The position numbers were made by a program, and so were the translations under genes. The notes below the pieces were generated by a model. The model searched no databases, was not told the DNA's origin, and was given only the letters and a program-made list of their open reading frames with translations. A DNA stretch of 64,000 nucleotides from Eubacterium sp. (GTDB lineage Bacteria > Bacillota > Clostridia > Oscillospirales > Acutalibacteraceae), in assembly GCA_017463985.1 (NCBI GenBank), contig JAFUEH010000004.1, positions 1 through 64,000 of the forward strand, written 5' to 3'. Shown in pieces: positions 1-64,000 of this stretch. The stretch's first letter is position 1; each line of letters opens with the position of its first letter.

Positions 1-106
1 AATATCCTTGTTAATTTATGCCCAAAATTCGTAATATGAAAAATATTCATATTGCGAAATCAAACGAATTGTATTGTTTAGTCTATTAAATTTCAATCCC
101 AATTTC
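1..106. other. AT-rich intergenic end of window
   Basis: AT-rich sequence with no coding frame or hairpin that I can support. It lies downstream of the malQ terminator and probably belongs to the spacer before the next gene outside the window. Confidence 0.5.
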
Positions 107-140
107 AAAAGCTGCCTCACTCCCGTGAGACAGCTCCTTT
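107..140 (-). terminator. Intrinsic terminator of malQ
   Basis: An 11-bp inverted repeat (110-120 with 125-135, one mismatch) with a four-base loop. Read on the minus strand it is followed by TTTT and lies just past the malQ stop codon. Confidence 0.75.
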
Positions 141-149
141 TGATTATGC

Positions 150-1688
150 TTATGCATGATGCTTCTTTTTGTCGAAGGCCGGATACATCCGGCGGTAAAG
201 AGCATTGATGTGCCGGAAATAGTCGGCGTCAATGCTGTTAAGCGTTTGCTCCGTGGTGCGGAAACGCCAGTTCTTTTCACCGACACCCGGAATGTTCATA
301 CGTGCGTCGGCACCAAAGCCGCACATATCCTGCAGTGAAATCATTGCTACGTTAGAGGCGCTCTGCCATACCGCTTCTGTCACAGCGCGGCAGGAGGCGG
401 ACTGATAACCGCCGTCGCCCCAAAAGCCGCCGTGAAAGCGGCAGTAATCCAGCGCAAAGCTTCTGTCCTGCTCGCTCGCTTCCCACAGCCAGCCGAGCAG
501 GGTGTTGTTATCGTGTGTACCGACATAGTTGATACTGTTTGGCGTACAGTTATGCGGCAGATGAGAGGAGTCGCCGCCGGCATCAAAGCCGAACTGGATC
601 ACCTTCATGCCGGGGAAACCGGTATCCTGCAGCAGCTGTATAACGTCCTCGCCAAAGGTGCCGAGATCCTCTGCGATGATCGGCGCGTCCTTGCCGAACT
701 GTTCAAAGACGGCGTTAAATAAATCCGTTTTTGGGCCGTCGAGCCATTCGCCCACCTTGGCGGTATCGCTGTCTGACGGTACAGCCCAGTAAGAAGCAAA
801 GGCACGGAAGTGATCGATCCGCACGGTGTCGAACGTGGACAAGGCGTGACCGAGCCGCAGCAGCCACCAAGCATAGCCGTCCTTTTTCATCGCTGCCCAG
901 TTGTAGATCGGATTGCCCCACAGCTGGCCGTCCTCGCTGAAATAGTCAGGCGGCACCCCGGCTACGACCTTCGCTATCAAGGATTTTTCATCGATTTCGA
1001 ACAGCTGCAGGTTCGCCCACACATCCGCGCTGTCCATTGCTACGTAGATCGGCATATCGCCAATGACGGCGACGCCTTTTTTGTTGGCATACTTTTTGAT
1101 CTTATGCCACTGCTGATAGAACAGGTACTGAACGAATTTCCAGAAGGCAGCCCTTTCCTCAAAATCAAAAATATGCTTTACGCAGTCAAAATAATGCGCG
1201 TGCGTCGGCTGCCATTCCCACCAAGGTTTTTGATCCTCTGCTTCCTTTACCGCCATATATAATGCATAGTCGGTCAGCCAGCTGTTTTCCAGCTCAAACT
1301 GCTTAATCGCCGCCGCCAGCTGTTCGTCGATGTGCGCAAAGGCTGTTTGCAATGTGGCGAGCCTTTTTTCGGCGGCAAAGGCGTAGTCGGCTGTGTAAGG
1401 AGAGCCGTAATAAACGTTGTCACGCAGCTCCTCTTCGCTGATTAAGCCTCTGTCATATAAGTCCTTCGGATCAATGAACAGATAGTTACCGGCGAACGCC
1501 GAGGGGGAACAGTAGGGCGAGTTGGCGGCGTCCGGCGGGTTGAACGGCAGCACCTGCCAATAGGTAAAGCCCATGTCTGCGATTTTGTCGATAAAACGGA
1601 GAATATGCTCGTCAAACACGCCGACTCCGTAATCTGACGGCATGGACGAGATGTGCAGTAATACTCCTGCACCGCGTTGTTTCAGCAT
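150..1688 (-). CDS. malQ: 4-alpha-glucanotransferase (amylomaltase, GH77)
   Basis: A 512-residue protein of normal MalQ length. It transfers 1,4-alpha-glucan segments between maltodextrins in cytoplasmic glycogen, starch or maltose metabolism. Visible signatures are the GH77 start (LHISSMPSDYGVGVF), the conserved loop NPPDAANSPYCSPSAFAGN, the nucleophile in VRIDHFR (D292), the acid/base in AEDLG (E340) and the transition-state Asp in THDNNT (D393). The ATG at 1688 is preceded by GGTGG. It has its own promoter and terminator and is transcribed divergently from miaB, so it is a single-gene unit. No other maltose or glycogen genes lie in the window. Confidence 0.97.
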   Translation of the reverse strand: MLKQRGAGVLLHISSMPSDYGVGVFDEHILRFIDKIADMGFTYWQVLPFNPPDAANSPYCSPSAFAGNYLFIDPKDLYDRGLISEEELRDNVYYGSPYTADYAFAAEKRLATLQTAFAHIDEQLAAAIKQFELENSWLTDYALYMAVKEAEDQKPWWEWQPTHAHYFDCVKHIFDFEERAAFWKFVQYLFYQQWHKIKKYANKKGVAVIGDMPIYVAMDSADVWANLQLFEIDEKSLIAKVVAGVPPDYFSEDGQLWGNPIYNWAAMKKDGYAWWLLRLGHALSTFDTVRIDHFRAFASYWAVPSDSDTAKVGEWLDGPKTDLFNAVFEQFGKDAPIIAEDLGTFGEDVIQLLQDTGFPGMKVIQFGFDAGGDSSHLPHNCTPNSINYVGTHDNNTLLGWLWEASEQDRSFALDYCRFHGGFWGDGGYQSASCRAVTEAVWQSASNVAMISLQDMCGFGADARMNIPGVGEKNWRFRTTEQTLNSIDADYFRHINALYRRMYPAFDKKKHHA

Positions 1689-1719
1689 GATGTAACCACC
1701 TTGTCAGTATTTCCCTAGC

Positions 1720-1748
1720 ATCATATCATGTTATCGGGAAAAAATCAA
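1720..1748 (-). promoter_or_regulatory. Sigma-A promoter of malQ
   Basis: On the minus strand: TTGATT (1743-1748), 17-bp spacer, TATGAT (1720-1725), about 30 bases before the malQ start codon. Confidence 0.65.
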
Positions 1749-1844
1749 CGCACACGGCAGAAAAATTCGTCCGTGAGGCGCGGCGCTTGTTCAATCTATA
1801 TAATTTATACTATAAAATTCCCTTTATTATTTATATTTTAAATA

Positions 1845-1873
1845 TTGAATATATAGACGCTATTTGGTATAAT
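1845..1873 (+). promoter_or_regulatory. Sigma-A promoter of the miaB operon
   Basis: TTGAAT (1845-1850), 17-bp spacer, TATAAT (1868-1873). It predicts a transcript start near 1880. This rules out a miaB start upstream of about 1880 and supports the GTG at 1943. Confidence 0.75.
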
Positions 1874-1942
1874 ACAACAATGTGGAATCCTCTATTATGG
1901 GATAGAAGGCTCTGCACAAAATCCGCAGCTGAGGTAAACAAC

Positions 1943-3373
1943 GTGGCAGTCAGTACGAAACGAATCACCGCTGATGAGCTGGGTACGCAGCAAGCGTACA
2001 CGGACAGGGTGAAGGCGCTATTAAAAAAACGATATGAAAATGCGGCCGAGCCGCTTGCCTGCGTGGTGACCTACGGCTGTCAGCAAAACGTGGCGGACAG
2101 CGAGCATATCAAGGGTATGCTGGAGCTGATGGGCTACGGCTTTACCGAGGACAGGCAGGCCGCCAAGCTGGTGATCTTTAACACGTGCGCGGTGCGTGAG
2201 CACGCCGAGGATAGGGTGTTCGGTAATGTCGGCGCGTTGAAAAAATATAAGCTCGCTAACCCGGACGTGGTGATTGCGCTATGCGGCTGTATGATGCAGC
2301 AAAAGCATATTGCCGAAAAAATCAAGACCTCGTTTCCGTTCGTTGATCTGGTGTTCGGTACGCACGTGGTGCATAAGCTGCCGGAGCTTTTGTATATGGC
2401 GCTGACGCAGCGCAAGCGTGTGTTCGAGCTGCCGGACGTGGACGGCGTGATTGCAGAGGGCGTTCCGGTGAAGCGCGACAATGACCGTAAGGCGTGGCTG
2501 CCGATCATGTACGGCTGTAATAATTTTTGTTCCTACTGCGTGGTGCCGTATGTCCGCGGCCGCGAGCGCAGCCGCCTGCCGGAGGATATTGAAAAGGAAT
2601 TTCGTCAGCTGGTGGCAGAGGGCTATAAAGAAATTACGCTGCTGGGACAGAATGTCAATTCCTACGGCAAGGATCTGACGCCACGCGTCAGCTTTGCAGC
2701 GCTGCTCAGGCGCATGAATGCGATTGAGGGCGATTTCCGTATCCGCTTTATGACCAGCCATCCGAAGGATTGCACGAAGGAGCTGCTGGAGACAATGGCG
2801 CAGTGCGACAAGGTAGCAAAGCATTTGCACCTGCCGTTCCAAAGCGGCAACGACCGTGTGCTCAAGGCGATGAACCGCGGCTACACAAGGGAACGGTACT
2901 GCTCTCTGATCAACTATGCCAGGGAGTTGATGGGGGACAAGCTGTCTGTCACGAGTGATATTATTGTCGGCTTCCCCGGCGAAACCTACGAGGAGTTTTT
3001 AGATACAGTTTCGCTCGTAAAGGAGCTTGGCGCTACCGGCTTGTTCACGTTTATCTATTCTCCGCGCGTCGGCACACCGGCCGCGGCGATGGACGATCCT
3101 GTCAGCTACGAGGATAAGTCCTTATGGCTGCGCGAGCTGCTGGCGGTGCAGGAGCAGGTGTCTGCTGAGCAGCTGCAGCAGCACGCCGGTAAAACCTTTA
3201 AGTGCTTCGTTTATGGGCACGGCAAATTAGGCGATAATTATCTTGCCGCCAGAACCGACGGCAATTTGATTATAGAATTCGTGGGTGGCGAACGGCTCAT
3301 CGGCACCTTCCAAAATTTGACAGTCACCGAGCCGCTCACTTATGTGATGAAGGGTGAACTGGAAAAAATATAA
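1943..3373 (+). CDS. miaB: tRNA-2-methylthio-N6-dimethylallyladenosine synthase MiaB
   Basis: A radical-SAM methylthiotransferase of 476 residues that converts i6A37 to ms2i6A37 in tRNA. The N-terminal UPF0004 domain has the three auxiliary-cluster cysteines (YGCQQN, NTCAVR, CGCMMQ). The radical SAM motif CNNFCSYC follows, and a TRAM-like C-terminus ends the protein. The frame is open upstream to 1787, but the promoter at 1845-1873 and the GAGG Shine-Dalgarno before GTG 1943 argue for the GTG start. miaA, which makes its substrate, lies downstream in the same run. The order miaB-ymcA-mutS-mutL resembles Bacillus subtilis ymcB-ymcA-(cotE)-mutS-mutL. Confidence 0.96.
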   Translation: MAVSTKRITADELGTQQAYTDRVKALLKKRYENAAEPLACVVTYGCQQNVADSEHIKGMLELMGYGFTEDRQAAKLVIFNTCAVREHAEDRVFGNVGALKKYKLANPDVVIALCGCMMQQKHIAEKIKTSFPFVDLVFGTHVVHKLPELLYMALTQRKRVFELPDVDGVIAEGVPVKRDNDRKAWLPIMYGCNNFCSYCVVPYVRGRERSRLPEDIEKEFRQLVAEGYKEITLLGQNVNSYGKDLTPRVSFAALLRRMNAIEGDFRIRFMTSHPKDCTKELLETMAQCDKVAKHLHLPFQSGNDRVLKAMNRGYTRERYCSLINYARELMGDKLSVTSDIIVGFPGETYEEFLDTVSLVKELGATGLFTFIYSPRVGTPAAAMDDPVSYEDKSLWLRELLAVQEQVSAEQLQQHAGKTFKCFVYGHGKLGDNYLAARTDGNLIIEFVGGERLIGTFQNLTVTEPLTYVMKGELEKI

Positions 3374-3406
3374 AAAACGGGAGTATCCCGAGAAAGAGGT
3401 AACATC

Positions 3407-3820
3407 ATGAGTTTAGAATCCGTATTAAGAGAGCTTGGTAAGGAAATCCAGGCAGATCCCAGATTTAAGGCGCTGCAGGAAGCTGCTGCTGCCAACGATG
3501 CCGACGCCGAACTGCAGGCACAGATGCAGGAGCTGCAGCTGATCTCACTGAAGTATCAGCAGGAGGCTGCGAAGGCAGAAGAGGCTGATCAGGAGGCGAT
3601 TGAAAAGCTGCAGGGCGAATATCAAGAGATTTACAACAAGATCATGGCCGGCGAAAATATGCTGAAGTATTCTGCCGCAGCTTCCGAAATGGAGGAGATG
3701 GCGCAGTATATCAGCGGCATGATCGGTCTGTTCTTTGACGGTCAGGATCCGGCAACCTGCGAGCTGCCGCCGGCTGACGCCTGCACACACGACTGCTGCA
3801 CCTGCGGCGGCTGTCACTAA
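3407..3820 (+). CDS. YlbF/YmcA family regulatory protein with Cys-rich tail
   Basis: A 137-residue, largely helical protein of the YlbF/YmcA family. In Bacillus these form the YlbF-YmcA-YaaT complex that affects RNase Y-dependent RNA processing, competence and biofilm formation and binds Fe-S clusters. Residues 1-110 are predicted amphipathic helices. The last 12 residues hold five cysteines and two histidines (CTHDCCTCGGCH), suitable for metal or cluster binding. The position between miaB and mutS matches ymcA of B. subtilis, which supports the assignment. GAGG lies before ATG 3407. Function in this organism is inferred from family and context only. Confidence 0.8.
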   Translation: MSLESVLRELGKEIQADPRFKALQEAAAANDADAELQAQMQELQLISLKYQQEAAKAEEADQEAIEKLQGEYQEIYNKIMAGENMLKYSAAASEMEEMAQYISGMIGLFFDGQDPATCELPPADACTHDCCTCGGCH

Positions 3821-3878
3821 GCGCACGATCCGCCTTCCCTGATCGGGAGGGCACTAACACGAGAAACGGAGGAGCATT

Positions 3879-6509
3879 ATGGCTAAAAAGGGCGAGCTGT
3901 CACCCATGATGCAGCAATATTTTCAAGTGAAAAAGGAATACCCGGGTGTCATATTGTTCTTCCGCCTCGGTGATTTTTATGAAATGTTTTTTGACGATGC
4001 CGTTACCGCCTCAAAGGAACTGGATTTGGTGCTGACGGGACGGGACTGCGGTCAGGAGGAGCGTGCGCCGATGTGCGGCGTGCCTTTCCACAGTGCCGAC
4101 AGCTACATAGCAAAGCTGGTATCGCGCGGTTATCGGGTAGCGATCTGCGAGCAGATGGAGGACCCGAAGGCGGCGAAGGGTATCGTGAAAAGAGATGTTA
4201 TAAGAGTCATTACGCCGGGCACTGCCATTGAGGGCAGTATTTTGGAGGACGGCGTGAACAATTATTTATGCGCTATCTGTAAGCTGGGCGTAGAAACCGG
4301 CCTGTGCTTTGCCGATGTTTCTACCGGCGAATTTCACATTACGGTCGTGAACCGTGAGGACGATCAGGAAAAAATTATTAACCAGCTGTCGTCCTACGCG
4401 CCCAAGGAGCTGCTGGTCAATGAAGCAGCAGCGGCGATGGACAACGTGCTGCGTTTTGCCGAGGTGCGCCTAAGCGCCCGCGCCGAAAGACTGCCGGAGG
4501 ATAAATTCAACTTTGACTTTGCAACGGAGCTGATCCTCAGCACCATGAAACGGGAGGAGCTTTCCTCACTCGGCATCGGCCATAGTAAGGCGGCGGTTTG
4601 CGCACTCGGTGCCGTGATCTATTATCTGCGTGAAACACAGAAAACCGAGCAGCTGGAGGCGCCGAGTGAGGTCGATTTTTACGACGGCGACGAATTTATG
4701 GCGCTGGATATCAGTGCGCGCCGCAACCTGGAGCTGACGGCCTCTATGATGACCGGCGACAAAAAGCACTCCCTGCTTTGGGTTATTGATAAAACGAAAA
4801 CCGCGATGGGTAAGCGTATGCTGCGTGCCTGGCTGGAACGGCCGCTGCTCAGTGTGGCTAAGATCACAAAGCGCCAAAACGCTGTCGGTGAGCTGCTGGA
4901 TAATACGCCGCTGCGTGACGACGTGCGGGAGGGCTTGACCGGCGTTAAGGATATTGAACGGCTGATGAGCCGTATTGCTTACGGTACGGCCAATGCCAGA
5001 GAGCTGCGTGCGCTGTCCGCCACCGTGGCGTTGCTGCCCACTGTCAAAGCGGCGCTTGCCAATACATCTTCCTCCCTGCTCAAGGGAATTGAGGAGAGCA
5101 TTGACCTGCTGGAGGATGTCTATGCGCTGATCGACAGTGCCGTGGTGGACGAGCCGCCGTTTTCACTGCGTGAGGGCGGTCTGATTAAAGCCGGTTATAA
5201 TGCTGAGGTGGACGAGCTGACGGACATTGTACAGGGCGGCGCCAATATTCTGGCAGAAATTGAAGCCAGAGAAAAGGAACGTACCGGCATTCCGAAGCTG
5301 CGTGTTTCCTATAACAAGGTGTTCGGCTATTTTATCGAGGTCACCAATTCCTATAAGGAGCTGGTGCCTGAGGATTATATCAGAAAGCAGACGTTGACCA
5401 ACTGCGAACGCTATATTACCCAAGAGTTGAAGGAGCTGGAGGGCAAGGTGCTTGGCGCCAAGGATCGGCTGATCGCGCTGGAATACGAGGTGTTCTGCGC
5501 CGTGCGTAACAGCGTGGCTGCCGAGGTAGAGCGTATTCAGAAAACGGCTAAGGCGATTGCCGTGCTGGACTGTTTGGCCTCTCTTGCCGAAACCGCTTAT
5601 GTGAATCATTACTGCTGTCCGCAGATGTCTACCGACGGTACGATCGCTATTAAAGAGGGACGGCATCCGGTTGTAGAGGCGCTGACGGACGGCGGCGTGT
5701 TCGTGCCTAACGATACGCTGCTCGATACCGATCAAAACCGCTGTGCGATCATCACCGGTCCGAACATGGCCGGTAAGTCAACCTATATGCGCCAAACGGC
5801 GCTGATCGTACTCTTGGCGCAGATCGGCTCCTTTGTGCCGGCCAAGAGCGCAGAGATCGGTGTTGTGGACGCGATTTTTACACGCGTCGGCGCGTCGGAC
5901 GATCTTGCCTCCGGTCAGTCCACCTTTATGGTGGAAATGAACGAGGTCTCCACGATTCTGAAAAACGCTACACCGCAGTCCTTGATCATTTTGGACGAAA
6001 TCGGCAGAGGCACCTCTACCTTTGACGGTATGAGTATTGCCAGGGCGGTATTGGAATTTGTGGTGAAGAAAAAGACGCTCGGTGCTAAGACGCTGTTTGC
6101 GACGCATTACCACGAGCTGACAGCGATGGAGGGCTTGCTGGACGGTGTGAATAACTATTCCATTGCCGTGAAAAAGAAGGGCGACGATATTACCTTCCTG
6201 CGGCGCATTGTCCACGGCGGTGCCGACCAGAGCTTCGGTATCGAGGTAGCAAAGCTTGCCGGTATCCCTAACAGCGTCGTGAAGCGCGCAAAAGCGATTT
6301 TGAAAGAGCTGGAAGCCAATAAAATTGAAATTGAATTTAAAGCAGAGGAGGCTGTGGAAGAGGACGGCGAGGAGCTGCAGTATAACTTCCGCACCAATTC
6401 TGCCAACGATATATTAGAACTCATTAAAGCAACTGACATTAACTCCCTGACCCCGCTGGAGGCGCTGCAGACGCTGTATGACCTCAAGAAGAAGGTAGAG
6501 GAGCTGTAG
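3879..6509 (+). CDS. mutS: DNA mismatch repair protein MutS
   Basis: An 876-residue MutS, the mismatch-recognising ATPase. The mismatch-binding Phe-x-Glu motif is present (GDFYEMFFDDA, near residue 32). The Walker A motif GPNMAGKST begins at residue 627, followed by the Walker B region LIILDEIGRGTST and the ABC signature region. The length is typical and the C-terminal helix-turn-helix/clamp region is complete. GGAGG precedes ATG 3879. The stop codon is 16 bases before the mutL TTG start, so the two are co-transcribed, as is usual in Firmicutes. Confidence 0.98.
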   Translation: MAKKGELSPMMQQYFQVKKEYPGVILFFRLGDFYEMFFDDAVTASKELDLVLTGRDCGQEERAPMCGVPFHSADSYIAKLVSRGYRVAICEQMEDPKAAKGIVKRDVIRVITPGTAIEGSILEDGVNNYLCAICKLGVETGLCFADVSTGEFHITVVNREDDQEKIINQLSSYAPKELLVNEAAAAMDNVLRFAEVRLSARAERLPEDKFNFDFATELILSTMKREELSSLGIGHSKAAVCALGAVIYYLRETQKTEQLEAPSEVDFYDGDEFMALDISARRNLELTASMMTGDKKHSLLWVIDKTKTAMGKRMLRAWLERPLLSVAKITKRQNAVGELLDNTPLRDDVREGLTGVKDIERLMSRIAYGTANARELRALSATVALLPTVKAALANTSSSLLKGIEESIDLLEDVYALIDSAVVDEPPFSLREGGLIKAGYNAEVDELTDIVQGGANILAEIEAREKERTGIPKLRVSYNKVFGYFIEVTNSYKELVPEDYIRKQTLTNCERYITQELKELEGKVLGAKDRLIALEYEVFCAVRNSVAAEVERIQKTAKAIAVLDCLASLAETAYVNHYCCPQMSTDGTIAIKEGRHPVVEALTDGGVFVPNDTLLDTDQNRCAIITGPNMAGKSTYMRQTALIVLLAQIGSFVPAKSAEIGVVDAIFTRVGASDDLASGQSTFMVEMNEVSTILKNATPQSLIILDEIGRGTSTFDGMSIARAVLEFVVKKKTLGAKTLFATHYHELTAMEGLLDGVNNYSIAVKKKGDDITFLRRIVHGGADQSFGIEVAKLAGIPNSVVKRAKAILKELEANKIEIEFKAEEAVEEDGEELQYNFRTNSANDILELIKATDINSLTPLEALQTLYDLKKKVEEL

Positions 6510-6525
6510 AAAAGAGGTGACCCCC

Positions 6526-8409
6526 TTGCCTGAAATTAATGTATTACCAAAGGAAGTATATCAGCTGATCGCCGCGGGCGAGGTGGTAGAGCGCCCGTCC
6601 TCCGTCGTGAAGGAAATGATGGAAAATTCGGTGGACGCCGGCGCGCAGCATATTACTGTTGAAATTAAAAACGGCGGTTCCTCCTACATACGGATCACAG
6701 ACGACGGCTGCGGCATTGAGAGGAGCCAGATCAAAAAGGTGTTTCTGCCGCACGCCACCAGCAAAATAAAGGCTGCCGACGATTTGGACGCGATCGGTAC
6801 GCTTGGCTTTCGCGGTGAAGCGATGGCGTCGATTGCGGCGGTGGCACGGGTTGAGCTGCTGTCGCGTACTGCCGACGAGGAGCTGGGAACGCGGTATGCA
6901 ATAGCCGGCGGCGAGGAACAGGATTTTTCCGATGCAGGCTGTCCGGTCGGCACTACCGTGGTGGTGAGAGACATTTTTTTCAATACGCCGGCACGCATGA
7001 AGTTCCTGAAAAAGGACGTTACAGAGGGTAACTCTGTCGCCGGTATTGTTGACAGAATGGCCATCAGTCATCCCGAGATTGCCTTCCGTTTTATCCGTGA
7101 CGGCAAGCAAGTGCTGGTCACTGCCGGCAACGGTGATTTAAAAAGCGCGGTGTATTCTGTTTTTGGCAAGGAATTTTCCGCCTCGCTGCTGGAGGTAGAC
7201 TATCAGGTGCACAACATGCGCGTGACCGGTGTGGTGACAAAACCGAGCGCCTCCCGTAAAAGCCGCGCCATGCAGTATTTCTTTATCAATTCGCGTCCGG
7301 TGAAGTGCCAAACGGCGATGGCTGCATTAGAGCAGGCGTATAAAAACGCTATCATGGTCGGCAAATTCCCGGGCTGTGTGCTGAATATCACGTGTGATAC
7401 GTCTTTCGTAGACGTCAATGTGCATCCGGCTAAAATTGAGGTGCGCTTTGCCAATGAGCGGCCAGTATTTGAGCTGGTTTACTACGGCGTTAAATCCGCG
7501 ATCGAAACCGGAGATACCCCGAAAGAGGCTGTCTTTGACGCTAAGCCGGTTCAACCGGTAGTTACCACAGCCTCCGGCAGACTGGACTTGTTTGAGCGTT
7601 CTGCCGAGCAGCCGCACCAGATGCAGTTCAAGCAAACGGGTAACGCCGATGATTTTTGGCGCGTGGCCGCCTCCGGCAGTACGGCGCCGCATCGCTTTCA
7701 GACGCATTTTGACGGTCAAACGAAGGAGCAGGGGACAAAGACAGATCAACCGGTGCTGCGCTTTGAAGCAGACGGTACGGCTTCGGTAGTTCCTGCTGCT
7801 GACAGGGAAGAGCCGCAAGCGGCAGCGCCGGTACCGGTGGATCTTTCGGATTTTAAGGTCGTCGGTGAAGCGTTTAAAACCTATATTATCATTGAAATGG
7901 ACGGTGCCATTTACTTTATTGATAAGCACGCCGCGCACGAACGTATGAATTATGAACGGCTGAAAAGCAGCACGGTGATTCATTCACAGGTGCTGCTGAC
8001 GCCCGTAGTGGTAAGGCTGTCAGCGGAGGAATATACCGCGGTTTGTGAAAACCTGGCGCTTTATCAGCAAGGCGGTTTTTTGATCGAGGACTTTGGCAAT
8101 AGCTCCGTCATTGTGCGCGAATGTCCGTCTATGCTCGACGGTGAAAGCGTACCGGAGCTGATCACCGAAACGGCAGGTAAGCTGCTGGAGGGCAAAACCG
8201 ACATTACGCCGGAGCAGCTGGATTGGATCTTTCATTCTACCTCGTGCCGCGCAGCGGTCAAAGCAGGGGATACTACGACGCCGCAGGAGCGCGAGCTGTT
8301 CGTAAAAAAGCTGCTCTCTATGCCGAATATCCGCTACTGTCCGCACGGTCGGCCGGTGATGATCAAAATGAGTAAATATGATATCGAAAAGCAGTTCGGC
8401 AGGGCATAA
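6526..8409 (+). CDS. mutL: DNA mismatch repair protein MutL (endonuclease type)
   Basis: A 627-residue MutL with an N-terminal GHKL ATPase (IAAGEVVERPSSVVKE, then the DDGCG and TLGFRGEA boxes). The C-terminal dimerisation domain carries a nicking-endonuclease site: DKHAAHER from residue 466, SCRAA, and CPHGRP near residue 605. This is a MutL of the Bacillus type, which nicks DNA itself; MutH is not expected. A GTG at 6517 is also in frame but lies inside the Shine-Dalgarno AAGAGGTG, so the TTG at 6526 with a six-base spacing is preferred. It lies two bases upstream of miaA. Confidence 0.96.
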   Translation: MPEINVLPKEVYQLIAAGEVVERPSSVVKEMMENSVDAGAQHITVEIKNGGSSYIRITDDGCGIERSQIKKVFLPHATSKIKAADDLDAIGTLGFRGEAMASIAAVARVELLSRTADEELGTRYAIAGGEEQDFSDAGCPVGTTVVVRDIFFNTPARMKFLKKDVTEGNSVAGIVDRMAISHPEIAFRFIRDGKQVLVTAGNGDLKSAVYSVFGKEFSASLLEVDYQVHNMRVTGVVTKPSASRKSRAMQYFFINSRPVKCQTAMAALEQAYKNAIMVGKFPGCVLNITCDTSFVDVNVHPAKIEVRFANERPVFELVYYGVKSAIETGDTPKEAVFDAKPVQPVVTTASGRLDLFERSAEQPHQMQFKQTGNADDFWRVAASGSTAPHRFQTHFDGQTKEQGTKTDQPVLRFEADGTASVVPAADREEPQAAAPVPVDLSDFKVVGEAFKTYIIIEMDGAIYFIDKHAAHERMNYERLKSSTVIHSQVLLTPVVVRLSAEEYTAVCENLALYQQGGFLIEDFGNSSVIVRECPSMLDGESVPELITETAGKLLEGKTDITPEQLDWIFHSTSCRAAVKAGDTTTPQERELFVKKLLSMPNIRYCPHGRPVMIKMSKYDIEKQFGRA

Positions 8410-8411
8410 GC

Positions 8412-9347
8412 ATGGCGGATAAGATCAAAATGATATGCGTCGTCGGCGCAACAGCGTCCGGCAAGACGGCGCTTGGCGTCGCGCTGGCAAAACGCCTGAA
8501 CGGCGAAATTATCTCCGCTGATTCCATGCAGGTGTACCGCAGTATGCCGGTGGCGACCGCTGTCGCTACCGCGGAGGAACAGCAGGGCGTACCGCACCAT
8601 CTGTTGGCGTTTTTAGAGCCGGAGCAACCGTTTTCGGTGGCGGAGTTTGTACAGCTGGCAAAGGAATGTGCGCTGGCAATTCATGCCAAGGGCAAGGTAC
8701 CGATCGTGGTCGGCGGCACCGGCTTATTCATTGACAGCCTCGTGAAAAATCGCTGTTTTTCAGATGTCGGAGCAGACGAAGCCCTGCGTACCCGACTGCA
8801 GGCAAAGCCCTCTGACGAACTGTATGCAGCGCTGCAGGCGGTCGATCCGCAGGCTGCTGCAGCGATTCATCCAAACAACAGAAAACGCGTCATCCGCGCG
8901 CTGGAGCTTTACTACGGCGGCTCCGGAAAGACGGTGCAGGACGAAGCCTCTGAGCAGGAGGGAAGTCCGTTCGACGCGCTATATATTCAAATCGACTACC
9001 GTGATCGGGAGCAGCTGTATGCGCGCATCAACCGCAGAGTGGATAAAATGCTGAATGACGGCCTGCTCGACGAGGCGCGGCAGCTGCTGAGCAGAGAGGG
9101 TAAAACAGCACGCCAGGCCATCGGCCATAAGGAGCTGGCACCGTATTTGCGCGGTGAAATGCCGCTGGAGGAGGCCGTAGAAAACCTGAAGCGTGAAACA
9201 AGGCGTTATGCGAAGCGCCAACTTACTTGGTTTCGCCGTAATCCGTCGGTACACGTGCTGTATGCCGACACGATGAGTACGGAAGCGCTTTTTGATGCCG
9301 CCGAAGCGACAGCGGTAGCATTTTTGAACGGGGAGGTTCAGTCTTGA
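8412..9347 (+). CDS. miaA: tRNA dimethylallyltransferase MiaA
   Basis: A 311-residue enzyme that adds the dimethylallyl group to A37 of tRNAs, producing the substrate of MiaB. It has the P-loop GATASGKT (residues 12-19), the conserved region IISADSMQVYRSM, the VVGGTGLF strand and the C-terminal RRYAKRQLTWFRRN tRNA-contact region. It starts two bases after mutL and overlaps the next gene by four bases, so translational coupling is likely. Confidence 0.97.
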   Translation: MADKIKMICVVGATASGKTALGVALAKRLNGEIISADSMQVYRSMPVATAVATAEEQQGVPHHLLAFLEPEQPFSVAEFVQLAKECALAIHAKGKVPIVVGGTGLFIDSLVKNRCFSDVGADEALRTRLQAKPSDELYAALQAVDPQAAAAIHPNNRKRVIRALELYYGGSGKTVQDEASEQEGSPFDALYIQIDYRDREQLYARINRRVDKMLNDGLLDEARQLLSREGKTARQAIGHKELAPYLRGEMPLEEAVENLKRETRRYAKRQLTWFRRNPSVHVLYADTMSTEALFDAAEATAVAFLNGEVQS

Positions 9348-10573
9348 AACGAATCAGAATGGATACACTGCTGATGATAACGGCTGTGATCGTGTTGGTT
9401 GCCTATATCGCTTACGAGGCCTATTCGGTGACCCACGTACAGCTGCAGTTTGAAACGGCTGTGCTCTCCACGGTATATGAAAAAATTGATACAAAGGCGC
9501 TGGTGATCCGTGACGAAAAGCCGATTGCCAACGCTGCCTCCGGTATTACCGTGCCGACGCTGTCTGACGGTGACAAAATCAATGTAGGCGGTAATGTGGC
9601 GATGAACTTTTCTACAGAGGACGCCGCCTCGGCTTATGCTAAGTATCACGAGCTGCAGGAGCAGCTGCGCTATTACGAGGATCTGGAGGCAAAAACGCTT
9701 GGCCAAGCTGCCAGCGTTGAGTCGATTAACAGCGAGATCGATACCCGCGTAGACGAATATATCCGCGCGCTGGACAGCAGCGACGGTACAAAAATCAGTA
9801 AGGCAAGCGAAAATGCCAACGACGCACTGCTCCGTCGGCAGATGATCATCGGTGAAAGCGTGGATCTGGTCTCTATCATACAGGACCTGCGCCAGCAGTC
9901 GGAGGCGGTCGCTGACGCAGCGATGCCCGACAGCTATATCACAACAGAGCAGTCCGGTGTGTTTTCCAGTTATACCGACGGCTATGAAACGCTGTGGGAT
10001 TATGCGGCGGCGGAGGGGATGACGCCGGAACAAATTGAGGACGCGATCAACACGGTGACCGCCGGCGAACAGCCGGAGAGCAGCAACCTCGGCAAGCTGA
10101 TTACCTCTTACGCTTGGTACTTAGCGTGCGCCGTGGATGCCGATGAGGTCCTTTCGCTGAAAAACGGCAGCAAGATTAATGTGGCGCTGAAGGACAGCGA
10201 CGACACGGTGCTGACCTGTCAGATTGTCAGCGGTGCAGATGTGCAGCCGGGTCAGGAAAAAACAGCGCTGATTTTGAAATGCTCCAGCATGGATTCAAAG
10301 CTGGCGAACCTGCGCTGTGAGGATATTGAAATCCGCATTAAGGAATATGAAGGCATCAAGGTGCCTGCCTCTGCGCTGCACGTTGACGGCGATAAAAAGG
10401 GCGTCTATGCGCTGGTCTCCAGCCAGGTCAGCTTCCGGGAGGCGGAGGTCATCTATTCACAGGACGACTTTGTGATGCTGGCCTTTGATCAAAGCAATCC
10501 GGACGGTATCCGTCTTTATGATAAAATTATCACACAGGGAAAGGAGCTTGAGGATGGAAGAGTTTTTACCTGA
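9344..10573 (+). CDS. HlyD-like membrane adaptor protein of unknown role
   Basis: A 409-residue protein with one N-terminal membrane segment (about residues 8-27, LLMITAVIVLVAYIAY) and a large extracytoplasmic part. Residues 45-80 look like the first half of a biotinyl-lipoyl-like hairpin, 95-180 are predicted coiled coil, and the C-terminal third is a beta-barrel-like region. This architecture is that of HlyD/MacA-type periplasmic adaptors. No transporter gene is adjacent. The start is TTG 9344 behind GGGGAGGT, overlapping the miaA stop. It sits before yggS and sepF, so a link to the cell envelope or division is plausible but not shown. Confidence 0.65.
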   Translation: MKRIRMDTLLMITAVIVLVAYIAYEAYSVTHVQLQFETAVLSTVYEKIDTKALVIRDEKPIANAASGITVPTLSDGDKINVGGNVAMNFSTEDAASAYAKYHELQEQLRYYEDLEAKTLGQAASVESINSEIDTRVDEYIRALDSSDGTKISKASENANDALLRRQMIIGESVDLVSIIQDLRQQSEAVADAAMPDSYITTEQSGVFSSYTDGYETLWDYAAAEGMTPEQIEDAINTVTAGEQPESSNLGKLITSYAWYLACAVDADEVLSLKNGSKINVALKDSDDTVLTCQIVSGADVQPGQEKTALILKCSSMDSKLANLRCEDIEIRIKEYEGIKVPASALHVDGDKKGVYALVSSQVSFREAEVIYSQDDFVMLAFDQSNPDGIRLYDKIITQGKELEDGRVFT

Positions 10574-11279
10574 TGAATCACGCATTGCGGCCGTGATCGA
10601 CCGTTACCGTCGCGTGAAGGAAAATGTGGCGAACGCCGCCGTCAAGGCCGGCAGGAGCGAAAAGGACGTGCGGCTGATGTGCGTTACAAAAACGGTGGAA
10701 CCAGCGTATATTAATCCCGTGCTGGATCTTGGCGCTGACCTGATCGGTGAAAACCGCGTGCAGGAATACCTCGGCAAACGGGACGCGCTGCATCTGGAAA
10801 AGGTGGAGCGTCATCTGATCGGACATCTGCAAACCAATAAGGTGAAGCAGATCGTCGGTGAGGTAGATATGATTGAGTCGGTGGATTCGGTGAAGCTGGC
10901 AAGAGAAATCAGTAAGGAATCGGTCAAGCGCGGTATTACGAGCAATGTTCTCGTAGAGGTGAACGTCGGTAAGGAGGCTTCTAAAAGCGGCATCTATTTA
11001 GAATCGCTGGAGGAGCTACTAGCGGAAATTGCCGCCATGGACGGGCTGTGTGTCAAGGGACTGATGACGATCCCGCCGATCTGTGAGGAAAGCGAAGCGC
11101 GTCATTATTTTGCGGCGCTGCACCGATCCTTTATTGACATCAGCCAAAAAAGGATAGATAATGTAAGTATGGAGGTGCTCTCCATGGGCATGAGCGGCGA
11201 TTATGAGGCCGCGATCGCAGAGGGTTCAAACATTGTAAGAGTCGGTTCCGCTATTTTCGGAGCCAGAAAATATTTTTAA
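10554..11279 (+). CDS. YggS/YlmE family PLP-binding homeostasis protein
   Basis: A 241-residue single-domain alanine-racemase-fold protein that binds pyridoxal 5'-phosphate and balances B6 vitamers and amino-acid pools. The PLP lysine lies in CVTKT, followed by the IGENRVQE and HLIGHLQTNK signatures and the C-terminal SMGMSGD(Y/F)E motif. The ATG at 10554 behind AAGGAG overlaps the preceding gene by 20 bases. The frame is open further upstream, but without a Shine-Dalgarno site. It corresponds to ylmE in the Bacillus ylmE-sepF-divIVA order. Confidence 0.92.
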   Translation: MEEFLPDESRIAAVIDRYRRVKENVANAAVKAGRSEKDVRLMCVTKTVEPAYINPVLDLGADLIGENRVQEYLGKRDALHLEKVERHLIGHLQTNKVKQIVGEVDMIESVDSVKLAREISKESVKRGITSNVLVEVNVGKEASKSGIYLESLEELLAEIAAMDGLCVKGLMTIPPICEESEARHYFAALHRSFIDISQKRIDNVSMEVLSMGMSGDYEAAIAEGSNIVRVGSAIFGARKYF

Positions 11280-11296
11280 ACTGTGAGGTAGAAGAG

Positions 11297-11824
11297 ATGG
11301 GATTTTTTGACAAGGTAAAGGAAATTATCGGTGACGACGAGGACGATTTTGAAGAATACTACGATGAAACCGAGGGCTTTGACGTCCGTTCCTCCCGTCA
11401 GGAACGCTCTGAAAGGAGAGCGGCGGAGCGCGCAGAGCGTGACCGTGAACGCAGCAGCAGAAGTGAATCTGTCTTTGAACGCGAGGAGCGAGAGCGTCCG
11501 GTAAGACGTTCGCAGAAAAGCGACAAGGTGTTGAATATCCACACCACCACGCAGCTGCAGGTCGTGCTGGTGACGCCGGAACGCTTTGATGAAGCGCCGA
11601 AGATCGCTGACCACTTAAACGAGAGAAGAACGGTCGTGCTGAATCTGGAAAGTACGAACCGCGATATTGCAAGACGTCTGCTTGACTTTTTGTCCGGCGT
11701 TGCTTACGCTAACAGCGGCCAGATCAAGCGCGTTGCCAATTCTACCTATATCATCACACCGTATGACGTAGACGTGATGGGCGACCTGCTGGATGAGCTT
11801 GAAAACAACGGTATGTTTATTTAA
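11297..11824 (+). CDS. sepF: Cell division protein SepF
   Basis: A 175-residue protein with the standard SepF layout: an N-terminal amphipathic membrane-binding helix (MGFFDKVKEIIG), an acidic and then Arg/Glu-rich linker (about residues 20-75), and the C-terminal SepF fold (LQVVLVTPERFDEA to the C-terminus) that polymerises and binds FtsZ. GAGG before ATG 11297. It lies between the ylmE homologue and divIVA, as in many Firmicutes. Confidence 0.95.
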   Translation: MGFFDKVKEIIGDDEDDFEEYYDETEGFDVRSSRQERSERRAAERAERDRERSSRSESVFEREERERPVRRSQKSDKVLNIHTTTQLQVVLVTPERFDEAPKIADHLNERRTVVLNLESTNRDIARRLLDFLSGVAYANSGQIKRVANSTYIITPYDVDVMGDLLDELENNGMFI

Positions 11825-11871
11825 CCGTAACCGTGTGCACGGATTGACATTTTTTGACGGAGGAAGAGAAT

Positions 11872-13071
11872 ATGATAAGTGCTAAGGAAGTAAGAAACGT
11901 AAAGCTCACGAGAACAAGCGACGGTTTCAGCGTTGACGAGGTGAACGCCGTACTGGATAAAGTGGCGGAGACCATCGACGCAATGACGAACGAAAATCAG
12001 GAACTGTATCACAAGCTGGAGGTGCTGGCAGCAAAAATTGAGGAATACAGAAACGAAGAGGATTCCATCAAAACAGCGTTGATCACCGCTCAAAAGATGG
12101 CGGATAAGATCACGAAGGAGGCGCAGGAGGAAGCAGATTCTCTTGTCTCCGGCAGTCGTGAGGAAGCGGACAGCACCGTCGCAGAGGCAAAGGAAAAGGC
12201 CGAGAGCCTTGTGTCGCAAGCCAGAGATTATGCCGCCGATTTAGTACAGAGCAAAACGGCGGAGGCTGACAGCATCGTCAGCGAGGCTGAGAAGAAAGCC
12301 AACGAGGCGATCAATTCCGCTAAAATCGTTGCGCAGGATATCGTCACGCAGGCCAAGGACAACTACACAGAGCTGACCACAAAGGCCAAGGAAGAGAAGG
12401 ATGCATACACGATCCTGATTACATCGCTGAAGCAGGACGCGTCCACTTTCATTGAAAAGCTCAAGGTGCTGTATGCCGAGCAGTTTTCTAAGCTCGAAAG
12501 GGCAAAAATCGATACGGATGAGCCTGCTGTCGATGAGAGCGAGGTAACGGCTATTCACGGCGAGGTAGACAGCCTGCTTTCTGAAATTGACGATATTCAA
12601 AGCTCTATTCCGGACAGCATTACGATTGAGAAGCCTGCCTACACAGCACCGAAGGAGCCTGAAGATGCCGTTCCGGCAGAGGAGCCCGAAGAGGCTGTTC
12701 CGGCAGAGGAGCCGGCGCCGGTCGCTGCGGAGGACGAGGTAGAGGGGGTCATTGAAGAAATGGAGACGCCGGAAGCGCCTGAAGAGCCTGCGGCAGATCC
12801 GATGGCGGCTGTGGAAGCTTTCTCTCACAGCACCTATTCCCCCATTGATGCCTCTCAGAAAACGATTCCCGAAATCACCGAGGAGCCGCAGATGGAGGAA
12901 AAGTCGCTGTTCGATACTGACGGACAGCAGCCTTTCGAGACCTTTTTTGATGTGAGCAAGAGCGACGCGCATCTTGATAAGACCCAGCAGATTTCACTGC
13001 TGCCTCCTGACGAGGAAGAGGACGACGAGAACGACAAAGGCTTTAGAGGCTTTTTCAGAAAGAAGAAATAA
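11872..13071 (+). CDS. divIVA: DivIVA-like cell-pole/septum protein
   Basis: A 399-residue protein. The N-terminal DivIVA domain (SAKEVRNVKLTRTSDGFS, then DEVNAVLDKV) is followed by long coiled coil to about residue 230. A Glu/Pro-rich linker (repeats of AEEPEEAVP type) follows, and a basic tail ends in FFRKKK. DivIVA marks negatively curved membrane and recruits division or wall-growth proteins. It is longer than the Bacillus protein because of the acidic linker. The ATG at 11872 has a good GGAGGAAG; an in-frame codon at 11854 lacks one. It is placed between sepF and ileS. Confidence 0.9.
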   Translation: MISAKEVRNVKLTRTSDGFSVDEVNAVLDKVAETIDAMTNENQELYHKLEVLAAKIEEYRNEEDSIKTALITAQKMADKITKEAQEEADSLVSGSREEADSTVAEAKEKAESLVSQARDYAADLVQSKTAEADSIVSEAEKKANEAINSAKIVAQDIVTQAKDNYTELTTKAKEEKDAYTILITSLKQDASTFIEKLKVLYAEQFSKLERAKIDTDEPAVDESEVTAIHGEVDSLLSEIDDIQSSIPDSITIEKPAYTAPKEPEDAVPAEEPEEAVPAEEPAPVAAEDEVEGVIEEMETPEAPEEPAADPMAAVEAFSHSTYSPIDASQKTIPEITEEPQMEEKSLFDTDGQQPFETFFDVSKSDAHLDKTQQISLLPPDEEEDDENDKGFRGFFRKKK

Positions 13072-13094
13072 ACCAACCGACAGGAGATACATAA

Positions 13095-15884
13095 ATGGAT
13101 TATAATCAGACCTTAAATTTACCCAAAACAGATTTCCCGATGCGCGCAGGACTGCCGCAGCGTGAGCCGGAGTTTTTAGCCGCATGGGAGGCAAACGACC
13201 AATACAAAGCCCTGATGAAGCACAATGAGGGAAAGCCGATGTTCTTGCTGCATGACGGTCCGCCGTATGCTAACGGTGATATTCATATCGGTCATGCACT
13301 GAATAAAACCCTGAAGGACTTTATTGTCCGCTACAAGAACATGACCGGCTTCCAGTCGCCTTATGTACCGGGCTGGGACACCCACGGTCTGCCGACAGAG
13401 CTGGCCGCCAGAAAAAAGGCCGGTATTTCGGCGGAATCCGACATCTCTGACTTGGAGCTGCGTAAGATCTGCCGCGATACGGCGCTTGGCTATGTTGACC
13501 TGCAGCGCGAAAGCTTTAAGCGTATGGGCGTGATCGGTGAGTGGGACAACCCGTATATTACCCTGCAAAAGGAATTTGAACAGGAACAGATCAAGGTATT
13601 TGCTTCTATGGCGTCGCAGGGCTTTATTTACAAAGGTTTAAAGCCGGTGTATTGGTGTGCCGACTGTAACACCGCCTTGGCGGAGGCAGAAATTGAATAT
13701 GGTGAGGATCCGTGTCACTCCATTTATGTAAAGTTCAAGGTAACTGACGATCAGGGTAAGCTTGCTGCAATGGGAGCTGACCTTGATAAGACTTATTTTG
13801 TGATCTGGACAACCACCACGTGGACGCTGCCGGCGAACCTGGCGATCTGCGTTGGACCGAACTATGAATATTCATTATATAAAGCCAACGGTGAGTACTA
13901 CGTGATGGCGACCGACCTCGGCCCGACAGCCTTTGAGGACGCCGGTGTAGCCGATTACGAAACGGTCGGCATTATCCGCGGCAGTGAGCTGGAATACATG
14001 AAAACAGCGCATCCGTTCCTTGACAGGACCTCGCTCGTGATCGTCGGTGACCATGTAACGCTCGAGAGCGGTACAGGCTGTGTACATACAGCGCCGGGTC
14101 ACGGTGTAGACGACTTTATCGTCTGCAAAAAATATCCAGAGATCCCGATGGTTGTGCCGGTCAACGATAAGGGCATCCTGACGGAGGAGGCCGGACAGTT
14201 TGCCGGTCTTTCCACGGAGGAGGCCAATAAGCCGATCGCGGAGCACCTTGAAAAAATCGGCGCTTTGTTTGCGCTGAAAAAGATCACGCACCAGTATCCG
14301 CACTGCTGGCGTTGCCATAAGCCTGTCATCTTCCGTGCTACCTCACAGTGGTTCTGTTCGGTGGATCAGTTTAAGGAAGCGGCTGTCAAGGCTGCCGAGG
14401 ATGTCAAGTGGTTCCCGGAATGGGGTAAGGACAGGCTGCAGTCGATGGTCGTAGAACGTGCTGATTGGTGCATTTCCCGTCAGAGAAAGTGGGGCGTGCC
14501 GATTCCGGTCGTCTACTGTAAGGACTGCGGCAAAGAGATCATTGACGACGGCGTGATGCAAAAGGTGTCCGACATCTTCGGTGAGGAGGGCTCTGACGCT
14601 TGGTATGCGCATGAGGCAGAATACTTCCTGCCGGAGGGCTTTACCTGCCCACACTGCGGCAAAGCGAACGGCTTCACAAAAGAGAGCGACATCATGGATG
14701 TGTGGTTTGATTCCGGCTCCTCTCATTTTGCTGTCTGCAAGAACAGACCGTATCTGAAATGGCCGGCGGACGTATATCTTGAGGGCGCAGATCAGTACAG
14801 AGGCTGGTTCCAGTCCTCACTGTTGACAGCCGTTGCCTCCGGCAAGGGCGCTCCTTATAAAGAGATTATCACCCACGGCTGGACCGTTGACGGCGAGGGT
14901 AGAAAAATGTCTAAATCCCTCGGCAACGGTATTGCTCCGCAGGAGGTTATCAGCAAATACGGCGCTGATATTCTGCGCCTGTGGGTCGCTTCAGCCGATT
15001 ACCATGCCGACATCAGAATTTCTCCCGAAATTTTAAAGCAGATTTCTGATAATTACAGAAAGATCAGAAATACTGCCAGATACTGCTTAGGCAACCTGTA
15101 TGACTTTGATCCGGATACGGATATGGTGCCCAACGACGAGCTGGAGGAGCTGGATAAATATGCCCTGATGAAGCTCGACGAGGTGCTTGCTACAGCCAGA
15201 GCCGGCTATGACCGTTACGAATATCATACGACGGCACACGCGCTGCATAATTTCTGCGTGGTCGATATGAGTAATTTCTACTTTGATGTGCTCAAGGACA
15301 GACTGTATACCTCTGCACCGGCTTCCCGTTCAAGAAGAGCGGCGCAGACAGTGCTTTATAAGGTACTGGATGCATTGACGCTGGTGCTGACGCCAATCCT
15401 TGCGTTCACCTGTGATGAAATTTGGCAGGCGATGAAGCACGACAGCAGCAGAAACGCGACGTCGCCGCTCTTTAACGACATCCCGTCTGAAAAGTATATT
15501 GAAACGGACGCTGCCTTTATCGCAAAGTGGGATAAGGTGCACGACATCAGAACCGACGTACAAAAGGCCTTGGAGCTTGCCAGAAAGGAAAAGACGATCG
15601 GTAAGCCGCTGGAGGCAAAGGTTATTCTTCACGCAGAGGGAGCGCTTTATGATTTCTTAAAGACAGAGGAAGCGGCGCTGCCTGAGATCTTCATTACCTC
15701 TGCGGTTGAGATCACTGACGGCGAAGGCGCTGTGAAGGGTGAGGTCGACGGCCTTTCCGTCACGGTTGTTAAGGCGGACGGCGAAAAGTGCGAGCGTTGC
15801 TGGAAGTATTCCACCACTGTCGGTGAAAACGCTGCGCATCCTACGCTGTGCCACTGCTGTGCAGAAACGATGAAAGCATTATAA
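13095..15884 (+). CDS. ileS: Isoleucyl-tRNA synthetase
   Basis: A 929-residue class I synthetase that charges tRNA-Ile. It has HIGH at residues 64-67 and KMSKS at 604-608. The editing domain (TTTTWTLPANLAI) lies in between, and a C-terminal zinc ribbon has cysteines in CERCWKY and CHCC. The size and bacterial type are normal. Only 23 bases separate it from divIVA, so the T-box leader common upstream of Firmicute ileS genes is absent here and expression must depend on the operon. Confidence 0.98.
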   Translation: MDYNQTLNLPKTDFPMRAGLPQREPEFLAAWEANDQYKALMKHNEGKPMFLLHDGPPYANGDIHIGHALNKTLKDFIVRYKNMTGFQSPYVPGWDTHGLPTELAARKKAGISAESDISDLELRKICRDTALGYVDLQRESFKRMGVIGEWDNPYITLQKEFEQEQIKVFASMASQGFIYKGLKPVYWCADCNTALAEAEIEYGEDPCHSIYVKFKVTDDQGKLAAMGADLDKTYFVIWTTTTWTLPANLAICVGPNYEYSLYKANGEYYVMATDLGPTAFEDAGVADYETVGIIRGSELEYMKTAHPFLDRTSLVIVGDHVTLESGTGCVHTAPGHGVDDFIVCKKYPEIPMVVPVNDKGILTEEAGQFAGLSTEEANKPIAEHLEKIGALFALKKITHQYPHCWRCHKPVIFRATSQWFCSVDQFKEAAVKAAEDVKWFPEWGKDRLQSMVVERADWCISRQRKWGVPIPVVYCKDCGKEIIDDGVMQKVSDIFGEEGSDAWYAHEAEYFLPEGFTCPHCGKANGFTKESDIMDVWFDSGSSHFAVCKNRPYLKWPADVYLEGADQYRGWFQSSLLTAVASGKGAPYKEIITHGWTVDGEGRKMSKSLGNGIAPQEVISKYGADILRLWVASADYHADIRISPEILKQISDNYRKIRNTARYCLGNLYDFDPDTDMVPNDELEELDKYALMKLDEVLATARAGYDRYEYHTTAHALHNFCVVDMSNFYFDVLKDRLYTSAPASRSRRAAQTVLYKVLDALTLVLTPILAFTCDEIWQAMKHDSSRNATSPLFNDIPSEKYIETDAAFIAKWDKVHDIRTDVQKALELARKEKTIGKPLEAKVILHAEGALYDFLKTEEAALPEIFITSAVEITDGEGAVKGEVDGLSVTVVKADGEKCERCWKYSTTVGENAAHPTLCHCCAETMKAL

Positions 15885-15889
15885 AATCA

Positions 15890-15997
15890 AAGCGGGCGGA
15901 TCTGATCCGCCCCTCAGCTTAAGTATTGGAAACACGATAGCCGCATATCAGCTTTTAAACCTGATCGGCTTCGTGTCTCCGATGCTTATACAACGAT
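15890..15997 (+). other. Intergenic hairpins between ileS and lspA
   Basis: A perfect palindromic stem GGGCGGAT..ATCCGCCC (about 15893-15912) without a T-run is followed by an imperfect inverted repeat (about 15932-15977). This could be a processing or attenuation site in the operon. I see no coding frame here. Confidence 0.4.
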
Positions 15998-16483
15998 ATG
16001 AAGCATTTTAAAAAGCACTGCTGGTGTACGGTGATGATTGCCTTGATCGTGGCCTTTGACCAGCTCACAAAATATCTTGCGGTAAGACAGTTAAAGGACG
16101 CCGAGCCGTTTAACCTGATCCCCGGTGTGGTACAGCTGCGCTATGCAGAAAATACCGGTATGGCCTTTTCGCTGTTCAGCGGCGCGCGCTGGCTGTTTAT
16201 TGTGTTGACAGTGGTCGTGTGCGGCGGCGTGTTGTGGTATCTGTTTTCCAACCGCTGTACTAGCCTGTGGATGTACTGGAGCCTTGGCGTGATCGTGGCC
16301 GGCGGTATCGGTAATCTGATTGACCGCGCCATGAACGCTTATGTGGTTGATTTTATTGAACCGACGTTTATGAATTTTGCCGTGTTTAATATTGCCGACA
16401 GTGCCGTTACGCTCGGCGCCTGTTCACTGGTGATTTACTTATTATTAGACCTATTTAGGAAGAAAGAGCCCGAAAATGCCTGA
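15998..16483 (+). CDS. lspA: Lipoprotein signal peptidase (signal peptidase II)
   Basis: A 161-residue membrane aspartyl protease that cleaves signal peptides of lipidated prolipoproteins. Four membrane segments are visible. The conserved boxes are FDQLTKYLAV, NTGMAFS, GGIGNLIDR, and the catalytic aspartates in VVDFIEP and FNIADSAV. The Shine-Dalgarno is weak before ATG 15998. It overlaps the following pseudouridine synthase gene by eight bases, as in many Firmicutes. Confidence 0.95.
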   Translation: MKHFKKHCWCTVMIALIVAFDQLTKYLAVRQLKDAEPFNLIPGVVQLRYAENTGMAFSLFSGARWLFIVLTVVVCGGVLWYLFSNRCTSLWMYWSLGVIVAGGIGNLIDRAMNAYVVDFIEPTFMNFAVFNIADSAVTLGACSLVIYLLLDLFRKKEPENA

Positions 16484-17405
16484 GATCCTGACAGTAGCCA
16501 TCACAACGGAATATGCCGGTGAACGGCTTGACAAGACCTTAGCAGCGTTGCTCGAGGGCATGACGCGCTCAGCGGTGCAGAAGATCATTGATGACGGCGG
16601 CGTTACCTGTGACGGTAAGGTGCTGACGAAAAAGGATAAATGCCGTGACGGCGCACAGCTCACGGTGATCATTCCGGACGCTAAGCCGCTGGAGGTCACT
16701 GCCGAGGCCATTCAGCTGGATATTGTCTATGAGGACGGTGATCTGCTGGTGGTCAATAAGCCCAAGGGGATGGTAGTGCATCCGGCTAACGGCAACTATG
16801 AGGGAACGCTGGTCAATGCGCTGCTGCATCACTGCGGCGACTCGCTTTCCGGTATCAACGGTGTGATCCGTCCCGGGATCGTTCACCGGATCGATAAGAA
16901 TACCTCCGGACTGCTCGTGGTCGCTAAGAATGATCTGGCGCACGTGGGTCTTGCCGCACAGATCAAGAACCATAGCTTTACCCGTGCTTATGAAGCAGTG
17001 GTATACGGCAATGTCAAGGAGGATCGCGGTACGGTCAGTCAGCCCATCGGCAGAAATCCGAAGGATCGGAAAAAGATGGCGGTTACCTTTAAAAATTCCA
17101 AGGCTGCCACGACGCATTATGAGGTGCTTACGCGTTACGGTGATTTCACACACGTCCGCTGTACGTTGGAAACCGGAAGGACCCATCAAATCAGGGTGCA
17201 TTTGGCCTATATCGGTCATCCGGTTGCCGGCGACGATGTGTACGGCCCTAAAAAAGTGATTCGCGAGCTGAACGGACAGTGTCTGCACGCCAAGCAAATT
17301 GGCTTTGTGCATCCGCGTACCGGCGAATATTTAGAATTTGAAAGCGAGCTGCCTGCCTATTTTACGCAGTTCTTACGGAGGATTTCGCATGGCAAAAACG
17401 TTTGA
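16476..17405 (+). CDS. RluD/RluA family 23S rRNA pseudouridine synthase
   Basis: A 309-residue protein with an N-terminal S4 RNA-binding domain (about residues 12-75) and a RluA-type catalytic domain. The active-site Asp lies in HRIDKNTSGLLV, and the conserved GRTHQIRVHL motif is present. It likely modifies uridines in 23S rRNA helix 69 (RluD type), but the exact target cannot be read from sequence. It overlaps the lspA end and the next gene start. It corresponds to ylyB downstream of lspA in B. subtilis. Confidence 0.93.
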   Translation: MPEILTVAITTEYAGERLDKTLAALLEGMTRSAVQKIIDDGGVTCDGKVLTKKDKCRDGAQLTVIIPDAKPLEVTAEAIQLDIVYEDGDLLVVNKPKGMVVHPANGNYEGTLVNALLHHCGDSLSGINGVIRPGIVHRIDKNTSGLLVVAKNDLAHVGLAAQIKNHSFTRAYEAVVYGNVKEDRGTVSQPIGRNPKDRKKMAVTFKNSKAATTHYEVLTRYGDFTHVRCTLETGRTHQIRVHLAYIGHPVAGDDVYGPKKVIRELNGQCLHAKQIGFVHPRTGEYLEFESELPAYFTQFLRRISHGKNV

Positions 17406-18246
17406 AAATTGGCTGGTGGTATCTGATATTGACGGTACCCTGAAGGATAAGCGCCACCAAATCCCGCAGCGCAATTATGACGCTATCAAAAAATTTACCG
17501 AAAACGGCGGTAATTTTACGCTAGCCTCCGGTCGACTGCAATCCAGCCTCGGCAGAAATTATCACCGTATTACGCCGAATCAGCCTGCCGTCGTGCTCAA
17601 CGGCGCCGGGCTTTATGACTATGCCAGTCAGAAGATGATCTGGCGCAATACCATTGGCAAAAAGGGCAGGGAATTTGTCAGATACATTGCGAGCGAATTT
17701 GACGATATTTTTAAAAGCGTGGACATCGGCGTTTATTTTGACGATTATGTGTACATCGTCAAAAGCGGCTTGTATTCTGTCAGTACAATGTATTTCGATA
17801 AGGCGAAGCACGGCTTTGTGAAATCGATTGACGATGTGCCGGACGAGGGTTGGATGAAGGTGATCTTTTGGGCCAATCCGTTTACCATGAACAAGCTGCT
17901 GAACCGCATTGTGACGATTGAGAACCCTGATGCAAACTTTATGCCCTCCTCGTTGATCACGCTGGAGATGCTGCAAAAGGATACGCACAAGGGGATCGGC
18001 ATCATGAAGCTGGCCGATATGCTTGGTATTGAAAAAAGCCATGTTGCCGCCATCGGTGACTATTATAACGACTGGGATATGCTCAAAACCGTCGGGTTGC
18101 CGGCCTGCGCCGGTCAGGCACCGAGCGCGATTCATAAAATTTGCAAATACGAAGCGTGCCACTGTAATAAAGGCTGCGTAGCCGATCTGCTGGAATATAT
18201 CATGAGCGGCAAAGCAGATGAGGACATTGTAAAGGGGAAAATTTAA
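17389..18246 (+). CDS. HAD superfamily (Cof-type) hydrolase
   Basis: A 285-residue phosphatase-like protein with HAD motif [12 protein letters not shown], motif II ASGR, a motif III lysine (DTHKGIG) and motif [12 protein letters not shown]. The large C2 cap between motifs II and III is typical of the Cof/IIB subfamily, which dephosphorylates sugar phosphates, FMN or similar small molecules. The substrate is unknown. ATG 17389 follows ACGGAGG. The stop overlaps the nfo start by one base (TAATG). Confidence 0.88.
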
Positions 18247-19076
18247 TGTTTACGATCGGGGCGCATCTTTCGGCCGGTAAGGGCTATGTCAATATGTTGG
18301 AAACGGCGCAGTCCATCGGTGCGAATACCTTTCAGTTTTTTACCAGAAATCCGCGCGGCGGCAAGGCCAAGGAGATCGACGAGGCGGATATTCACGCATT
18401 TAAGGAGCGCGCAGCTGCTGCCGGCTTTGGTACAGTGCTGGCGCACGCGCCATATACGCTGAATGCTTGCTCTGCCAAGCCGGAGGTCAGGGAATTTGCC
18501 TTGATGACTTTTGAGGATGATCTGAAGCGGATGGAGCTGCTCGGCCATCAGCTATATAACTTTCATCCCGGGTCGCACGTCGGCCAGGGCGAGACAAAGG
18601 CCATAGAGCTGATCAGTGACATTTTAAACCGTGTTTTGTATGAGGACATGACAACGACTGTCCTGCTGGAAACGATGGCCGGAAAAGGCTCTGAGATGGG
18701 CAAAACCTTTGAGGAACTGCGGGCGATCATTGATGCCACTACGCTGAACGAAAAGCTCGGCGTTTGTCTCGATACCTGCCATGTCAATGACGCCGGATAT
18801 GATATTGCGAATGACCTTGACGGTGTGCTGGAGGCGTTTGACCGTACCGTCGGATTGGAGCGTTTGAAGGCGCTGCATCTGAACGATTCTAAAAATCCGC
18901 TTGCTTCCCATAAAGACCGTCACGAAAGACTCGGAGAGGGAACGATCGGACTCGCCGCCTTTGAACGTATTATCAATCATCCGCAGCTGAGAGAGCTGCC
19001 GATGTTTTTGGAGACACCGAACGAGCTGGACGGCTATGCGCATGAAATCGCCTTGCTGCGATCGCTTAGAAGATAA
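18246..19076 (+). CDS. nfo: Endonuclease IV (AP endonuclease)
   Basis: A 276-residue TIM-barrel enzyme with a trinuclear zinc centre that cuts 5' to abasic sites in base-excision repair. Family marks are [10 protein letters not shown] at the start, [24 protein letters not shown], and [14 protein letters not shown], which carry metal ligands. Full length. It is translationally coupled to the HAD gene by a one-base overlap. Confidence 0.96.
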
Positions 19077-19095
19077 CGGAATTGGAAGTAAAGAT

Positions 19096-19572
19096 ATGGC
19101 TAAAAAAGAGGATAAAACGAATGTCATGCGTTTGCTGGAGCAAAAGGGGATCGCTTACCAAAGCTATGCGGTCGACAACATGACAACGAATGCCCGAGAG
19201 GTAGCGAAAACGCTTGGCGCGCCGCCGGAGCACTTGTACAAAACGCTGGTCACGGTTGGCAAATCCGGCGAGCATTACGTATTTATGGTACCGGCTGAAA
19301 ATGAGCTGGATTTAAAAAAAGCCGCCAAGGCGGTAGGGGAGAAGAGTATTGAAATGCTGCCGCAAAAGCAGCTGCTGCCGCTGACCGGCTACATACACGG
19401 CGGTTGTTCACCGATCGGTATGAAAAAGCAGTTTTTGACGACGATCCACTGTAATGCCAAGCAGGCGGAGCATATCTTTTTCTCAGCCGGCAAAATCGGC
19501 AGACAGGTTTGCCTGCCGCCACAGCAGCTGGAAAAAATGTTGTTGCTGCAATATCAGGACATTATAAAATAA
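19096..19572 (+). CDS. ybaK: YbaK family Cys-tRNA(Pro)/Cys-tRNA deacylase
   Basis: A 158-residue single-domain trans-editing protein that hydrolyses mischarged Cys-tRNA-Pro. It has the core LYKTLVTVG containing the catalytic lysine, and GGCSPIGMKKQF near residue 100. The ATG at 19096 is preferred over upstream in-frame codons that lie inside nfo. It is the last gene of the 17-kb plus-strand run and is followed directly by a strong terminator. Confidence 0.93.
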   Translation: MAKKEDKTNVMRLLEQKGIAYQSYAVDNMTTNAREVAKTLGAPPEHLYKTLVTVGKSGEHYVFMVPAENELDLKKAAKAVGEKSIEMLPQKQLLPLTGYIHGGCSPIGMKKQFLTTIHCNAKQAEHIFFSAGKIGRQVCLPPQQLEKMLLLQYQDIIK

Positions 19573-19587
19573 CTACCGGAGATAGTG

Positions 19588-19622
19588 AAAGCCCTGCTCA
19601 GATCAAAGCTGAGCAGGGCTTT
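19588..19622. terminator. Bidirectional intrinsic terminator
   Basis: A perfect 14-bp inverted repeat AAAGCCCTGCTCAG / CTGAGCAGGGCTTT with a seven-base loop, flanked by A and T. It sits between convergent ybaK and the alpha-galactosidase gene and can serve both strands. Confidence 0.9.
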
Positions 19623-19625
19623 CTC

Positions 19626-21350
19626 TTATCCTTTTGAAATTCTGTATGCCTTGACGCCGTGCTTCGGGATCGTGACGGCGATCTTGTCGTGTGTGAAACG
19701 GTCATCGCTCCATAAATCATGAATTTCATAACCGGTCGCGGAGCGCTCAAACTGCAGATATTGATCCTCTCTCAGTGTGTTCAGGTCAAAATCAATCGGT
19801 TTGGTTTTTCCGCTTTTATTGAAGAAGCACAGTGCCGTATCACCGTTGGCCAGCGGACGGGCGATAATGTCGATCGGGCCGGCCTTACCGATTTTTTTAG
19901 CTGGCTTGACGAGCGGATCCTGATCGATGAGGATCAAGCTCTTATTCGTGACGATATCCAAAATGACAGCGCTCTTTTTAGAGCCGTCCTGCAGCTTGCG
20001 GATATCGTTCCCAAGCACCAGCGGTGCGGCCATCATGCACCACAGGGTGAAATGGCTCTTGTTTTCCTCCGGCGTCAGCTTACCGTTACCGACCTCCAGC
20101 ATATCCGGATCATTGACATGACCGGGGGAAGCGTAGCGATACAGCTTGATCGTACGGTTATACAGTGCCGTTATACTGCGCCAGTTCGGGAAAATATCCA
20201 GCGTGGTGCGCCACATATTGCCGGCCTTTGCACCCCAGTTCCACGGTGCGGCAAAGCCCCATTCACAGATGGAGTAAGTAATGGGCTTTTCCTCTCTGTG
20301 CGTATAGGCGGCCCAATCGGCAGAAGCCTCCTTGAGCGCCTGCCCCATACGCTTATACTGTATGTAAGAGGAATCGGCAGGCGTAACGACCGGATTGCAG
20401 AGCGTGATTTTATTTTTGCCTGCCTTCAGCGTAACGGTGAGCTGGAGTCTGGCGTCCGGCGTAAAGGAACGGCCGGCAGGAAAATGCGCTTCATGCAGCT
20501 TTCCGTTGACCAGTACCTGCATATACTGACGGCTGTTCAGCAAATTTTTCTTATTATGAATCGTTAAAATATAGGTGCCGCCTGCGGCTACGTCAAAGGT
20601 GAAGGTCGCTGTGCCGGCGGCGTGATTCAAAAAGCCAATGCCTTTGCCGCTTGGCAGGTCCTTAACCTTGACGATTTTTGCACGGCCGGTGAATTTTGCA
20701 TCACGCGGCGTCAGCTTGATTTGGGAATGATTCCCGGGTTGGTTGAGATCAAGATACTCAATGATCGGCGTTGAGCCGCTCAGGCGCTGATGATGGCAGA
20801 AATCGTATTTCCAGTATTCCACGCCCCATGAAGCAATTGTTTTGGCGTCCAGCACCTCATTACCGAGCGACGCAGGCAGATCCTCGCAGGTATGCGTTCC
20901 GTTAGAGGAATACAGCCCCATCTTTAACCCCAGCGCATTGATCTTTCTGCACAGGGCTTCCATTCCTGACGGAAAGCTTTCTAAATCGCCCTGGAGCATA
21001 CCGTCGGCATTGCGCATAGAGCTTTGCCAGCAGTCGTCAATGTTGACATAGCGATAGCCTGCGTCCGCCAAACCGGTATCCACCATTGCCTGTGCGGTTT
21101 CTAAGATAGCCTCCTCGCTGATATGGTTACGCAGTGTGTTCCAGCTGGACCAGCCCATGATCGGCGTACCGTCAACACGGTTGTCATAATCCGGCTCTTT
21201 TTTGATATCGATCGTCAGCTTTTTCCTGCCGAGTGCCTTCAGCATACAAAGGGGACATTTCCCATCCGCCTTCATGGCTAAAAACCAGGTTATAAAGCCG
21301 ACAAGCAGAATGGCCAGCAGGGTAATCAGTACAATCAAAAACGCTGTCAT
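19626..21350 (-). CDS. Membrane-anchored GH27 alpha-galactosidase with inserted CBM-like module
   Basis: A 574-residue protein. Residues 3-26 form a membrane anchor, followed by a CPLC motif and a basic linker. The GH27 barrel starts near residue 62 (GTPIMGWSSWN, YVNIDDCWQ), with the nucleophile in YWKYDFC (D183) and the acid/base in RTTLDI (D385). Residues about 220-322 form a beta-sandwich (GGTYILTIH, then YMQVLVNGK) resembling CBM6/35. It is inserted inside the barrel rather than appended. The C-terminal beta domain follows. The enzyme should remove alpha-galactosyl residues at the cell surface. It overlaps the nucleotidyltransferase gene end by four bases and is last in the operon. Confidence 0.88.
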   Translation of the reverse strand: MTAFLIVLITLLAILLVGFITWFLAMKADGKCPLCMLKALGRKKLTIDIKKEPDYDNRVDGTPIMGWSSWNTLRNHISEEAILETAQAMVDTGLADAGYRYVNIDDCWQSSMRNADGMLQGDLESFPSGMEALCRKINALGLKMGLYSSNGTHTCEDLPASLGNEVLDAKTIASWGVEYWKYDFCHHQRLSGSTPIIEYLDLNQPGNHSQIKLTPRDAKFTGRAKIVKVKDLPSGKGIGFLNHAAGTATFTFDVAAGGTYILTIHNKKNLLNSRQYMQVLVNGKLHEAHFPAGRSFTPDARLQLTVTLKAGKNKITLCNPVVTPADSSYIQYKRMGQALKEASADWAAYTHREEKPITYSICEWGFAAPWNWGAKAGNMWRTTLDIFPNWRSITALYNRTIKLYRYASPGHVNDPDMLEVGNGKLTPEENKSHFTLWCMMAAPLVLGNDIRKLQDGSKKSAVILDIVTNKSLILIDQDPLVKPAKKIGKAGPIDIIARPLANGDTALCFFNKSGKTKPIDFDLNTLREDQYLQFERSATGYEIHDLWSDDRFTHDKIAVTIPKHGVKAYRISKG

Positions 21351-22522
21351 AATAGTCCAATCTCCTTAAAATAAGCAAGCTCGCGCTGCGCCTTGCTATG
21401 TGTTTCATCACTGCCGATTTGTTTGGCGGTATGCGTTATATAATCTCTTTTGTATTTGAAATTATAAGCAATTCTGTATAGCCATGCGTAGGGAAGTAAA
21501 TAAGGCCGTCCTTCAATAAAGCGAATGTAGGGAATATTTTTAACCTGTTGATAGGAGGGAAACAGCAACCGTAGACGGGAGGCAAAGGAGGAGTTGACCT
21601 TTCCTTCCTCCAGTTCCTTGCGCTCAATCACCGCCGCTGTGCTGCGGTTGACATTCCCGAAAGCGCCGAAGGAGAGCAAAAATGCCTCCGTTTGTTCCGT
21701 ATCCAGTCCGTAGTCCTGTCCGTTGCCGAACCAGCGGTAACAGACGCTCAGTAGTACCTTGCCAAAGGTATCGAGTCCTTCCTCGCGCAGCTTGTCCAAA
21801 ACGCGGTCAAGGTCAACCTCAAAGGTACGGAGCATGACTGCCAGGTCTAATATCAGCTTGACGCCGGCGCCGTAAAACCAAAAATGGTGCGCAATATGGG
21901 TAATCAGATAGGCAAAGTGATAGTCGGTTTGCAGCGTGCCGCGAAAGCCGGTGAAATCAGCGTATTCCATTGCGTCAGAAAAGCATTGCTCGGCGTCGCT
22001 GTTGCCAACCTTGCCGCTGATGATTTTGGTGTGTACCTCGGTTTTAAAGCCGTCCGCTGTGTATTCGTATACCGGTCCGTTCGTGTGCACCGGCCGGATG
22101 CCGTTTTTTGACAGCAGCTCTTTCACGCGATCTCTGTCCTCCGGCGCAATCAGCAGGTCTACATCGCTCATCACGCGCGCCTGCGGCACAGGATAGTATT
22201 CCTTCAGCTCTGCGCCTTTAAAGAAAACGTGGCGTATGCTGTGTTCGCTCAGCAGCGTCGTTAAGCGCTCTGTCAGCGCTTGCTGCATATCGTAGCGAAT
22301 GATCGCCTCATAAAAATCGTCCTCAAAGCGCTTGAAAGCCTCCCTTGCAACGACCTCTTTATTGTGCGCTGTGTTGAGTACGCAGAATACGATCGCACTC
22401 AGATTATGGCTGTTGGCAATTTGATAGAGCCGCTGATAGTCAATATCAGTGCGTAGCGTCGCCGCTTCACTGCTAAGATAGCTACGGCACAGGGCAATTA
22501 AATAGCTGTATTCCTGCTTCAT
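21347..22522 (-). CDS. NTP_transf_5-type nucleotidyltransferase family protein
   Basis: A 391-residue protein of the uncharacterised nucleotidyltransferase family (PF14907-like). The core has FFKGAELKEYYP followed by the acidic catalytic motif VMSDVDLLI, with an all-helical C-terminal half. Substrate unknown; family members occur beside RiPP and PqqD-like genes. ATG 22522 overlaps the stop region of the upstream membrane protein; a GTG at 22543 is an alternative start. A second, diverged member lies at 59158-60276. Confidence 0.78.
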   Translation of the reverse strand: MKQEYSYLIALCRSYLSSEAATLRTDIDYQRLYQIANSHNLSAIVFCVLNTAHNKEVVAREAFKRFEDDFYEAIIRYDMQQALTERLTTLLSEHSIRHVFFKGAELKEYYPVPQARVMSDVDLLIAPEDRDRVKELLSKNGIRPVHTNGPVYEYTADGFKTEVHTKIISGKVGNSDAEQCFSDAMEYADFTGFRGTLQTDYHFAYLITHIAHHFWFYGAGVKLILDLAVMLRTFEVDLDRVLDKLREEGLDTFGKVLLSVCYRWFGNGQDYGLDTEQTEAFLLSFGAFGNVNRSTAAVIERKELEEGKVNSSFASRLRLLFPSYQQVKNIPYIRFIEGRPYLLPYAWLYRIAYNFKYKRDYITHTAKQIGSDETHSKAQRELAYFKEIGLL

Positions 22523-22523
22523 A

Positions 22524-23030
22524 TCAGCCAAAGACCGCTTCACCGATGATCAGTGACAGCACAGAGATGATCAGACCGGCGATGAAAACGCCGACACAGA
22601 TGACGCCAAAGCTCTTTTTCCTGTCCAGTCCGAGCAGAGAAGCCAGCAAGGCACCGGTCCAGCCGCCGGTTCCCGGTAATGGGATCGCCACAAAAATCAG
22701 CAGGCCCCATACGCCGTATTTGTCAATTTTATCACGCTTTTTGAGGGTGTGCTGCTCCAGCCAGATAATCGGCTTGCAGATGCCGGGAATTTTCTTTAGC
22801 CACTCAAAGATTTTATTGATCAGCAGTAGGATAAACGGAATCGGCAGGATATTGCCGAGAAAGCTGATCACAAAGCCGACAAAAGGATTCATGTTCAGCA
22901 GTACGATCGCCGTAAACATACCCAGTCTGCATTCCAACACCGGGAACAGGGAAATAATAAATACAACCAGCCAGTCAGGAATACCGTGGGCTGTTAAAAA
23001 CTCCTGTAGTGTTCTGCATATTTCCTGCAT
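22524..23030 (-). CDS. COG2426 small multidrug export-like membrane protein
   Basis: A 168-residue integral membrane protein with four to five hydrophobic segments. It has the family hallmarks FPVLECRLGMFTAIV in the first re-entrant region and IPLPGTGGWTGALLA in the second, a DedA/VTT-like repeat with conserved Glu, Arg and Pro-Gly-Thr-Gly. The family has been annotated as small multidrug export, but a substrate is not established. It lies between the Nudix gene and the nucleotidyltransferase gene on the minus strand. Confidence 0.85.
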   Translation of the reverse strand: MQEICRTLQEFLTAHGIPDWLVVFIISLFPVLECRLGMFTAIVLLNMNPFVGFVISFLGNILPIPFILLLINKIFEWLKKIPGICKPIIWLEQHTLKKRDKIDKYGVWGLLIFVAIPLPGTGGWTGALLASLLGLDRKKSFGVICVGVFIAGLIISVLSLIIGEAVFG

Positions 23031-23043
23031 AAATTACCTCATA

Positions 23044-23760
23044 TTATATATAATTATTTTCATCTAAGAAATCGCGTGCAGCCTGAAGGATATTTTTATC
23101 ATTCTCAAATTTAAGAAGATTGATCGCCTTATCGAAGGTCAGCCAAATATAATCCTCGATCTCAGAAGCCTGAATGACCGTGGACGTATCCTTGGTGGTA
23201 CCGACGAAAATCGAGACCATCTTTTCAATCCGATCGCGGATCTTATATTTTGAGACCGACTCAAACCCGTCCAGAATATGCAGATGAATACCGGTCTCCT
23301 CCAGCACCTCGCGATAGGCGGTTTCTTCCTTGGTTTCTCCCATTTCGATATGGCCCTTGGGGAAACCCCAGTTGGCGGAGCGCTTGTTCTTAATCAGCAG
23401 ATAGCGCACCTCGCCGCGAATATCGCGATAAACTACCGCGCCGCAGCTGCTTTCATAGAGGCATTCTATCCGGTAATCCGGAAAACGCTCCTCTATATTT
23501 ATATACATTTTTATATCGTTGATGATAAAGCGGGTGCTTTTCGGCGCCACTACCCAAACATAATGCTTTGTTTTCCTGTTAGCAATTACCGCGATGACGC
23601 GTCCGTCAAAATTCCTGACAGGATGATGGATACCCATAATAAAAGCAGTTTGATTTTCGTAACCGTAAACGGTGCCAAAATTGAGAGGATAGGTGCCGCC
23701 CGCATTATCATCAGAGCCGATCGGGTTTGTTACCCTTACCCTGACGTATTTTCCGAGCAT
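23044..23760 (-). CDS. Nudix hydrolase with pyrophosphatase-like N-terminal domain
   Basis: A 238-residue protein. Residues 1 to about 85 (NPIGS, YPLNFGTVYGY, GRVIAVIANR, KHYVWVVAP) resemble the small inorganic-pyrophosphatase-like proteins of Clostridia, but the DxDPxD metal motif of family I pyrophosphatase is not seen. Residues about 105-238 form a Nudix domain with a complete box at 136-158 (GHIEMGETKE..REVLEETGI). It likely hydrolyses a nucleoside-diphosphate derivative, with diadenosine polyphosphates the best guess. ATG 23760 follows GGTGGTG. First gene of the four-gene minus-strand operon. Confidence 0.82.
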   Translation of the reverse strand: MLGKYVRVRVTNPIGSDDNAGGTYPLNFGTVYGYENQTAFIMGIHHPVRNFDGRVIAVIANRKTKHYVWVVAPKSTRFIINDIKMYINIEERFPDYRIECLYESSCGAVVYRDIRGEVRYLLIKNKRSANWGFPKGHIEMGETKEETAYREVLEETGIHLHILDGFESVSKYKIRDRIEKMVSIFVGTTKDTSTVIQASEIEDYIWLTFDKAINLLKFENDKNILQAARDFLDENNYI

Positions 23761-23824
23761 GATTTCACCACCGATTTGGGCGTGTAACCGTCTAACTATA
23801 CCACGCCCATGATAACATGGTTCT

Positions 23825-23853
23825 ATTATACATAGATGTGGCGAAAATGTCAA
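23825..23853 (-). promoter_or_regulatory. Consensus sigma-A promoter of the Nudix operon
   Basis: On the minus strand: TTGACA (23848-23853), 17-bp spacer, TATAAT (23825-23830). Both hexamers are perfect. The leader to ATG 23760 is about 60 bases and contains a small GGGCGTG/CACGCCC stem. Confidence 0.85.
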
Positions 23854-23879
23854 ATTCCGTTTCACACAGGCAATGAAAA

Positions 23880-24062
23880 GGACCGTCTCAGCTGTCCACA
23901 GCGTGTCGAAAAGTCAGATAATCAAATTCGACACACTAGGAGACTTTTGAAAAAGATGCAGAATTCCGTTTTTTGCGAGCGGGAGCTGTACTTATGTACC
24001 GCCCCCGAGCAAAAGACGGAAAACGCCAAAAGCCTTGCTAGTTCAATGCTAGCAAGGCTTTT
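23880..24062. other. Array of three hairpins in a non-coding spacer
   Basis: Three consecutive inverted repeats lie here: GTGTCGAA/TTCGACAC (23903-23910 with 23927-23934), a long imperfect stem spanning about 23964-24021 centred on GTACTTATGTAC, and a perfect 14-bp terminator-like stem (24028-24062). No supported coding frame. It could be a small structured RNA with its terminator or a non-autonomous repeat element. Confidence 0.45.
24028..24062. terminator. Strong symmetric hairpin, likely terminator
   Basis: Perfect inverted repeat AAAAGCCTTGCTAG / CTAGCAAGGCTTTT with loop TTCAATG. It works in either direction and could end a transcript of the hairpin array. Confidence 0.6.
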
Positions 24063-24171
24063 AAAGCAGTTTGGACGTTGTGATATATGAATTTGTCTGT
24101 AGTTTGCTTCTACGAACATTTACCTAGCGCCATCAGAAATCCGGCGTGTTTATGCGCTTTTTCGACAGTCT

Positions 24172-24200
24172 CAAAAAAGGACACAGCCGAAGCTGTGCCC
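24172..24200 (-). terminator. Intrinsic terminator of the giant secreted protein gene
   Basis: On the minus strand a GGGCACAGC-TTCG-GCTGTGTCC hairpin is followed by TTTTTT. It lies 30 bases beyond the stop codon at 24232. Confidence 0.85.
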
Positions 24201-24231
24201 TTTGTCTTATCGTTGCGGATGGTTTAGATGA

Positions 24232-27200
24232 TTATCCGGCGAGTGCTTGGAGAAGTTCTACCAGGCTCTGGATAACTTCATCGGTATCACCCTGGAGTAA
24301 GCCGAGTACCTGGTCAACAACACCGGCTACTGTTTCGCTGGCGCCGCCGAGGAGGCCGGCTACCAGTGAGCTTACTGCATCGTAGTTATCCTTATAGTTG
24401 ATGGTTTCAACTAAGAAGCGGAGTACGGTGATCAATGCTTCGTCCTCGTCGGCTTCTACAGCGATTCTGCCGCCGTAGGTAGCTACCTGAGAGGTTGCGT
24501 TCATCTGATATTCACCGCAGCTTGCCAGCTTGAGCCAATCAATTTCAGGCAGCTCAATGCCGAGCGGCTGCCCGCTGATCTTGATGACCTTCAGTACGCT
24601 GTTGATCGTACCAACTACGTTGTCGGCGCCAACCAGCGGCTTTAAGGTACCGGAGAGGTCATACAGATCGAACTTGCTGACGCTGAGGCCAACCTTATCC
24701 TTGAGAAGCTTCGGAACATCTAAGCCGGCAGCCTTCAGAACGGAGTTCACGTCAACGATCGGTCTGAGGGCATCAAGGAGAGCTGATACCGGTGTCAGCA
24801 GGTTTTCAACCAGCTGGATCAGGCCGTCATTACCGAAGAACAGTGCCAGGTTCGGAAGAATGTTCGCTACTACCTCTAACGGAGCGGCAAGAATATCTTC
24901 TACCTTATCCCACAGCGGATTGAGAATATCAAGAAGTAAGCTATCGTACTGCTTGAAGCAATCCTCTCTGTACTGATACTGGGTCTTGATGTTGTATACA
25001 CCGAGTGCCTCAAGGAGAGGAACGATCGTCGAGGTGTATCCGTCAGAACCCGGGATGCTGACAAGGTCAAACAGGTTGAGCGAAGCGTCGTTCAGGATGA
25101 CGTCAAGTACGCCAAACAGCGGACGGAGAACGGCCGTTAATGCACGCAGGAAGCTGTCTCTGTCGGTAACGCCGAAGTGCAGGTTTTCTGCCTTCACGTT
25201 CTTCCAGGAGCCGGCGCTTCTGATAGTGCCGGCAGCGTCTGCATACGTTCTGCCGTACTTTTCGTTGGTCAGCAGTGCAGCCACATTGCCTGTTGTAAAG
25301 TCAATGTCTGTCATCGCCAGGATGTTGGTTAAGGTGTTGTCGCCAACTTTTACGCCTTCAACAGCACCGTACAGGCCAGTGGCAATCTTCGCTACCAGGT
25401 CATCCTTATAAAGATTGTCTTCTACCAGCTTGGTCAGACCGCCTTCCAGCAGGCCGCCAATCAGACCGTCGAGCATCGGAGCCAGCTGACGGCAGAAGTC
25501 CTCGTCGAGGTCGCCAAAGCTGAATTCATAATCGCCGATCTTGAAGTTTCTGTAATCGAAGAAGCTATCGGTCGGTTCACCGCACAGGAGATAGAAGATT
25601 GCGCGAACGATGTCGTCCTTATCTGCCTGAGCGATCTGATCAAAGATGCTTTCCACAATGCTCTTCAGCGTTGCATTGTTCTTGATTGCATCCAGACCGG
25701 TAATCATTTCCTTCAGTACCTGTGCATTCTTGATCAGTACGTCAGCCACATAGCGCAGAACCGCTACGAGCACTTCGCCCTGATTTGCCTGCACCTGAAG
25801 GGTGGTGTAAGCGCCTTCATCGTTGAGCGCCTTGCTGGCAACGGTCTTAACCACGCCGTGCTTAGCAATGTCAGCCCAGGTGAATTCCGGCAGCGTAATG
25901 CCGAGCTTATCCTTCAGCAGGTTGATAACCAGCGGAATCACGATCTCGTGAATGTTGCTGGCGGCCAGGTTGCTCAGATCAAGCTGAATGTCAGCCTCAA
26001 TGCCAAGCTTATCAGCCAACAGATCGGAAACGATCGTGCCAAGATCCTTCTTGGTGATCATGTAGATCAGTTCGTCAATATCCAGACCGTTCTTAGCCAG
26101 AACGCCAAGTAAGCCGTCCTTCGCCGTGATCGGAGCCAGGAGATTGCCGACTGCCTGCTCAACGCCGCCGTTATCAATGAAGTAAGCAACGTTCGGCAGG
26201 ATTGCCGTTAAGGTGTCGAACGGCTTATCAACCAACTTGTTGAGAAGACCGCCGATCGGCTTGAGGATGTTGATGATCAGGTTATCCTTAGCCTTTGCAT
26301 AATCTGCTTTGTATTCCTTATAGGTCTTGATGTCGTCGCAGAGGAACGCCTCAAGGATCGGAATGATAGCGCTTTCGTAACCGTTCGTGCCGAAGCCGAT
26401 GTCAACGCCGGCCAGCAGATCCTCGATGTCCTTCGCCACTGCGTCAACGTCAATTTCCAGAATGCTCTTTCTCGTTCTGTTGTCGTTGAACTGAATGTTA
26501 TGGCTCTGAAGCGTTACCAGGAAGGTGCCGTTCTTCAGCTCGTAGGTGAGAGTTGCGCCGTTTTCGCCTTCGCCAAGCTCGGTGGAGCCCTTGACAGCTA
26601 AGCTGTTCAGCAGACCTCTGATGTCGATCTTGGTAATGTCAAGCTTGTTTTCTGCCAGCAGAACGCCGAGTACGTTGTTCAGCGGACGGAGTGCAGCGGC
26701 CAGACCCTTGATGAAGCCGTCCTGTGCGCTGGCGGAGCCGTTCTTGAAGCCCCAGTTAACGCTGGTGACCTTATCCCAGCTCTTCGCTGACTTCAGCGTG
26801 GAAGCAGCGCTGCTGTAGGTTGGACCGTAGCTCTTGTCGGTGAGGTAAGCAGCCACGCCGGCAGGGGATACGTCAAGGCTGAGTGCGCCGAGTACGGTAA
26901 CAACGGTGTCGTTGCCGGTCAGTGCGCCGTAGAGTGCCTTGGCAATCGTTGTGATAATTTCGTTCGTGTAAAGGTTGTCGCGAACCAGTGCGTCAAGTCC
27001 TTCAATATCCGTTACGCCAAAGCCGTTGAGCAGCGGGAATACATTCTTAACGATGTTGTCGAGCTGACCGACGGCCTTGTTGGCCTTGTAATCGTTAATG
27101 CCCTTAGGATAGGTGAAGGTGTTGGTGAGCTTACCGGCATATTCCTTGAAGGTCCAGTAAACCTCAACCGGGCTGTTGACTGCGCTGATCACTTCTGACA

Positions 27201-30200
27201 GCAGTGCAAGGATCTGTGCAGCAGACATCTGCTCGATGATCGCTGCAAGCTGCGGATCAAGGCTGTCGATGATACCGCTGAGCAGGTCAGAATTCAGTAC
27301 CGTGTCAACAACGTAGCCGTATACCAGCAGCAGTACCTGTGCCGGGTTCTTCGCCGTAGCCAGCTTCTGCCAGTTGATCGCCGGCAACTGAATACCGCCG
27401 AGGCTGTCACCGATCAGGTCGTTAACAATATTCACGAGGATGTCCTTGCCGGCAAAGCCTAAGGAAGCGCCCTTGAGCTTTACAAGGATGTCAACACCCT
27501 CTTGCGGATCTGCCATGTCAGCGTCATCCAGCTTGATGTTGTAGTACGGAACGCCTGCCGCGATCTGGTCGCCGTACAGGGCTCTGATGGCCAGCTTCTT
27601 GACAAGGTAGCCAAGCGTCGGGCAAGCCAGCTTATCTCTGATAATGTTATCAGTCAGGCCAAGAATATGGTTGTCAACCGGCATCAGCACGCTGCCGAGA
27701 ATGCCCATGATGGAGTTGTCATCCAGTACACCGGCAAGTCCCTTCACAAGGTTCAGGATGAAGCTGAACGGTGCGTCGTACAGCGGCGCAAGAATACCGC
27801 CGAGCGGACGGATGAAGCCGTTAACAAGCTGAGAACCAGGTGTTGCCTTGTTGAAGTCAGCAGCAGCCATTACCGGAACCTCGGAGCCTACGGCGTTCGC
27901 CAGTGAGGAGAAGATCGGGTTGATAATGTTGCTGTACCAGTTCTGCTTGTGCTCGCTGTCAACATAAGTCTTGGTCAGTACTGCGCCGAGAACGCCGGCC
28001 ACACCGCTGAGTGATTCACCGAGTGCGTCATAGAACGCGTCCTTGTCGCCGTCCTTGAAACCGAACTTCAGGTAGTCGATGGTGTTGTACTGCTTCTTTG
28101 CGTAGTAAGCAGCTGTTACCTTTACCTTGAAGCTGTTCCAGTTGAGGTAATCCTTTTCAGCCAGGATTTCCTTCGTCTTAGCATACTTGTCGCTGTCGAG
28201 TCTGATACCTACCGCATCCGGAGAAACGATACCGTACAGTGCGTCAGCGATCAGCATATTCGGGTCTCTGTTAACCAGGAAGCCGCTGTCCTCGTTGTAG
28301 AACAGGTAGTCAATGATGTTCTCCAGCAGAGAATAGGTCTGGATTACCAGGTTAGACAGGTTAGCAGAGGTGTAAACTCTCTTGTAATCTACGTCGCCGC
28401 CCTTGGTCGGATAGTTACCGATCACGTTCCACTTGTTCGGGTTAGCGGTGGATTCGCCGCATACGTAGTAGAGGTAATCGTTGATCAGAACGAGAATGTC
28501 GTTGGTGTTCTTCTGGCCAAGGTAAGCCGAAGCCAGGGAAACAGCACCGGACAGCAGGTTCTCTGTGGAATCCAGCGTGAAGCCGTTCAGCTCTGCGTTA
28601 GAAAGCACGGAGCTCAGTACGGTGTCGAGCACGTCAACCAGCTTCTGCGCAGCCTTTTCATTGCTGGCGGTCAGCAGCTCGCTGTAGTTCGTGCCGGCAG
28701 CGGACTTGTTCTTGCTGGAAGCAGCCAAATACGGGCCGACGGAAGCGAACGCGTTGTCAAGGTCGTAATCCGCCTGGACAGCCTCGTTATTTTCAATGAT
28801 TCCCTTAATGAACGGGATCAGACCGCGGATCTCACCGTCCTTGAAGTACATCAGGTTGTTGATGAGATAGAAACCGGAGGTGATGGAGAAACCGGAGAAG
28901 TTTGTCTTGCTCTCGGCGTCGATTGTGTTCGCCTCGGTTCTTCTGGTCAGCGTGAAGGAAGCGGCGTCGCTTCTCTTAAGCTGGAACAGACCGTTCAGTG
29001 CGTCAGTGATGATAGAATCGTCATCCAGTCCGCCAAGCGCGTCCAGCAGACCCTGCAGCAGCGGAATATTGTAAGAAATGTCGTTATTCTCGTCATCGAT
29101 CATGTCGTTCAGGAAGTCGAGCAGGCTGTTTACCCAGTTGCCGATGAGGAGGTCAACCACGTGGGTCAGGATATCGGCTGAGGTAGCGCCGGACTTCGGG
29201 ATTGCAAAATCCTTGAACGCCTTGATGTGCATATTGGCAAGCGCTTCGTAAGATTCTTCGCCAAGGGTGAAGGTCTTCGTCTCGATCTTGCCGTCATACA
29301 GGAAGGTCCAGTCAGAGTCAACATTGTACTTTTCGTTGAAGTTCTGACCGATTCTGTTGATCAGGTAAGGCAGGGAAACCGGCAGGTCGTTCAGCGCCGT
29401 CTGTGCCGGCAGCATGCCCTCAGCACCAACGCCGTACTTAACATGGTCGCTCAGATCGTTCTTTGCGTCCAGTACCGCGTCCTTCAGGAATACTAAGATT
29501 TCCTGAAGCGGCTCGCTGAGCAGTGCGGTCAGCTGTGCCTGCTGCTGCTTGATCGCCGCAATTTCCTCGTCGGTAGCATCGTCGCCTTCGCTGTAGATCA
29601 GACCGGCGATCAGACCGGCGATGTCTTCTGCACCGGAAAGCTGTGCAATGATACCGTCAACAATATAAATGTTGGTGAACTTCGGTACCTGGCTGTTGTA
29701 TTCCTTGTAAACCTGTTCGCCGTTTTCGTCAAGGACAGGATTGCCTTCGCCGTCCACGATCGCCACAGGTCCGTAAAATTCGTAGCCGATATAGTCCAGT
29801 GCCGCCGCCTTGTCGCCGGTTAACCAGCTGAGGATGGCCGGCAGGGACTTGTTCAGGTCAAGGTGCAGACAGCCGAGGCCGATGTCGCTGCCCTGTGCCT
29901 GAGAAAAACCGCCCAGCAGTAAGCCGAACACGATACCTTCGATTTCGTTCTGATACGAATCGTCATGGATCAGGGTCGGCAGCAGAATTTCGTCAATGAC
30001 AACGGTCAGTACCGGTAACAGCTCAAACAGTGTTTCGGACGGATCGTCGTACAGGCGCTGCCACAGATCGGTCAGCGAGCTCTTCAGGTCGATCGGTGTC
30101 TCCAGCAGGCTCAGTACCACGCCTTGGATCGTCGGATCGTCCAGGAGCGGCATGAACTTGTTAATCAGGGAGTTCACGAGCGGCACGGTGTACTCGGTCG

Positions 30201-32046
30201 GAACGGCATAATCGGCGTAGAAGTAGATCTTCTCCGGCTCGTCCGGTTCGTCCGGCTCGTCCGGCTCGTCCGGTTCCTCGGGCGCTGCGTCAGGATTTAC
30301 AACATAAGTATTGTAAACCTCAAATACGTTCAGTGCTGAGGTCGCGGCGCTGTTCATGTAATAATCCTTGTCGCCGTTGTAAGAGGGCTTGATCTTGTTG
30401 TCAACGATCCACTGTGAAGGCGCCATTGTCTGGAGTCTTCTCAGACCGCCGTTGACCATTGCGTGATCCGTAAATACAGATGCCTCGCTGTTATTCAGCT
30501 CTACAGTCAGCGCATCGCTAAAGCTGCCGGCAGCCGCCAGGTCAGCCACAAAGCTGTCCACGGCAGAAGCGTCCAGGTCAAGCATCGCGTTGATGTAGCT
30601 CGCAGCCGCCGCGTTCAGGTTCGCTTCTGCATAAGCAGCCAAGCTTGCGCCGTCTGCGATCGTGCCGGCCACCGCCGCGTTATAGATCGCCTCTAACTGT
30701 GCGTCTGTGATCGCAAAATCAGCCTCGTCTGCGCCAAGCAGCTTTGCCAGACCGGTCGTGATTTCCTTGTAGTACGGAGAAGTGACATCACGCATTAAGT
30801 CGTAATTGTACTTTTCGGAACGGGCCATACCGCTTCCGGCGTACCAAGCGCTGTCGTCGTAGGATTCCCAGTCGTTCAGGAACAGGGCGCCAAAGAGCAT
30901 TGCGCGGTAATATTCGTCAAAGGAGGTGTGGTCATGATCGTCCATCATCCACAGCTCAAGGTAGTAGTCCCAATACATCATGGAGCTGAGCATGCCGTTA
31001 TCGTACATGAAATCCCAGTTGTAGAAGGTTTTGAAGCTCGCCTCGAGCGCGTCTGCCGTTGTACCGGTGGCGTCCGGATAAAGGCTGGTGTCAACCGTTG
31101 CGCCGGCCTCGTCCATCAGGTTGAAGTACAGGTCATAATACTCTGCCAGCAGCTCAAAGGGGTTGATAGCATAGTACAGCAGCTCCGCCATATTGGCCGG
31201 TGCAGCAATGCCCTTATCCTTCAGGACGTTCGTGTAGTACTCGATAGCCAGCTCGCCGTCGGTGCCTTCCAGGTCGCTGAGCGGCGTGTCCTTCAGCAGC
31301 TGACCGTTAACGGTCGCGTTGCTGATGTCCTCAAGGGTGTAGGTGTAGAGGCCCTGATTCAGCATATCCGTAGTTGCTTCTTCCCACAGACCCTGCAGAT
31401 ACGCCTTCATCTTCATGACCTCGCCGGCCTCCGGCTCCGGCTCCTCTTCCTTTTCAGGAACGCCGAGGGAGTCGAACAGCGCGTCGAGCGCTGCCAGCGT
31501 ATCGGTGCACCATGCGCCAAGGTCGCCGTCTGCGTCCTTGTTCTCATAGCAGATACCGTACAGCTGGTAGAAGGTGAGCAGGTCGCTCTCGTCGTCCTCC
31601 GGCGTGTCGAGCGGCGTGTACCACTTGTCGTACAAGTCCTTTTGGGCTTCATAGTCGCTGTACTTAAAGCCTAAGAACTTTTCCTTTGTCCAGGAAACCT
31701 CTATCTGTGCAATGTAGAGGTTAAGGTCGCCGAGACCGCCGAGAAGGCCTAAAAGCATCGGCGAAGCGCCCTGTACCACATCGCTCAGGGTGGTAGCCTG
31801 GGTTACAGGGTTCACAATATTGTTCTCCTGTAACAGGTCCTTGATCGCGTCGATCTGCAGCAGCGCAGCCAGCAGGCTGTCGATCGACTGGAATGCCGCT
31901 TCGGCATCCGTTTTGTCGTTCCAGTAGTGCAGGTTCTGGTCCGTCTGGTTGCCGTCAGCTGCGTAGGCGGTCAGACCGAGTGAACTACCGGTGATGATCA
32001 TTACTAAGGCTAAAAACAGGCTTAGTAATTTTTTGCTCGTTCTCAT
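24232..32046 (-). CDS. Giant secreted repeat protein of unknown function
   Basis: A 2,604-residue protein I do not recognise by name. It has an N-terminal signal peptide (KKLLSLFLALVMIITGSS..AYA, cleavage near residue 29), an acidic Pro-Glu-Asp linker near residues 587-606, and then mostly hydrophobic-heptad helical sequence. The C-terminal 1,300 residues hold about three long repeats of 450-525 residues. Each has a KYG.TY..A block (near 1282, 1732, 2257), an ILEAF-type stretch, an I.PL/GGLL...PF...ILPN segment and an LP.I.W..LA block. No catalytic motif, dockerin, LPXTG or SLH is seen. The ATG at 32046 is set by AAGGAGAG; an ATG six bases upstream is too close. Divergent from the dockerin gene cluster, so possibly a partner. 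Confidence 0.75.
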   Translation of the reverse strand: MRTSKKLLSLFLALVMIITGSSLGLTAYAADGNQTDQNLHYWNDKTDAEAAFQSIDSLLAALLQIDAIKDLLQENNIVNPVTQATTLSDVVQGASPMLLGLLGGLGDLNLYIAQIEVSWTKEKFLGFKYSDYEAQKDLYDKWYTPLDTPEDDESDLLTFYQLYGICYENKDADGDLGAWCTDTLAALDALFDSLGVPEKEEEPEPEAGEVMKMKAYLQGLWEEATTDMLNQGLYTYTLEDISNATVNGQLLKDTPLSDLEGTDGELAIEYYTNVLKDKGIAAPANMAELLYYAINPFELLAEYYDLYFNLMDEAGATVDTSLYPDATGTTADALEASFKTFYNWDFMYDNGMLSSMMYWDYYLELWMMDDHDHTSFDEYYRAMLFGALFLNDWESYDDSAWYAGSGMARSEKYNYDLMRDVTSPYYKEITTGLAKLLGADEADFAITDAQLEAIYNAAVAGTIADGASLAAYAEANLNAAAASYINAMLDLDASAVDSFVADLAAAGSFSDALTVELNNSEASVFTDHAMVNGGLRRLQTMAPSQWIVDNKIKPSYNGDKDYYMNSAATSALNVFEVYNTYVVNPDAAPEEPDEPDEPDEPDEPEKIYFYADYAVPTEYTVPLVNSLINKFMPLLDDPTIQGVVLSLLETPIDLKSSLTDLWQRLYDDPSETLFELLPVLTVVIDEILLPTLIHDDSYQNEIEGIVFGLLLGGFSQAQGSDIGLGCLHLDLNKSLPAILSWLTGDKAAALDYIGYEFYGPVAIVDGEGNPVLDENGEQVYKEYNSQVPKFTNIYIVDGIIAQLSGAEDIAGLIAGLIYSEGDDATDEEIAAIKQQQAQLTALLSEPLQEILVFLKDAVLDAKNDLSDHVKYGVGAEGMLPAQTALNDLPVSLPYLINRIGQNFNEKYNVDSDWTFLYDGKIETKTFTLGEESYEALANMHIKAFKDFAIPKSGATSADILTHVVDLLIGNWVNSLLDFLNDMIDDENNDISYNIPLLQGLLDALGGLDDDSIITDALNGLFQLKRSDAASFTLTRRTEANTIDAESKTNFSGFSITSGFYLINNLMYFKDGEIRGLIPFIKGIIENNEAVQADYDLDNAFASVGPYLAASSKNKSAAGTNYSELLTASNEKAAQKLVDVLDTVLSSVLSNAELNGFTLDSTENLLSGAVSLASAYLGQKNTNDILVLINDYLYYVCGESTANPNKWNVIGNYPTKGGDVDYKRVYTSANLSNLVIQTYSLLENIIDYLFYNEDSGFLVNRDPNMLIADALYGIVSPDAVGIRLDSDKYAKTKEILAEKDYLNWNSFKVKVTAAYYAKKQYNTIDYLKFGFKDGDKDAFYDALGESLSGVAGVLGAVLTKTYVDSEHKQNWYSNIINPIFSSLANAVGSEVPVMAAADFNKATPGSQLVNGFIRPLGGILAPLYDAPFSFILNLVKGLAGVLDDNSIMGILGSVLMPVDNHILGLTDNIIRDKLACPTLGYLVKKLAIRALYGDQIAAGVPYYNIKLDDADMADPQEGVDILVKLKGASLGFAGKDILVNIVNDLIGDSLGGIQLPAINWQKLATAKNPAQVLLLVYGYVVDTVLNSDLLSGIIDSLDPQLAAIIEQMSAAQILALLSEVISAVNSPVEVYWTFKEYAGKLTNTFTYPKGINDYKANKAVGQLDNIVKNVFPLLNGFGVTDIEGLDALVRDNLYTNEIITTIAKALYGALTGNDTVVTVLGALSLDVSPAGVAAYLTDKSYGPTYSSAASTLKSAKSWDKVTSVNWGFKNGSASAQDGFIKGLAAALRPLNNVLGVLLAENKLDITKIDIRGLLNSLAVKGSTELGEGENGATLTYELKNGTFLVTLQSHNIQFNDNRTRKSILEIDVDAVAKDIEDLLAGVDIGFGTNGYESAIIPILEAFLCDDIKTYKEYKADYAKAKDNLIINILKPIGGLLNKLVDKPFDTLTAILPNVAYFIDNGGVEQAVGNLLAPITAKDGLLGVLAKNGLDIDELIYMITKKDLGTIVSDLLADKLGIEADIQLDLSNLAASNIHEIVIPLVINLLKDKLGITLPEFTWADIAKHGVVKTVASKALNDEGAYTTLQVQANQGEVLVAVLRYVADVLIKNAQVLKEMITGLDAIKNNATLKSIVESIFDQIAQADKDDIVRAIFYLLCGEPTDSFFDYRNFKIGDYEFSFGDLDEDFCRQLAPMLDGLIGGLLEGGLTKLVEDNLYKDDLVAKIATGLYGAVEGVKVGDNTLTNILAMTDIDFTTGNVAALLTNEKYGRTYADAAGTIRSAGSWKNVKAENLHFGVTDRDSFLRALTAVLRPLFGVLDVILNDASLNLFDLVSIPGSDGYTSTIVPLLEALGVYNIKTQYQYREDCFKQYDSLLLDILNPLWDKVEDILAAPLEVVANILPNLALFFGNDGLIQLVENLLTPVSALLDALRPIVDVNSVLKAAGLDVPKLLKDKVGLSVSKFDLYDLSGTLKPLVGADNVVGTINSVLKVIKISGQPLGIELPEIDWLKLASCGEYQMNATSQVATYGGRIAVEADEDEALITVLRFLVETINYKDNYDAVSSLVAGLLGGASETVAGVVDQVLGLLQGDTDEVIQSLVELLQALAG

Positions 32047-32104
32047 AATCATCTCTCCTTTTCTTATGATTTGACGAAGCAGCTTATAGAGACGTTGTCG
32101 CTCC

Positions 32105-32173
32105 GTAGGGGAGATTCACTAATCTCTCGCCAAAGCCTCCTCTGCCTGCGGGCGATTCGTGAACCGCCCCTAC
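32105..32173. repeat. Imperfect GTAGGGG inverted repeat (REP/MITE-like)
   Basis: Left arm 32105-32130 begins GTAGGGGAGATTCACTAATC; right arm 32150-32173 is the approximate reverse complement (ends ACCGCCCCTAC). The unit lies inside the 5' leader of the giant protein gene. It resembles short palindromic repeats scattered in gut Clostridia; copy number in this genome is unknown. Confidence 0.55.
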
Positions 32174-32268
32174 AAGCACGCTTTCGTCAGGTCGTACAGG
32201 GGTTTTTGCCCGGCTTTTTGCTGGTTTTTGGGCGCAAAGCTCCCTATACTAACGAACAATATATATTA

Positions 32269-32297
32269 TTTATAACAAATAATCAAAGTTAAGTCAA
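32269..32297 (-). promoter_or_regulatory. Sigma-A promoter of the giant protein gene
   Basis: On the minus strand: TTGACT (32292-32297), 17-bp spacer, TATAAA (32269-32274). It predicts a leader of about 215 bases that contains the GTAGGGG inverted repeat. Confidence 0.65.
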
Positions 32298-32299
32298 TA

Positions 32300-32733
32300 G
32301 AATTGACAAAAATAATTAATAATTTATTAACTTTTATCATTCTATGAATATCCGCGCAGCGCGGCGCTATCACTTTCAAAGCTGTTGCACAGCGGCGCTG
32401 CCGGGGGAGCGATCCGCCGCAGTCACCCACAGCGGAAAGCTTCCCTAATAAATGGCCATAAAACGGCATCACGGTCGAAAAACATAGTGTAAAGCGGATT
32501 GTCTTTACGCCGACGTTTCACCTGTAAAGGCGTTCTCCATTACACGACAAAACGCAGAAAATGTCAACAAAAACTCCACAAAAATATAAACAAGGGGTAA
32601 AAAGTTTGTGAATATTCTGTTAACATTTCAGATTTATAATACCTTATAGTTTGCCATTTGTCAACAGTTAATTCACAATTTGTTAACATTTTTGGACAAA
32701 ATTCCATTATCGTCTTGATTTATAAAAAATCAA
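32300..32733. other. Divergent intergenic region, non-coding
   Basis: Spacer between the two divergent secreted-protein genes. It contains an AT-rich stretch (32300-32345), a GC-rich palindromic stretch around 32350-32365, an inverted AAAG...CTTTAC/GTAAAG motif near 32480-32535 and another AT-rich zone (32575-32730) with several TTGTTAACATT-type words. The AT-rich parts may bind regulators. No gene is supported. Confidence 0.4.
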
Positions 32734-32762
32734 TTGACTTTGCGCACAAAATATGATTTAAT
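32734..32762 (+). promoter_or_regulatory. Probable promoter of the dockerin gene cluster
   Basis: TTGACT (32734-32739), 17-bp spacer, TTTAAT (32757-32762). It gives a leader of about 150 bases before GTG 32919. Confidence 0.5.
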
Positions 32763-32918
32763 AAGAGTGCGTAAAATGCGTTTTAGTATAAGTATTTATA
32801 TGCACGCACGGGTGTACTACCCTTCAGTCTGCTGCAGCAGTGCTGCAGCGTGGTCAGAGATTGCGACAGCGGGCAATAACGCATTTATTCGTAAAATTAA
32901 TATGGAGGAAATTAGAAA

Positions 32919-35900
32919 GTGGAAACAAAAAAATCTAAAGTATTCACAAAAAGACTTATTGCGCTTCTCCTTTCGGTCATGATGCTTTTCACCTGCTTCA
33001 GCGGCGTGTTAACTGCGTACGCTAAGGCCGGCGATAGCCGCTGGGATACGACCATCGCATCTCAGAAAAACTGGGTCGACTGGACAGCTGCATTAAGCGA
33101 TCAGGCTTGTGAAGCACTCCTCGACCGTTTAGATCAGTTCCTGATGAGCGGCGCTGTCGACCTTTCCGGCGACCCGGGCAAAAGCAAGACCGGCGCTGTC
33201 AACGAAGACGGCTCTATCGCTACCATCAGCTACAAGATCAAGATCGGTGCGGATGATCCGGGACAGCTTTATATCTATATTAGCTCCCTTACCGGCGGTA
33301 CCAAGACGGCTACCGGTAACCTGAACTCCATCGACGGTATCCTGCAGTTCCTGTATGAGCTGGATAAAAACGGCATCTGGAACTATAAGGTACTCGGTAT
33401 TAAGGCTATCAACACGATCGCGGGCTCTACGATCTACAACGCCTTTAACGGCAAGTTCGGTCCGATCACCGGCCTTTCCAGCAGCACCAGCACTTCTAAC
33501 AAGATCGGTGCTTCTAAGGCTACCAGATATTTCCGTAAGCTGAATGATGCGAGAACGATCATCAATGCAGTGCTGAACTTCCTGAACAGCATTCTTTACA
33601 ACTCAACCACGAGCTACAACCTGCTCTATCAGGTACTGAGCGGTAGCCTTGACGTTGGTATGCTCTCCAACTTCGTTGACGCGCTCAAGGATGACGACAG
33701 TGCAATCGGCGGCGCTCTGAAGGGCCTTGTCGGTGCTCCGGACGGCAAATGGGCGGTCAAGGGTGAAAAAGCGCTTTATAACGGTCTTGCTTACTTCTTG
33801 GTTAACAAGACGGATTGGTTCAAGGATGACACTGTTACATTCAGCAGCGGTCAGCCGACCAAGTACAACGGTGCTACCTGGGTTTACGATGACGTTCTGA
33901 TGGATAAGCTGTCCACACAGCTCCTGCAGAACATCAACATCCAGATCACCTATCCTGAGATGGTTAAGGTTGATGACAAGTGGCAACACGACAATTCCAG
34001 ACTGCGTTATAAGAACATCCTCGCTTACATCGCTGAGCACGAGGGTGCAACAGTAGCGACTGCTTCTGCAGCTCTTGGCTACGACAGCAAGCTGGAATAC
34101 ACAGAGGACGGTAACGTTTATCTGTTCCGTTATGACGGCAATGTACTGAGCATCGCTAAGACCGATACGCTGTATGCGTTCGCGATGAGAGCGATCAAGC
34201 TCGCATGGAAGACGGCTCTGAAGCCGACAGTTAACCTTCTTCAGGTGAACTACAGCGGCCATGAGCAGGACGGCAACGGCACGAACTTCGATAACGTATT
34301 CTTTACCTGGTACGCTACCGAAAGAGACGGCGCTGACGGTACATTTGATGCGGCGGCTGCTTATACGACAGATGTCATTAATGCATTTGCTGAAGCGAAG
34401 TACGAAGCTTACGGCGCTGCTGACGCTGCTGAGTTCCTTGAGAACGTAAAGAACACCTATAATTATGATAGGTATGCAAAGAACGAGTATTACAACTGGA
34501 GAGACCTCGACGTTACCACGCTGTGGAACCAGGTTCGTTACAGCCCGCTGGCTAACGCACTTGGCGTACAGTCCGGTCCTCTGAACCTGTACTTCCTGCA
34601 GACCGGTTGTGAGAACCTCGAAGCTTTCATGGATGCTGACGCAACCTACACGAAGTATGCTTCTATTCCTGAGGCGCTGAACGACGCACTGGTTGCTGCT
34701 GCGAAGGATTTACTTCCGAACGCTGCTACCATCGGTATGCAGACTGACGCTGAGGGTACGTTCCAGCACTTCGATGCTCCGAGCTTTGCAACAACGACTG
34801 CCTGGAGCGCAACGACGCTGCTCAACAATGTCCGCAAGGCATTAGAGTATGCTGCTAACATGACGGACGCTAACCTGGTTAACCCGTTCTATGCAGCACA
34901 CGGCATTGCCGGTTACACGGCTGACGCTAATAACATCACTTCTGATGAGCTTCTTGAGGAAGCACTTGTTCCGTTTGGCTGCGCTGCGCTGAAGCAGTGG
35001 GATCTCACCGCCGTTATCCATGACAGCGATTGGGATAAGGTAACAGACCTTGAGTCTGCTGCTGTTATTGCGCTGAACGAGTATCTTGGTTACATCTTCC
35101 CTGAAAGAGATTACACTTATCTGTGGGAAGACTTCCTTGAGGTTTCTGATGTTCTCGGCCAGAATTCCAAGGGTGAGGACGTTACCTACAAGCTTCTGAA
35201 GGAAAGCAAGGACGGTAAAGATCTTTACACCACGGCGATTCTGCCGATGGCTCGTGACGCAGCGGCTTACGTATGCGTAGCTGCCGGCGTTCCGGTTGCG
35301 AAGAAGGATACCACTCCTTGGGATCCGTACACCGATTGGGCTAAGACAGAAACTACCAACACTGCGTTTGATCTGATCAACGCAACGGCTGTTTACTTCC
35401 TGGGCGACACGACCCTGACCTTTGACCCGAACGGAACGAAGGCTCCGGCAAAGGGCATCGGTACGGTTCTTGGCCTGTGCAGCTCCAGCGGCGTATCTTC
35501 TATCACGATCGCTAAGGGTCTGTGGGCTAACCTTGACGCTATTGTTAACAGAGTTCTTCCTGTTGCCGGCGAACTGCAGAAGCCTTACGGCACGAACAGC
35601 TACCTTGGCAACGGCAAGTTCAGCAGCCAGAAGTTCGTTGAAGGCGAAATCATCGACGACGTTCGCGACTTCAACCTGACCAGCCTTGTTGAGGGCGTTT
35701 ACAGCATCTGCTCTGCTGCTCCGATCAAGAGCGACGGCGTTGTTGTTACGGTTTATGATAAGGTTCTCAGACCGACGCTCAACAGCCTGCTGGGTACCCA
35801 TCCGGCTGCCTCCAGTCAGGAACTGATTGCGAACATCACGAACGCTAACCGTTTCGACACCTTCCTGAAGTCTGCTAACATCATTAGCCTGAACAGCAAC

Positions 35901-38594
35901 AGAGGTGTTATCGGTACATTACTGAACAACGTTGTACAGCTCCTTACGGACGCTGATTCTTATCCGAGATATCACAACGTTATTTCCTTCGCGCTGAGCT
36001 CACTCGGTGTTCCGAGACAGTTCAGACAGCATGACATCGGCGGCGTAGAGATCGGTATTGACTCCGTCATCAGCGGTACCTCCGCAAGTGCTCAGTACTC
36101 TGTAACGAACGCTTCTTACGGTCTCAATAAGTTCTATCACGACGCATCCGGTACGCAGAAGGAAGCTTCCAGATATTGGGTGAAGATTACCAGCCTTGAC
36201 CTGTACCAGGGTACATCAAAGGTTGCTACGCTGCAGTCCAATGTCTCCCTGTCACCTGAAGCAACTAACTATTACACCCTGAGCAGAACCCTTACTGCAA
36301 ACACGCTTTACAGAATCGTTGCTACTTATGATGTATATTATGTTGACAGCGTAACAGGTACGACGCAGCCGGGTACGGCTATCTACACCGGCCTGAAGGA
36401 TTCTACTGCCTTCATCACAACTTCTACCACCGTTTCTAAGAAGAGCCAGATGGATATGACCTTCGACGGCAGCGGTTACAAAGAGGTTGACAGTGCTGAG
36501 ACCGGTTCCTTTGCTACCGCAACGGGCAGCAATATTACCATCAAGGCTTCTACGCTGTATACTGTGAACGCAGCTGACGCAAAGAGCGACTACTTCGTAA
36601 GACTGACGAACGGCGCTTCTTCTGCTGTTACGGTCGCAGGTATGTACATGACGCCTGCTGCTGGCTTTACTTACAAGCTGAGAACTACCGGTAACGCCGG
36701 TACAGCTCTTACCGCAGCTAACAGCACCAACTACATCTTCGTTGACATCGACGAGGACGGTAACATTTATAGCACTGACGGCACTGTTGTCGGTAACGTA
36801 TTAACCTCTGCTTGGATTTACGGTTATAATAAGTCCACCAATGATGAGGGCAAGGAAGTATTTGATAACGCTATTGCGCTGAAGACAAATGCTACTCTTC
36901 CGAGCAACGTTGCTGCCGGTACGCCGTTCAGAAGCGTAACGATGGAAAGCGCTAGTGGCTCCATCGACGCTGGCGACTATAAGAATGTTAAGATTGCTAC
37001 TAAGGGCACGACCAAGAACGGTCTTGCTACCGTACGCTTCACCTTCAAGGTTGGTACTACTTGGACGAACCTGGGCAGCGACGTAACCTTCGCAGCAATT
37101 GGTGATATGGATGCGCTGAAGGCTGCTGTTGCAGGTGCTCAGAACCTGATCAACACCGGCGAGCTTTCCGCTACCAACACTGCATTCGTGAACGCTGCTA
37201 CGGCTGCTTCCTTCAAGAACGCTTGGGCTAACAACGTTGCTTACTTTGCAAACGCTGACACCTACAGAGAAGCTCTTGAAGAGGCTATGGAATCCGCAGC
37301 TACAAGCCGCGAAACCATCACTGCTGACGTTAACGCTACGCGTGACGGTCTTGAGGAAGTTGACTACAAGGTTGCTTCCTTCAAGGCAATGGTTGCTGCC
37401 GGCCAGAAGGCTGAGGCACTCCGCACCGCTGAGCCGATCACTGTTGAAGGCACAGACGGTAACGAATATCCGGTATATGACGCGAAGGGCAGAGAGACCT
37501 ATACTTACACGACCACCGCTCCGCAGTGGCAGATCGACGAGTACACTCGCCAGTACAATAAGTATAAGAGCTATCTCATTCCTCGTGATCACGTTCTTAC
37601 CAGAGCTCAGAACGAAGTCATTCACGCAACATCACCTGTTGACAAGTATGACGAAGTTCAGGATGTTAAGAACGCGTATACCGCATTCACCGCTACTCCT
37701 GTAACCGCTGAGAGAACCTACGTTGTAACAGACGAGAACGGCGTTCCGGTACTGAGCGGCGCAGTTGGTGACGAGTACAGAGCCACCAGCACGGAAAAGG
37801 GTGACGTATCTGAGTACAGATTCGCTTACACGACCAAGGACAACAACACGGCTGACAATGTGAAGGTCTACAAGATCACCACGACTGCAACCGATGTGAA
37901 GTTCGGTAAGGTTGTTGACGGCGAACTCAAGAACGAAGGCGACACTGTTTACACGCAGGAATCCTGGGATGCTTACATTGACGCTCTCGGTGAGGTTGTT
38001 ACCTCTATCAACAATAACGAAGAAATCTCCAAGACCTACACCGCAACTTCTCACCTTGTAATGGCTGAGAACGAGCTGGAGCCGGCCGAGGAGGAAGAAT
38101 CTTCCACAACGATTACTGTCAGCGGTAAGGTGCTGATTGCTTCCGACATCTCTGGTACAGCGACTGCTTATGGCCTTCGCGGCGTAGTCGTTTATGCAGT
38201 TGACGGTGAAGGCAATGTAATTGCACAGACCGTTTCTAATGCAGAAGGCGATAAAGCAACTTGGGGCGATTATACGCTCGAGGTTCCTGCCGGTACAACG
38301 CAGCTGTATGTTGGTAGCCCGGATAAGGATTCCATTGTTAACAGGGGCTTTACCATTGCTGGCGACGCTGACGTAACAGGCGCTGATGTTGCGGTTGTTA
38401 TGTGCGACTACAACGACGATGGTGTTATTAACTCCACGGATAAGGGTAGATTTAATGACTCGTTAAGAGGTGAATATAGCATTTATGCTGATTTCAACCT
38501 TGACGGTGTTGTTAACTCAACAGATAAGGGTAGATTTAACGACTTGCTTAGAACCGGTGATAAAGGCGTTTCATATACTGAATTATCTTTCTAA
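32919..38594 (+). CDS. Large secreted protein with C-terminal X-module and dockerin
   Basis: An 1,891-residue protein. Signal peptide at residues 1-36 (LIALLLSVMMLFTCFSG..AYA). A long, mainly helical N-terminal two-thirds has no recognised catalytic motif. Beta-rich segments (about 1040-1390) and a short helical segment (about 1397-1480) follow. The C-terminal module starts near 1728 (ITVSGKVLIASDISG). Dockerin calcium loops DYNDDGVINSTD (1830-1841) and DFNLDGVVNSTD (1858-1869) are each followed by KGRFND. Dockerins bind cohesins in cellulosome-like assemblies. GTG start behind TGGAGG. First of three co-directional secreted proteins. Codon choice favours GCT/GTT, unlike the housekeeping genes, which suggests high expression. 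Confidence 0.8.
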   Translation: METKKSKVFTKRLIALLLSVMMLFTCFSGVLTAYAKAGDSRWDTTIASQKNWVDWTAALSDQACEALLDRLDQFLMSGAVDLSGDPGKSKTGAVNEDGSIATISYKIKIGADDPGQLYIYISSLTGGTKTATGNLNSIDGILQFLYELDKNGIWNYKVLGIKAINTIAGSTIYNAFNGKFGPITGLSSSTSTSNKIGASKATRYFRKLNDARTIINAVLNFLNSILYNSTTSYNLLYQVLSGSLDVGMLSNFVDALKDDDSAIGGALKGLVGAPDGKWAVKGEKALYNGLAYFLVNKTDWFKDDTVTFSSGQPTKYNGATWVYDDVLMDKLSTQLLQNINIQITYPEMVKVDDKWQHDNSRLRYKNILAYIAEHEGATVATASAALGYDSKLEYTEDGNVYLFRYDGNVLSIAKTDTLYAFAMRAIKLAWKTALKPTVNLLQVNYSGHEQDGNGTNFDNVFFTWYATERDGADGTFDAAAAYTTDVINAFAEAKYEAYGAADAAEFLENVKNTYNYDRYAKNEYYNWRDLDVTTLWNQVRYSPLANALGVQSGPLNLYFLQTGCENLEAFMDADATYTKYASIPEALNDALVAAAKDLLPNAATIGMQTDAEGTFQHFDAPSFATTTAWSATTLLNNVRKALEYAANMTDANLVNPFYAAHGIAGYTADANNITSDELLEEALVPFGCAALKQWDLTAVIHDSDWDKVTDLESAAVIALNEYLGYIFPERDYTYLWEDFLEVSDVLGQNSKGEDVTYKLLKESKDGKDLYTTAILPMARDAAAYVCVAAGVPVAKKDTTPWDPYTDWAKTETTNTAFDLINATAVYFLGDTTLTFDPNGTKAPAKGIGTVLGLCSSSGVSSITIAKGLWANLDAIVNRVLPVAGELQKPYGTNSYLGNGKFSSQKFVEGEIIDDVRDFNLTSLVEGVYSICSAAPIKSDGVVVTVYDKVLRPTLNSLLGTHPAASSQELIANITNANRFDTFLKSANIISLNSNRGVIGTLLNNVVQLLTDADSYPRYHNVISFALSSLGVPRQFRQHDIGGVEIGIDSVISGTSASAQYSVTNASYGLNKFYHDASGTQKEASRYWVKITSLDLYQGTSKVATLQSNVSLSPEATNYYTLSRTLTANTLYRIVATYDVYYVDSVTGTTQPGTAIYTGLKDSTAFITTSTTVSKKSQMDMTFDGSGYKEVDSAETGSFATATGSNITIKASTLYTVNAADAKSDYFVRLTNGASSAVTVAGMYMTPAAGFTYKLRTTGNAGTALTAANSTNYIFVDIDEDGNIYSTDGTVVGNVLTSAWIYGYNKSTNDEGKEVFDNAIALKTNATLPSNVAAGTPFRSVTMESASGSIDAGDYKNVKIATKGTTKNGLATVRFTFKVGTTWTNLGSDVTFAAIGDMDALKAAVAGAQNLINTGELSATNTAFVNAATAASFKNAWANNVAYFANADTYREALEEAMESAATSRETITADVNATRDGLEEVDYKVASFKAMVAAGQKAEALRTAEPITVEGTDGNEYPVYDAKGRETYTYTTTAPQWQIDEYTRQYNKYKSYLIPRDHVLTRAQNEVIHATSPVDKYDEVQDVKNAYTAFTATPVTAERTYVVTDENGVPVLSGAVGDEYRATSTEKGDVSEYRFAYTTKDNNTADNVKVYKITTTATDVKFGKVVDGELKNEGDTVYTQESWDAYIDALGEVVTSINNNEEISKTYTATSHLVMAENELEPAEEEESSTTITVSGKVLIASDISGTATAYGLRGVVVYAVDGEGNVIAQTVSNAEGDKATWGDYTLEVPAGTTQLYVGSPDKDSIVNRGFTIAGDADVTGADVAVVMCDYNDDGVINSTDKGRFNDSLRGEYSIYADFNLDGVVNSTDKGRFNDLLRTGDKGVSYTELSF
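38398..38570 (+). repeat. Dockerin-coding direct repeat, copy 1
   Basis: About 170 bases coding the dockerin are nearly identical to 39798-39970, differing at only a handful of mostly synonymous positions. Confidence 0.85.
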
Positions 38595-38875
38595 TGAATA
38601 TTAATGATACGATTAAGTGTTAATTTTTAATGCTGGTTGTACTACATTAGTATTATAATCGGTATTGCCGTAAGCCCTCCCTCTCCGGAGGGAGGCAGGC
38701 GGCAAGCCGGCACTGCCGCAAGGCAGACTCCGATACATCCTGCGCTATACTGCAGATGTATTATCAGCTGAATGCATGTTTTTGTTGAGAGTTGCTCGTG
38801 CATCATGGTGGCAAGAAAAATGTGCATTGAGCGGGCGAAAGCCTGCAAAACAAGAATTTGAAAGGAGCTTTGCTT
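38595..38875. other. Intergenic spacer with hairpins
   Basis: It contains a GC-rich palindrome GCCCTCCCTC-TCCG-GAGGGAGGC (38674-38696) and a weaker GGCAAGCCGGCACTGCC-type structure. No T-run makes it a convincing terminator, so read-through to the next gene is possible. A Shine-Dalgarno AAAGGAG at 38861-38867 serves the next gene. Confidence 0.5.
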
Positions 38876-39997
38876 ATGCTCAAAAGCTTTAAAAAATTCT
38901 TTGTTGCCCTAATAATTGGAACTTTAATAGCAATCGCTGTTCCGTTGAACGTGCTCGCAGCTGAGGGAACGATCGATGAAACAGTCAGTCCTTATTTATA
39001 CTGTGTTTATTACAATTCTGACGGTGAACAGGTAGACGGTAATGGGCTCCCTTCCGGTGATTACAGGGTTGATGTGATGCTGGAAGGTATGGACTCTCTC
39101 TCTGTTTTTCAATATACCGCCGAATATGACCCAAGCACAGTTACATCGCTTTCAACCGAGGCGGTCATCGATACGATGCGCCTGGGCGGCATTAAGGATA
39201 CAGAAGCAGCTAACGGTAAGCGGCGCGTGGTGTTAGTGCTCGCCTCAGAGGGCGAGGATGGCACTGAGCTTGATCACCTCAGTCCCGTAACGCTCGCCAC
39301 GATGCAGGTAACGGTTGACTGCGACGCTTCTGCGATCGATTTTGCAGATTACTTCACGTTTGTGGAGGACCCTGACTTAACCTTTGCAGAGGCATATTAC
39401 CACGACGGTATCGAATATTCGTACGTTGTCGATACCAACGAAGCGACAGATTTTAACGTACCAACTATGAAAACCGATGTAACGCCTGCGTTCGCAGCCA
39501 GCACCATCACCGTCAGTGGCAAGGTGTTAATTGCTGTTGATGAAATTGGTACGGCCTCGAATTATGGCTTACGCGGTGTAAAAATTTATGCTTATGATAA
39601 TGATAATAACGTAATAGCTGAAACCGTATCGAACGCTGAGGGTGATAAATCCACTTGGGGTGATTATTCGCTCGAGGTTCCAGTTGATACAACGTCGTTT
39701 GAGGTAGGAGATCCTGTCAAGGGTAATGATACTATTGTTAACAGACGGTTTTCTATTTCAGGTGTTGCAGATGTTACTGATGCAAATGTAGCAGTTGTTA
39801 TGTGTGATTACAACGACGATGGTGTTATTAACTCGACGGATAAGGGTAGATTTAATGACACGTTAAGAGGTGAATATAGCATTTATGCTGATTTCAACCT
39901 TGACGGAGTTGTTAACCCAACAGATAAGGGTAGATTTAACGACTTGCTGAGAACTGGTGATAAAGGTATCAACTATGTACAATTGAGTTTTGATTGA
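38876..39997 (+). CDS. Secreted cohesin-like plus X-module-dockerin protein
   Basis: A 373-residue protein. Signal peptide at residues 1 to about 26 (FFVALIIGTLIAIAVP..VLA). Residues about 40-170 read like a cohesin-type beta-sandwich: GDYRVDVMLEGMDSLSVFQ, then the YDPSTVTSL hallmark and VTLATMQVTV. An X-like module follows (ITVSGKVLIAVDEIG, from about 213), then a dockerin with calcium loops at 311-322 and 339-350. A protein carrying both partner types can act as an adaptor or small scaffold. ATG 38876 is set by AAAGGAG; an upstream TTG lies inside that site. The cohesin call is by pattern only and needs a profile search. Confidence 0.7.
   Translation: MLKSFKKFFVALIIGTLIAIAVPLNVLAAEGTIDETVSPYLYCVYYNSDGEQVDGNGLPSGDYRVDVMLEGMDSLSVFQYTAEYDPSTVTSLSTEAVIDTMRLGGIKDTEAANGKRRVVLVLASEGEDGTELDHLSPVTLATMQVTVDCDASAIDFADYFTFVEDPDLTFAEAYYHDGIEYSYVVDTNEATDFNVPTMKTDVTPAFAASTITVSGKVLIAVDEIGTASNYGLRGVKIYAYDNDNNVIAETVSNAEGDKSTWGDYSLEVPVDTTSFEVGDPVKGNDTIVNRRFSISGVADVTDANVAVVMCDYNDDGVINSTDKGRFNDTLRGEYSIYADFNLDGVVNPTDKGRFNDLLRTGDKGINYVQLSFD
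39798..39970 (+). repeat. Dockerin-coding direct repeat, copy 2
   Basis: Near-identical partner of 38398-38570, at the same position relative to the end of its gene. It points to recent duplication or gene conversion. Confidence 0.85.
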
Positions 39998-40028
39998 TTA
40001 TCATTGTTATTTATTGGAGGAAATTTTA

Positions 40029-43000
40029 ATGGCTAAATCTTTTAAAAGAGCAATTGCCTGTCTCCTTGCTGTTCTAATGGTTGCCTTCTCTATGCCTTTC
40101 ACGGCATTAGCAGCCCCTGGCGACTATGAGCCGGACATCGAAATGAACTTCTATCCTGTTTATCTTGGCCAGGATTATGGTGACTACACTGCGATAACCG
40201 GTACCAAGAACGGAGGCACGCCGTCATATCATGTAATGGGTCTTGACGATGTTGCTTTTAATTACAATCCGACATCCGGTACCCTTACAATGCCGGTAAC
40301 AAAGGCACAGGCTTGGCTCGATGAATACTTTGAAGGTTCTGCTGAGGGAACTGTTTTAGAAGACGGCGACTGGACGCTTGGCGTTGGCGATTATTTTGCA
40401 GCTGTTGTTGTATGTAAGAACATCTCAACCTTCCGAGTTATTGCTGGGCTTATTAGCTATTCTGATAATATTCAACCGGCAGTCATTTACGACAATGTAT
40501 CCGGTACCGGCAGAAACGCTTACCATAGAGTAACTTTTGACAAGAATGATTATCAGGGTGCAGCGACTGCTTCTTCTGCTGCCGTTGATGGCGTTTATTT
40601 AGGCGTTGATGCAATGGCTTATGGCGAAGAAGTAGATACTGAATCTAATGAATTTAAAGAAGACGGTTTGTATTTCTCAGCCGTTGGCGGTAATCCGTAT
40701 ACAGAGTGTGAAACTTATGCTTCGGCTGAAGACGCTCTTACAGATCCTAAAACCGGTGCGCTGGGTTACACCTTTGCTAATGAATGTATCATAGGTACTT
40801 TCCTGTTTGAAATCGTTGACGAAGGTCCAATTGTTTTTGCTGCTGGTGACCCCGATGGCGCAATTTATCCGGCAAATGGCGGCGGTTATTATATCGCAGA
40901 CCTTAATGACGGTGATGCTGTAGAGGATTATACCACACTTGCACCGAACTCAGATGATCCGAGTGTTCCTGGCTCTCAGAAGATGACTTTCTTCGCTGAG
41001 AAGGAAGAAGAGCCTGAAGAGACTTACTACACGGTAACCTACGTTGATGCTGACGGCGAAACCATCAGCACGGAAGAGGTTCTTGAAGGCGGCAGCCCGG
41101 CTTCTATCCCGGATCTTCCGACCAGCGAGGACGCTCACGTATCTTACGACTGGGATACTAATCCGAGCGGTGCTGTTATTAATGCAGCAACCACCTTTAC
41201 GATTGTGAAGTCCACAAGCGAGCATGAGTGGAGCGAATGGACTGAAACAACGGAAGCAGTTCCGGCTTCTTGCTTAGTAGACGGTAAGACTGCTATCGAG
41301 AGCAGAACCTGCTCTATCTGCGGTGAAGCTCAGACCCGTGGCGGCGAAGTTGTTCCTGCTTACGGTCACCATGACTACACTAAGGTTGTAACTGATCCGA
41401 CTTGTGACGATGCTGGTTACACCACCTACACCTGCGCAGAAGGCGATGACACTTATGTCGCTGATCCGGTTGACGCTCTTGGCCATGACTGGGGTGCATG
41501 GGAAGAGACTTCTGAAGCTATTCCGGCTACCTGTACTGCTACCGGTATGACCGCTGGCGAAAAGAGAGTCTGCAACCGTGACGCTTCTCATGTTGAGACT
41601 CGCGGCGGCGAAGAGATCCCTGTAGATCCTAATAATCACACGAACATTGTTACCGACGCTGCTGTAGAGCCTGATTGCTTGACCACCGGTCTGACCGAAG
41701 GTTCTCACTGCGAAGACTGCGGTACTGTTATCGTTCCTCAGGAAACCGTTGATGCTCTTGGTCACGAATACACCAGCGAGATCACGACTCCGGCTACCTG
41801 CACGGAAGACGGTGTTGAGACCTTCACCTGTATCCGCGGCGATGATTCCTACACCAAGGTTATCCCGGCTACCGGTCATGAGTGGAGCGAGTGGACTGTT
41901 GATGAAGAGGCTATTCCGGCTGGTTGTGAGACCGAAGGTAAGACCGCTGTTGAGAAGAGAGTCTGCGCTAACGATCCTTCTCACGTAGAGACCAGAGGCG
42001 GCGAGACAATCGAGGCTACTGGCCACGAATGGGGCGAGTGGACTGTTGTTGAGGAAGAAATTCCTGCTACTGAAACAACTGCTGGTAAGACGGCTGTTGA
42101 GCAGAGAGTCTGCGCTAACGACGCTTCTCACGTAGAGACCAGAGGCGGCGAAGTAATTCCGGCTCTTGATCATACGCACGTTCTGACTTATGTTGCAGAA
42201 GTTGCTCCTGAGTGCGAAGCTGACGGTCACATTGCTTACTTCGTATGCGATGATGGCGAAAATCCGTGCGGCAAGTTCTTTGCTGACGCTGAGGCTACTC
42301 AGGAACTGACTGCTGCTGAGCTTGTTATCCCGGCTACCGGTCACAAGTTCACCAACTATGTATCGAATAATGACGCTACCTGCCTTGAGGACGGCACGAA
42401 GACGGCTGTCTGCGACAATGGCTGCGGCACCACCGATACGATCGCTGACGAGGGCTCTGCTCTTGGTCACGAATACACCAGCGAGATCACGACTCCGGCT
42501 ACCTGCACGGAAGACGGTGTTGAGACCTTCACCTGTATCCGCGGCGATGATTCCTACACCAAGGTTATCCCGGCTACCGGTCATGACTGGAGCGAGTGGA
42601 CTGTTGCTGAAGAGGCTATTCCGGCTGGTTGCGAGACCGAAGGTAAGACGGCTGTTGAGCAGAGAGTCTGCGCTAACGACGCTTCTCACGTAGAGACCAG
42701 AGGCGGCGAGACGATCGAGGCTACTGGCCACGAATGGGGCGAATGGACTGTTACTAAGGAAGCTACCGAGTCTGAAGAAGGCGAAGAGACGAGAGTCTGC
42801 GCTAACGATCCTTCTCACGTAGAGACCAGAGCTATCCCTGTAAAGGGTCATACTCATACCCTTGTTAAGGTTGAGGCTGTTGATGCTACCTGCGCTGCTG
42901 CTGGTAACATTGAGTACTATGTATGCGCTGACAGCGAATATGCTTGCGGCAAGTACTTTGCTGACGCAGAAGGCACTCAGGAGCTGACTGCTGAAGACGT

Positions 43001-44195
43001 TATCGTTCCGATCGATGCTGACGCACACGCTTGGGGCGAATGGAATGAAATTGCTCCGGCTGTTGCTCCTACCAGAACTGAAGCTGGTAAGACTGCTACC
43101 GAGCAGAGAGTATGCGCTAACGACGCTTCTCACGTAGAGACCAGAGGCGGCGAAGAGATCCCGGCTATCGAAGGCGTTCTGATCACTGTTCCGGCTACCG
43201 AGTACGGTACTGTAACCCAGAGTGGCACCAACGCTTACGAGGATGGTATCCTTTATGCTTACGGTTCTAACTACAGACTGACTGCTGAAGCTAAGGAAGG
43301 CTACGAGTTCGTTGGTTGGACGATCAACGGCAGACTGCTGTCCGAGGCTCCGTCCTACAGCAACGTTGCTTACACAGACCTCGTAATCGATGCTGTATTT
43401 GCTCCTGTTGCTCAGGATAACTTCACCGTTACCTTCTTCGGTAAGTACGGCGATACCGTTGCGGTTGCTACCAGCGACGATCTCACTGTACCGGCTGCTC
43501 CTGCTCTGCCGGGTTACACCTTCACTGCTTGGACCATCGACGGCGCAGAAGTTACTGAGGACGATATCCTTGCTCTGACTGACTCCGCTCAGGTATGGGC
43601 GAAGTACGAGAAGAATACCGAAGGCGCTTACACCATCACTGCTGATGGTGCTGAGATCACTCTGCCGAACGGTATTGAAAACGGTGCAATTCCTTACGAT
43701 ACGAAGGCTACCGTCAAGTTTGAGGGTGCAACCTCTATCGTAGCTATCGACGCTAACGGTAATGAGTCCATCGTTGCCAGCGGCGACACTTACACCTTCT
43801 ATGTTGGTGGCGATATCACTCTGCAGGCAGCTTATGACGAGCTTGAAGAGGCTGTTGTTTCCATCATCAGCGCTGAGAAGGACGCTACCTCCGGTAAGTA
43901 CAGCATTGTTGCTAACAGAGCTGTTCCGGAAGGCTGGACCGTTAAGGACCGTGGCTTCGTAGTAGGCCTGCAGGCAAACGTTTCTGCCGATAAGGAAGAA
44001 ATCGTTGCTAACCTTGACACTCCGGCTACTGGCGTAAAGGTATATCACGGTACTCCGACAGCTTCCGAGCAGTTCTCCTATCTGTGCAAGATCGGTGCTG
44101 GCAAGACCATCAGAGTCTATGCATTCATCACCATCCAGAAGGGTTCTGAGACGAAGGTTGTTATCTCTGACTACACGGATGTAACTGGCGCATAA
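40029..44195 (+). CDS. Secreted Cys/Trp-repeat protein with possible cohesin-like N-terminus
   Basis: A 1,388-residue protein. Signal peptide at 1 to about 27 (ACLLAVLMVAFSMPFTALA). Residues about 30-290 contain GDYFAAVVVCKNISTFRVIAG and GTFLFEI strands that recall cohesins. From about 395 to 1040 there are many units of the form GH(E/D)WxEWT..C...G....RVC..D.SHVETR, each with paired cysteines that could form disulfides or bind metal. Residues about 1055-1210 hold InlB-B/Listeria-Bacteroides-like repeats (GYEFVGWTINGR, PGYTFTAWTIDG). The C-terminus is beta-rich. There is no dockerin or sorting signal. ATG 40029 follows GGAGG; its gene starts 31 bases after the upstream stop, so the two are co-transcribed. 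Confidence 0.75.
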   Translation: MAKSFKRAIACLLAVLMVAFSMPFTALAAPGDYEPDIEMNFYPVYLGQDYGDYTAITGTKNGGTPSYHVMGLDDVAFNYNPTSGTLTMPVTKAQAWLDEYFEGSAEGTVLEDGDWTLGVGDYFAAVVVCKNISTFRVIAGLISYSDNIQPAVIYDNVSGTGRNAYHRVTFDKNDYQGAATASSAAVDGVYLGVDAMAYGEEVDTESNEFKEDGLYFSAVGGNPYTECETYASAEDALTDPKTGALGYTFANECIIGTFLFEIVDEGPIVFAAGDPDGAIYPANGGGYYIADLNDGDAVEDYTTLAPNSDDPSVPGSQKMTFFAEKEEEPEETYYTVTYVDADGETISTEEVLEGGSPASIPDLPTSEDAHVSYDWDTNPSGAVINAATTFTIVKSTSEHEWSEWTETTEAVPASCLVDGKTAIESRTCSICGEAQTRGGEVVPAYGHHDYTKVVTDPTCDDAGYTTYTCAEGDDTYVADPVDALGHDWGAWEETSEAIPATCTATGMTAGEKRVCNRDASHVETRGGEEIPVDPNNHTNIVTDAAVEPDCLTTGLTEGSHCEDCGTVIVPQETVDALGHEYTSEITTPATCTEDGVETFTCIRGDDSYTKVIPATGHEWSEWTVDEEAIPAGCETEGKTAVEKRVCANDPSHVETRGGETIEATGHEWGEWTVVEEEIPATETTAGKTAVEQRVCANDASHVETRGGEVIPALDHTHVLTYVAEVAPECEADGHIAYFVCDDGENPCGKFFADAEATQELTAAELVIPATGHKFTNYVSNNDATCLEDGTKTAVCDNGCGTTDTIADEGSALGHEYTSEITTPATCTEDGVETFTCIRGDDSYTKVIPATGHDWSEWTVAEEAIPAGCETEGKTAVEQRVCANDASHVETRGGETIEATGHEWGEWTVTKEATESEEGEETRVCANDPSHVETRAIPVKGHTHTLVKVEAVDATCAAAGNIEYYVCADSEYACGKYFADAEGTQELTAEDVIVPIDADAHAWGEWNEIAPAVAPTRTEAGKTATEQRVCANDASHVETRGGEEIPAIEGVLITVPATEYGTVTQSGTNAYEDGILYAYGSNYRLTAEAKEGYEFVGWTINGRLLSEAPSYSNVAYTDLVIDAVFAPVAQDNFTVTFFGKYGDTVAVATSDDLTVPAAPALPGYTFTAWTIDGAEVTEDDILALTDSAQVWAKYEKNTEGAYTITADGAEITLPNGIENGAIPYDTKATVKFEGATSIVAIDANGNESIVASGDTYTFYVGGDITLQAAYDELEEAVVSIISAEKDATSGKYSIVANRAVPEGWTVKDRGFVVGLQANVSADKEEIVANLDTPATGVKVYHGTPTASEQFSYLCKIGAGKTIRVYAFITIQKGSETKVVISDYTDVTGA
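41754..42048 (+). repeat. Long direct repeat copy 1 inside the Cys/Trp-repeat gene
   Basis: About 295 bases are nearly identical to 42459-42753 (offset 705 bases, 235 codons), in frame, with few substitutions. Confidence 0.85.
42459..42753 (+). repeat. Long direct repeat copy 2 inside the Cys/Trp-repeat gene
   Basis: Partner of 41754-42048. In-frame recombination between the copies would delete or add exactly 235 residues. Confidence 0.85.
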
Positions 44196-44203
44196 TTAAT
44201 TAA

Positions 44204-44240
44204 ATCACGGCTCCTCTCCCTTCGGGGAGAGTGAGTTGAG
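44204..44240 (+). other. Palindrome between the repeat protein and the small peptide gene
   Basis: The CTCTCCC-TTCG-GGGAGAG hairpin sits just after the stop of the repeat protein. With no T-run it is a possible mRNA processing or stability element, or a copy of a dispersed palindromic repeat. Confidence 0.4.
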
Positions 44241-44260
44241 AATAACAGGAGGTATTTGTT

Positions 44261-44380
44261 ATGAAGGAACTTTATACAAAGCCCGAATTAGAGCTTGACG
44301 AGTTTAAGCTTGTTGACGTTATGACCGCATCTTCTGACGGATCCGGCATGGACGGCACTGATAGTGGCGACGAGTGGTAA
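44261..44380 (+). CDS. 39-residue acidic peptide, possible RiPP-type precursor
   Basis: A small gene with a strong AGGAGGT Shine-Dalgarno (44247-44253), an ATG at 44261 and a terminator 28 bases after the stop. The product starts MKELYTKPELELDEFKLVDV and continues into a Ser/Gly/Asp-rich tail (DGSGMDGTDSGDEW). The N-terminal half looks like a leader of the KPELE..EF..DV type seen in short putative peptides of Clostridia, and the C-terminal half looks like a modifiable core. No maturation enzyme is adjacent; PqqD and nucleotidyltransferase genes lie 14 kb downstream. It is real by its signals; function is unknown. Confidence 0.65.
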   Translation: MKELYTKPELELDEFKLVDVMTASSDGSGMDGTDSGDEW

Positions 44381-44407
44381 ACACCACTTTACTTCATAAA
44401 CCAACGG

Positions 44408-44437
44408 GAGGCGCGGAGCAATCCGCGCCTCTTTTTT
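44408..44437 (+). terminator. Intrinsic terminator after the small peptide gene
   Basis: A 10-bp stem GAGGCGCGGA / TCCGCGCCTC with a four-base loop, followed by six T residues. Confidence 0.92.
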
Positions 44438-44450
44438 CTGTTTACTCGCA

Positions 44451-44485
44451 CAAAAACAGCCTCCCTTACATTAAGGGAGGCTGTT
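44451..44485 (-). terminator. Intrinsic terminator of the LCP gene
   Basis: A 14-bp perfect stem AACAGCCTCCCTTA / TAAGGGAGGCTGTT with a three-base loop; on the minus strand it is followed by TTT. It lies just past the stop at 44497. Confidence 0.88.
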
Positions 44486-44496
44486 GCGGTTATCGC

Positions 44497-45747
44497 TTAT
44501 TCTGTTTCGTCCGGTTCTTTTCCGTCCTGATGGTAAATATAATCAATCAGCATTTCTTTGTTCTTCTCTACGTCAATGGCAATGACACTGGCGCCGCCCT
44601 TGTTGGCGTAGTCCCACGTGCCCTCAAACGGTACCTTTTCCTGCGGCATACCGCCGGAGAGGCAACGGACAGCCGCCGTCGCAATAGATAGCAGCTGGCT
44701 CTTTGTCAGGTCAGTCTCGATATACTTTGCGCTGGCGCTTGCCATCTTGTACAGGCGGAGCGGACCGCCCTTTTTGGCCTGATTGATGATCGAGGTAACG
44801 ACTGTGCGCTGGCGTTGGGTGCGGTTAAAATCGGTGTCGATCTTGCGGATACGGCAGTAGGCCAGCGCCTGCTCGCCGGTCAGCACCTGGTCGCCGGGCT
44901 CCAGCACCACGTCGCCGTAACGGCCGGGGTGGCTCGTCACCTCGTTGGCCTCTTCCTCGGTCACATCCACCTGTACGCCGCCGATGCTGTCCACCAATAC
45001 CTGGAACATCTGGAAGTCCGCGACGACATAGCCGTCAATGTCAATGCCGAAATTGTACTCGATCGTGTCCACAACGCCGCTGTAGCCGGCGTAGGTGGAG
45101 GCCGCGTTCAGCCGCTGTTCGCCGTCCTTGGCTGGGATATAAACCCAGGTGTCGCGCAAAAAGGAGGTCATCTTAATACAGTGGTGCTTGGTGTCTACCG
45201 AGATCAGCATCATCGTGTCGGCACGGCTGGTTTCGCTGTCCTCGTCTGCACGGGCGTCCACGCCCAGCAGCAGGATGTTTTTGACGCTGTGGCTGCTTTC
45301 CAGCGCAGCGGCACTGACATATTGGTTAGCGACATGGTCGTCATAGCTGATTTTTCCCAACACGCCGGACGCCATGAGCACCGGCGAAATGAGTATGACG
45401 GCAATGATCACCACCGCAATCAGCTTGCGTTTGATGCGGGCAGCCTGCTTTTTTTTGCGTACTGCCTGTTGCTGCTTGGCGCTCTGGGCGTTGCGGCGCC
45501 GCTGTGCCTCGCCCACATCGCGTGTGACTGCCGGCTGAAAGCGGTCGCTCTCCTGACGGGTGGAGCGCCGTGGCGGCGCTACCTCCTGTCTGTCCCTGAC
45601 CTCGCCGTTCCCGGCGCGGCGTGAGAACATCTCTAAATCCGGCAGGCCGCTGCCGTAGTAGTTTTCGTCCTCCGGCACCGAGCGGTCGCGCGCATCGTTG
45701 CGGATTCGTTTATCGGGATTAAAGCCCTCTTTATCAAAACGTGGCAA
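44497..45747 (-). CDS. LytR-CpsA-Psr family wall glycopolymer ligase
   Basis: A 416-residue membrane protein. A cytoplasmic, basic, Gln/Arg-rich N-terminal region (about 1-105) precedes one membrane segment (about 107-127) and an external LCP domain with LLLGVDAR, RADTMMLISVD, FLRDTWVYIP and the Arg-rich RTQRQRTV motif. LCP proteins transfer undecaprenyl-linked polymers such as teichoic acid or capsule to peptidoglycan. The TTG at 45747 sits behind GGAGGTGA; the frame is open further upstream but lacks a ribosome-binding site. It lies downstream of rnpB on the same strand. Confidence 0.9.
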   Translation of the reverse strand: MPRFDKEGFNPDKRIRNDARDRSVPEDENYYGSGLPDLEMFSRRAGNGEVRDRQEVAPPRRSTRQESDRFQPAVTRDVGEAQRRRNAQSAKQQQAVRKKKQAARIKRKLIAVVIIAVILISPVLMASGVLGKISYDDHVANQYVSAAALESSHSVKNILLLGVDARADEDSETSRADTMMLISVDTKHHCIKMTSFLRDTWVYIPAKDGEQRLNAASTYAGYSGVVDTIEYNFGIDIDGYVVADFQMFQVLVDSIGGVQVDVTEEEANEVTSHPGRYGDVVLEPGDQVLTGEQALAYCRIRKIDTDFNRTQRQRTVVTSIINQAKKGGPLRLYKMASASAKYIETDLTKSQLLSIATAAVRCLSGGMPQEKVPFEGTWDYANKGGASVIAIDVEKNKEMLIDYIYHQDGKEPDETE

Positions 45748-45844
45748 GCTGTCACCTCCAATGCATACCCAATACGCCAATACGGTTGGACGGCCAAAAT
45801 TCATCTGCTTGTGCGAGCTTTGGCGCCGCCGTTCTTATTTTGGC

Positions 45845-46184
45845 AAAAGCGAGTTATCCGTAAGCCGAGTTCTGTCGTGGACGATTATCTATCTCGACGT
45901 ATTGTTGCCAATACGCTCTAGCCGCCCTTCGAAGTTATGTGTCGAGCCAACAACCCTTCAGTCGGCGTTGCAGCGGATAGGGTTTACATGGCAGCGGATG
46001 TCTCCACCCGCTCGGTGAGCTCTTACCTCGCCTTTCCACCCTTGCCGGAAAACCGGCGGTTTATTTCTGTTGCACTTTCCCTAGGGTCACCCCCGGCGGC
46101 CGTTAGCCGTTATCCTGCTCTGTGCTGCTCGGACTTTCCTCACAAAGTGATAAGCTTTGCGCAACCGTCTGGATAACTCGCCCC
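45845..46184 (-). ncRNA. rnpB: RNase P RNA (bacterial type)
   Basis: Catalytic RNA of RNase P, which matures tRNA 5' ends. On the minus strand the 5' and 3' ends pair in an 11-bp P1 (GCGAGTTATCC at 46171-46181 with GGATAACTCGC at 45849-45859). The core contains GAGGAAAGTCCGAGC (the universally conserved CR-I region), GGGGGTGACCC, GGGAAAGTGCAACAGAAA and the 3' conserved ACAGAACTCGGCTTA. The exact ends are approximate. Confidence 0.96.
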
Positions 46185-46187
46185 TAT

Positions 46188-46216
46188 ATAATAAAATATT
46201 TTGTCGCTAAAATCAA
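46188..46216 (-). promoter_or_regulatory. Promoter of rnpB
   Basis: On the minus strand: TTGATT (46211-46216), 17-bp spacer, TATTAT (46188-46193), placing the start at the first bases of P1. Confidence 0.7.
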
Positions 46217-46233
46217 TAATTAATAAAAATAAG

Positions 46234-46262
46234 TTGCAAACAAATTATCCTTAGTGTAAAAT
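46234..46262 (+). promoter_or_regulatory. Promoter of the aldolase-kinase pair
   Basis: TTGCAA (46234-46239), 17-bp spacer, TAAAAT (46257-46262), back to back with the rnpB promoter. Confidence 0.65.
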
Positions 46263-46294
46263 TGAGTTAGACTGAACGGAAGGAAATGATAACG

Positions 46295-47146
46295 ATGCTA
46301 GTCAATATGAAAGAGCTGCTTTCGGCAGCGGAGGAAGGTAATTATGCGGTAGGCTCCTTTTCGGTAGCGAATATGGAGATGGTGCTCGGTGTGATTCAGG
46401 CGGCGGAGGAGCTTCAGGCGCCGATCATCCTGCAGATCGCAGAGGTGCGGTTAAAGCAGTCGCCGCTGTCCGTGATCGGTCCGCTGATGGTCGCCGCAGC
46501 CAAGGGCGCCAAGGTGCCGGTAGCGGTGCATTTTGACCACGGTAAAACGAAAGAAAAAATCGGTGAGGCGCTGGCGCTGGGCTTTACCTCAGTGATGTTT
46601 GACGGCTCGCACCTGCCGCTGGAGGAAAACATTGCCGTTACAAAGGAAATCATGACCATGGCTGCGCCGTACGGTGCGGCGGTAGAGGCAGAGATCGGTT
46701 GCGTCGGCGGCAGCGAGGACGGTAGCGAGGACATCGCTATTAACTGTACAAAGCCAGCGGATGCGCTGCGCTTTGAAGAGGAGACCGGCGTGGACGCACT
46801 GGCGATTGCGATCGGCAACGCCCACGGTAATTATAAGAGTACGCCGAAGCTGCGTTTTGATATTTTAGAAGAGGTGGAGCGGATCACCAAAACACCGCTC
46901 GTGCTCCACGGCGGCACCGGTATTACGCCGGAGGATTTTGTGCGCTGCGCCAAGACCGGTATCAAAAAGATCAATATTGCAACGGCGACCTTTGACAGTG
47001 TTGAAAACACCGTCAGAACCTGTTATAATAATCATGCAATCAACGGTTATTACGATCTGCAGGCAGCCGAGGTGGAGGGCGCTTATCAAAACGCCCGTCG
47101 GCATATCCTGATTTTCGGAACCGATCACCGCTATACCGGTGAATAA
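46295..47146 (+). CDS. Class II fructose-bisphosphate aldolase family protein
   Basis: A 283-residue zinc-dependent TIM-barrel aldolase (Fba/GatY/IolJ family). Visible motifs are VAVHFDHGKT with a zinc ligand, MFDGSHLPLEEN, AEIGCVGGSED, GNAHGNYKS and LHGGTGI, which form the zinc and phosphate sites. The ATG at 46295 gives a sensible spacing from AAGGA; another ATG at 46286 is too close to it. Since it is paired with an IolC-like kinase it may cleave 2-deoxy-5-keto-gluconate 6-phosphate (IolJ), but ordinary fructose- or tagatose-bisphosphate cleavage is equally possible from sequence. Confidence 0.88.
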   Translation: MLVNMKELLSAAEEGNYAVGSFSVANMEMVLGVIQAAEELQAPIILQIAEVRLKQSPLSVIGPLMVAAAKGAKVPVAVHFDHGKTKEKIGEALALGFTSVMFDGSHLPLEENIAVTKEIMTMAAPYGAAVEAEIGCVGGSEDGSEDIAINCTKPADALRFEEETGVDALAIAIGNAHGNYKSTPKLRFDILEEVERITKTPLVLHGGTGITPEDFVRCAKTGIKKINIATATFDSVENTVRTCYNNHAINGYYDLQAAEVEGAYQNARRHILIFGTDHRYTGE

Positions 47147-47181
47147 ACCATTATCACAGCCTGAACAAGGGGGAGCTTTCT

Positions 47182-48201
47182 ATGCAGAATTATGTTACGT
47201 TTGATATGTCTAAACCGCTCGATTTTATCCCGATCGGCAGAATTGCGATCGATTTTAACCCGACGGATATGTACAGACCGCTGTCGGAGTCGTCTAATTT
47301 CAATAAGTATGTCGGCGGTTCGCCGGCGAATATTGCCGTCGGATTAGCGCGTCTTGGCTGTAAGGTCGGTTTTCAGGGCTGCGTCAGCAACGACCAGTTC
47401 GGCGATTATGTGGTGGACTATTTTAATAGAGAGGGTATCGACACCTCCAAGATCACACGCGCCAAAAACGGCGAAAATATTGGCTTGACCTTTACGGAAA
47501 TTCTGTCGAAAAACGAATCCTCTATCCTGATGTACCGTGACAATGTGGCGGATTTCTGCCTTGCGCCAGAGGATATTGACGAGGCGTATATTGCCTCCGC
47601 CAAAGCGATCGTGATCAGCGGTACAGCGCTCGCAAAGAGCCCGTCGCGTGAGGCCTGCCTCAAGGCGATGATGCTGGCAAAGAAGAATAATACCCGTATC
47701 GTGTTTGATATTGATTACCGTAGCTATACCTGGCAGAGCAAGGACGAAATCGCCGTGTATTACAGCCTGGTGGCACAAAATGCCGATATTATTATGGGCT
47801 CCCGTGAAGAATTTGACTTAACAGAGGGAATCGTCGGCGTGAAGGCCAGCGATCCGGAATCTGCGAAATATTGGCAGTCCTTCGGTGCGGCGATCTGTGT
47901 GATTAAGCACGGCAAGGAGGGTTCTACCGCCTATACGAACGACGGCAAGTTCTATACCATTAAGCCGTTCCCAGCTGTGCTGCTCAAGGGCTTTGGCGGC
48001 GGCGACGGCTACGGTTCGTCGTTCCTGTATTCGCTGCTGCAGGGCAAGGACATCATCGATTGCCTTGAGTTCGGCTCTGCGTCGGCTTCCATCCTGATTG
48101 CAGCCCATTCCTGCTCGGACGCTATGCCGTCTGCGCAACAGGTGCAGGCTTATATTGATAAATGTAAGGCTGAGTACGGCGAAATGGTAGCGAGAGCCTG
48201 A
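47182..48201 (+). CDS. PfkB-family sugar kinase, IolC-like (5-dehydro-2-deoxygluconokinase)
   Basis: A 339-residue ribokinase-fold protein. The N-terminal IGRIAIDF, YVGGSPANIAVGLARLG (PfkB signature 1) and the C-terminal FGGGDGYGSSFLYSLLQ anion-hole/catalytic Asp region are clear. The early DFIPIGRIAIDFNPTD pattern is that of IolC of myo-inositol catabolism. It lies 35 bases after the aldolase gene and shares its promoter. None of iolB, iolD, iolE or iolG is in the window, so inositol use cannot be concluded. Note the glycine (GGGDGYG) where many relatives have GAGD. Confidence 0.85.
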   Translation: MQNYVTFDMSKPLDFIPIGRIAIDFNPTDMYRPLSESSNFNKYVGGSPANIAVGLARLGCKVGFQGCVSNDQFGDYVVDYFNREGIDTSKITRAKNGENIGLTFTEILSKNESSILMYRDNVADFCLAPEDIDEAYIASAKAIVISGTALAKSPSREACLKAMMLAKKNNTRIVFDIDYRSYTWQSKDEIAVYYSLVAQNADIIMGSREEFDLTEGIVGVKASDPESAKYWQSFGAAICVIKHGKEGSTAYTNDGKFYTIKPFPAVLLKGFGGGDGYGSSFLYSLLQGKDIIDCLEFGSASASILIAAHSCSDAMPSAQQVQAYIDKCKAEYGEMVARA

Positions 48202-48236
48202 ACCGTTTTGTGAAGTGATATTAAAGGAGAAAAGCC

Positions 48237-49586
48237 ATGAAATTCTGTACCAATTGCGGTAGCCAGATGCCGGACGAAAGCGTTTTTTGCCCTGAGTGCG
48301 GCACAGCGAGCAATGCTTCACCGCGCGTCGGTAACAGCGAGGTGGACTATGAGGCCACTACCATTTTAGGCGAAACGCCGGAACCGCAACCGGAATTTCC
48401 GCAAGCGCCGGCAGCACCGCCGTACGAAGCGCCGCAGCCAGAAGTTCCGCAAGCGCCGGCAGCACCGCAGTACGAAGCGCCGCAGCCGGAATTTCCACAT
48501 GCGCCGGCAGCGCCGCAGTATGAAGCGCCGCAGCCGGAATTTCCACATGCGCCGGCAGCACCGTCGTACGAAGCGCCGCAGCCGGAAGTTCCGCAAGCGC
48601 CGGCAGCACCGCAGTATGAAGCGCAGCAGGGACAGCCTGTTTATTATCAGCCGCAACAGCAGCAACAGCAATATTATCAACTGCCGCAGCAAAATCAACA
48701 ACAATATTACCAGCCGCAGCAGCAATCCTTTACGCCGCAGCAGATGCCGCAGATACCGTTCAATGATTTCGGTGCGCAGCCGATGGAGGAAAAGGCCAAT
48801 GTCGGCTTGGCGATACTGTCATTTATCATTCCGATTGTCGGTCTGGTTCTGTTCCTGACAAAAAAGAAAACGCAGCCGAAAACCGCAAAGGCTTGCGGCT
48901 TAGCGGCCTTGATCAGCGCTGTTTTAGGCATCATTTTAGGCGTGATCCTCGGTGTTATCGGCGCGAAATTCGCTGACGATTATTACGACGACTATGATTT
49001 CGATAGCTATTCCTACAGCGATGATTACAACGAGGACGGTGGCTATATCTTCATTGACAGCGAGGAAATTTACGGCACGTTTTCCGGCACCACCTACACA
49101 AATCGCTTCTTCAACGTAAAGTATGAACTGCCGGCCGGCTATTACTTTGACAGCTATGAGGATATTATGTCGGACGATCTCGACTATTCGACCTCGGACG
49201 GTATTGATGTGCCGCACGTCAGCAGCAGCAACGGCACGATCTATTACGATTCTACGATGCGCAATGATGATACGTACAGCACGGTATATACAGCGGAAAC
49301 AGCGGATATGTTCAGCTATCCTGATGAGATGCTCGATTATTTTGCGGACGATTATGAGGATGATGAAGACATCGTAGACAGAAGCGGTTATTACGATATG
49401 TACGTTGCCGGCAATTCCTTTACCTGCTGTGATATTACCTACGACGTCAACGGCGTTAAGATGTATTCCTCTTATTTCGTTACGGAAAAGAATGATGTAC
49501 TGTTCCTCGTGAATTTTATTACCACAGAGTACAGCGACCTTTCACCGGCTGCCTATTTTGAAGCCTATTTTTCCACTGTCGACTAA
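48237..49586 (+). CDS. Zinc-ribbon, Pro/Gln-rich membrane protein of unknown function
   Basis: A 449-residue protein. An N-terminal zinc ribbon (CTNC..CPEC, residues 4-21) is followed by five 16-residue Pro/Ala/Glu repeats (residues 50-129), a Gln/Tyr-rich stretch and two membrane segments (about 205-225 and 238-258, separated by a basic loop). An Asp/Tyr-rich external domain ends the protein. The zinc ribbon would be cytoplasmic. This architecture is common in Clostridia without a known role. It starts 35 bases after the kinase gene with AAAGGAG. Confidence 0.75.
   Translation: MKFCTNCGSQMPDESVFCPECGTASNASPRVGNSEVDYEATTILGETPEPQPEFPQAPAAPPYEAPQPEVPQAPAAPQYEAPQPEFPHAPAAPQYEAPQPEFPHAPAAPSYEAPQPEVPQAPAAPQYEAQQGQPVYYQPQQQQQQYYQLPQQNQQQYYQPQQQSFTPQQMPQIPFNDFGAQPMEEKANVGLAILSFIIPIVGLVLFLTKKKTQPKTAKACGLAALISAVLGIILGVILGVIGAKFADDYYDDYDFDSYSYSDDYNEDGGYIFIDSEEIYGTFSGTTYTNRFFNVKYELPAGYYFDSYEDIMSDDLDYSTSDGIDVPHVSSSNGTIYYDSTMRNDDTYSTVYTAETADMFSYPDEMLDYFADDYEDDEDIVDRSGYYDMYVAGNSFTCCDITYDVNGVKMYSSYFVTEKNDVLFLVNFITTEYSDLSPAAYFEAYFSTVD
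48384..48623 (+). repeat. Five in-frame 48-bp tandem repeats
   Basis: Each unit codes PQPE(F/V)P(Q/H)APAAP(x)YEA. The high identity and exact 48-bp period indicate slippage or unequal recombination, so copy number may vary between strains. Confidence 0.9.
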
Positions 49587-49598
49587 CGCAGGAAGTGA

Positions 49599-49627
49599 TT
49601 GACATCAGCGCGAAAATGTGGTATAAT
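49599..49627 (+). promoter_or_regulatory. Consensus promoter of the riboswitch-ATPase transcript
   Basis: TTGACA (49599-49604), 17-bp spacer, TATAAT (49622-49627), both perfect. The predicted transcript start is near 49634, the first base of the riboswitch P1 stem. Confidence 0.9.
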
Positions 49628-49633
49628 TGCCGC

Positions 49634-49731
49634 GTATAAGGGAGTAATTCCACGTAATCTTACATAGCGTGAACTAAGTCAACAAGCGTGTCTTAAAGGA
49701 CTGGTTTAGTTTGAAAGAATGAGACTTATAC
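49634..49731 (+). promoter_or_regulatory. yybP-ykoY type (Mn2+) riboswitch aptamer
   Basis: P1 is formed by GTATAAG (49634-49640) and CTTATAC (49725-49731). The 5' loop has the conserved GGGAGTA; the first leg closes with TTCcACG/CGTGAA and contains GTAATC. The second leg holds AACTAA/TTAGTT, the GTC/GAC hairpin and the 3' loop TGAGAC. This is the two-legged architecture of the manganese-sensing yybP-ykoY family. The 3' strand of P1 is shared with the terminator, so metal binding should favour read-through. Identified by eye; a covariance-model score would settle it. Confidence 0.8.
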
Positions 49732-49763
49732 ATAGTGATGGCTATGTATAAGTCTTTATTTTT
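49723..49763 (+). terminator. Riboswitch-controlled terminator
   Basis: A 13-bp perfect stem GACTTATACATAG (49723-49735) / CTATGTATAAGTC (49742-49754), then TTTATTTTT. It overlaps and competes with the riboswitch P1 stem. Confidence 0.88.
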
Positions 49764-49792
49764 AACAGGATAGGAAACAGTAGGTGAGCTTT

Positions 49793-52483
49793 ATGAAGGA
49801 ATATCTGAAAAGTGTTCAGGAGGTACTGAGCGATAACAGCACTGCCGCTACCGGTCTGTCGGCGCAGGAGGCTGCTGCACGGCTGGAAAAGAACGGCAAA
49901 AACAAGCTGGCAGAGGGCAAAAAAGACTCGATCATCAAGCGCTTTCTGAAGCAGCTGGCTGACCCGATGATCATCATTTTGATCATTGCTGCCGTGATCA
50001 GCGCGCTGACGGCCACCTTTAACGGCGAGGGCGAGGGCTATGCCGACGTGATTATCATCATGGTAGTCGTCATCATCAACTCTGTGCTCGGTGTTTATCA
50101 GGAGGCGAAGGCAGAAAAGGCGATTGAGGCCTTGCAGGAGATCGCCGCGGCCAAATCCAAGGTGCTGCGTGACGGCGTATTGACCGATGTGCGCAGCGAG
50201 GAGCTGGTTACGGGCGATGTGATCGTGCTGGAGGCCGGCGACAGCGTACCTGCAGATTGCCGTATCCTTGAAAGCGTCTCGATGAAAATTGAAGAGGCGG
50301 CGCTGACGGGCGAATCCGTTCCGGTGAATAAAATTGACGGTATTGTGGACACCGAGGGCTCTGACGATGTACCGCTCGGTGACAGAAAAAATATGTGCTA
50401 TATGGGCTCGAATGTGGTTTACGGCCGCGGTAAAGCGGTAGTCGTCGCTACCGGTATGGATACCGAAATGGGTAAGATTGCCGACGCCCTGACGACCGCC
50501 AAGGAGGAGCAGACGCCGCTGCAGCAAAAGCTCAATCAGCTTTCCAAGGTGCTGTCGGTGCTGGTGCTGGGTATCTGTGTATTTATTTTTGCGTTTGATG
50601 TGGTGCGTTCGCTGGTTGTCGGTGACAGTATTACCTTTAACAGCACGCTGGAATTCTTTATGGTCGCTGTTTCGCTCGCTGTGGCGGCCATTCCTGAGGG
50701 GTTGGTCGCTGTCGTGACCATTGTGCTTTCCATCGGCGTTACCAAGATGAGTAAGCGTAACGCAGTGATCCGCAAGCTGACCGCGGTAGAAACGCTCGGC
50801 TGTACACAAATTATCTGCTCTGATAAAACCGGTACGCTGACGCAAAATAAGATGACGGTCGTGGACTATAAGGGCAGCGACGAGACGCTGCTGGCTACGG
50901 CGATGGCACTGTGCTGTGACGCACAGCTGACGGAGGACGGCTCCGTAAAAGGGGAGCCGACAGAGGCCGCTTTAGTCGCTTATGCCGATAAGCTCGGTTT
51001 AAAAAAGTATGAGCTGGAGGAAAAAGCGCCGCGCGTAGGCGAAGCGCCGTTCGATTCCGGCAGAAAAATGATGTCTACCGTACATCAGGTTAACGACGGC
51101 TTCGTGCAGTATACAAAGGGCGCGCCGGATGTGGTGCTCAGCCACTGTACGCAGGCGTTGATCGACGGCAAGCCGGTGCCGATGACGGACGCGTTAAAAG
51201 CAGAAATTTTGGCGCAGAACAAGGAAATGGCGGATCAGGCGCTGCGTGTGCTGTGCGCCGCGATGCGTGTGTATACCGAAATGCCGGATACAGAGGCGGA
51301 CAGCCTGGAACAGGAGCTGTGCTATATCGGTCTGACCGGTATGATCGATCCGGTTCGTCCGGAGGTACTGGCCGTGATTCAGGAGTGCCGTGAGGCCGGC
51401 ATCCGTCCGATCATGATCACCGGTGATCATAAGGACACTGCGGTGGCGATTGCGAAAACGCTCGGCATTATTACGGACGAGTCCCAGGCCATTACCGGCG
51501 CAGAGCTGAACAGCCTCAGCGACGAGGAGCTGGATCGCCGTATTACAGAATTTTCTGTTTACGCGCGCGTGCAGCCGGAGCATAAGGTCAGAATTGTCAA
51601 GGCTTGGAAAAAGCAGGGCAAGATCACGGCCATGACCGGTGACGGCGTTAACGATGCGCCGTCCATTAAGAACGCAGATATTGGTATCGGTATGGGCATT
51701 ACCGGTACCGACGTTACAAAGAACGTTGCGGATATGGTGCTGGCGGATGATAATTTTGCCACGATCGTGTCTGCGGTGGAAGAGGGCAGACGTATTTATG
51801 ACAATATCCGGGCGTCTATTCAGTTCCTGCTGTCGTCTAATCTTTCCGAGGTGCTTTCTATCTTCTTTGCAACGGTGCTGGGCTTTACGCTGTTTGAACC
51901 GACGCATCTCTTGTGGATCAATCTGATTACCGACTCACTGCCGGCGCTGGCATTGGGCATGGAAAAGGGCGAAAAGAACATTATGCAGCGTCTGCCGCGC
52001 GACAGCAAGGACGGTATCTTTTCCGGCGGCATGGGGATCGACTGTGCTTGGCAGGGCATTATGGTTACCGTGCTGACGCTGGTGGCTTATGTGTTCGGCA
52101 TCGTGCTCGGTGCGCGTGAGCAGGGACAGACGGTGACCCTGTCCGGTCTGTTTGCCATCAACGAGGGTCTGATTCATCAAAACGGTATGACGATGGCCTT
52201 CCTGACGCTGTCGATGTCAGAGATTTTCCATTCCTTTAATATGCGTTCACGCCGTCAGTCTATTTTCCGGATGGGTAGTGTGAACTGGTATTTGGTCGGC
52301 GCGATGGTTATTTCACTCGTATTATCAACGGTAGTGATTTATGTGCCGTTCCTTGCCAATGCCTTCGATTTTGCACCGATCAGTCTGCAGGAATACGGTA
52401 TCGCCATGGGACTGGCCTTCCTGGTGATCCCGATCGTGGAAGTTGTTAAGATCTTCCAGCGCCTGGCAGCAAAAAACAAATAA
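49793..52483 (+). CDS. P-type cation-transporting ATPase (Ca2+/Mn2+ group)
   Basis: An 896-residue P2-type pump. Actuator motif TGES from residue 172, the membrane-4 ion-site motif PEGL, phosphorylation site DKTGTLT (D344), hinge TGDGVND (about 615), and ten membrane segments ending in a C-terminal cation-ATPase domain. Family members export Ca2+ or Mn2+. The yybP-ykoY-type leader suggests Mn2+ export, as for Lactococcus YoaB. ATG 49793 is preferred; a GTG at 49784 lies within the Shine-Dalgarno TAGGTGAG. Single-gene unit with its own promoter, riboswitch and terminator. Confidence 0.93.
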   Translation: MKEYLKSVQEVLSDNSTAATGLSAQEAAARLEKNGKNKLAEGKKDSIIKRFLKQLADPMIIILIIAAVISALTATFNGEGEGYADVIIIMVVVIINSVLGVYQEAKAEKAIEALQEIAAAKSKVLRDGVLTDVRSEELVTGDVIVLEAGDSVPADCRILESVSMKIEEAALTGESVPVNKIDGIVDTEGSDDVPLGDRKNMCYMGSNVVYGRGKAVVVATGMDTEMGKIADALTTAKEEQTPLQQKLNQLSKVLSVLVLGICVFIFAFDVVRSLVVGDSITFNSTLEFFMVAVSLAVAAIPEGLVAVVTIVLSIGVTKMSKRNAVIRKLTAVETLGCTQIICSDKTGTLTQNKMTVVDYKGSDETLLATAMALCCDAQLTEDGSVKGEPTEAALVAYADKLGLKKYELEEKAPRVGEAPFDSGRKMMSTVHQVNDGFVQYTKGAPDVVLSHCTQALIDGKPVPMTDALKAEILAQNKEMADQALRVLCAAMRVYTEMPDTEADSLEQELCYIGLTGMIDPVRPEVLAVIQECREAGIRPIMITGDHKDTAVAIAKTLGIITDESQAITGAELNSLSDEELDRRITEFSVYARVQPEHKVRIVKAWKKQGKITAMTGDGVNDAPSIKNADIGIGMGITGTDVTKNVADMVLADDNFATIVSAVEEGRRIYDNIRASIQFLLSSNLSEVLSIFFATVLGFTLFEPTHLLWINLITDSLPALALGMEKGEKNIMQRLPRDSKDGIFSGGMGIDCAWQGIMVTVLTLVAYVFGIVLGAREQGQTVTLSGLFAINEGLIHQNGMTMAFLTLSMSEIFHSFNMRSRRQSIFRMGSVNWYLVGAMVISLVLSTVVIYVPFLANAFDFAPISLQEYGIAMGLAFLVIPIVEVVKIFQRLAAKNK

Positions 52484-52490
52484 CCCTTTC

Positions 52491-52516
52491 AGAGCGCCGA
52501 CTATCGGCGCTCTTTT
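52491..52516 (+). terminator. Intrinsic terminator of the P-type ATPase gene
   Basis: AGAGCGCCGA / TCGGCGCTCT stem with loop CTA, followed by TTTT. Confidence 0.88.
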
Positions 52517-52552
52517 GCTGTTCGACTGTCACTGCTCGATACGGTGTTGTGC

Positions 52553-52581
52553 TTGCCATTCTTTCACGTTTGTGCTACAAT
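52553..52581 (+). promoter_or_regulatory. Promoter of rlmD
   Basis: TTGCCA (52553-52558), 17-bp spacer, TACAAT (52576-52581), 30 bases before ATG 52611. Confidence 0.7.
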
Positions 52582-52610
52582 GCCATTGAATCCACCGTAC
52601 AGAGGTAACT

Positions 52611-53969
52611 ATGGAATTAAAAAAGAACGATCAAATTCAACTGCATATTGACGGGCTAACCTCAGAAGGCGCTGCCGTCGGCCACTATCACGGTATCGCG
52701 GTGTTTGTGCGCGGCGGCGTGCCGGGTGATGAGCTGACAGTACATATTATTAAAACGGCAAAGCGCTATGCGATCGGCATTATTCAGGCGATCACGGTGC
52801 CGTCTCCTACCCGTATTGTGAGCGACTGCGCTGTTTCATCACGCTGCGGCGGCTGCTCCTTTCGGAATATGGATTATGCTGAGGAGCTACGTTATAAGCA
52901 GCAGCGCGTAGAAGATGCGCTCGCCCGTATAGCCCATTTATCGGTGACGGTTAAGCCGGTGATCGGTGCGGCGCAGACGGAGGGATACCGTAACAAAGCA
53001 CAGTACCCTGTCAGCATCGAAAACGGCGAGCTGCACGCCGGCTTTTATGCCTATAAAAGCCACCGGATCATTCCGTGCGACAGCTGTCGGCTGCAACCGC
53101 CGGTGTTCCGGCAATGTCTTGACGCGTTTGCTGTGTGGGTCAAAGAGGCCGGTATTACGGCTTATGATGAAAAAACCGGCAAAGGATTGCTGCGCCATAT
53201 CTATTTGCGGCGCGCAGCGGCGACCGGCGAGCTGATGGCCTGTGCAGTCATCAATGGTACCCACTTGCCGGATCAGGCGCTCCTGATAGAACAGCTGACC
53301 GCCATCGAGGGAATGCGCAGTATTTGTGTCAATATCAACCGCGCCGACAGTAATGTGATCCTTGGTGATACAACAGAGGTGCTGTGGGGTAGCGAAACGA
53401 TTACCGATGAGCTGTTGGGTAAACGGTTTGCTATATCACCGAACGCCTTTTATCAGGTGAACCACGCGCAGTGTGAAAGGCTGTATGCCAAGGCGGCGGA
53501 GTATGCAGCGCTGACCGGTACGGAAACGCTGGTCGACCTCTATTGCGGCGCAGGAACGATCGGACTGACAATGGCGGAGAGCGCTAAGCAGCTGTTCGGT
53601 ATTGAAATTGTCCCGCAAGCGATTGAAAATGCGCGGCATAATGCAGCCGTTAACGGTGTGACCAATGCGGAGTTCTTCTGCGGTGACGCGGCTGACGGTG
53701 CCGCGGAGCTGAAACGGCGCGGTATTTGTCCGGATGTTGTTGTACTGGATCCACCGCGCAAGGGCTGTTCGCCGGAGCTGCTGCATACCGTGGCGTCTAT
53801 GCAGCCGCAGCGGATTGTATATGTGTCCTGCGACAGCGCTACGCTCGCCCGCGATTTAGCCCTGCTGGATGAAATCGGCTATGCGGTGCAGGAGGTCACG
53901 CCGGTGGATATGTTCCCACGCACACCTCACGTTGAGGCGGTCTGTCTGATGTCACGGGTCAAGGACTAA
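52611..53969 (+). CDS. rlmD: 23S rRNA (uracil-5-)-methyltransferase RlmD/RumA type
   Basis: A 452-residue methyltransferase that makes m5U in 23S rRNA (U1939 or a neighbouring site) from S-adenosylmethionine. It has an N-terminal TRAM domain (1-60), Fe-S cysteines (RCGGCSF and nearby), SAM motif LVDLYCGAGTIGL and the catalytic cysteine in DPPRKGC (about residues 380-386). The C-terminal HVEAVCLMSR is the family end. Paralogues (RlmCD) also exist in Firmicutes, so target specificity is uncertain. The 3' end of this gene is a known integration site for mobile elements, and an island follows. Confidence 0.93.
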   Translation: MELKKNDQIQLHIDGLTSEGAAVGHYHGIAVFVRGGVPGDELTVHIIKTAKRYAIGIIQAITVPSPTRIVSDCAVSSRCGGCSFRNMDYAEELRYKQQRVEDALARIAHLSVTVKPVIGAAQTEGYRNKAQYPVSIENGELHAGFYAYKSHRIIPCDSCRLQPPVFRQCLDAFAVWVKEAGITAYDEKTGKGLLRHIYLRRAAATGELMACAVINGTHLPDQALLIEQLTAIEGMRSICVNINRADSNVILGDTTEVLWGSETITDELLGKRFAISPNAFYQVNHAQCERLYAKAAEYAALTGTETLVDLYCGAGTIGLTMAESAKQLFGIEIVPQAIENARHNAAVNGVTNAEFFCGDAADGAAELKRRGICPDVVVLDPPRKGCSPELLHTVASMQPQRIVYVSCDSATLARDLALLDEIGYAVQEVTPVDMFPRTPHVEAVCLMSRVKD

Positions 53970-54017
53970 AAGTACATGCGATGCAGAACTGACCTATGTG
54001 AAACGGGAGGGTAACTG

Positions 54018-54650
54018 ATGGCTTTTGATTATAAAAAAGAGTATAAGGAATTCTACATGCCTAAGAATAAACCCGGCATTATTACAGTGCCGAGTATGAA
54101 CTATATTGCGGTTCGCGGAGAAGGCGATCCGAACGCGGAGGATGGAGAGTACAAGCAGGCTATCGGTCTACTTTATGGTATTGCTTTTACCATCAAGATG
54201 AGCAAAAAGGGTAATCACCAGATCGAGGGATACTTTGATTATGTGGTTCCGCCGCTTGAGGGCTTCTGGTGGCAGGAAAGCGTGGATGGCATTGACTATG
54301 CGCACAAGGAAAATTTCAAGTGGATATCCGTCATCCGGCTTCCTGATTTCGTGACTAAGGGAGATTTTGAGTGGGCGGTCGAGGAAGCCACAAAGAAAAA
54401 GAAAATGGATTTCTCGAAAGTGGAATATCTCACTTATGATGAAGGACTCTGTGTCCAGTGCATGCATGTAGGTTCCTATGACGACGAACCGGCGACTGTA
54501 GCATTGATGCATGAGTTCATGGAGCAGCAGGGCTATACATTGGATATCACAGATCAGCGACTACATCATGAAATATATCTTAGCGATGCCAGAAAAGTTG
54601 TACCGGAAAAACTGAAAACAGTGATCCGGCATCCGATAAGGAATTCATGA
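54018..54650 (+). CDS. GyrI-like small-molecule-binding domain protein
   Basis: A 210-residue stand-alone GyrI-like protein. It begins with YKKEYKEFYMPKNKPGIITV, then IAVRGEGDP, and a second half with EGFWWQ and YDDEPATVALMHEFM; this is the duplicated GyrI/Rob C-terminal fold that binds or hydrolyses hydrophobic cyclic compounds. No DNA-binding domain is present, so it is not a transcription factor by itself. Its base composition is more AT-rich than the preceding genes. First gene of the island behind rlmD. Confidence 0.85.
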   Translation: MAFDYKKEYKEFYMPKNKPGIITVPSMNYIAVRGEGDPNAEDGEYKQAIGLLYGIAFTIKMSKKGNHQIEGYFDYVVPPLEGFWWQESVDGIDYAHKENFKWISVIRLPDFVTKGDFEWAVEEATKKKKMDFSKVEYLTYDEGLCVQCMHVGSYDDEPATVALMHEFMEQQGYTLDITDQRLHHEIYLSDARKVVPEKLKTVIRHPIRNS

Positions 54651-54677
54651 GTCGGGATTTTTCGAGGTGATTACGTT

Positions 54678-55205
54678 ATGATTCTGATAGAACCAACGAC
54701 AGACTATTGCCAACAGATTCAGGCATATAGAAAAGAGTTTCTTGAATGCGGCGATTCTATGGATGGAACAAGCGGGCTCAGACGATTTGAAGATCCGAGC
54801 GACTGGATCGAATATCTGAATTCTCATAAAGACCCGGCGACACTTCCTAATGGACACGCTCCCGCGTCACAGTATATTTTCGTCCGTGAAGAAGACGATA
54901 AGATCGTCGGAATGATAGATATACGACATGTGCTGAATGATTATCTGGCAAAGTATGGCGGACACATCGGTTATTCAGTAGCGCCCAGCGAACGGCGGAG
55001 GGGCTATGCAACACAGATGCTGAAAGCAGCACTTTTGGTCTGCAAAGAGCTTGACATCGGCAAAGTGTTGATCACTTGTATCAAAGAAAATGAAGGCAGT
55101 AAAAGAACGATTTTGAATAATGGCGGTGTATATGAGTCTACTGTATATGAGCCAGATGAAAATGTCTTCTTGGAGAGATATTGGATTGTTCTTTCAGAGA
55201 GATAA
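54678..55205 (+). CDS. GNAT family N-acetyltransferase
   Basis: A 175-residue protein with the GNAT core: beta strands QYIFVREEDDKIVGMIDIRH, then the acetyl-CoA pyrophosphate loop GYSVAPSERRRGYATQML (motif A) and the C-terminal NGGVYES region. It acetylates an unknown small molecule or protein. A short spacer from the GyrI gene and similar composition suggest both belong to one transferred segment. Confidence 0.88.
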   Translation: MILIEPTTDYCQQIQAYRKEFLECGDSMDGTSGLRRFEDPSDWIEYLNSHKDPATLPNGHAPASQYIFVREEDDKIVGMIDIRHVLNDYLAKYGGHIGYSVAPSERRRGYATQMLKAALLVCKELDIGKVLITCIKENEGSKRTILNNGGVYESTVYEPDENVFLERYWIVLSER

Positions 55206-55601
55206 ATTCCAGTTTAACAGCTTGTATACCGCCTTGGACAAATTCCCTCATAGTGGTTTTTCTGGACAAGTTCTAAAGTACAGAAAGTCGGCAACCGATG
55301 ACATCAATCGGCACGTCCCAAGGCATATTGAGGCGGTGTCCGTGATGTCAAGGCGAAGCGGAAGGCAGAACGGTTAACACCGCTCATGCAAGGCTGACCC
55401 AAGATGACGAGCCGCAAGGCGAAGCCTGATTGGCTGGCAGCTACTGCTGAGGCGGTGGTACTGCTTTTCCACAAAAAGTCAGACACCGCATTAGTTTAAA
55501 AGTGGCGTTTGGCGAGGGTGAGGGCAAATTGCCGCTTGATAGGAGCTGTTATTATATGTACATCTCATAGAATAGAGCATGGCATAACGAGGAAAGTGAA
55601 T
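55206..55601 (+). other. Non-coding spacer with rlmD-like C-terminal fragment
   Basis: No intact gene. Near 55300-55360 one frame reads INRHVPRHIEAVSVMSRRSG, resembling the end of RlmD (HVEAVCLMSR), and TTGAGGCGGT followed by a shared GATGTCA occurs both here (about 55328-55352) and at the rlmD 3' end (about 53932-53957). This could be the second attachment site of an element inserted in rlmD, or the end of another methyltransferase copy. The rest of the spacer shows nothing I can name. Confidence 0.5.
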
Positions 55602-56216
55602 ATGGATTTAATGCAGATAATGCAACGCTCATTGAGCGGATATGTTTTTGTAGTACCGGGACTATTGCTATATTTTTTGATACTTAAGAAAAAAGGCAGA
55701 AAGCAGACGCCAGCACATATCATAACTGCATTTGTTTTTTGCTACTATCTTATTGGTGTTCTGACGATGACTGGCATTGGGAAAATGACGGCATTTTCGC
55801 CAAGGCTTGTGCTAATTCCGTTTTTGGATATGATAAGCGGACCGGTGGATACTCTGTTAAATGTGCTTCTATTCATTCCGCTTGGCTTGTTCCTTCCTGT
55901 GATGTACAGAAAATACAATCATATAAGCAAAATTGCTTTAACGGGTTTTCTGTTTTCATTAGCTATTGAGCTTGTCCAAATGTTTGGACGGGGGGCAACA
56001 GATATTAATGACTTGATAACCAATACAGCAGGAGCTTGTTTAGGATATTGTTTTTATAAATTGCTGTATAAATTAGTCCGAAAAGAGTATTGCGAAAAAT
56101 TCCAAGCGATCTGTATCAATGAATATAAAGAGATATTATTCTTTGTAATTTATTCGTTTGTGATTATGGTTACCATTCAGCCTTTCATTATTGGTACATT
56201 CTTTGGACTTGGATGA
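55602..56216 (+). CDS. VanZ-like family membrane protein
   Basis: A 204-residue protein with five or six hydrophobic segments. The VanZ core is clear: NVLLFIPLGLFLPVMYR, then LSLAIELVQMFGRGATDINDLI with the conserved Glu and Asp, and the NTAGACLGY helix. VanZ confers low-level teicoplanin resistance in Enterococcus, but most relatives have unproven roles. The ATG at 55602 with CGAGGAAAG is chosen over upstream in-frame codons. The AT-rich composition fits the neighbouring transferred genes. Confidence 0.88.
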   Translation: MDLMQIMQRSLSGYVFVVPGLLLYFLILKKKGRKQTPAHIITAFVFCYYLIGVLTMTGIGKMTAFSPRLVLIPFLDMISGPVDTLLNVLLFIPLGLFLPVMYRKYNHISKIALTGFLFSLAIELVQMFGRGATDINDLITNTAGACLGYCFYKLLYKLVRKEYCEKFQAICINEYKEILFFVIYSFVIMVTIQPFIIGTFFGLG

Positions 56217-56221
56217 GGAAA

Positions 56222-56440
56222 AAGCGTGTCCTATATCCGAGAGTTGGTGCAGAGATGCCAGTGGATGGGTACAGCCTAGAGGTCAGAAAACAAGTTTAAG
56301 GCGTTTTGCTGACAGAGAGGAAATGGAGATAGTCGGAATTTATGAGGATGCAGGGAAATCGGAAAACCTACCGAGGGCCACCCTGCTTTTAAGGAAATGC
56401 TGTCCGACATAAAAGGCGGTTACCTTGATAATGCGCGTGT
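56222..56440 (+). pseudogene. Relic of a serine recombinase (N-terminal domain)
   Basis: Fragments in more than one reading frame match the resolvase N-terminal domain of large serine recombinases: AEMPVDGYSLE in one frame, RRFADREEMEIVGIYEDAGKS in another, then FKEMLSDIKGGYLDNARV in a third. At least two frameshifts and loss of the rest of the gene show it is dead. It marks the right side of the island that begins behind rlmD. Confidence 0.75.
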
Positions 56441-56473
56441 AAGACGAAGAAAAATAAATAAAGCCTATGGCTA

Positions 56474-56539
56474 TCAACGCGGCGCTATGCGCCGCGTTGA
56501 GCATTATAATGACCGTGCTGTAGGCACTGTCATTATAAT
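56474..56539. other. Two consecutive hairpins
   Basis: TCAACGCGGCGC / GCGCCGCGTTGA (56474-56500, 12-bp perfect stem) and ATTATAATGAC / GTCATTATAAT (56503-56539, extended by an inner GTGC/GCAC). They lie at the boundary between the recombinase relic and the next housekeeping gene. They could terminate transcription or mark an element end. Confidence 0.5.
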
Positions 56540-56567
56540 TTATATATTATTATCTTAAAGGATAGGC

Positions 56568-56597
56568 TTGTAAATGCGGGGGCAGATGTGCTATAAT
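56568..56597 (+). promoter_or_regulatory. Promoter of the YwqG-like gene
   Basis: TTGTAA (56568-56573), 18-bp spacer, TATAAT (56592-56597), about 60 bases before ATG 56658. Confidence 0.6.
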
Positions 56598-56657
56598 TAT
56601 GCTGTATTAGTTTGAGCTGTTGTTGTTTTGGACAACGGCGGATTGCAGGAGGCGCTG

Positions 56658-57470
56658 ATGAGCTTAGCGGATTTATGGAAAAAACAGCATAAGCAAAATG
56701 TCCCGAAGCCGACACAGCCGACACAGCCGACAGCACCGCCGCCTGCCGAACGCAAAAGCTTGCTGGAAATCGCCCGTGAGGCACAGGCGCGCGAAGCCGC
56801 TATGAACGCAGCGGCAACCGTTACAGAAGACGTGCCGCCGGAGGCTTGCTTTCCGAAGCCTGCGGACGGTTACCGGCTATGCCTGGAAGCATCGGATACA
56901 GTGGGCTTGACAGAAAGCAAGCTGGGCGGCGTACCGTATTGGGAAACGGAACGTCCTTATCCTGTCGATGACGACGGTAATCCGATGCGGCTGCTGCTAC
57001 AGCTGAATATGGAGGAACTCGCCTTGCATGACGAGCGACTGCCGTCATGTGGTCTGCTGCAGTTTTTTATTGCCGGTGACAGCACCTGCAACGGCGCCGT
57101 GATCTGGCATCGTGCGATAGCGGCAAGCGCTGCGGTGATTGATACGCCCTGTATGCCGACGGCAGAGGGCTTTTCTCCGGTCAAGGCGACGGCCAGGGTG
57201 CGCTTGGAGCGGATGACGGAGGAAACGGCGGCTGACGGGCATAAGCTTTTTGGGACGCCTGCCTTTTGCCAAGGCGATCCGCGGCAGCAGCTGAGCGCCG
57301 AGGCGGCGGCAGACTATGATACGCTGCTGTTACAGCTGGACTCCGATTTTAACGGCGGGAAGCCGCTGGTTTTGTGGGGTGACAGCGGCGCGGCGCATTA
57401 TTTTATCAACAGCGATGCACTAAAAAATTGCGATTTCAGCAAGGTTTTGTTTTACTGGGATTGCTATTAA
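56658..57470 (+). CDS. DUF1963 (YwqG-like) protein
   Basis: A 270-residue cytoplasmic protein. A Pro/Thr-Gln repeat linker near residues 15-30 is followed by a helical stretch and a YwqG-type domain with SKLGGVPYWE, RLLLQLNMEEL, GLLQFFI and the C-terminal LLLQLDSD and GDSGAAHYFI motifs. The family function is unknown. Its Shine-Dalgarno AGGAGG supports ATG 56658. It is separated by 15 bases from the FAD oxidoreductase gene. Confidence 0.82.
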   Translation: MSLADLWKKQHKQNVPKPTQPTQPTAPPPAERKSLLEIAREAQAREAAMNAAATVTEDVPPEACFPKPADGYRLCLEASDTVGLTESKLGGVPYWETERPYPVDDDGNPMRLLLQLNMEELALHDERLPSCGLLQFFIAGDSTCNGAVIWHRAIAASAAVIDTPCMPTAEGFSPVKATARVRLERMTEETAADGHKLFGTPAFCQGDPRQQLSAEAAADYDTLLLQLDSDFNGGKPLVLWGDSGAAHYFINSDALKNCDFSKVLFYWDCY

Positions 57471-57485
57471 TATTGAGGTAAAAAA

Positions 57486-58871
57486 ATGGCACAATTTGAT
57501 TATGACGTAATTATCATCGGCGCCGGTCCCGGCGGTATTTTTTCCGCTTATGAGCTGGCGACGAAAAACGAAAAACTGAAGCTTGCCGTATTTGAGGCAG
57601 GCAATCCACTCAATAAAAGAAAATGTCCGATCGACGGCGACAAGGTGAAGTCCTGTATCCAGTGCAAAACCTGCGCGATCATGAGCGGCTTTGGCGGTGC
57701 CGGCGCTTTTTCGGACGGAAAATATAATATCACTAATGATTTCGGCGGCACGCTGTATGAGTATATCGGCAAAAAGAAAGCAACCGAGCTGATGCAGTAC
57801 GTGGATCATATCAACATCACCCACGGCGGCGAAGCGTGTAAGCTGTATTCTACCGCCGGCTCTCAGTTCAAAAAGCTGTGTATGCAAAATCAGCTGCATT
57901 TGCTGGACGCGTCGGTACGGCATCTTGGCACGGATATTAACTATGTGGTGCTGGAAAAGCTCTATGCTGAGCTGCAGGATAAAGCCGATTGGCATTTTAA
58001 TACGCACATTGATACGATCGAAAAGCTGGCGGAGGGCTATCAGATCACCAGCCGCAAGGGCAGCTTTACCTGCCGTGACTGTATTGTGTCCGTCGGTCGC
58101 TCGGGCAGCAAGTGGATGGAAAGCATCTGCGAGAAGCTGGGCATCAACACGCTGTCTAACCGTGTGGATATCGGCGTCAGAGTGGAGCTGCCGGCCGTTA
58201 TTTTCAGCCATCTGACCGACGAGCTGTATGAGAGCAAGATCGTGTACCGTACGAAGAATTATGAGGATCACGTGCGTACCTTCTGTATGAACCCGAAGGG
58301 CAGTGTGGTCAATGAAAACACGAACGGGATCGTAACCGTTAACGGCCACAGCTTTGAAGATCCTGAAAAGCAGACGGAAAACACGAATTTTGCGCTGCTG
58401 GTATCGAAGCATTTTACCGCACCTTTTAAGGATTCTAACGGTTACGGCGAAAGTATTGCACGCCTGTCCAATATGCTGGGCGGCGGCGTGATCGTGCAGC
58501 GTTTTGGTGACTTGGTGTCCGGCCGACGGAGCACGCCGAAGCGTATTGAAGAAGGTTTGGTAGAGCCGACGTTAGCGGCCACGCCGGGCGACCTGTCGCT
58601 GGTGCTGCCGAAGCGTATTTTGGACGGTATTATCGAGATGATTTATGCGCTGGATAAAATCGCTCCCGGTACGGCAAATCCGGATACACTGTTGTACGGT
58701 GTAGAGGTGAAATTCTATAATATGGAAGTGGAGCTTGACAGCAATTTGGAGACGCATCATAAGGGACTGTATGTAATCGGAGACGGCTCCGGCGTAACCC
58801 ATTCGCTGTCACACGCGTCCGCCAGCGGCATTTATGTAGCGCGGCAGATCTTAGAGCGTTTTGCCGACTGA
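57486..58871 (+). CDS. FAD-dependent oxidoreductase (COG2509-like)
   Basis: A 461-residue flavoprotein. The N-terminal dinucleotide fold VIIIGAGPGGIFSAYELA is followed by a cysteine-rich segment (CPI..CIQCKTCAIMSGFGGAGAFSDG) typical of the COG2509 dehydrogenases, and a C-terminal GLYVIGDGSGVTHSLSHA FAD-contact motif. Substrate unknown. It is followed 18 bases later by pqqD-like and nucleotidyltransferase genes and is probably co-transcribed with them and lepA. Confidence 0.88.
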   Translation: MAQFDYDVIIIGAGPGGIFSAYELATKNEKLKLAVFEAGNPLNKRKCPIDGDKVKSCIQCKTCAIMSGFGGAGAFSDGKYNITNDFGGTLYEYIGKKKATELMQYVDHINITHGGEACKLYSTAGSQFKKLCMQNQLHLLDASVRHLGTDINYVVLEKLYAELQDKADWHFNTHIDTIEKLAEGYQITSRKGSFTCRDCIVSVGRSGSKWMESICEKLGINTLSNRVDIGVRVELPAVIFSHLTDELYESKIVYRTKNYEDHVRTFCMNPKGSVVNENTNGIVTVNGHSFEDPEKQTENTNFALLVSKHFTAPFKDSNGYGESIARLSNMLGGGVIVQRFGDLVSGRRSTPKRIEEGLVEPTLAATPGDLSLVLPKRILDGIIEMIYALDKIAPGTANPDTLLYGVEVKFYNMEVELDSNLETHHKGLYVIGDGSGVTHSLSHASASGIYVARQILERFAD

Positions 58872-58889
58872 TAGAATGGAGGAAACACG

Positions 58890-59153
58890 ATGAAACTGAA
58901 AAAGGGTATTGTACTTGGCAATGTGGACGGCAACAGCTTTGCGATCGCCACCGGTAAGATGGCAAGCAAGCTGAACGGCATTATCAATAATAACAAAACG
59001 GCAGCAACGATTTTTGAGCTGCTGCAGACGGAGCAGACGGAGGACAGCCTGGTCGACGCGATGTATGAAAAATACGACGCGCCTAAGGAAGTCATCCGCG
59101 CAGACGTGAAAGAAATTCTTGAAAAAATGCAGGCATTAGGTATTCTGGAGTAA
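58890..59153 (+). CDS. PqqD-like peptide chaperone
   Basis: An 87-residue protein with the PqqD winged-helix pattern: KLNGIINNNKTAATIFELLQ, a helix-rich centre (DSLVDAMYEKYD) and the C-terminal REDVKEIL..LGIL-type end. PqqD proteins recognise leader peptides and present them to modifying enzymes in RiPP pathways. It sits four bases before the nucleotidyltransferase gene. No precursor or radical SAM enzyme is next to it; the only small peptide seen is at 44261-44380. Confidence 0.82.
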   Translation: MKLKKGIVLGNVDGNSFAIATGKMASKLNGIINNNKTAATIFELLQTEQTEDSLVDAMYEKYDAPKEVIRADVKEILEKMQALGILE

Positions 59154-59157
59154 TTTT

Positions 59158-60276
59158 ATGATTCAGACAAACCGTAAAGAAATAGACGAATTGTTGGTGC
59201 TTTTGCGCTGTGCCTTGACCGAACAGCCGCTGCCGCCGTGTGACGGCATTGATTTTGACAGGCTGCTGACGCTAGCTAAAAGGCAGCAGGTGTATACCAT
59301 GATTCTGCCAGTGCTGGAGGCAGGCGGCGTTTTGGATGAAGCACAGCACCAAGCCTGGAATAATTACCGCCTCTCCGAACTGACAAAAATGGTCACTATG
59401 GATGCAGAGCGCCGGGCTATTTGCGCTGAGCTGGACAAAGAAAATATTGCTTATATGTTCCTGAAGGGTCTGGAAATACGGGCGTATTATCCGCTGGAAT
59501 CAATGCGTCAGATGAGCGATAATGACATTCTTTACGATGAATCGCGTCGGGATGACCTGATTAAGCTGATGAAGAAGCGCGGGTATTATATTGGCGCTTC
59601 CGGCGGTATTTCCGATGATTTTTACAAAAAACCGTACTGCACGTTTGAATTTCACCGTACGCTGTTTAACCCGAAAGAAGCGTTTTGCCCTGATTTTAAT
59701 CCGTGGCAACATGCCGTGGCTTATGCGCCGGACAGCGCACAAAGAGTGATCAGCCGTGAGGATAATTATTTATATGCGCTTGGACATACGTACAAGCATT
59801 ATGCCTGCGTAGACGGCTGCGGTATTCGATTCATCTGTGACCTGTACCTTTTGACGCACAGCGATGACGTGCTGGATTGGGAATATATCAACCGTGAACT
59901 GGAACGCTTTGGCATCGCCGATTTCAATCGTACCGCGCTGACGCTGTCAGCGGCCGTTTTTGAAGATGGGGAACTGACAGAAGACGCCAAAGCCTTGCTG
60001 GATTTTATGTTCGAGGGCGGCGTTTTCGGCGCACATAAAGTGGATATGCAGGCTGAAATTGCACACTACGGTTCAAAAACCGGCTATCTTTGGCACCGCC
60101 TTTTTCCGTCAAAAGCGGATATGTGTGCGGAATATCGCGCCTTGCGTCAAAAGCCATACCTGCTTTGGTATTATTACCTCTATCGGCTGATAGATAAATA
60201 TCGCCACAACCGCAAATATATGCAGCGTGACTTAGACGCATTAAGGAAAACCAACAAGAAACACGAGGATAAATAA
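59158..60276 (+). CDS. NTP_transf_5-type nucleotidyltransferase family protein
   Basis: A 372-residue relative of the protein at 21347-22522. The core reads MFLKGLEIRAYYP followed by MRQMSDNDILYD, where the second Asp pair of the catalytic motif is shifted relative to the canonical SDVDLL, so activity is uncertain. The helical C-terminal region includes LGHTYKHYACVDGCGIRFICDL. It is coupled to the PqqD-like gene (4-base gap) and runs straight into lepA (its stop abuts the TTG start). In RiPP clusters such proteins occur with PqqD domains. Confidence 0.8.
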   Translation: MIQTNRKEIDELLVLLRCALTEQPLPPCDGIDFDRLLTLAKRQQVYTMILPVLEAGGVLDEAQHQAWNNYRLSELTKMVTMDAERRAICAELDKENIAYMFLKGLEIRAYYPLESMRQMSDNDILYDESRRDDLIKLMKKRGYYIGASGGISDDFYKKPYCTFEFHRTLFNPKEAFCPDFNPWQHAVAYAPDSAQRVISREDNYLYALGHTYKHYACVDGCGIRFICDLYLLTHSDDVLDWEYINRELERFGIADFNRTALTLSAAVFEDGELTEDAKALLDFMFEGGVFGAHKVDMQAEIAHYGSKTGYLWHRLFPSKADMCAEYRALRQKPYLLWYYYLYRLIDKYRHNRKYMQRDLDALRKTNKKHEDK

Positions 60277-62097
60277 TTGGCTGTTAATAAGAAAAATATC
60301 CGTAATTTCTCGATCATAGCCCATATCGACCACGGTAAATCGACCCTGGCGGACCGCCTGCTGGAGCTGACCAGTTCTGTGGCGGCGCGCGATATGCAGG
60401 AGCAGATCCTGGACGATATGGACCTGGAACGGGAACGTGGTATCACGATCAAAGCCCACGCTGTAAAGCTGGATTATCATGCCAAAAACGGCGAGGACTA
60501 TATTTTCAATTTAATCGACACACCGGGTCACGTAGACTTTAACTACGAGGTATCGCGCTCGCTGGCAGCGTGCGAAGGCGCCGTGCTGATCGTTGACGCC
60601 TCACAGGGCGTGGAGGCGCAAACGCTGGCGAACACCTATCTTGCGCTCGATCATGATCTGGAGATTTTGCCGGTCATTAATAAAATTGACCTGCCTGCTG
60701 CCGAGCCGGACCGCGTGGCCGAGGAGGTAGAAGAGGTCATTGGCATTCCCTGTATGGACGCGCCGCGTATCAGTGCCAAAACCGGCGAAAATGTGGAAGC
60801 GGTGCTGGAATATATCGTTGAAGGAATTCAGCCGCCGACGGGAGACGATGACAAACCGCTGAAGGCGCTGATTTTTGATTCCGTGTACGATTCTTACCGC
60901 GGCGTTATTGTTTATGTGCGCATTATGGAGGGAAAGATCAAAGCCGGCGACACGATGCGGATCATGTCCACCGGCGCGCAGTTTAATGTGGTAGAGGTCG
61001 GCTATATGCGCGCCACCTCCATGGAAAAGACGGCGGAGCTGACCGCCGGTGAGGTCGGCTATATCACGGCTTCTATTAAGACTGTCGGTGACGCGAAGGT
61101 GGGCGACACGGTGACAACGGTACTGAACGCGGCGACCGAGCCGCTGCCGGGCTACCGTAAGGTAAACCCGATGGTATTCTGCGGTATTTATCCGGCTGAC
61201 GGCGCCGACTACGAGGCGCTGCGCGACGCGCTGGAAAAGCTGCAGCTGAACGACGCTTCGCTTTCCTACGAGCCGGAGACGTCGAGCGCGCTCGGCTTTG
61301 GCTTCCGCTGCGGTTTCCTTGGCTTGCTGCACCTTGAAATTATACAGGAACGTCTGGACAGGGAATACAACCTGGATCTGATTGCGACGGTGCCAAGCGT
61401 TGTTTATAAGATCCATCTGACGGACGGTACTATGGTGGAGGTGGATAACCCGACGAATTATCCCGACCCTGCCTATATCGACTATTGTGAGGAGCCGTTT
61501 GCTGACGCGCATATCTATGTGCCGAGCGAATTTGTCGGTACGGTGATGGATATGTGTCAGGAAAAGCGCGGTATTTTTGTGACGATGGATTATATCACGC
61601 CCGAGCGTGTGGACATTCACTATGAACTGCCGCTCAACGAAATTATTTATGATTTCTTTGACGCGCTGAAGTCACGCACGCGCGGCTATGCCTCCTTTGA
61701 CTATGAGCTGAAGGATTACCGCAAGTCAGAGCTGGTGAAGGTGGATGTTATGCTCAACGGCGATGTGATCGACGCACTGTCGTTTATTATTCACCGTGAA
61801 AAGGCATATCAGCGTGCAAGGCGTATTGCTGAGCAGCTGAAAAAGTATATCCCGCGCCATCTGTTTGAAATTCCGATTCAGGTGGCGATCGGCGGCAAGG
61901 TCATTGCCCGTGAAACGGTCAAAGCACTGCGTAAGGATGTTTTGGCAAAGTGCTACGGCGGTGATGTTACCCGTAAGAAAAAGCTGCTAGAAAAGCAGAA
62001 GGAGGGCAAAAAGCGTATGCGCCAATTCGGTTCTGTTGAGGTACCGCAGGAGGCGTTCCTTGCCGTGCTGAAGCTTTCCTCAGACGATGATGATTAA
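60277..62097 (+). CDS. lepA: Elongation factor 4 (LepA)
   Basis: A 606-residue ribosomal GTPase. G1 [10 protein letters not shown]3 DTPGHVDF and G4 NKIDLP are present, followed by EF-G-like domains and the LepA-specific C-terminal domain ending with [18 protein letters not shown]. It back-translocates or remodels stalled ribosomes. TTG start at 60277 with GAGGAT upstream; it immediately follows the preceding stop. Confidence 0.97.
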
Positions 62098-62100
62098 AGA

Positions 62101-62138
62101 AAAACCGCCTTGCCACAGTGACTGACAGGGCGGCTTTT
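62101..62138 (+). terminator. Probable terminator of lepA
   Basis: Imperfect stem AAAACCGCCTTG / CAGGGCGGCTTTT with a 13-base loop, four bases after the lepA stop. Confidence 0.65.
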
Positions 62139-62157
62139 GCCACCAAAGGAGGAGCTT

Positions 62158-62814
62158 ATGCCTACTTGGGCCAATCATTTCAGAATAGCTGACCGGCTGC
62201 TGCCGCGGCTGACATCGCTGGATCAGGCGTATTTCATCATCGGCAATATAGCGCCCGATTGCGGTATTCCGGACAGTGCGCACGGCCGTTATCAGCCGCC
62301 TACCGGTGCGACGCATTTTACAAAGGACTATCTTTATTCAAAAAAGACGGACTGTGATTATGAATATATTTACCGTACCTATATTGAACATGAGACAGAT
62401 CTGAAAAAGCGCTCTTTCTTTATCGGTTATTACGTCCATTTGTATGCCGATTGCTACTATGCCAAGCACCTGTTTTTGCCGATTGAAAAGAAGTATGGCG
62501 ATTTCAGGGAAAACGAAGCGCTGCGCGGCGCCGTCGCGCGTGAACGAAATAACATTGATTTCCTGTATTTCAGTGAAAACAGCAGCCCCTCCTTTGAGCA
62601 GTTTCAATGCTGCGACGGTTTTGACGAACCGTATCCGGAATGGTACCGCCATCACGAAATATCCCGTCAGATGAAAAATATTGTACGGCATTACACGGTC
62701 AATCGGCCGGAGGAGATGACGTACCGCTATCTTACGCCGCAGGTGATGAGCGCTTTTGTGGACGAGGTCAGTGAGCGGTTACTTGCCGATTTGGAAAAAC
62801 GAAATATCTTATGA
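62158..62814 (+). CDS. Zn-dependent phospholipase C-like protein
   Basis: A 218-residue all-helical protein of the PF00882-like family. WANHFRIAD at the start, IIGNIAPDCGIPD, GATHFTKD and the FIGYYVHLYADCYYAKH helix supply the His/Asp metal ligands. No signal peptide is present, so it is cytoplasmic, and the substrate is not known; relatives are usually annotated as hydrolases. GGAGGAGC precedes ATG 62158. Confidence 0.82.
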   Translation: MPTWANHFRIADRLLPRLTSLDQAYFIIGNIAPDCGIPDSAHGRYQPPTGATHFTKDYLYSKKTDCDYEYIYRTYIEHETDLKKRSFFIGYYVHLYADCYYAKHLFLPIEKKYGDFRENEALRGAVARERNNIDFLYFSENSSPSFEQFQCCDGFDEPYPEWYRHHEISRQMKNIVRHYTVNRPEEMTYRYLTPQVMSAFVDEVSERLLADLEKRNIL

Positions 62815-62827
62815 TGAAAATATACTG

Positions 62828-62855
62828 AAAACCCGACGCTGTTGCGTCGGGTTTT
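62828..62855. terminator. Bidirectional terminator
   Basis: AAAACCCGACGC / GCGTCGGGTTTT 12-bp perfect stem with loop TGTT. It lies between the phospholipase-like gene and the convergent membrane protein genes and can serve both. Confidence 0.92.
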
Positions 62856-62868
62856 ACGAATGATTTGC

Positions 62869-63180
62869 TTATTTTTTGGTGAACTTCTTGCGGAATACGC
62901 CTTTTGGATCCTTGATTAGCAGCAGTATCAGCCAGGCGATCAGCCCGAGCGCAATAACCGCTACGCCGAGCAGTGCGTCGTTGAGAATATCAGCGAACTC
63001 CTGCGTGAAGTATTCCGTCTTTAATTCGGCATATTCAAAGACAAAGTCCATCAGCCACATCAGTGAAGCGCCCCAGTAAATCAAGGAGAGTGTACCTAAA
63101 CGGTACGTATCTCTTTGTTCATTGGTATACCAAACGACGGTGGCAACAATAGCAGCGATGATCGTTAACAGTAATGTCAT
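62869..63180 (-). CDS. Small membrane protein of unknown function (103 aa)
   Basis: A protein I do not recognise. Three hydrophobic segments lie at about residues 2-18, 28-46 and 70-90, and the basic tail KDPKGVFRKKFTKK is probably cytoplasmic. The centre is acidic (EYAELKTEYFTQEFADI). It starts with an ATG behind AAAGGAG-type sequence and lies 35 bases downstream of the 137-residue membrane protein, so the two form an operon. Confidence 0.75.
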   Translation of the reverse strand: MTLLLTIIAAIVATVVWYTNEQRDTYRLGTLSLIYWGASLMWLMDFVFEYAELKTEYFTQEFADILNDALLGVAVIALGLIAWLILLLIKDPKGVFRKKFTKK

Positions 63181-63215
63181 AGCTTCTCCTTTTTATCAGT
63201 CAGCAGAGAACGGTC

Positions 63216-63629
63216 TTATGCTGCGTTTTTGGACAGGGTGGCTTTGATTGCCTTTACCTTGGCTTGTGCAACAGCGCAAATAACGCCCCAGACAGCGGTA
63301 ACGGTCACCGCCATCGAAACGCCCACGGTCGCCATTTCATGCAGCATTTCCGCCGTGTCCTCCGGCGACGACATCGCCGTCAGGAAGGGCGGGAAGGGAA
63401 CTACCTCCCCGTGCCAAAAATGCTCGAACGCCAGCAGCAGAACGCCGCCCCAAAGCAGACCTAACAGCCAGCTCAGTCGTTTTGACCAAGTGAGCTTGAC
63501 CTCCTCTGTGGCAAAGCGGTTACCGTCCGCCAGCTTCGGTGCCTCAATTTTCTGCTCCTTCTTTTTGGCTGCAACGTAAGCGGCGGTAACAACGATCGCT
63601 TCCACTGCAGGTACAACAAAACATGCCAT
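63216..63629 (-). CDS. Membrane protein of unknown function (137 aa)
   Basis: A protein I do not recognise. Hydrophobic segments are near residues 3-19, 51-68 and 97-120; a charged loop (KKKEQKIEAPKLADG) lies between the first two. The third holds VGVSMAVTVTAVWGVICAVAQ and the tail is basic. AGGAGG precedes ATG 63629 and a consensus promoter lies 30 bases upstream. Co-transcribed with the next small membrane protein. Confidence 0.75.
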   Translation of the reverse strand: MACFVVPAVEAIVVTAAYVAAKKKEQKIEAPKLADGNRFATEEVKLTWSKRLSWLLGLLWGGVLLLAFEHFWHGEVVPFPPFLTAMSSPEDTAEMLHEMATVGVSMAVTVTAVWGVICAVAQAKVKAIKATLSKNAA

Positions 63630-63661
63630 ACGAATTCCTCCTTATTCATTTTGATAACTTT

Positions 63662-63690
63662 ATTATAGTAAATCGATAAAGAGCGTACAA
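63662..63690 (-). promoter_or_regulatory. Promoter of the two membrane protein genes
   Basis: On the minus strand: TTGTAC (63685-63690), 17-bp spacer, TATAAT (63662-63667). Confidence 0.75.
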
Positions 63691-63735
63691 CCCCGTGAGG
63701 GGGATATTTTTATATTTTAAAACGAAATTGTATAA

Positions 63736-63924
63736 AAAACAGAAGCCGTCCCGACAGCGGAGGTTGATGCCGCTTACCGGCAGTGGAGCCTCGAAAACGG
63801 CGAGGAGCCGTATTCTCACACAAAGTTTTCTACGCGGTTAAAGAATTATTGTGATTTTGCAATAATTAAAAAGAACAATAAAACAATAAGGTGTTATAAA
63901 AACTATCAATTATTACGTTTATGA
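63736..63924 (+). pseudogene. C-terminal relic of a phage/plasmid-type primase-helicase
   Basis: An open frame without a start, closed by a stop at 63733 upstream and TGA at 63922. It reads VDAAYRQWSLENGEEPYSHT, then KFSTRLK and an IIKKNNKTIRCYKNY end. The AY..W...NGEEP.S.TKF..RLK pattern is that of the winged-helix C-terminus of D5-like primases in phages, plasmids and satellites. The rest of the gene is missing, so this is a remnant of a former mobile element. Confidence 0.6.
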
Positions 63925-63931
63925 ATAATTC

Positions 63932-63962
63932 GGGTTACGGGTTACGGGTAGTTACGGGTTGT
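63932..63962. repeat. Short GGGTTAC tandem repeat
   Basis: GGGTTAC twice, then a variant GGGTAGTTAC and GGGTT. A small low-complexity tract in the non-coding end of the window; the remaining sequence around it is AT-rich with no gene seen. Confidence 0.6.
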
Positions 63963-64000
63963 TTCAGCTTTTTTCTATAAATGATTTCTTTATAGAGGAT

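Follow-up and report, generated by a model that had tools for sequence, protein, structure and literature searches.

The three consecutive genes B, C and D of this Eubacterium sp. contig encode a conserved set of large, apparently non-catalytic proteins, and sequence comparison across the genus suggests that the N-terminal, type II-like cohesin of D probably captures the X-module-dockerins of B and C through a species-specific recognition tag. All three lie on the forward strand of the window (the whole stretch of 64,000 nucleotides that we analysed): gene B at 32919..38594 (supported by the ORF call, Pfam, and gene order), gene C at 38876..39997 (ORF call, profile, and AlphaFold fold), and gene D at 40029..44195 (ORF call and Pfam scan). 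These open reading frames are present where a first-pass annotation had placed them, and their hydrophobic N-termini read, by eye, as the signal peptides that it claimed. The most likely starts are the ATG at 38876 for C and position 40029 for D, the mechanical open reading frames of both opening upstream at TTG. B is directly upstream and D directly downstream of C in 43 of the 44 genus genomes with C, the exception being a contig end in each case, and of 80 genomes 43 have C and D together, with a single exception in each direction. A search across the order, in which up to six candidates per genome were scored, gave a match in 23 of 295 genomes, full length in only two, both of this genus. 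In about 27 of the 44 loci no more than the 3' part of B was visible, and its length there was taken from open frames. The conserved gene order, together with the PDB profile matches of C and D described below, rules out that the set is not a real feature.

The unit probably also takes in the divergent gene A (24232..32052, reverse strand, from the ORF call), whose homologue adjoins B in all but one of the 16 related loci retrieved; the contig of the sixteenth stops before reaching A. Gene A, which like the recognition tag was absent from the first-pass annotation, is transcribed divergently from B and encodes a protein of 2606 aa with a signal-peptide-like start. A Pfam scan of this protein returned no match, and self-comparison with a shallow profile revealed internal copies of a module of ~500 aa; when a module common to A and B was sought, the alignment covered only the signal-peptide region. 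At the other end, D is followed by a terminator-like hairpin (44406..44433, forward strand) of 12 pairs, the longest within 32000-44600, an interval in which the overall number of hairpin sites equals the shuffled expectation.

The product of gene B (1891 aa) terminates in an X-module-dockerin (38103..38591, forward strand) that is 78% identical to the X-module-dockerin of C (39503..39982, forward strand; model residues 210-369). No domain was detected by a Pfam scan in the body of B, and NCBIfam yielded no informative match for either B or C. In both proteins the X-module precedes two EF-hand loop-helix repeats in which the calcium-ligand positions are present, as in type II X-dockerins. The loops of B (38406..38525, forward strand), with the tag NST in both halves, read DYNDDGVINSTD and DFNLDGVVNSTD, and those of C (39806..39925, forward strand), with the tags NST and NPT, read DYNDDGVINSTD and DFNLDGVVNPTD, letter for letter as first annotated. 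The X-module-dockerin proposed for B is confirmed by its calcium loops and by the identity to that of C, for which a profile built from 17 species retrieved type II X-dockerins from the PDB (E 4.5e-14), with no cohesin among its matches.

Gene C encodes a monovalent cohesin-X-dockerin protein of 373 aa with the architecture of an adaptor scaffoldin, namely one cohesin (38975..39490, forward strand; model residues 34-205), one dockerin, and no catalytic domain. Its AlphaFold model adopts the nine-stranded jelly-roll fold of cohesins, the best single-domain structural matches being type I and others. The Pfam check suggested in the first-pass annotation succeeded only in part: Dockerin_1 (PF00404) scored 18.4 and 18.3 bits in this window, under its cut-off of 22.9, and the cohesin family PF00963 had no match in the window's own C but was detected at E <= 0.1 in 7 of 30 C orthologues from 60 genomes, four of them above the cut-off of 24.1 bits (31.0, 30.3, 24.7, and 24.3). 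These orthologue matches, the fold, and the PDB profile nonetheless uphold the combination of a cohesin-like domain and an X-module-dockerin in C. The product of gene D (1388 aa) comprises an N-terminal cohesin domain (40119..40997, forward strand; model residues 31-323, with insertions), which is the predicted X-dockerin receptor, Cys/Trp repeats, and an InlB-type repeat (Flg_new_2, a divergent InlB B-repeat; 43182..43406, forward strand; Pfam 33.3 bits, cut-off 23.6). A profile of its N-terminal domain matched 15 PDB chains at E <= 10, all of them cellulosomal cohesins (best E 3.6e-5) and 13 from entries titled type II, over a sequence match of ~40-50 residues, and the AlphaFold model (pLDDT 71.7) has the cohesin fold, so that the cohesin-like N-terminus proposed for D also holds. 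Neither the window's D nor any orthologue reached the PF00963 cut-off, one weak match of 15.9 bits being found in genome G005. In this genome, the profile of the N-terminal domain retrieved D alone, and D was likewise the sole match when more copies of its C-terminal domain were sought. The Pfam scan of D detected no anchor family, whether SLH, sortase-type, or any other.

None of B, C, and D has a catalytic Pfam domain at E <= 1, in agreement with the first-pass annotation, and this, together with the X-dockerins and the two cohesins, supports its proposal of a structural or adhesive set. By contrast, its claim of a system devoid of enzymes is not borne out in that form, since four proteins of the genome carry this X-dockerin: besides B and C, there is one of 1079 aa with a weak InlB-type match and one of 1677 aa that has a phosphodiester glycosidase domain (PF09992, E 3.8e-41), the latter two bearing the same recognition tag as B and C. 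Both sit at what reads as an exopolysaccharide-like locus (contig C12), where the gene names, read from the sequences, are presumably of exopolysaccharide type. The four carriers do not form a set of plant-cell-wall enzymes that share one code; on the basis of this carrier set, the lack of a catalytic domain in B, C, and D, and the lack of a PF00963 match in this genome, we reject an ordinary cellulosome. Dockerin-like loops whose tag differs occur in this genome on CotH, two subtilases, a GH30 enzyme, and a transglutaminase-like protein, and dockerins of the widespread [IV]NAKD[YF] kind are carried by BspA-type proteins, subtilases, a GH30 enzyme, and a CotH protein. At least two NAKD tags were present in 34 of the 44 genomes with C (fewer than two in the other 10) compared with 13 of the 36 without C, a statistic that ignores phylogeny; a reversed-pattern control gave one match each in 8 of 80 genomes.

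The tag consists of dockerin EF-loop positions 9-11, 13, 14, and 17, among which 10, 11, and 17 are published dockerin recognition positions. These six were picked for the distance tests after the per-position agreement table had been made; the shuffle test of tag agreement used eight positions fixed in advance. Over the four half-sites, tag agreement was 0.74-0.91 within a genome versus 0.09-0.27 between genomes, and 39 species carried 37 different majority tags; five of the 44 genomes were left out of this table, three because one dockerin half of B or C is degenerate (G004, G012, and G068) and two because of contig ends (G098 and G100). The tags are partly homogenised at the DNA level, four-fold sites being equal in 0.44-0.63 of cases against 0.34 by chance (pooled counts), with high half-site synonymous identity in some genomes (G033, G032, and G026). 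Such values would also be seen if the dockerins were calcium-stabilised tails with no cohesin partner and gene conversion alone equalised their half-sites, but we consider this very improbable. Whole half-sites would be equalised by conversion, but agreement within one protein is just 0.04, 0.18, 0.23, and 0.01 at positions 2, 4, 15, and 19, respectively, as against 0.85-0.90 at positions 9, 10, 11, and 14. In addition, the identity of the halves at four-fold sites is at or below 0.40 in 12 of 35 genomes, and the dockerins of B and C in G028, identical at 45 of 60 residues, are equal at 7 of 23 four-fold sites (chance 0.30). The D cohesin, moreover, changes with the tag, whereas the C cohesin and the D repeats hardly do.

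Distance tests on 37 genomes (seven of the 44, G004, G012, G068, G074, G084, G098, and G100, were left out for incomplete halves, LepA, or D) are suggestive of a tag that follows the D cohesin more than the C cohesin: the partial correlation with tag distance was 0.30-0.31 for D and 0.10-0.11 for C, and the latter vanished in joint regression. The difference of 0.20 is under 2 SE (jackknife SE 0.12 and 0.11), and a nearest-neighbour test was not significant (p 0.11). X-modules correlate with the tag almost as well as the D cohesin (0.22-0.28); this could be cassette exchange or biology, because in type II complexes the X-module is in contact with the cohesin, as described in the available part of PMC5141474. 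An earlier test on 17 genomes had instead favoured the C cohesin, with partial correlations of 0.28 (p 0.015) and 0.37 (p 0.002) compared with 0.13 and 0.24 for D. With a cohesin and a tagged dockerin in one chain, C might form a head-to-tail polymer in which the cohesin of each C molecule takes up the X-dockerin of the following one, B and the other carriers act as caps, and D is a base or a bystander. This arrangement, favoured after the 17-genome test and weakened by the 37-genome distance tests, now appears unlikely: close pairs keep their C cohesin while the tag changes (0.08 and 0.81, respectively, for G094/G080), a residue scan of the C cohesin found no face covarying with the tag and X-module columns outscored cohesin columns, and the X-dockerin is type II by sequence whereas the best structural matches of the C cohesin are type I and others. 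We regard as similarly unlikely that the tag is read by some other protein, as yet unrecognised, that belongs to the cell itself or to a partner organism, the D cohesin binding something else. The co-variation of D is moderate and shared with the X-modules, and divergent cohesins can escape PF00963, as that of the window's C does, but C and D occur together and side by side, the D domain is a member of the type II family, whose partners are type II X-dockerins, and its profile finds D alone in this genome. The best candidate receptor of the X-dockerins is hence probably the D cohesin rather than that of C, which refines the pairing implied in the first-pass annotation: its X-dockerins stand, as type II, but their likely partner shifts to D.

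In the mechanism that we propose, the D cohesin, acting as a species-private receptor, would take up the X-dockerins carried by B, by C, and by the two proteins of the exopolysaccharide-like locus. Binding would be calcium-dependent and, because both dockerin halves carry the same tag, possible in either of two orientations, and would display these proteins on the cell surface or in the polysaccharide layer. C would serve as a monovalent adaptor, its X-dockerin plugging into D and its slower-evolving cohesin offering a site for another dockerin class, perhaps the [IV]NAKD[YF] kind. The private tag would keep giant surface proteins (here B, the exopolysaccharide-locus adhesin, and the phosphodiester glycosidase) from capturing, or being captured by, proteins of neighbouring species. 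As the tag differs between species and is largely constant within them, each species would likely assemble only surface proteins of its own. A broader interpretation, which we advance tentatively as possible rather than probable, is a barcoded self-recognition at the surface of this genus: the tag, written four times in B and C, would be read by a co-evolving D, the assembly of giant structural proteins and a matrix enzyme would be confined to cells or matrix of their own species, and the tag, X-module, and D cohesin would be replaced as a matched set, with the C cohesin staying as a public port to which shared dockerins bind.

By profile and by fold, this system resembles the type II pair of Clostridium thermocellum, in which the X-module and dockerin of CipA or CipB meet the anchoring type II cohesins of ScaF/SdbA or ScaC2. 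There, however, the X-dockerin is borne by an enzyme-bearing scaffoldin, whereas the carriers at our locus are giant proteins without Pfam catalytic domains; and while the available part of PMC5141474 describes type II recognition as promiscuous, even between C. thermocellum and Acetivibrio, the tag here differs in almost every species and the dockerin halves are symmetric. With its single cohesin and dockerin, C is similar to monovalent adaptor scaffoldins, which, according to the accessible portion of PMC4959524, admit a class of dockerin proteins not recognised by the main scaffoldin, but a PF00963 search of this genome, which divergent cohesins such as that of C escape, matched no multi-cohesin scaffoldin. 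The cellulosomes of mesophilic clostridia share with our system positions 10 and 11 of each repeat as determinants and the same residues in both halves; their determinants 10, 11, 17, 18, and 22 are preserved across species in the part of PMC5748583 at hand, unlike positions 10, 11, and 17 here, which turn over between species. Amylosomes (Ruminococcus bromii; PMC9112005) and mucinolysomes (Limousia; PMC12997984) are, in the sections available, also cohesin-dockerin systems of gut Clostridia directed to non-cellulose substrates, but they attach many dockerin-bearing glycoside hydrolases, whereas no catalytic domain was detected in B, C, or D, and the scaffoldins of Limousia include multi-cohesin ones as opposed to one cohesin each in C and D.

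We found no report of a hypervariable or co-evolving dockerin code in the open-access literature that was searched, and recognition positions that turn over across one genus yet match within each genome contrast with the available parts of PMC5748583 and PMC5141474. Some 37 natural, apparently orthogonal tags, each with a candidate receptor, make the cohesin-dockerin specificity code directly testable, and their collection would supply protein assembly with a large set of parts. They also suggest that cohesin-dockerin systems can act in surface identity or in building a matrix rather than in the digestion of polysaccharides.

The gene set consists of A (24232-32052, minus strand), B (32919-38594), which ends in an X-module-dockerin, C (38876-39997), a cohesin-X-dockerin protein, and D (40029-44195), in which an N-terminal type II-like cohesin precedes repeats. 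None of the four shows a catalytic domain in a Pfam scan; A, a protein of 2606 aa, lacks any Pfam match and contains an internally repeated module of about 500 residues. Across 16 related loci, the order B, C, D is kept, and A lies divergently upstream of B in 15, the contig of the 16th being short. Identity in the A-D region is roughly 25-40%, against 50-95% for the flanking genes. After D comes a LytR-CpsA-Psr family gene (PF03816; 44497-45804, minus strand), a homologue of which adjoins D in 5 of the 16 loci; members of this family attach glycopolymers to the wall. In a genus sample of 80 genomes, mostly incomplete assemblies (that of the window's genome comprises 2.58 Mb in 41 contigs), the C profile finds some match in 67, and a C protein matched over cohesin and X-dockerin, or reaching a contig end, occurs in 44. 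The X-dockerin of B lies directly 5', and D directly 3', of C in 43 of these 44, a contig end explaining the exception in each case. The D-type domain is likewise present in 44 genomes (both C and D in 43, C only in 1, D only in 1, neither in 35). In an order-wide sample, 23 of 295 genomes match the C profile, only two at full length, both from this genus, the remaining matches being confined to the X-dockerin part.

The dockerin residues at recognition positions form a tag that is shared within genomes and divergent between them. The four X-dockerins of this kind in the window's genome (B, C, and two on contig C12) all carry NST or NPT. In 17 loci, B and C dockerins are 0.75 identical in one genome and 0.26 across genomes, and the best match of the C dockerin is always the B dockerin of its own genome (17/17); for X-modules these values are 0.58, 0.29 and 10/17. 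All four half-sites, located by a loop finder blind to tag positions, could be scored in 39 of the 44 genomes. Agreement at positions 9, 10, 11, 13, 14 and 17 is 0.91, 0.81, 0.86, 0.83, 0.89 and 0.74 within genomes versus 0.19, 0.13, 0.09, 0.27, 0.12 and 0.11 between them, position 12 being invariably Asp. At positions 9-11, the four half-sites are identical in 18 of 39 genomes and at least three in 23, and the 39 genomes display 37 distinct majority tags. Recognition-side identity between halves is 0.77; shuffled partners give 0.18 (maximum 0.29 of 5000). PMC5748583 lists positions 10, 11, 17, 18 and 22 as specificity determinants; of the four scored here (10, 11, 17 and 18), position 18 is just half-matched (0.49). 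Equal dockerin halves are described as the hallmark of dual-mode binding in PMC8063739. The second half of the B dockerin is degenerate or shortened in G004, G012 and G068 (loci L061, L058 and L119), implying loss of dual-mode symmetry there, and C retains two loops.

As read from the sequences, this sameness is due to both selection and copying. Where residues match, identity at four-fold sites ranges from 0.44 between the C halves to 0.63 between the B halves, above the 0.34 expected by chance, so tags have sometimes been copied between half-sites. Copying alone does not account for the pattern, since half-site agreement inside one protein is low at positions 2, 4, 15 and 19 (0.04, 0.18, 0.23 and 0.01) beside 0.85-0.90 at 9, 10, 11 and 14. 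In some genomes (G022, G028), the protein sequence that B has in common with C is encoded with four-fold sites that agree only as often as chance predicts.

To see whether the cohesin of C or that of D reads the tag, partial correlations given LepA distance were compared. A first test with 17 genomes favoured the C cohesin (0.28 and 0.37; D, 0.13 and 0.24). In a larger test, with 37 genomes and distances from tag positions alone, the tag correlated with the D cohesin at 0.30 and 0.31 and with the C cohesin at 0.10 and 0.11; values were 0.28 for the X-module of C, 0.24 and 0.22 for that of B, 0.10 and 0.11 for B upstream of X, and 0.02 and -0.01 for the D repeats. Under joint regression the D cohesin retains 0.24 and 0.28 and the C cohesin drops to about zero. 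Among 80 close-species pairs (LepA distance <0.05), the B tag tracks the D cohesin at 0.78 and the C cohesin at 0.40. Simple linkage explains this poorly because the entire C gene separates the B tag from D, although X-dockerins and D cohesin may have been exchanged jointly (G089 and G075 versus G022, G070 and G077). The D minus C difference, 0.20 (jackknife SE 0.12 and 0.11), is positive in every leave-one-genome-out replicate; a nearest-neighbour test was not significant (p 0.11). D is predicted to be the likely receptor of the tagged X-dockerins, a reading on which four lines of evidence converge, each short of proof: matching types (a type II X-dockerin with a type II cohesin), gene order, joint occurrence and co-variation. 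A second D-type cohesin copy elsewhere in G001, G006, G061 and G091 is possibly a second receptor. Tandem PF00963 cohesins above cut-off occur at separate loci in several relatives (G061:C15, G024:C22, G001:C1, G025:C19 and G007:C21), and ordinary multi-cohesin scaffoldins may therefore exist in part of the genus as well; a PF00963 scan of the window's genome shows no such locus.

The two further carriers of the B/C tag in the window's genome, X-dockerin proteins of 1079 aa (with a weak InlB-type match) and 1677 aa (with a phosphodiester glycosidase domain), stand side by side at 9290-17635 of locus L013 (contig C12: 1-20000), among neighbours that we take to be exopolysaccharide genes. The glycosidase domain is of NAGPA type, and the same protein has choline-binding-like repeats. 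The X-dockerin tag is borne by a Cthe_2159-type carbohydrate-binding protein in G006 and by a CotH protein in G011. A second dockerin-like tag, [IV]NAKD[YF], conserved and public rather than private to one species, is found in 53 of the 80 genomes, against 8 for a control pattern, its loop often single and C-terminal and its copies scattered over the genome. The window's genome has six, on contigs C12, C24 (two), C27, C30 and C31. The proteins bearing five of these are a CotH protein, two subtilases, one GH30 protein and one that resembles transglutaminases. As this tag is commoner in genomes with C (34/44) than in those without (13/36), its bearers are candidate clients of the slower-evolving cohesin of C.
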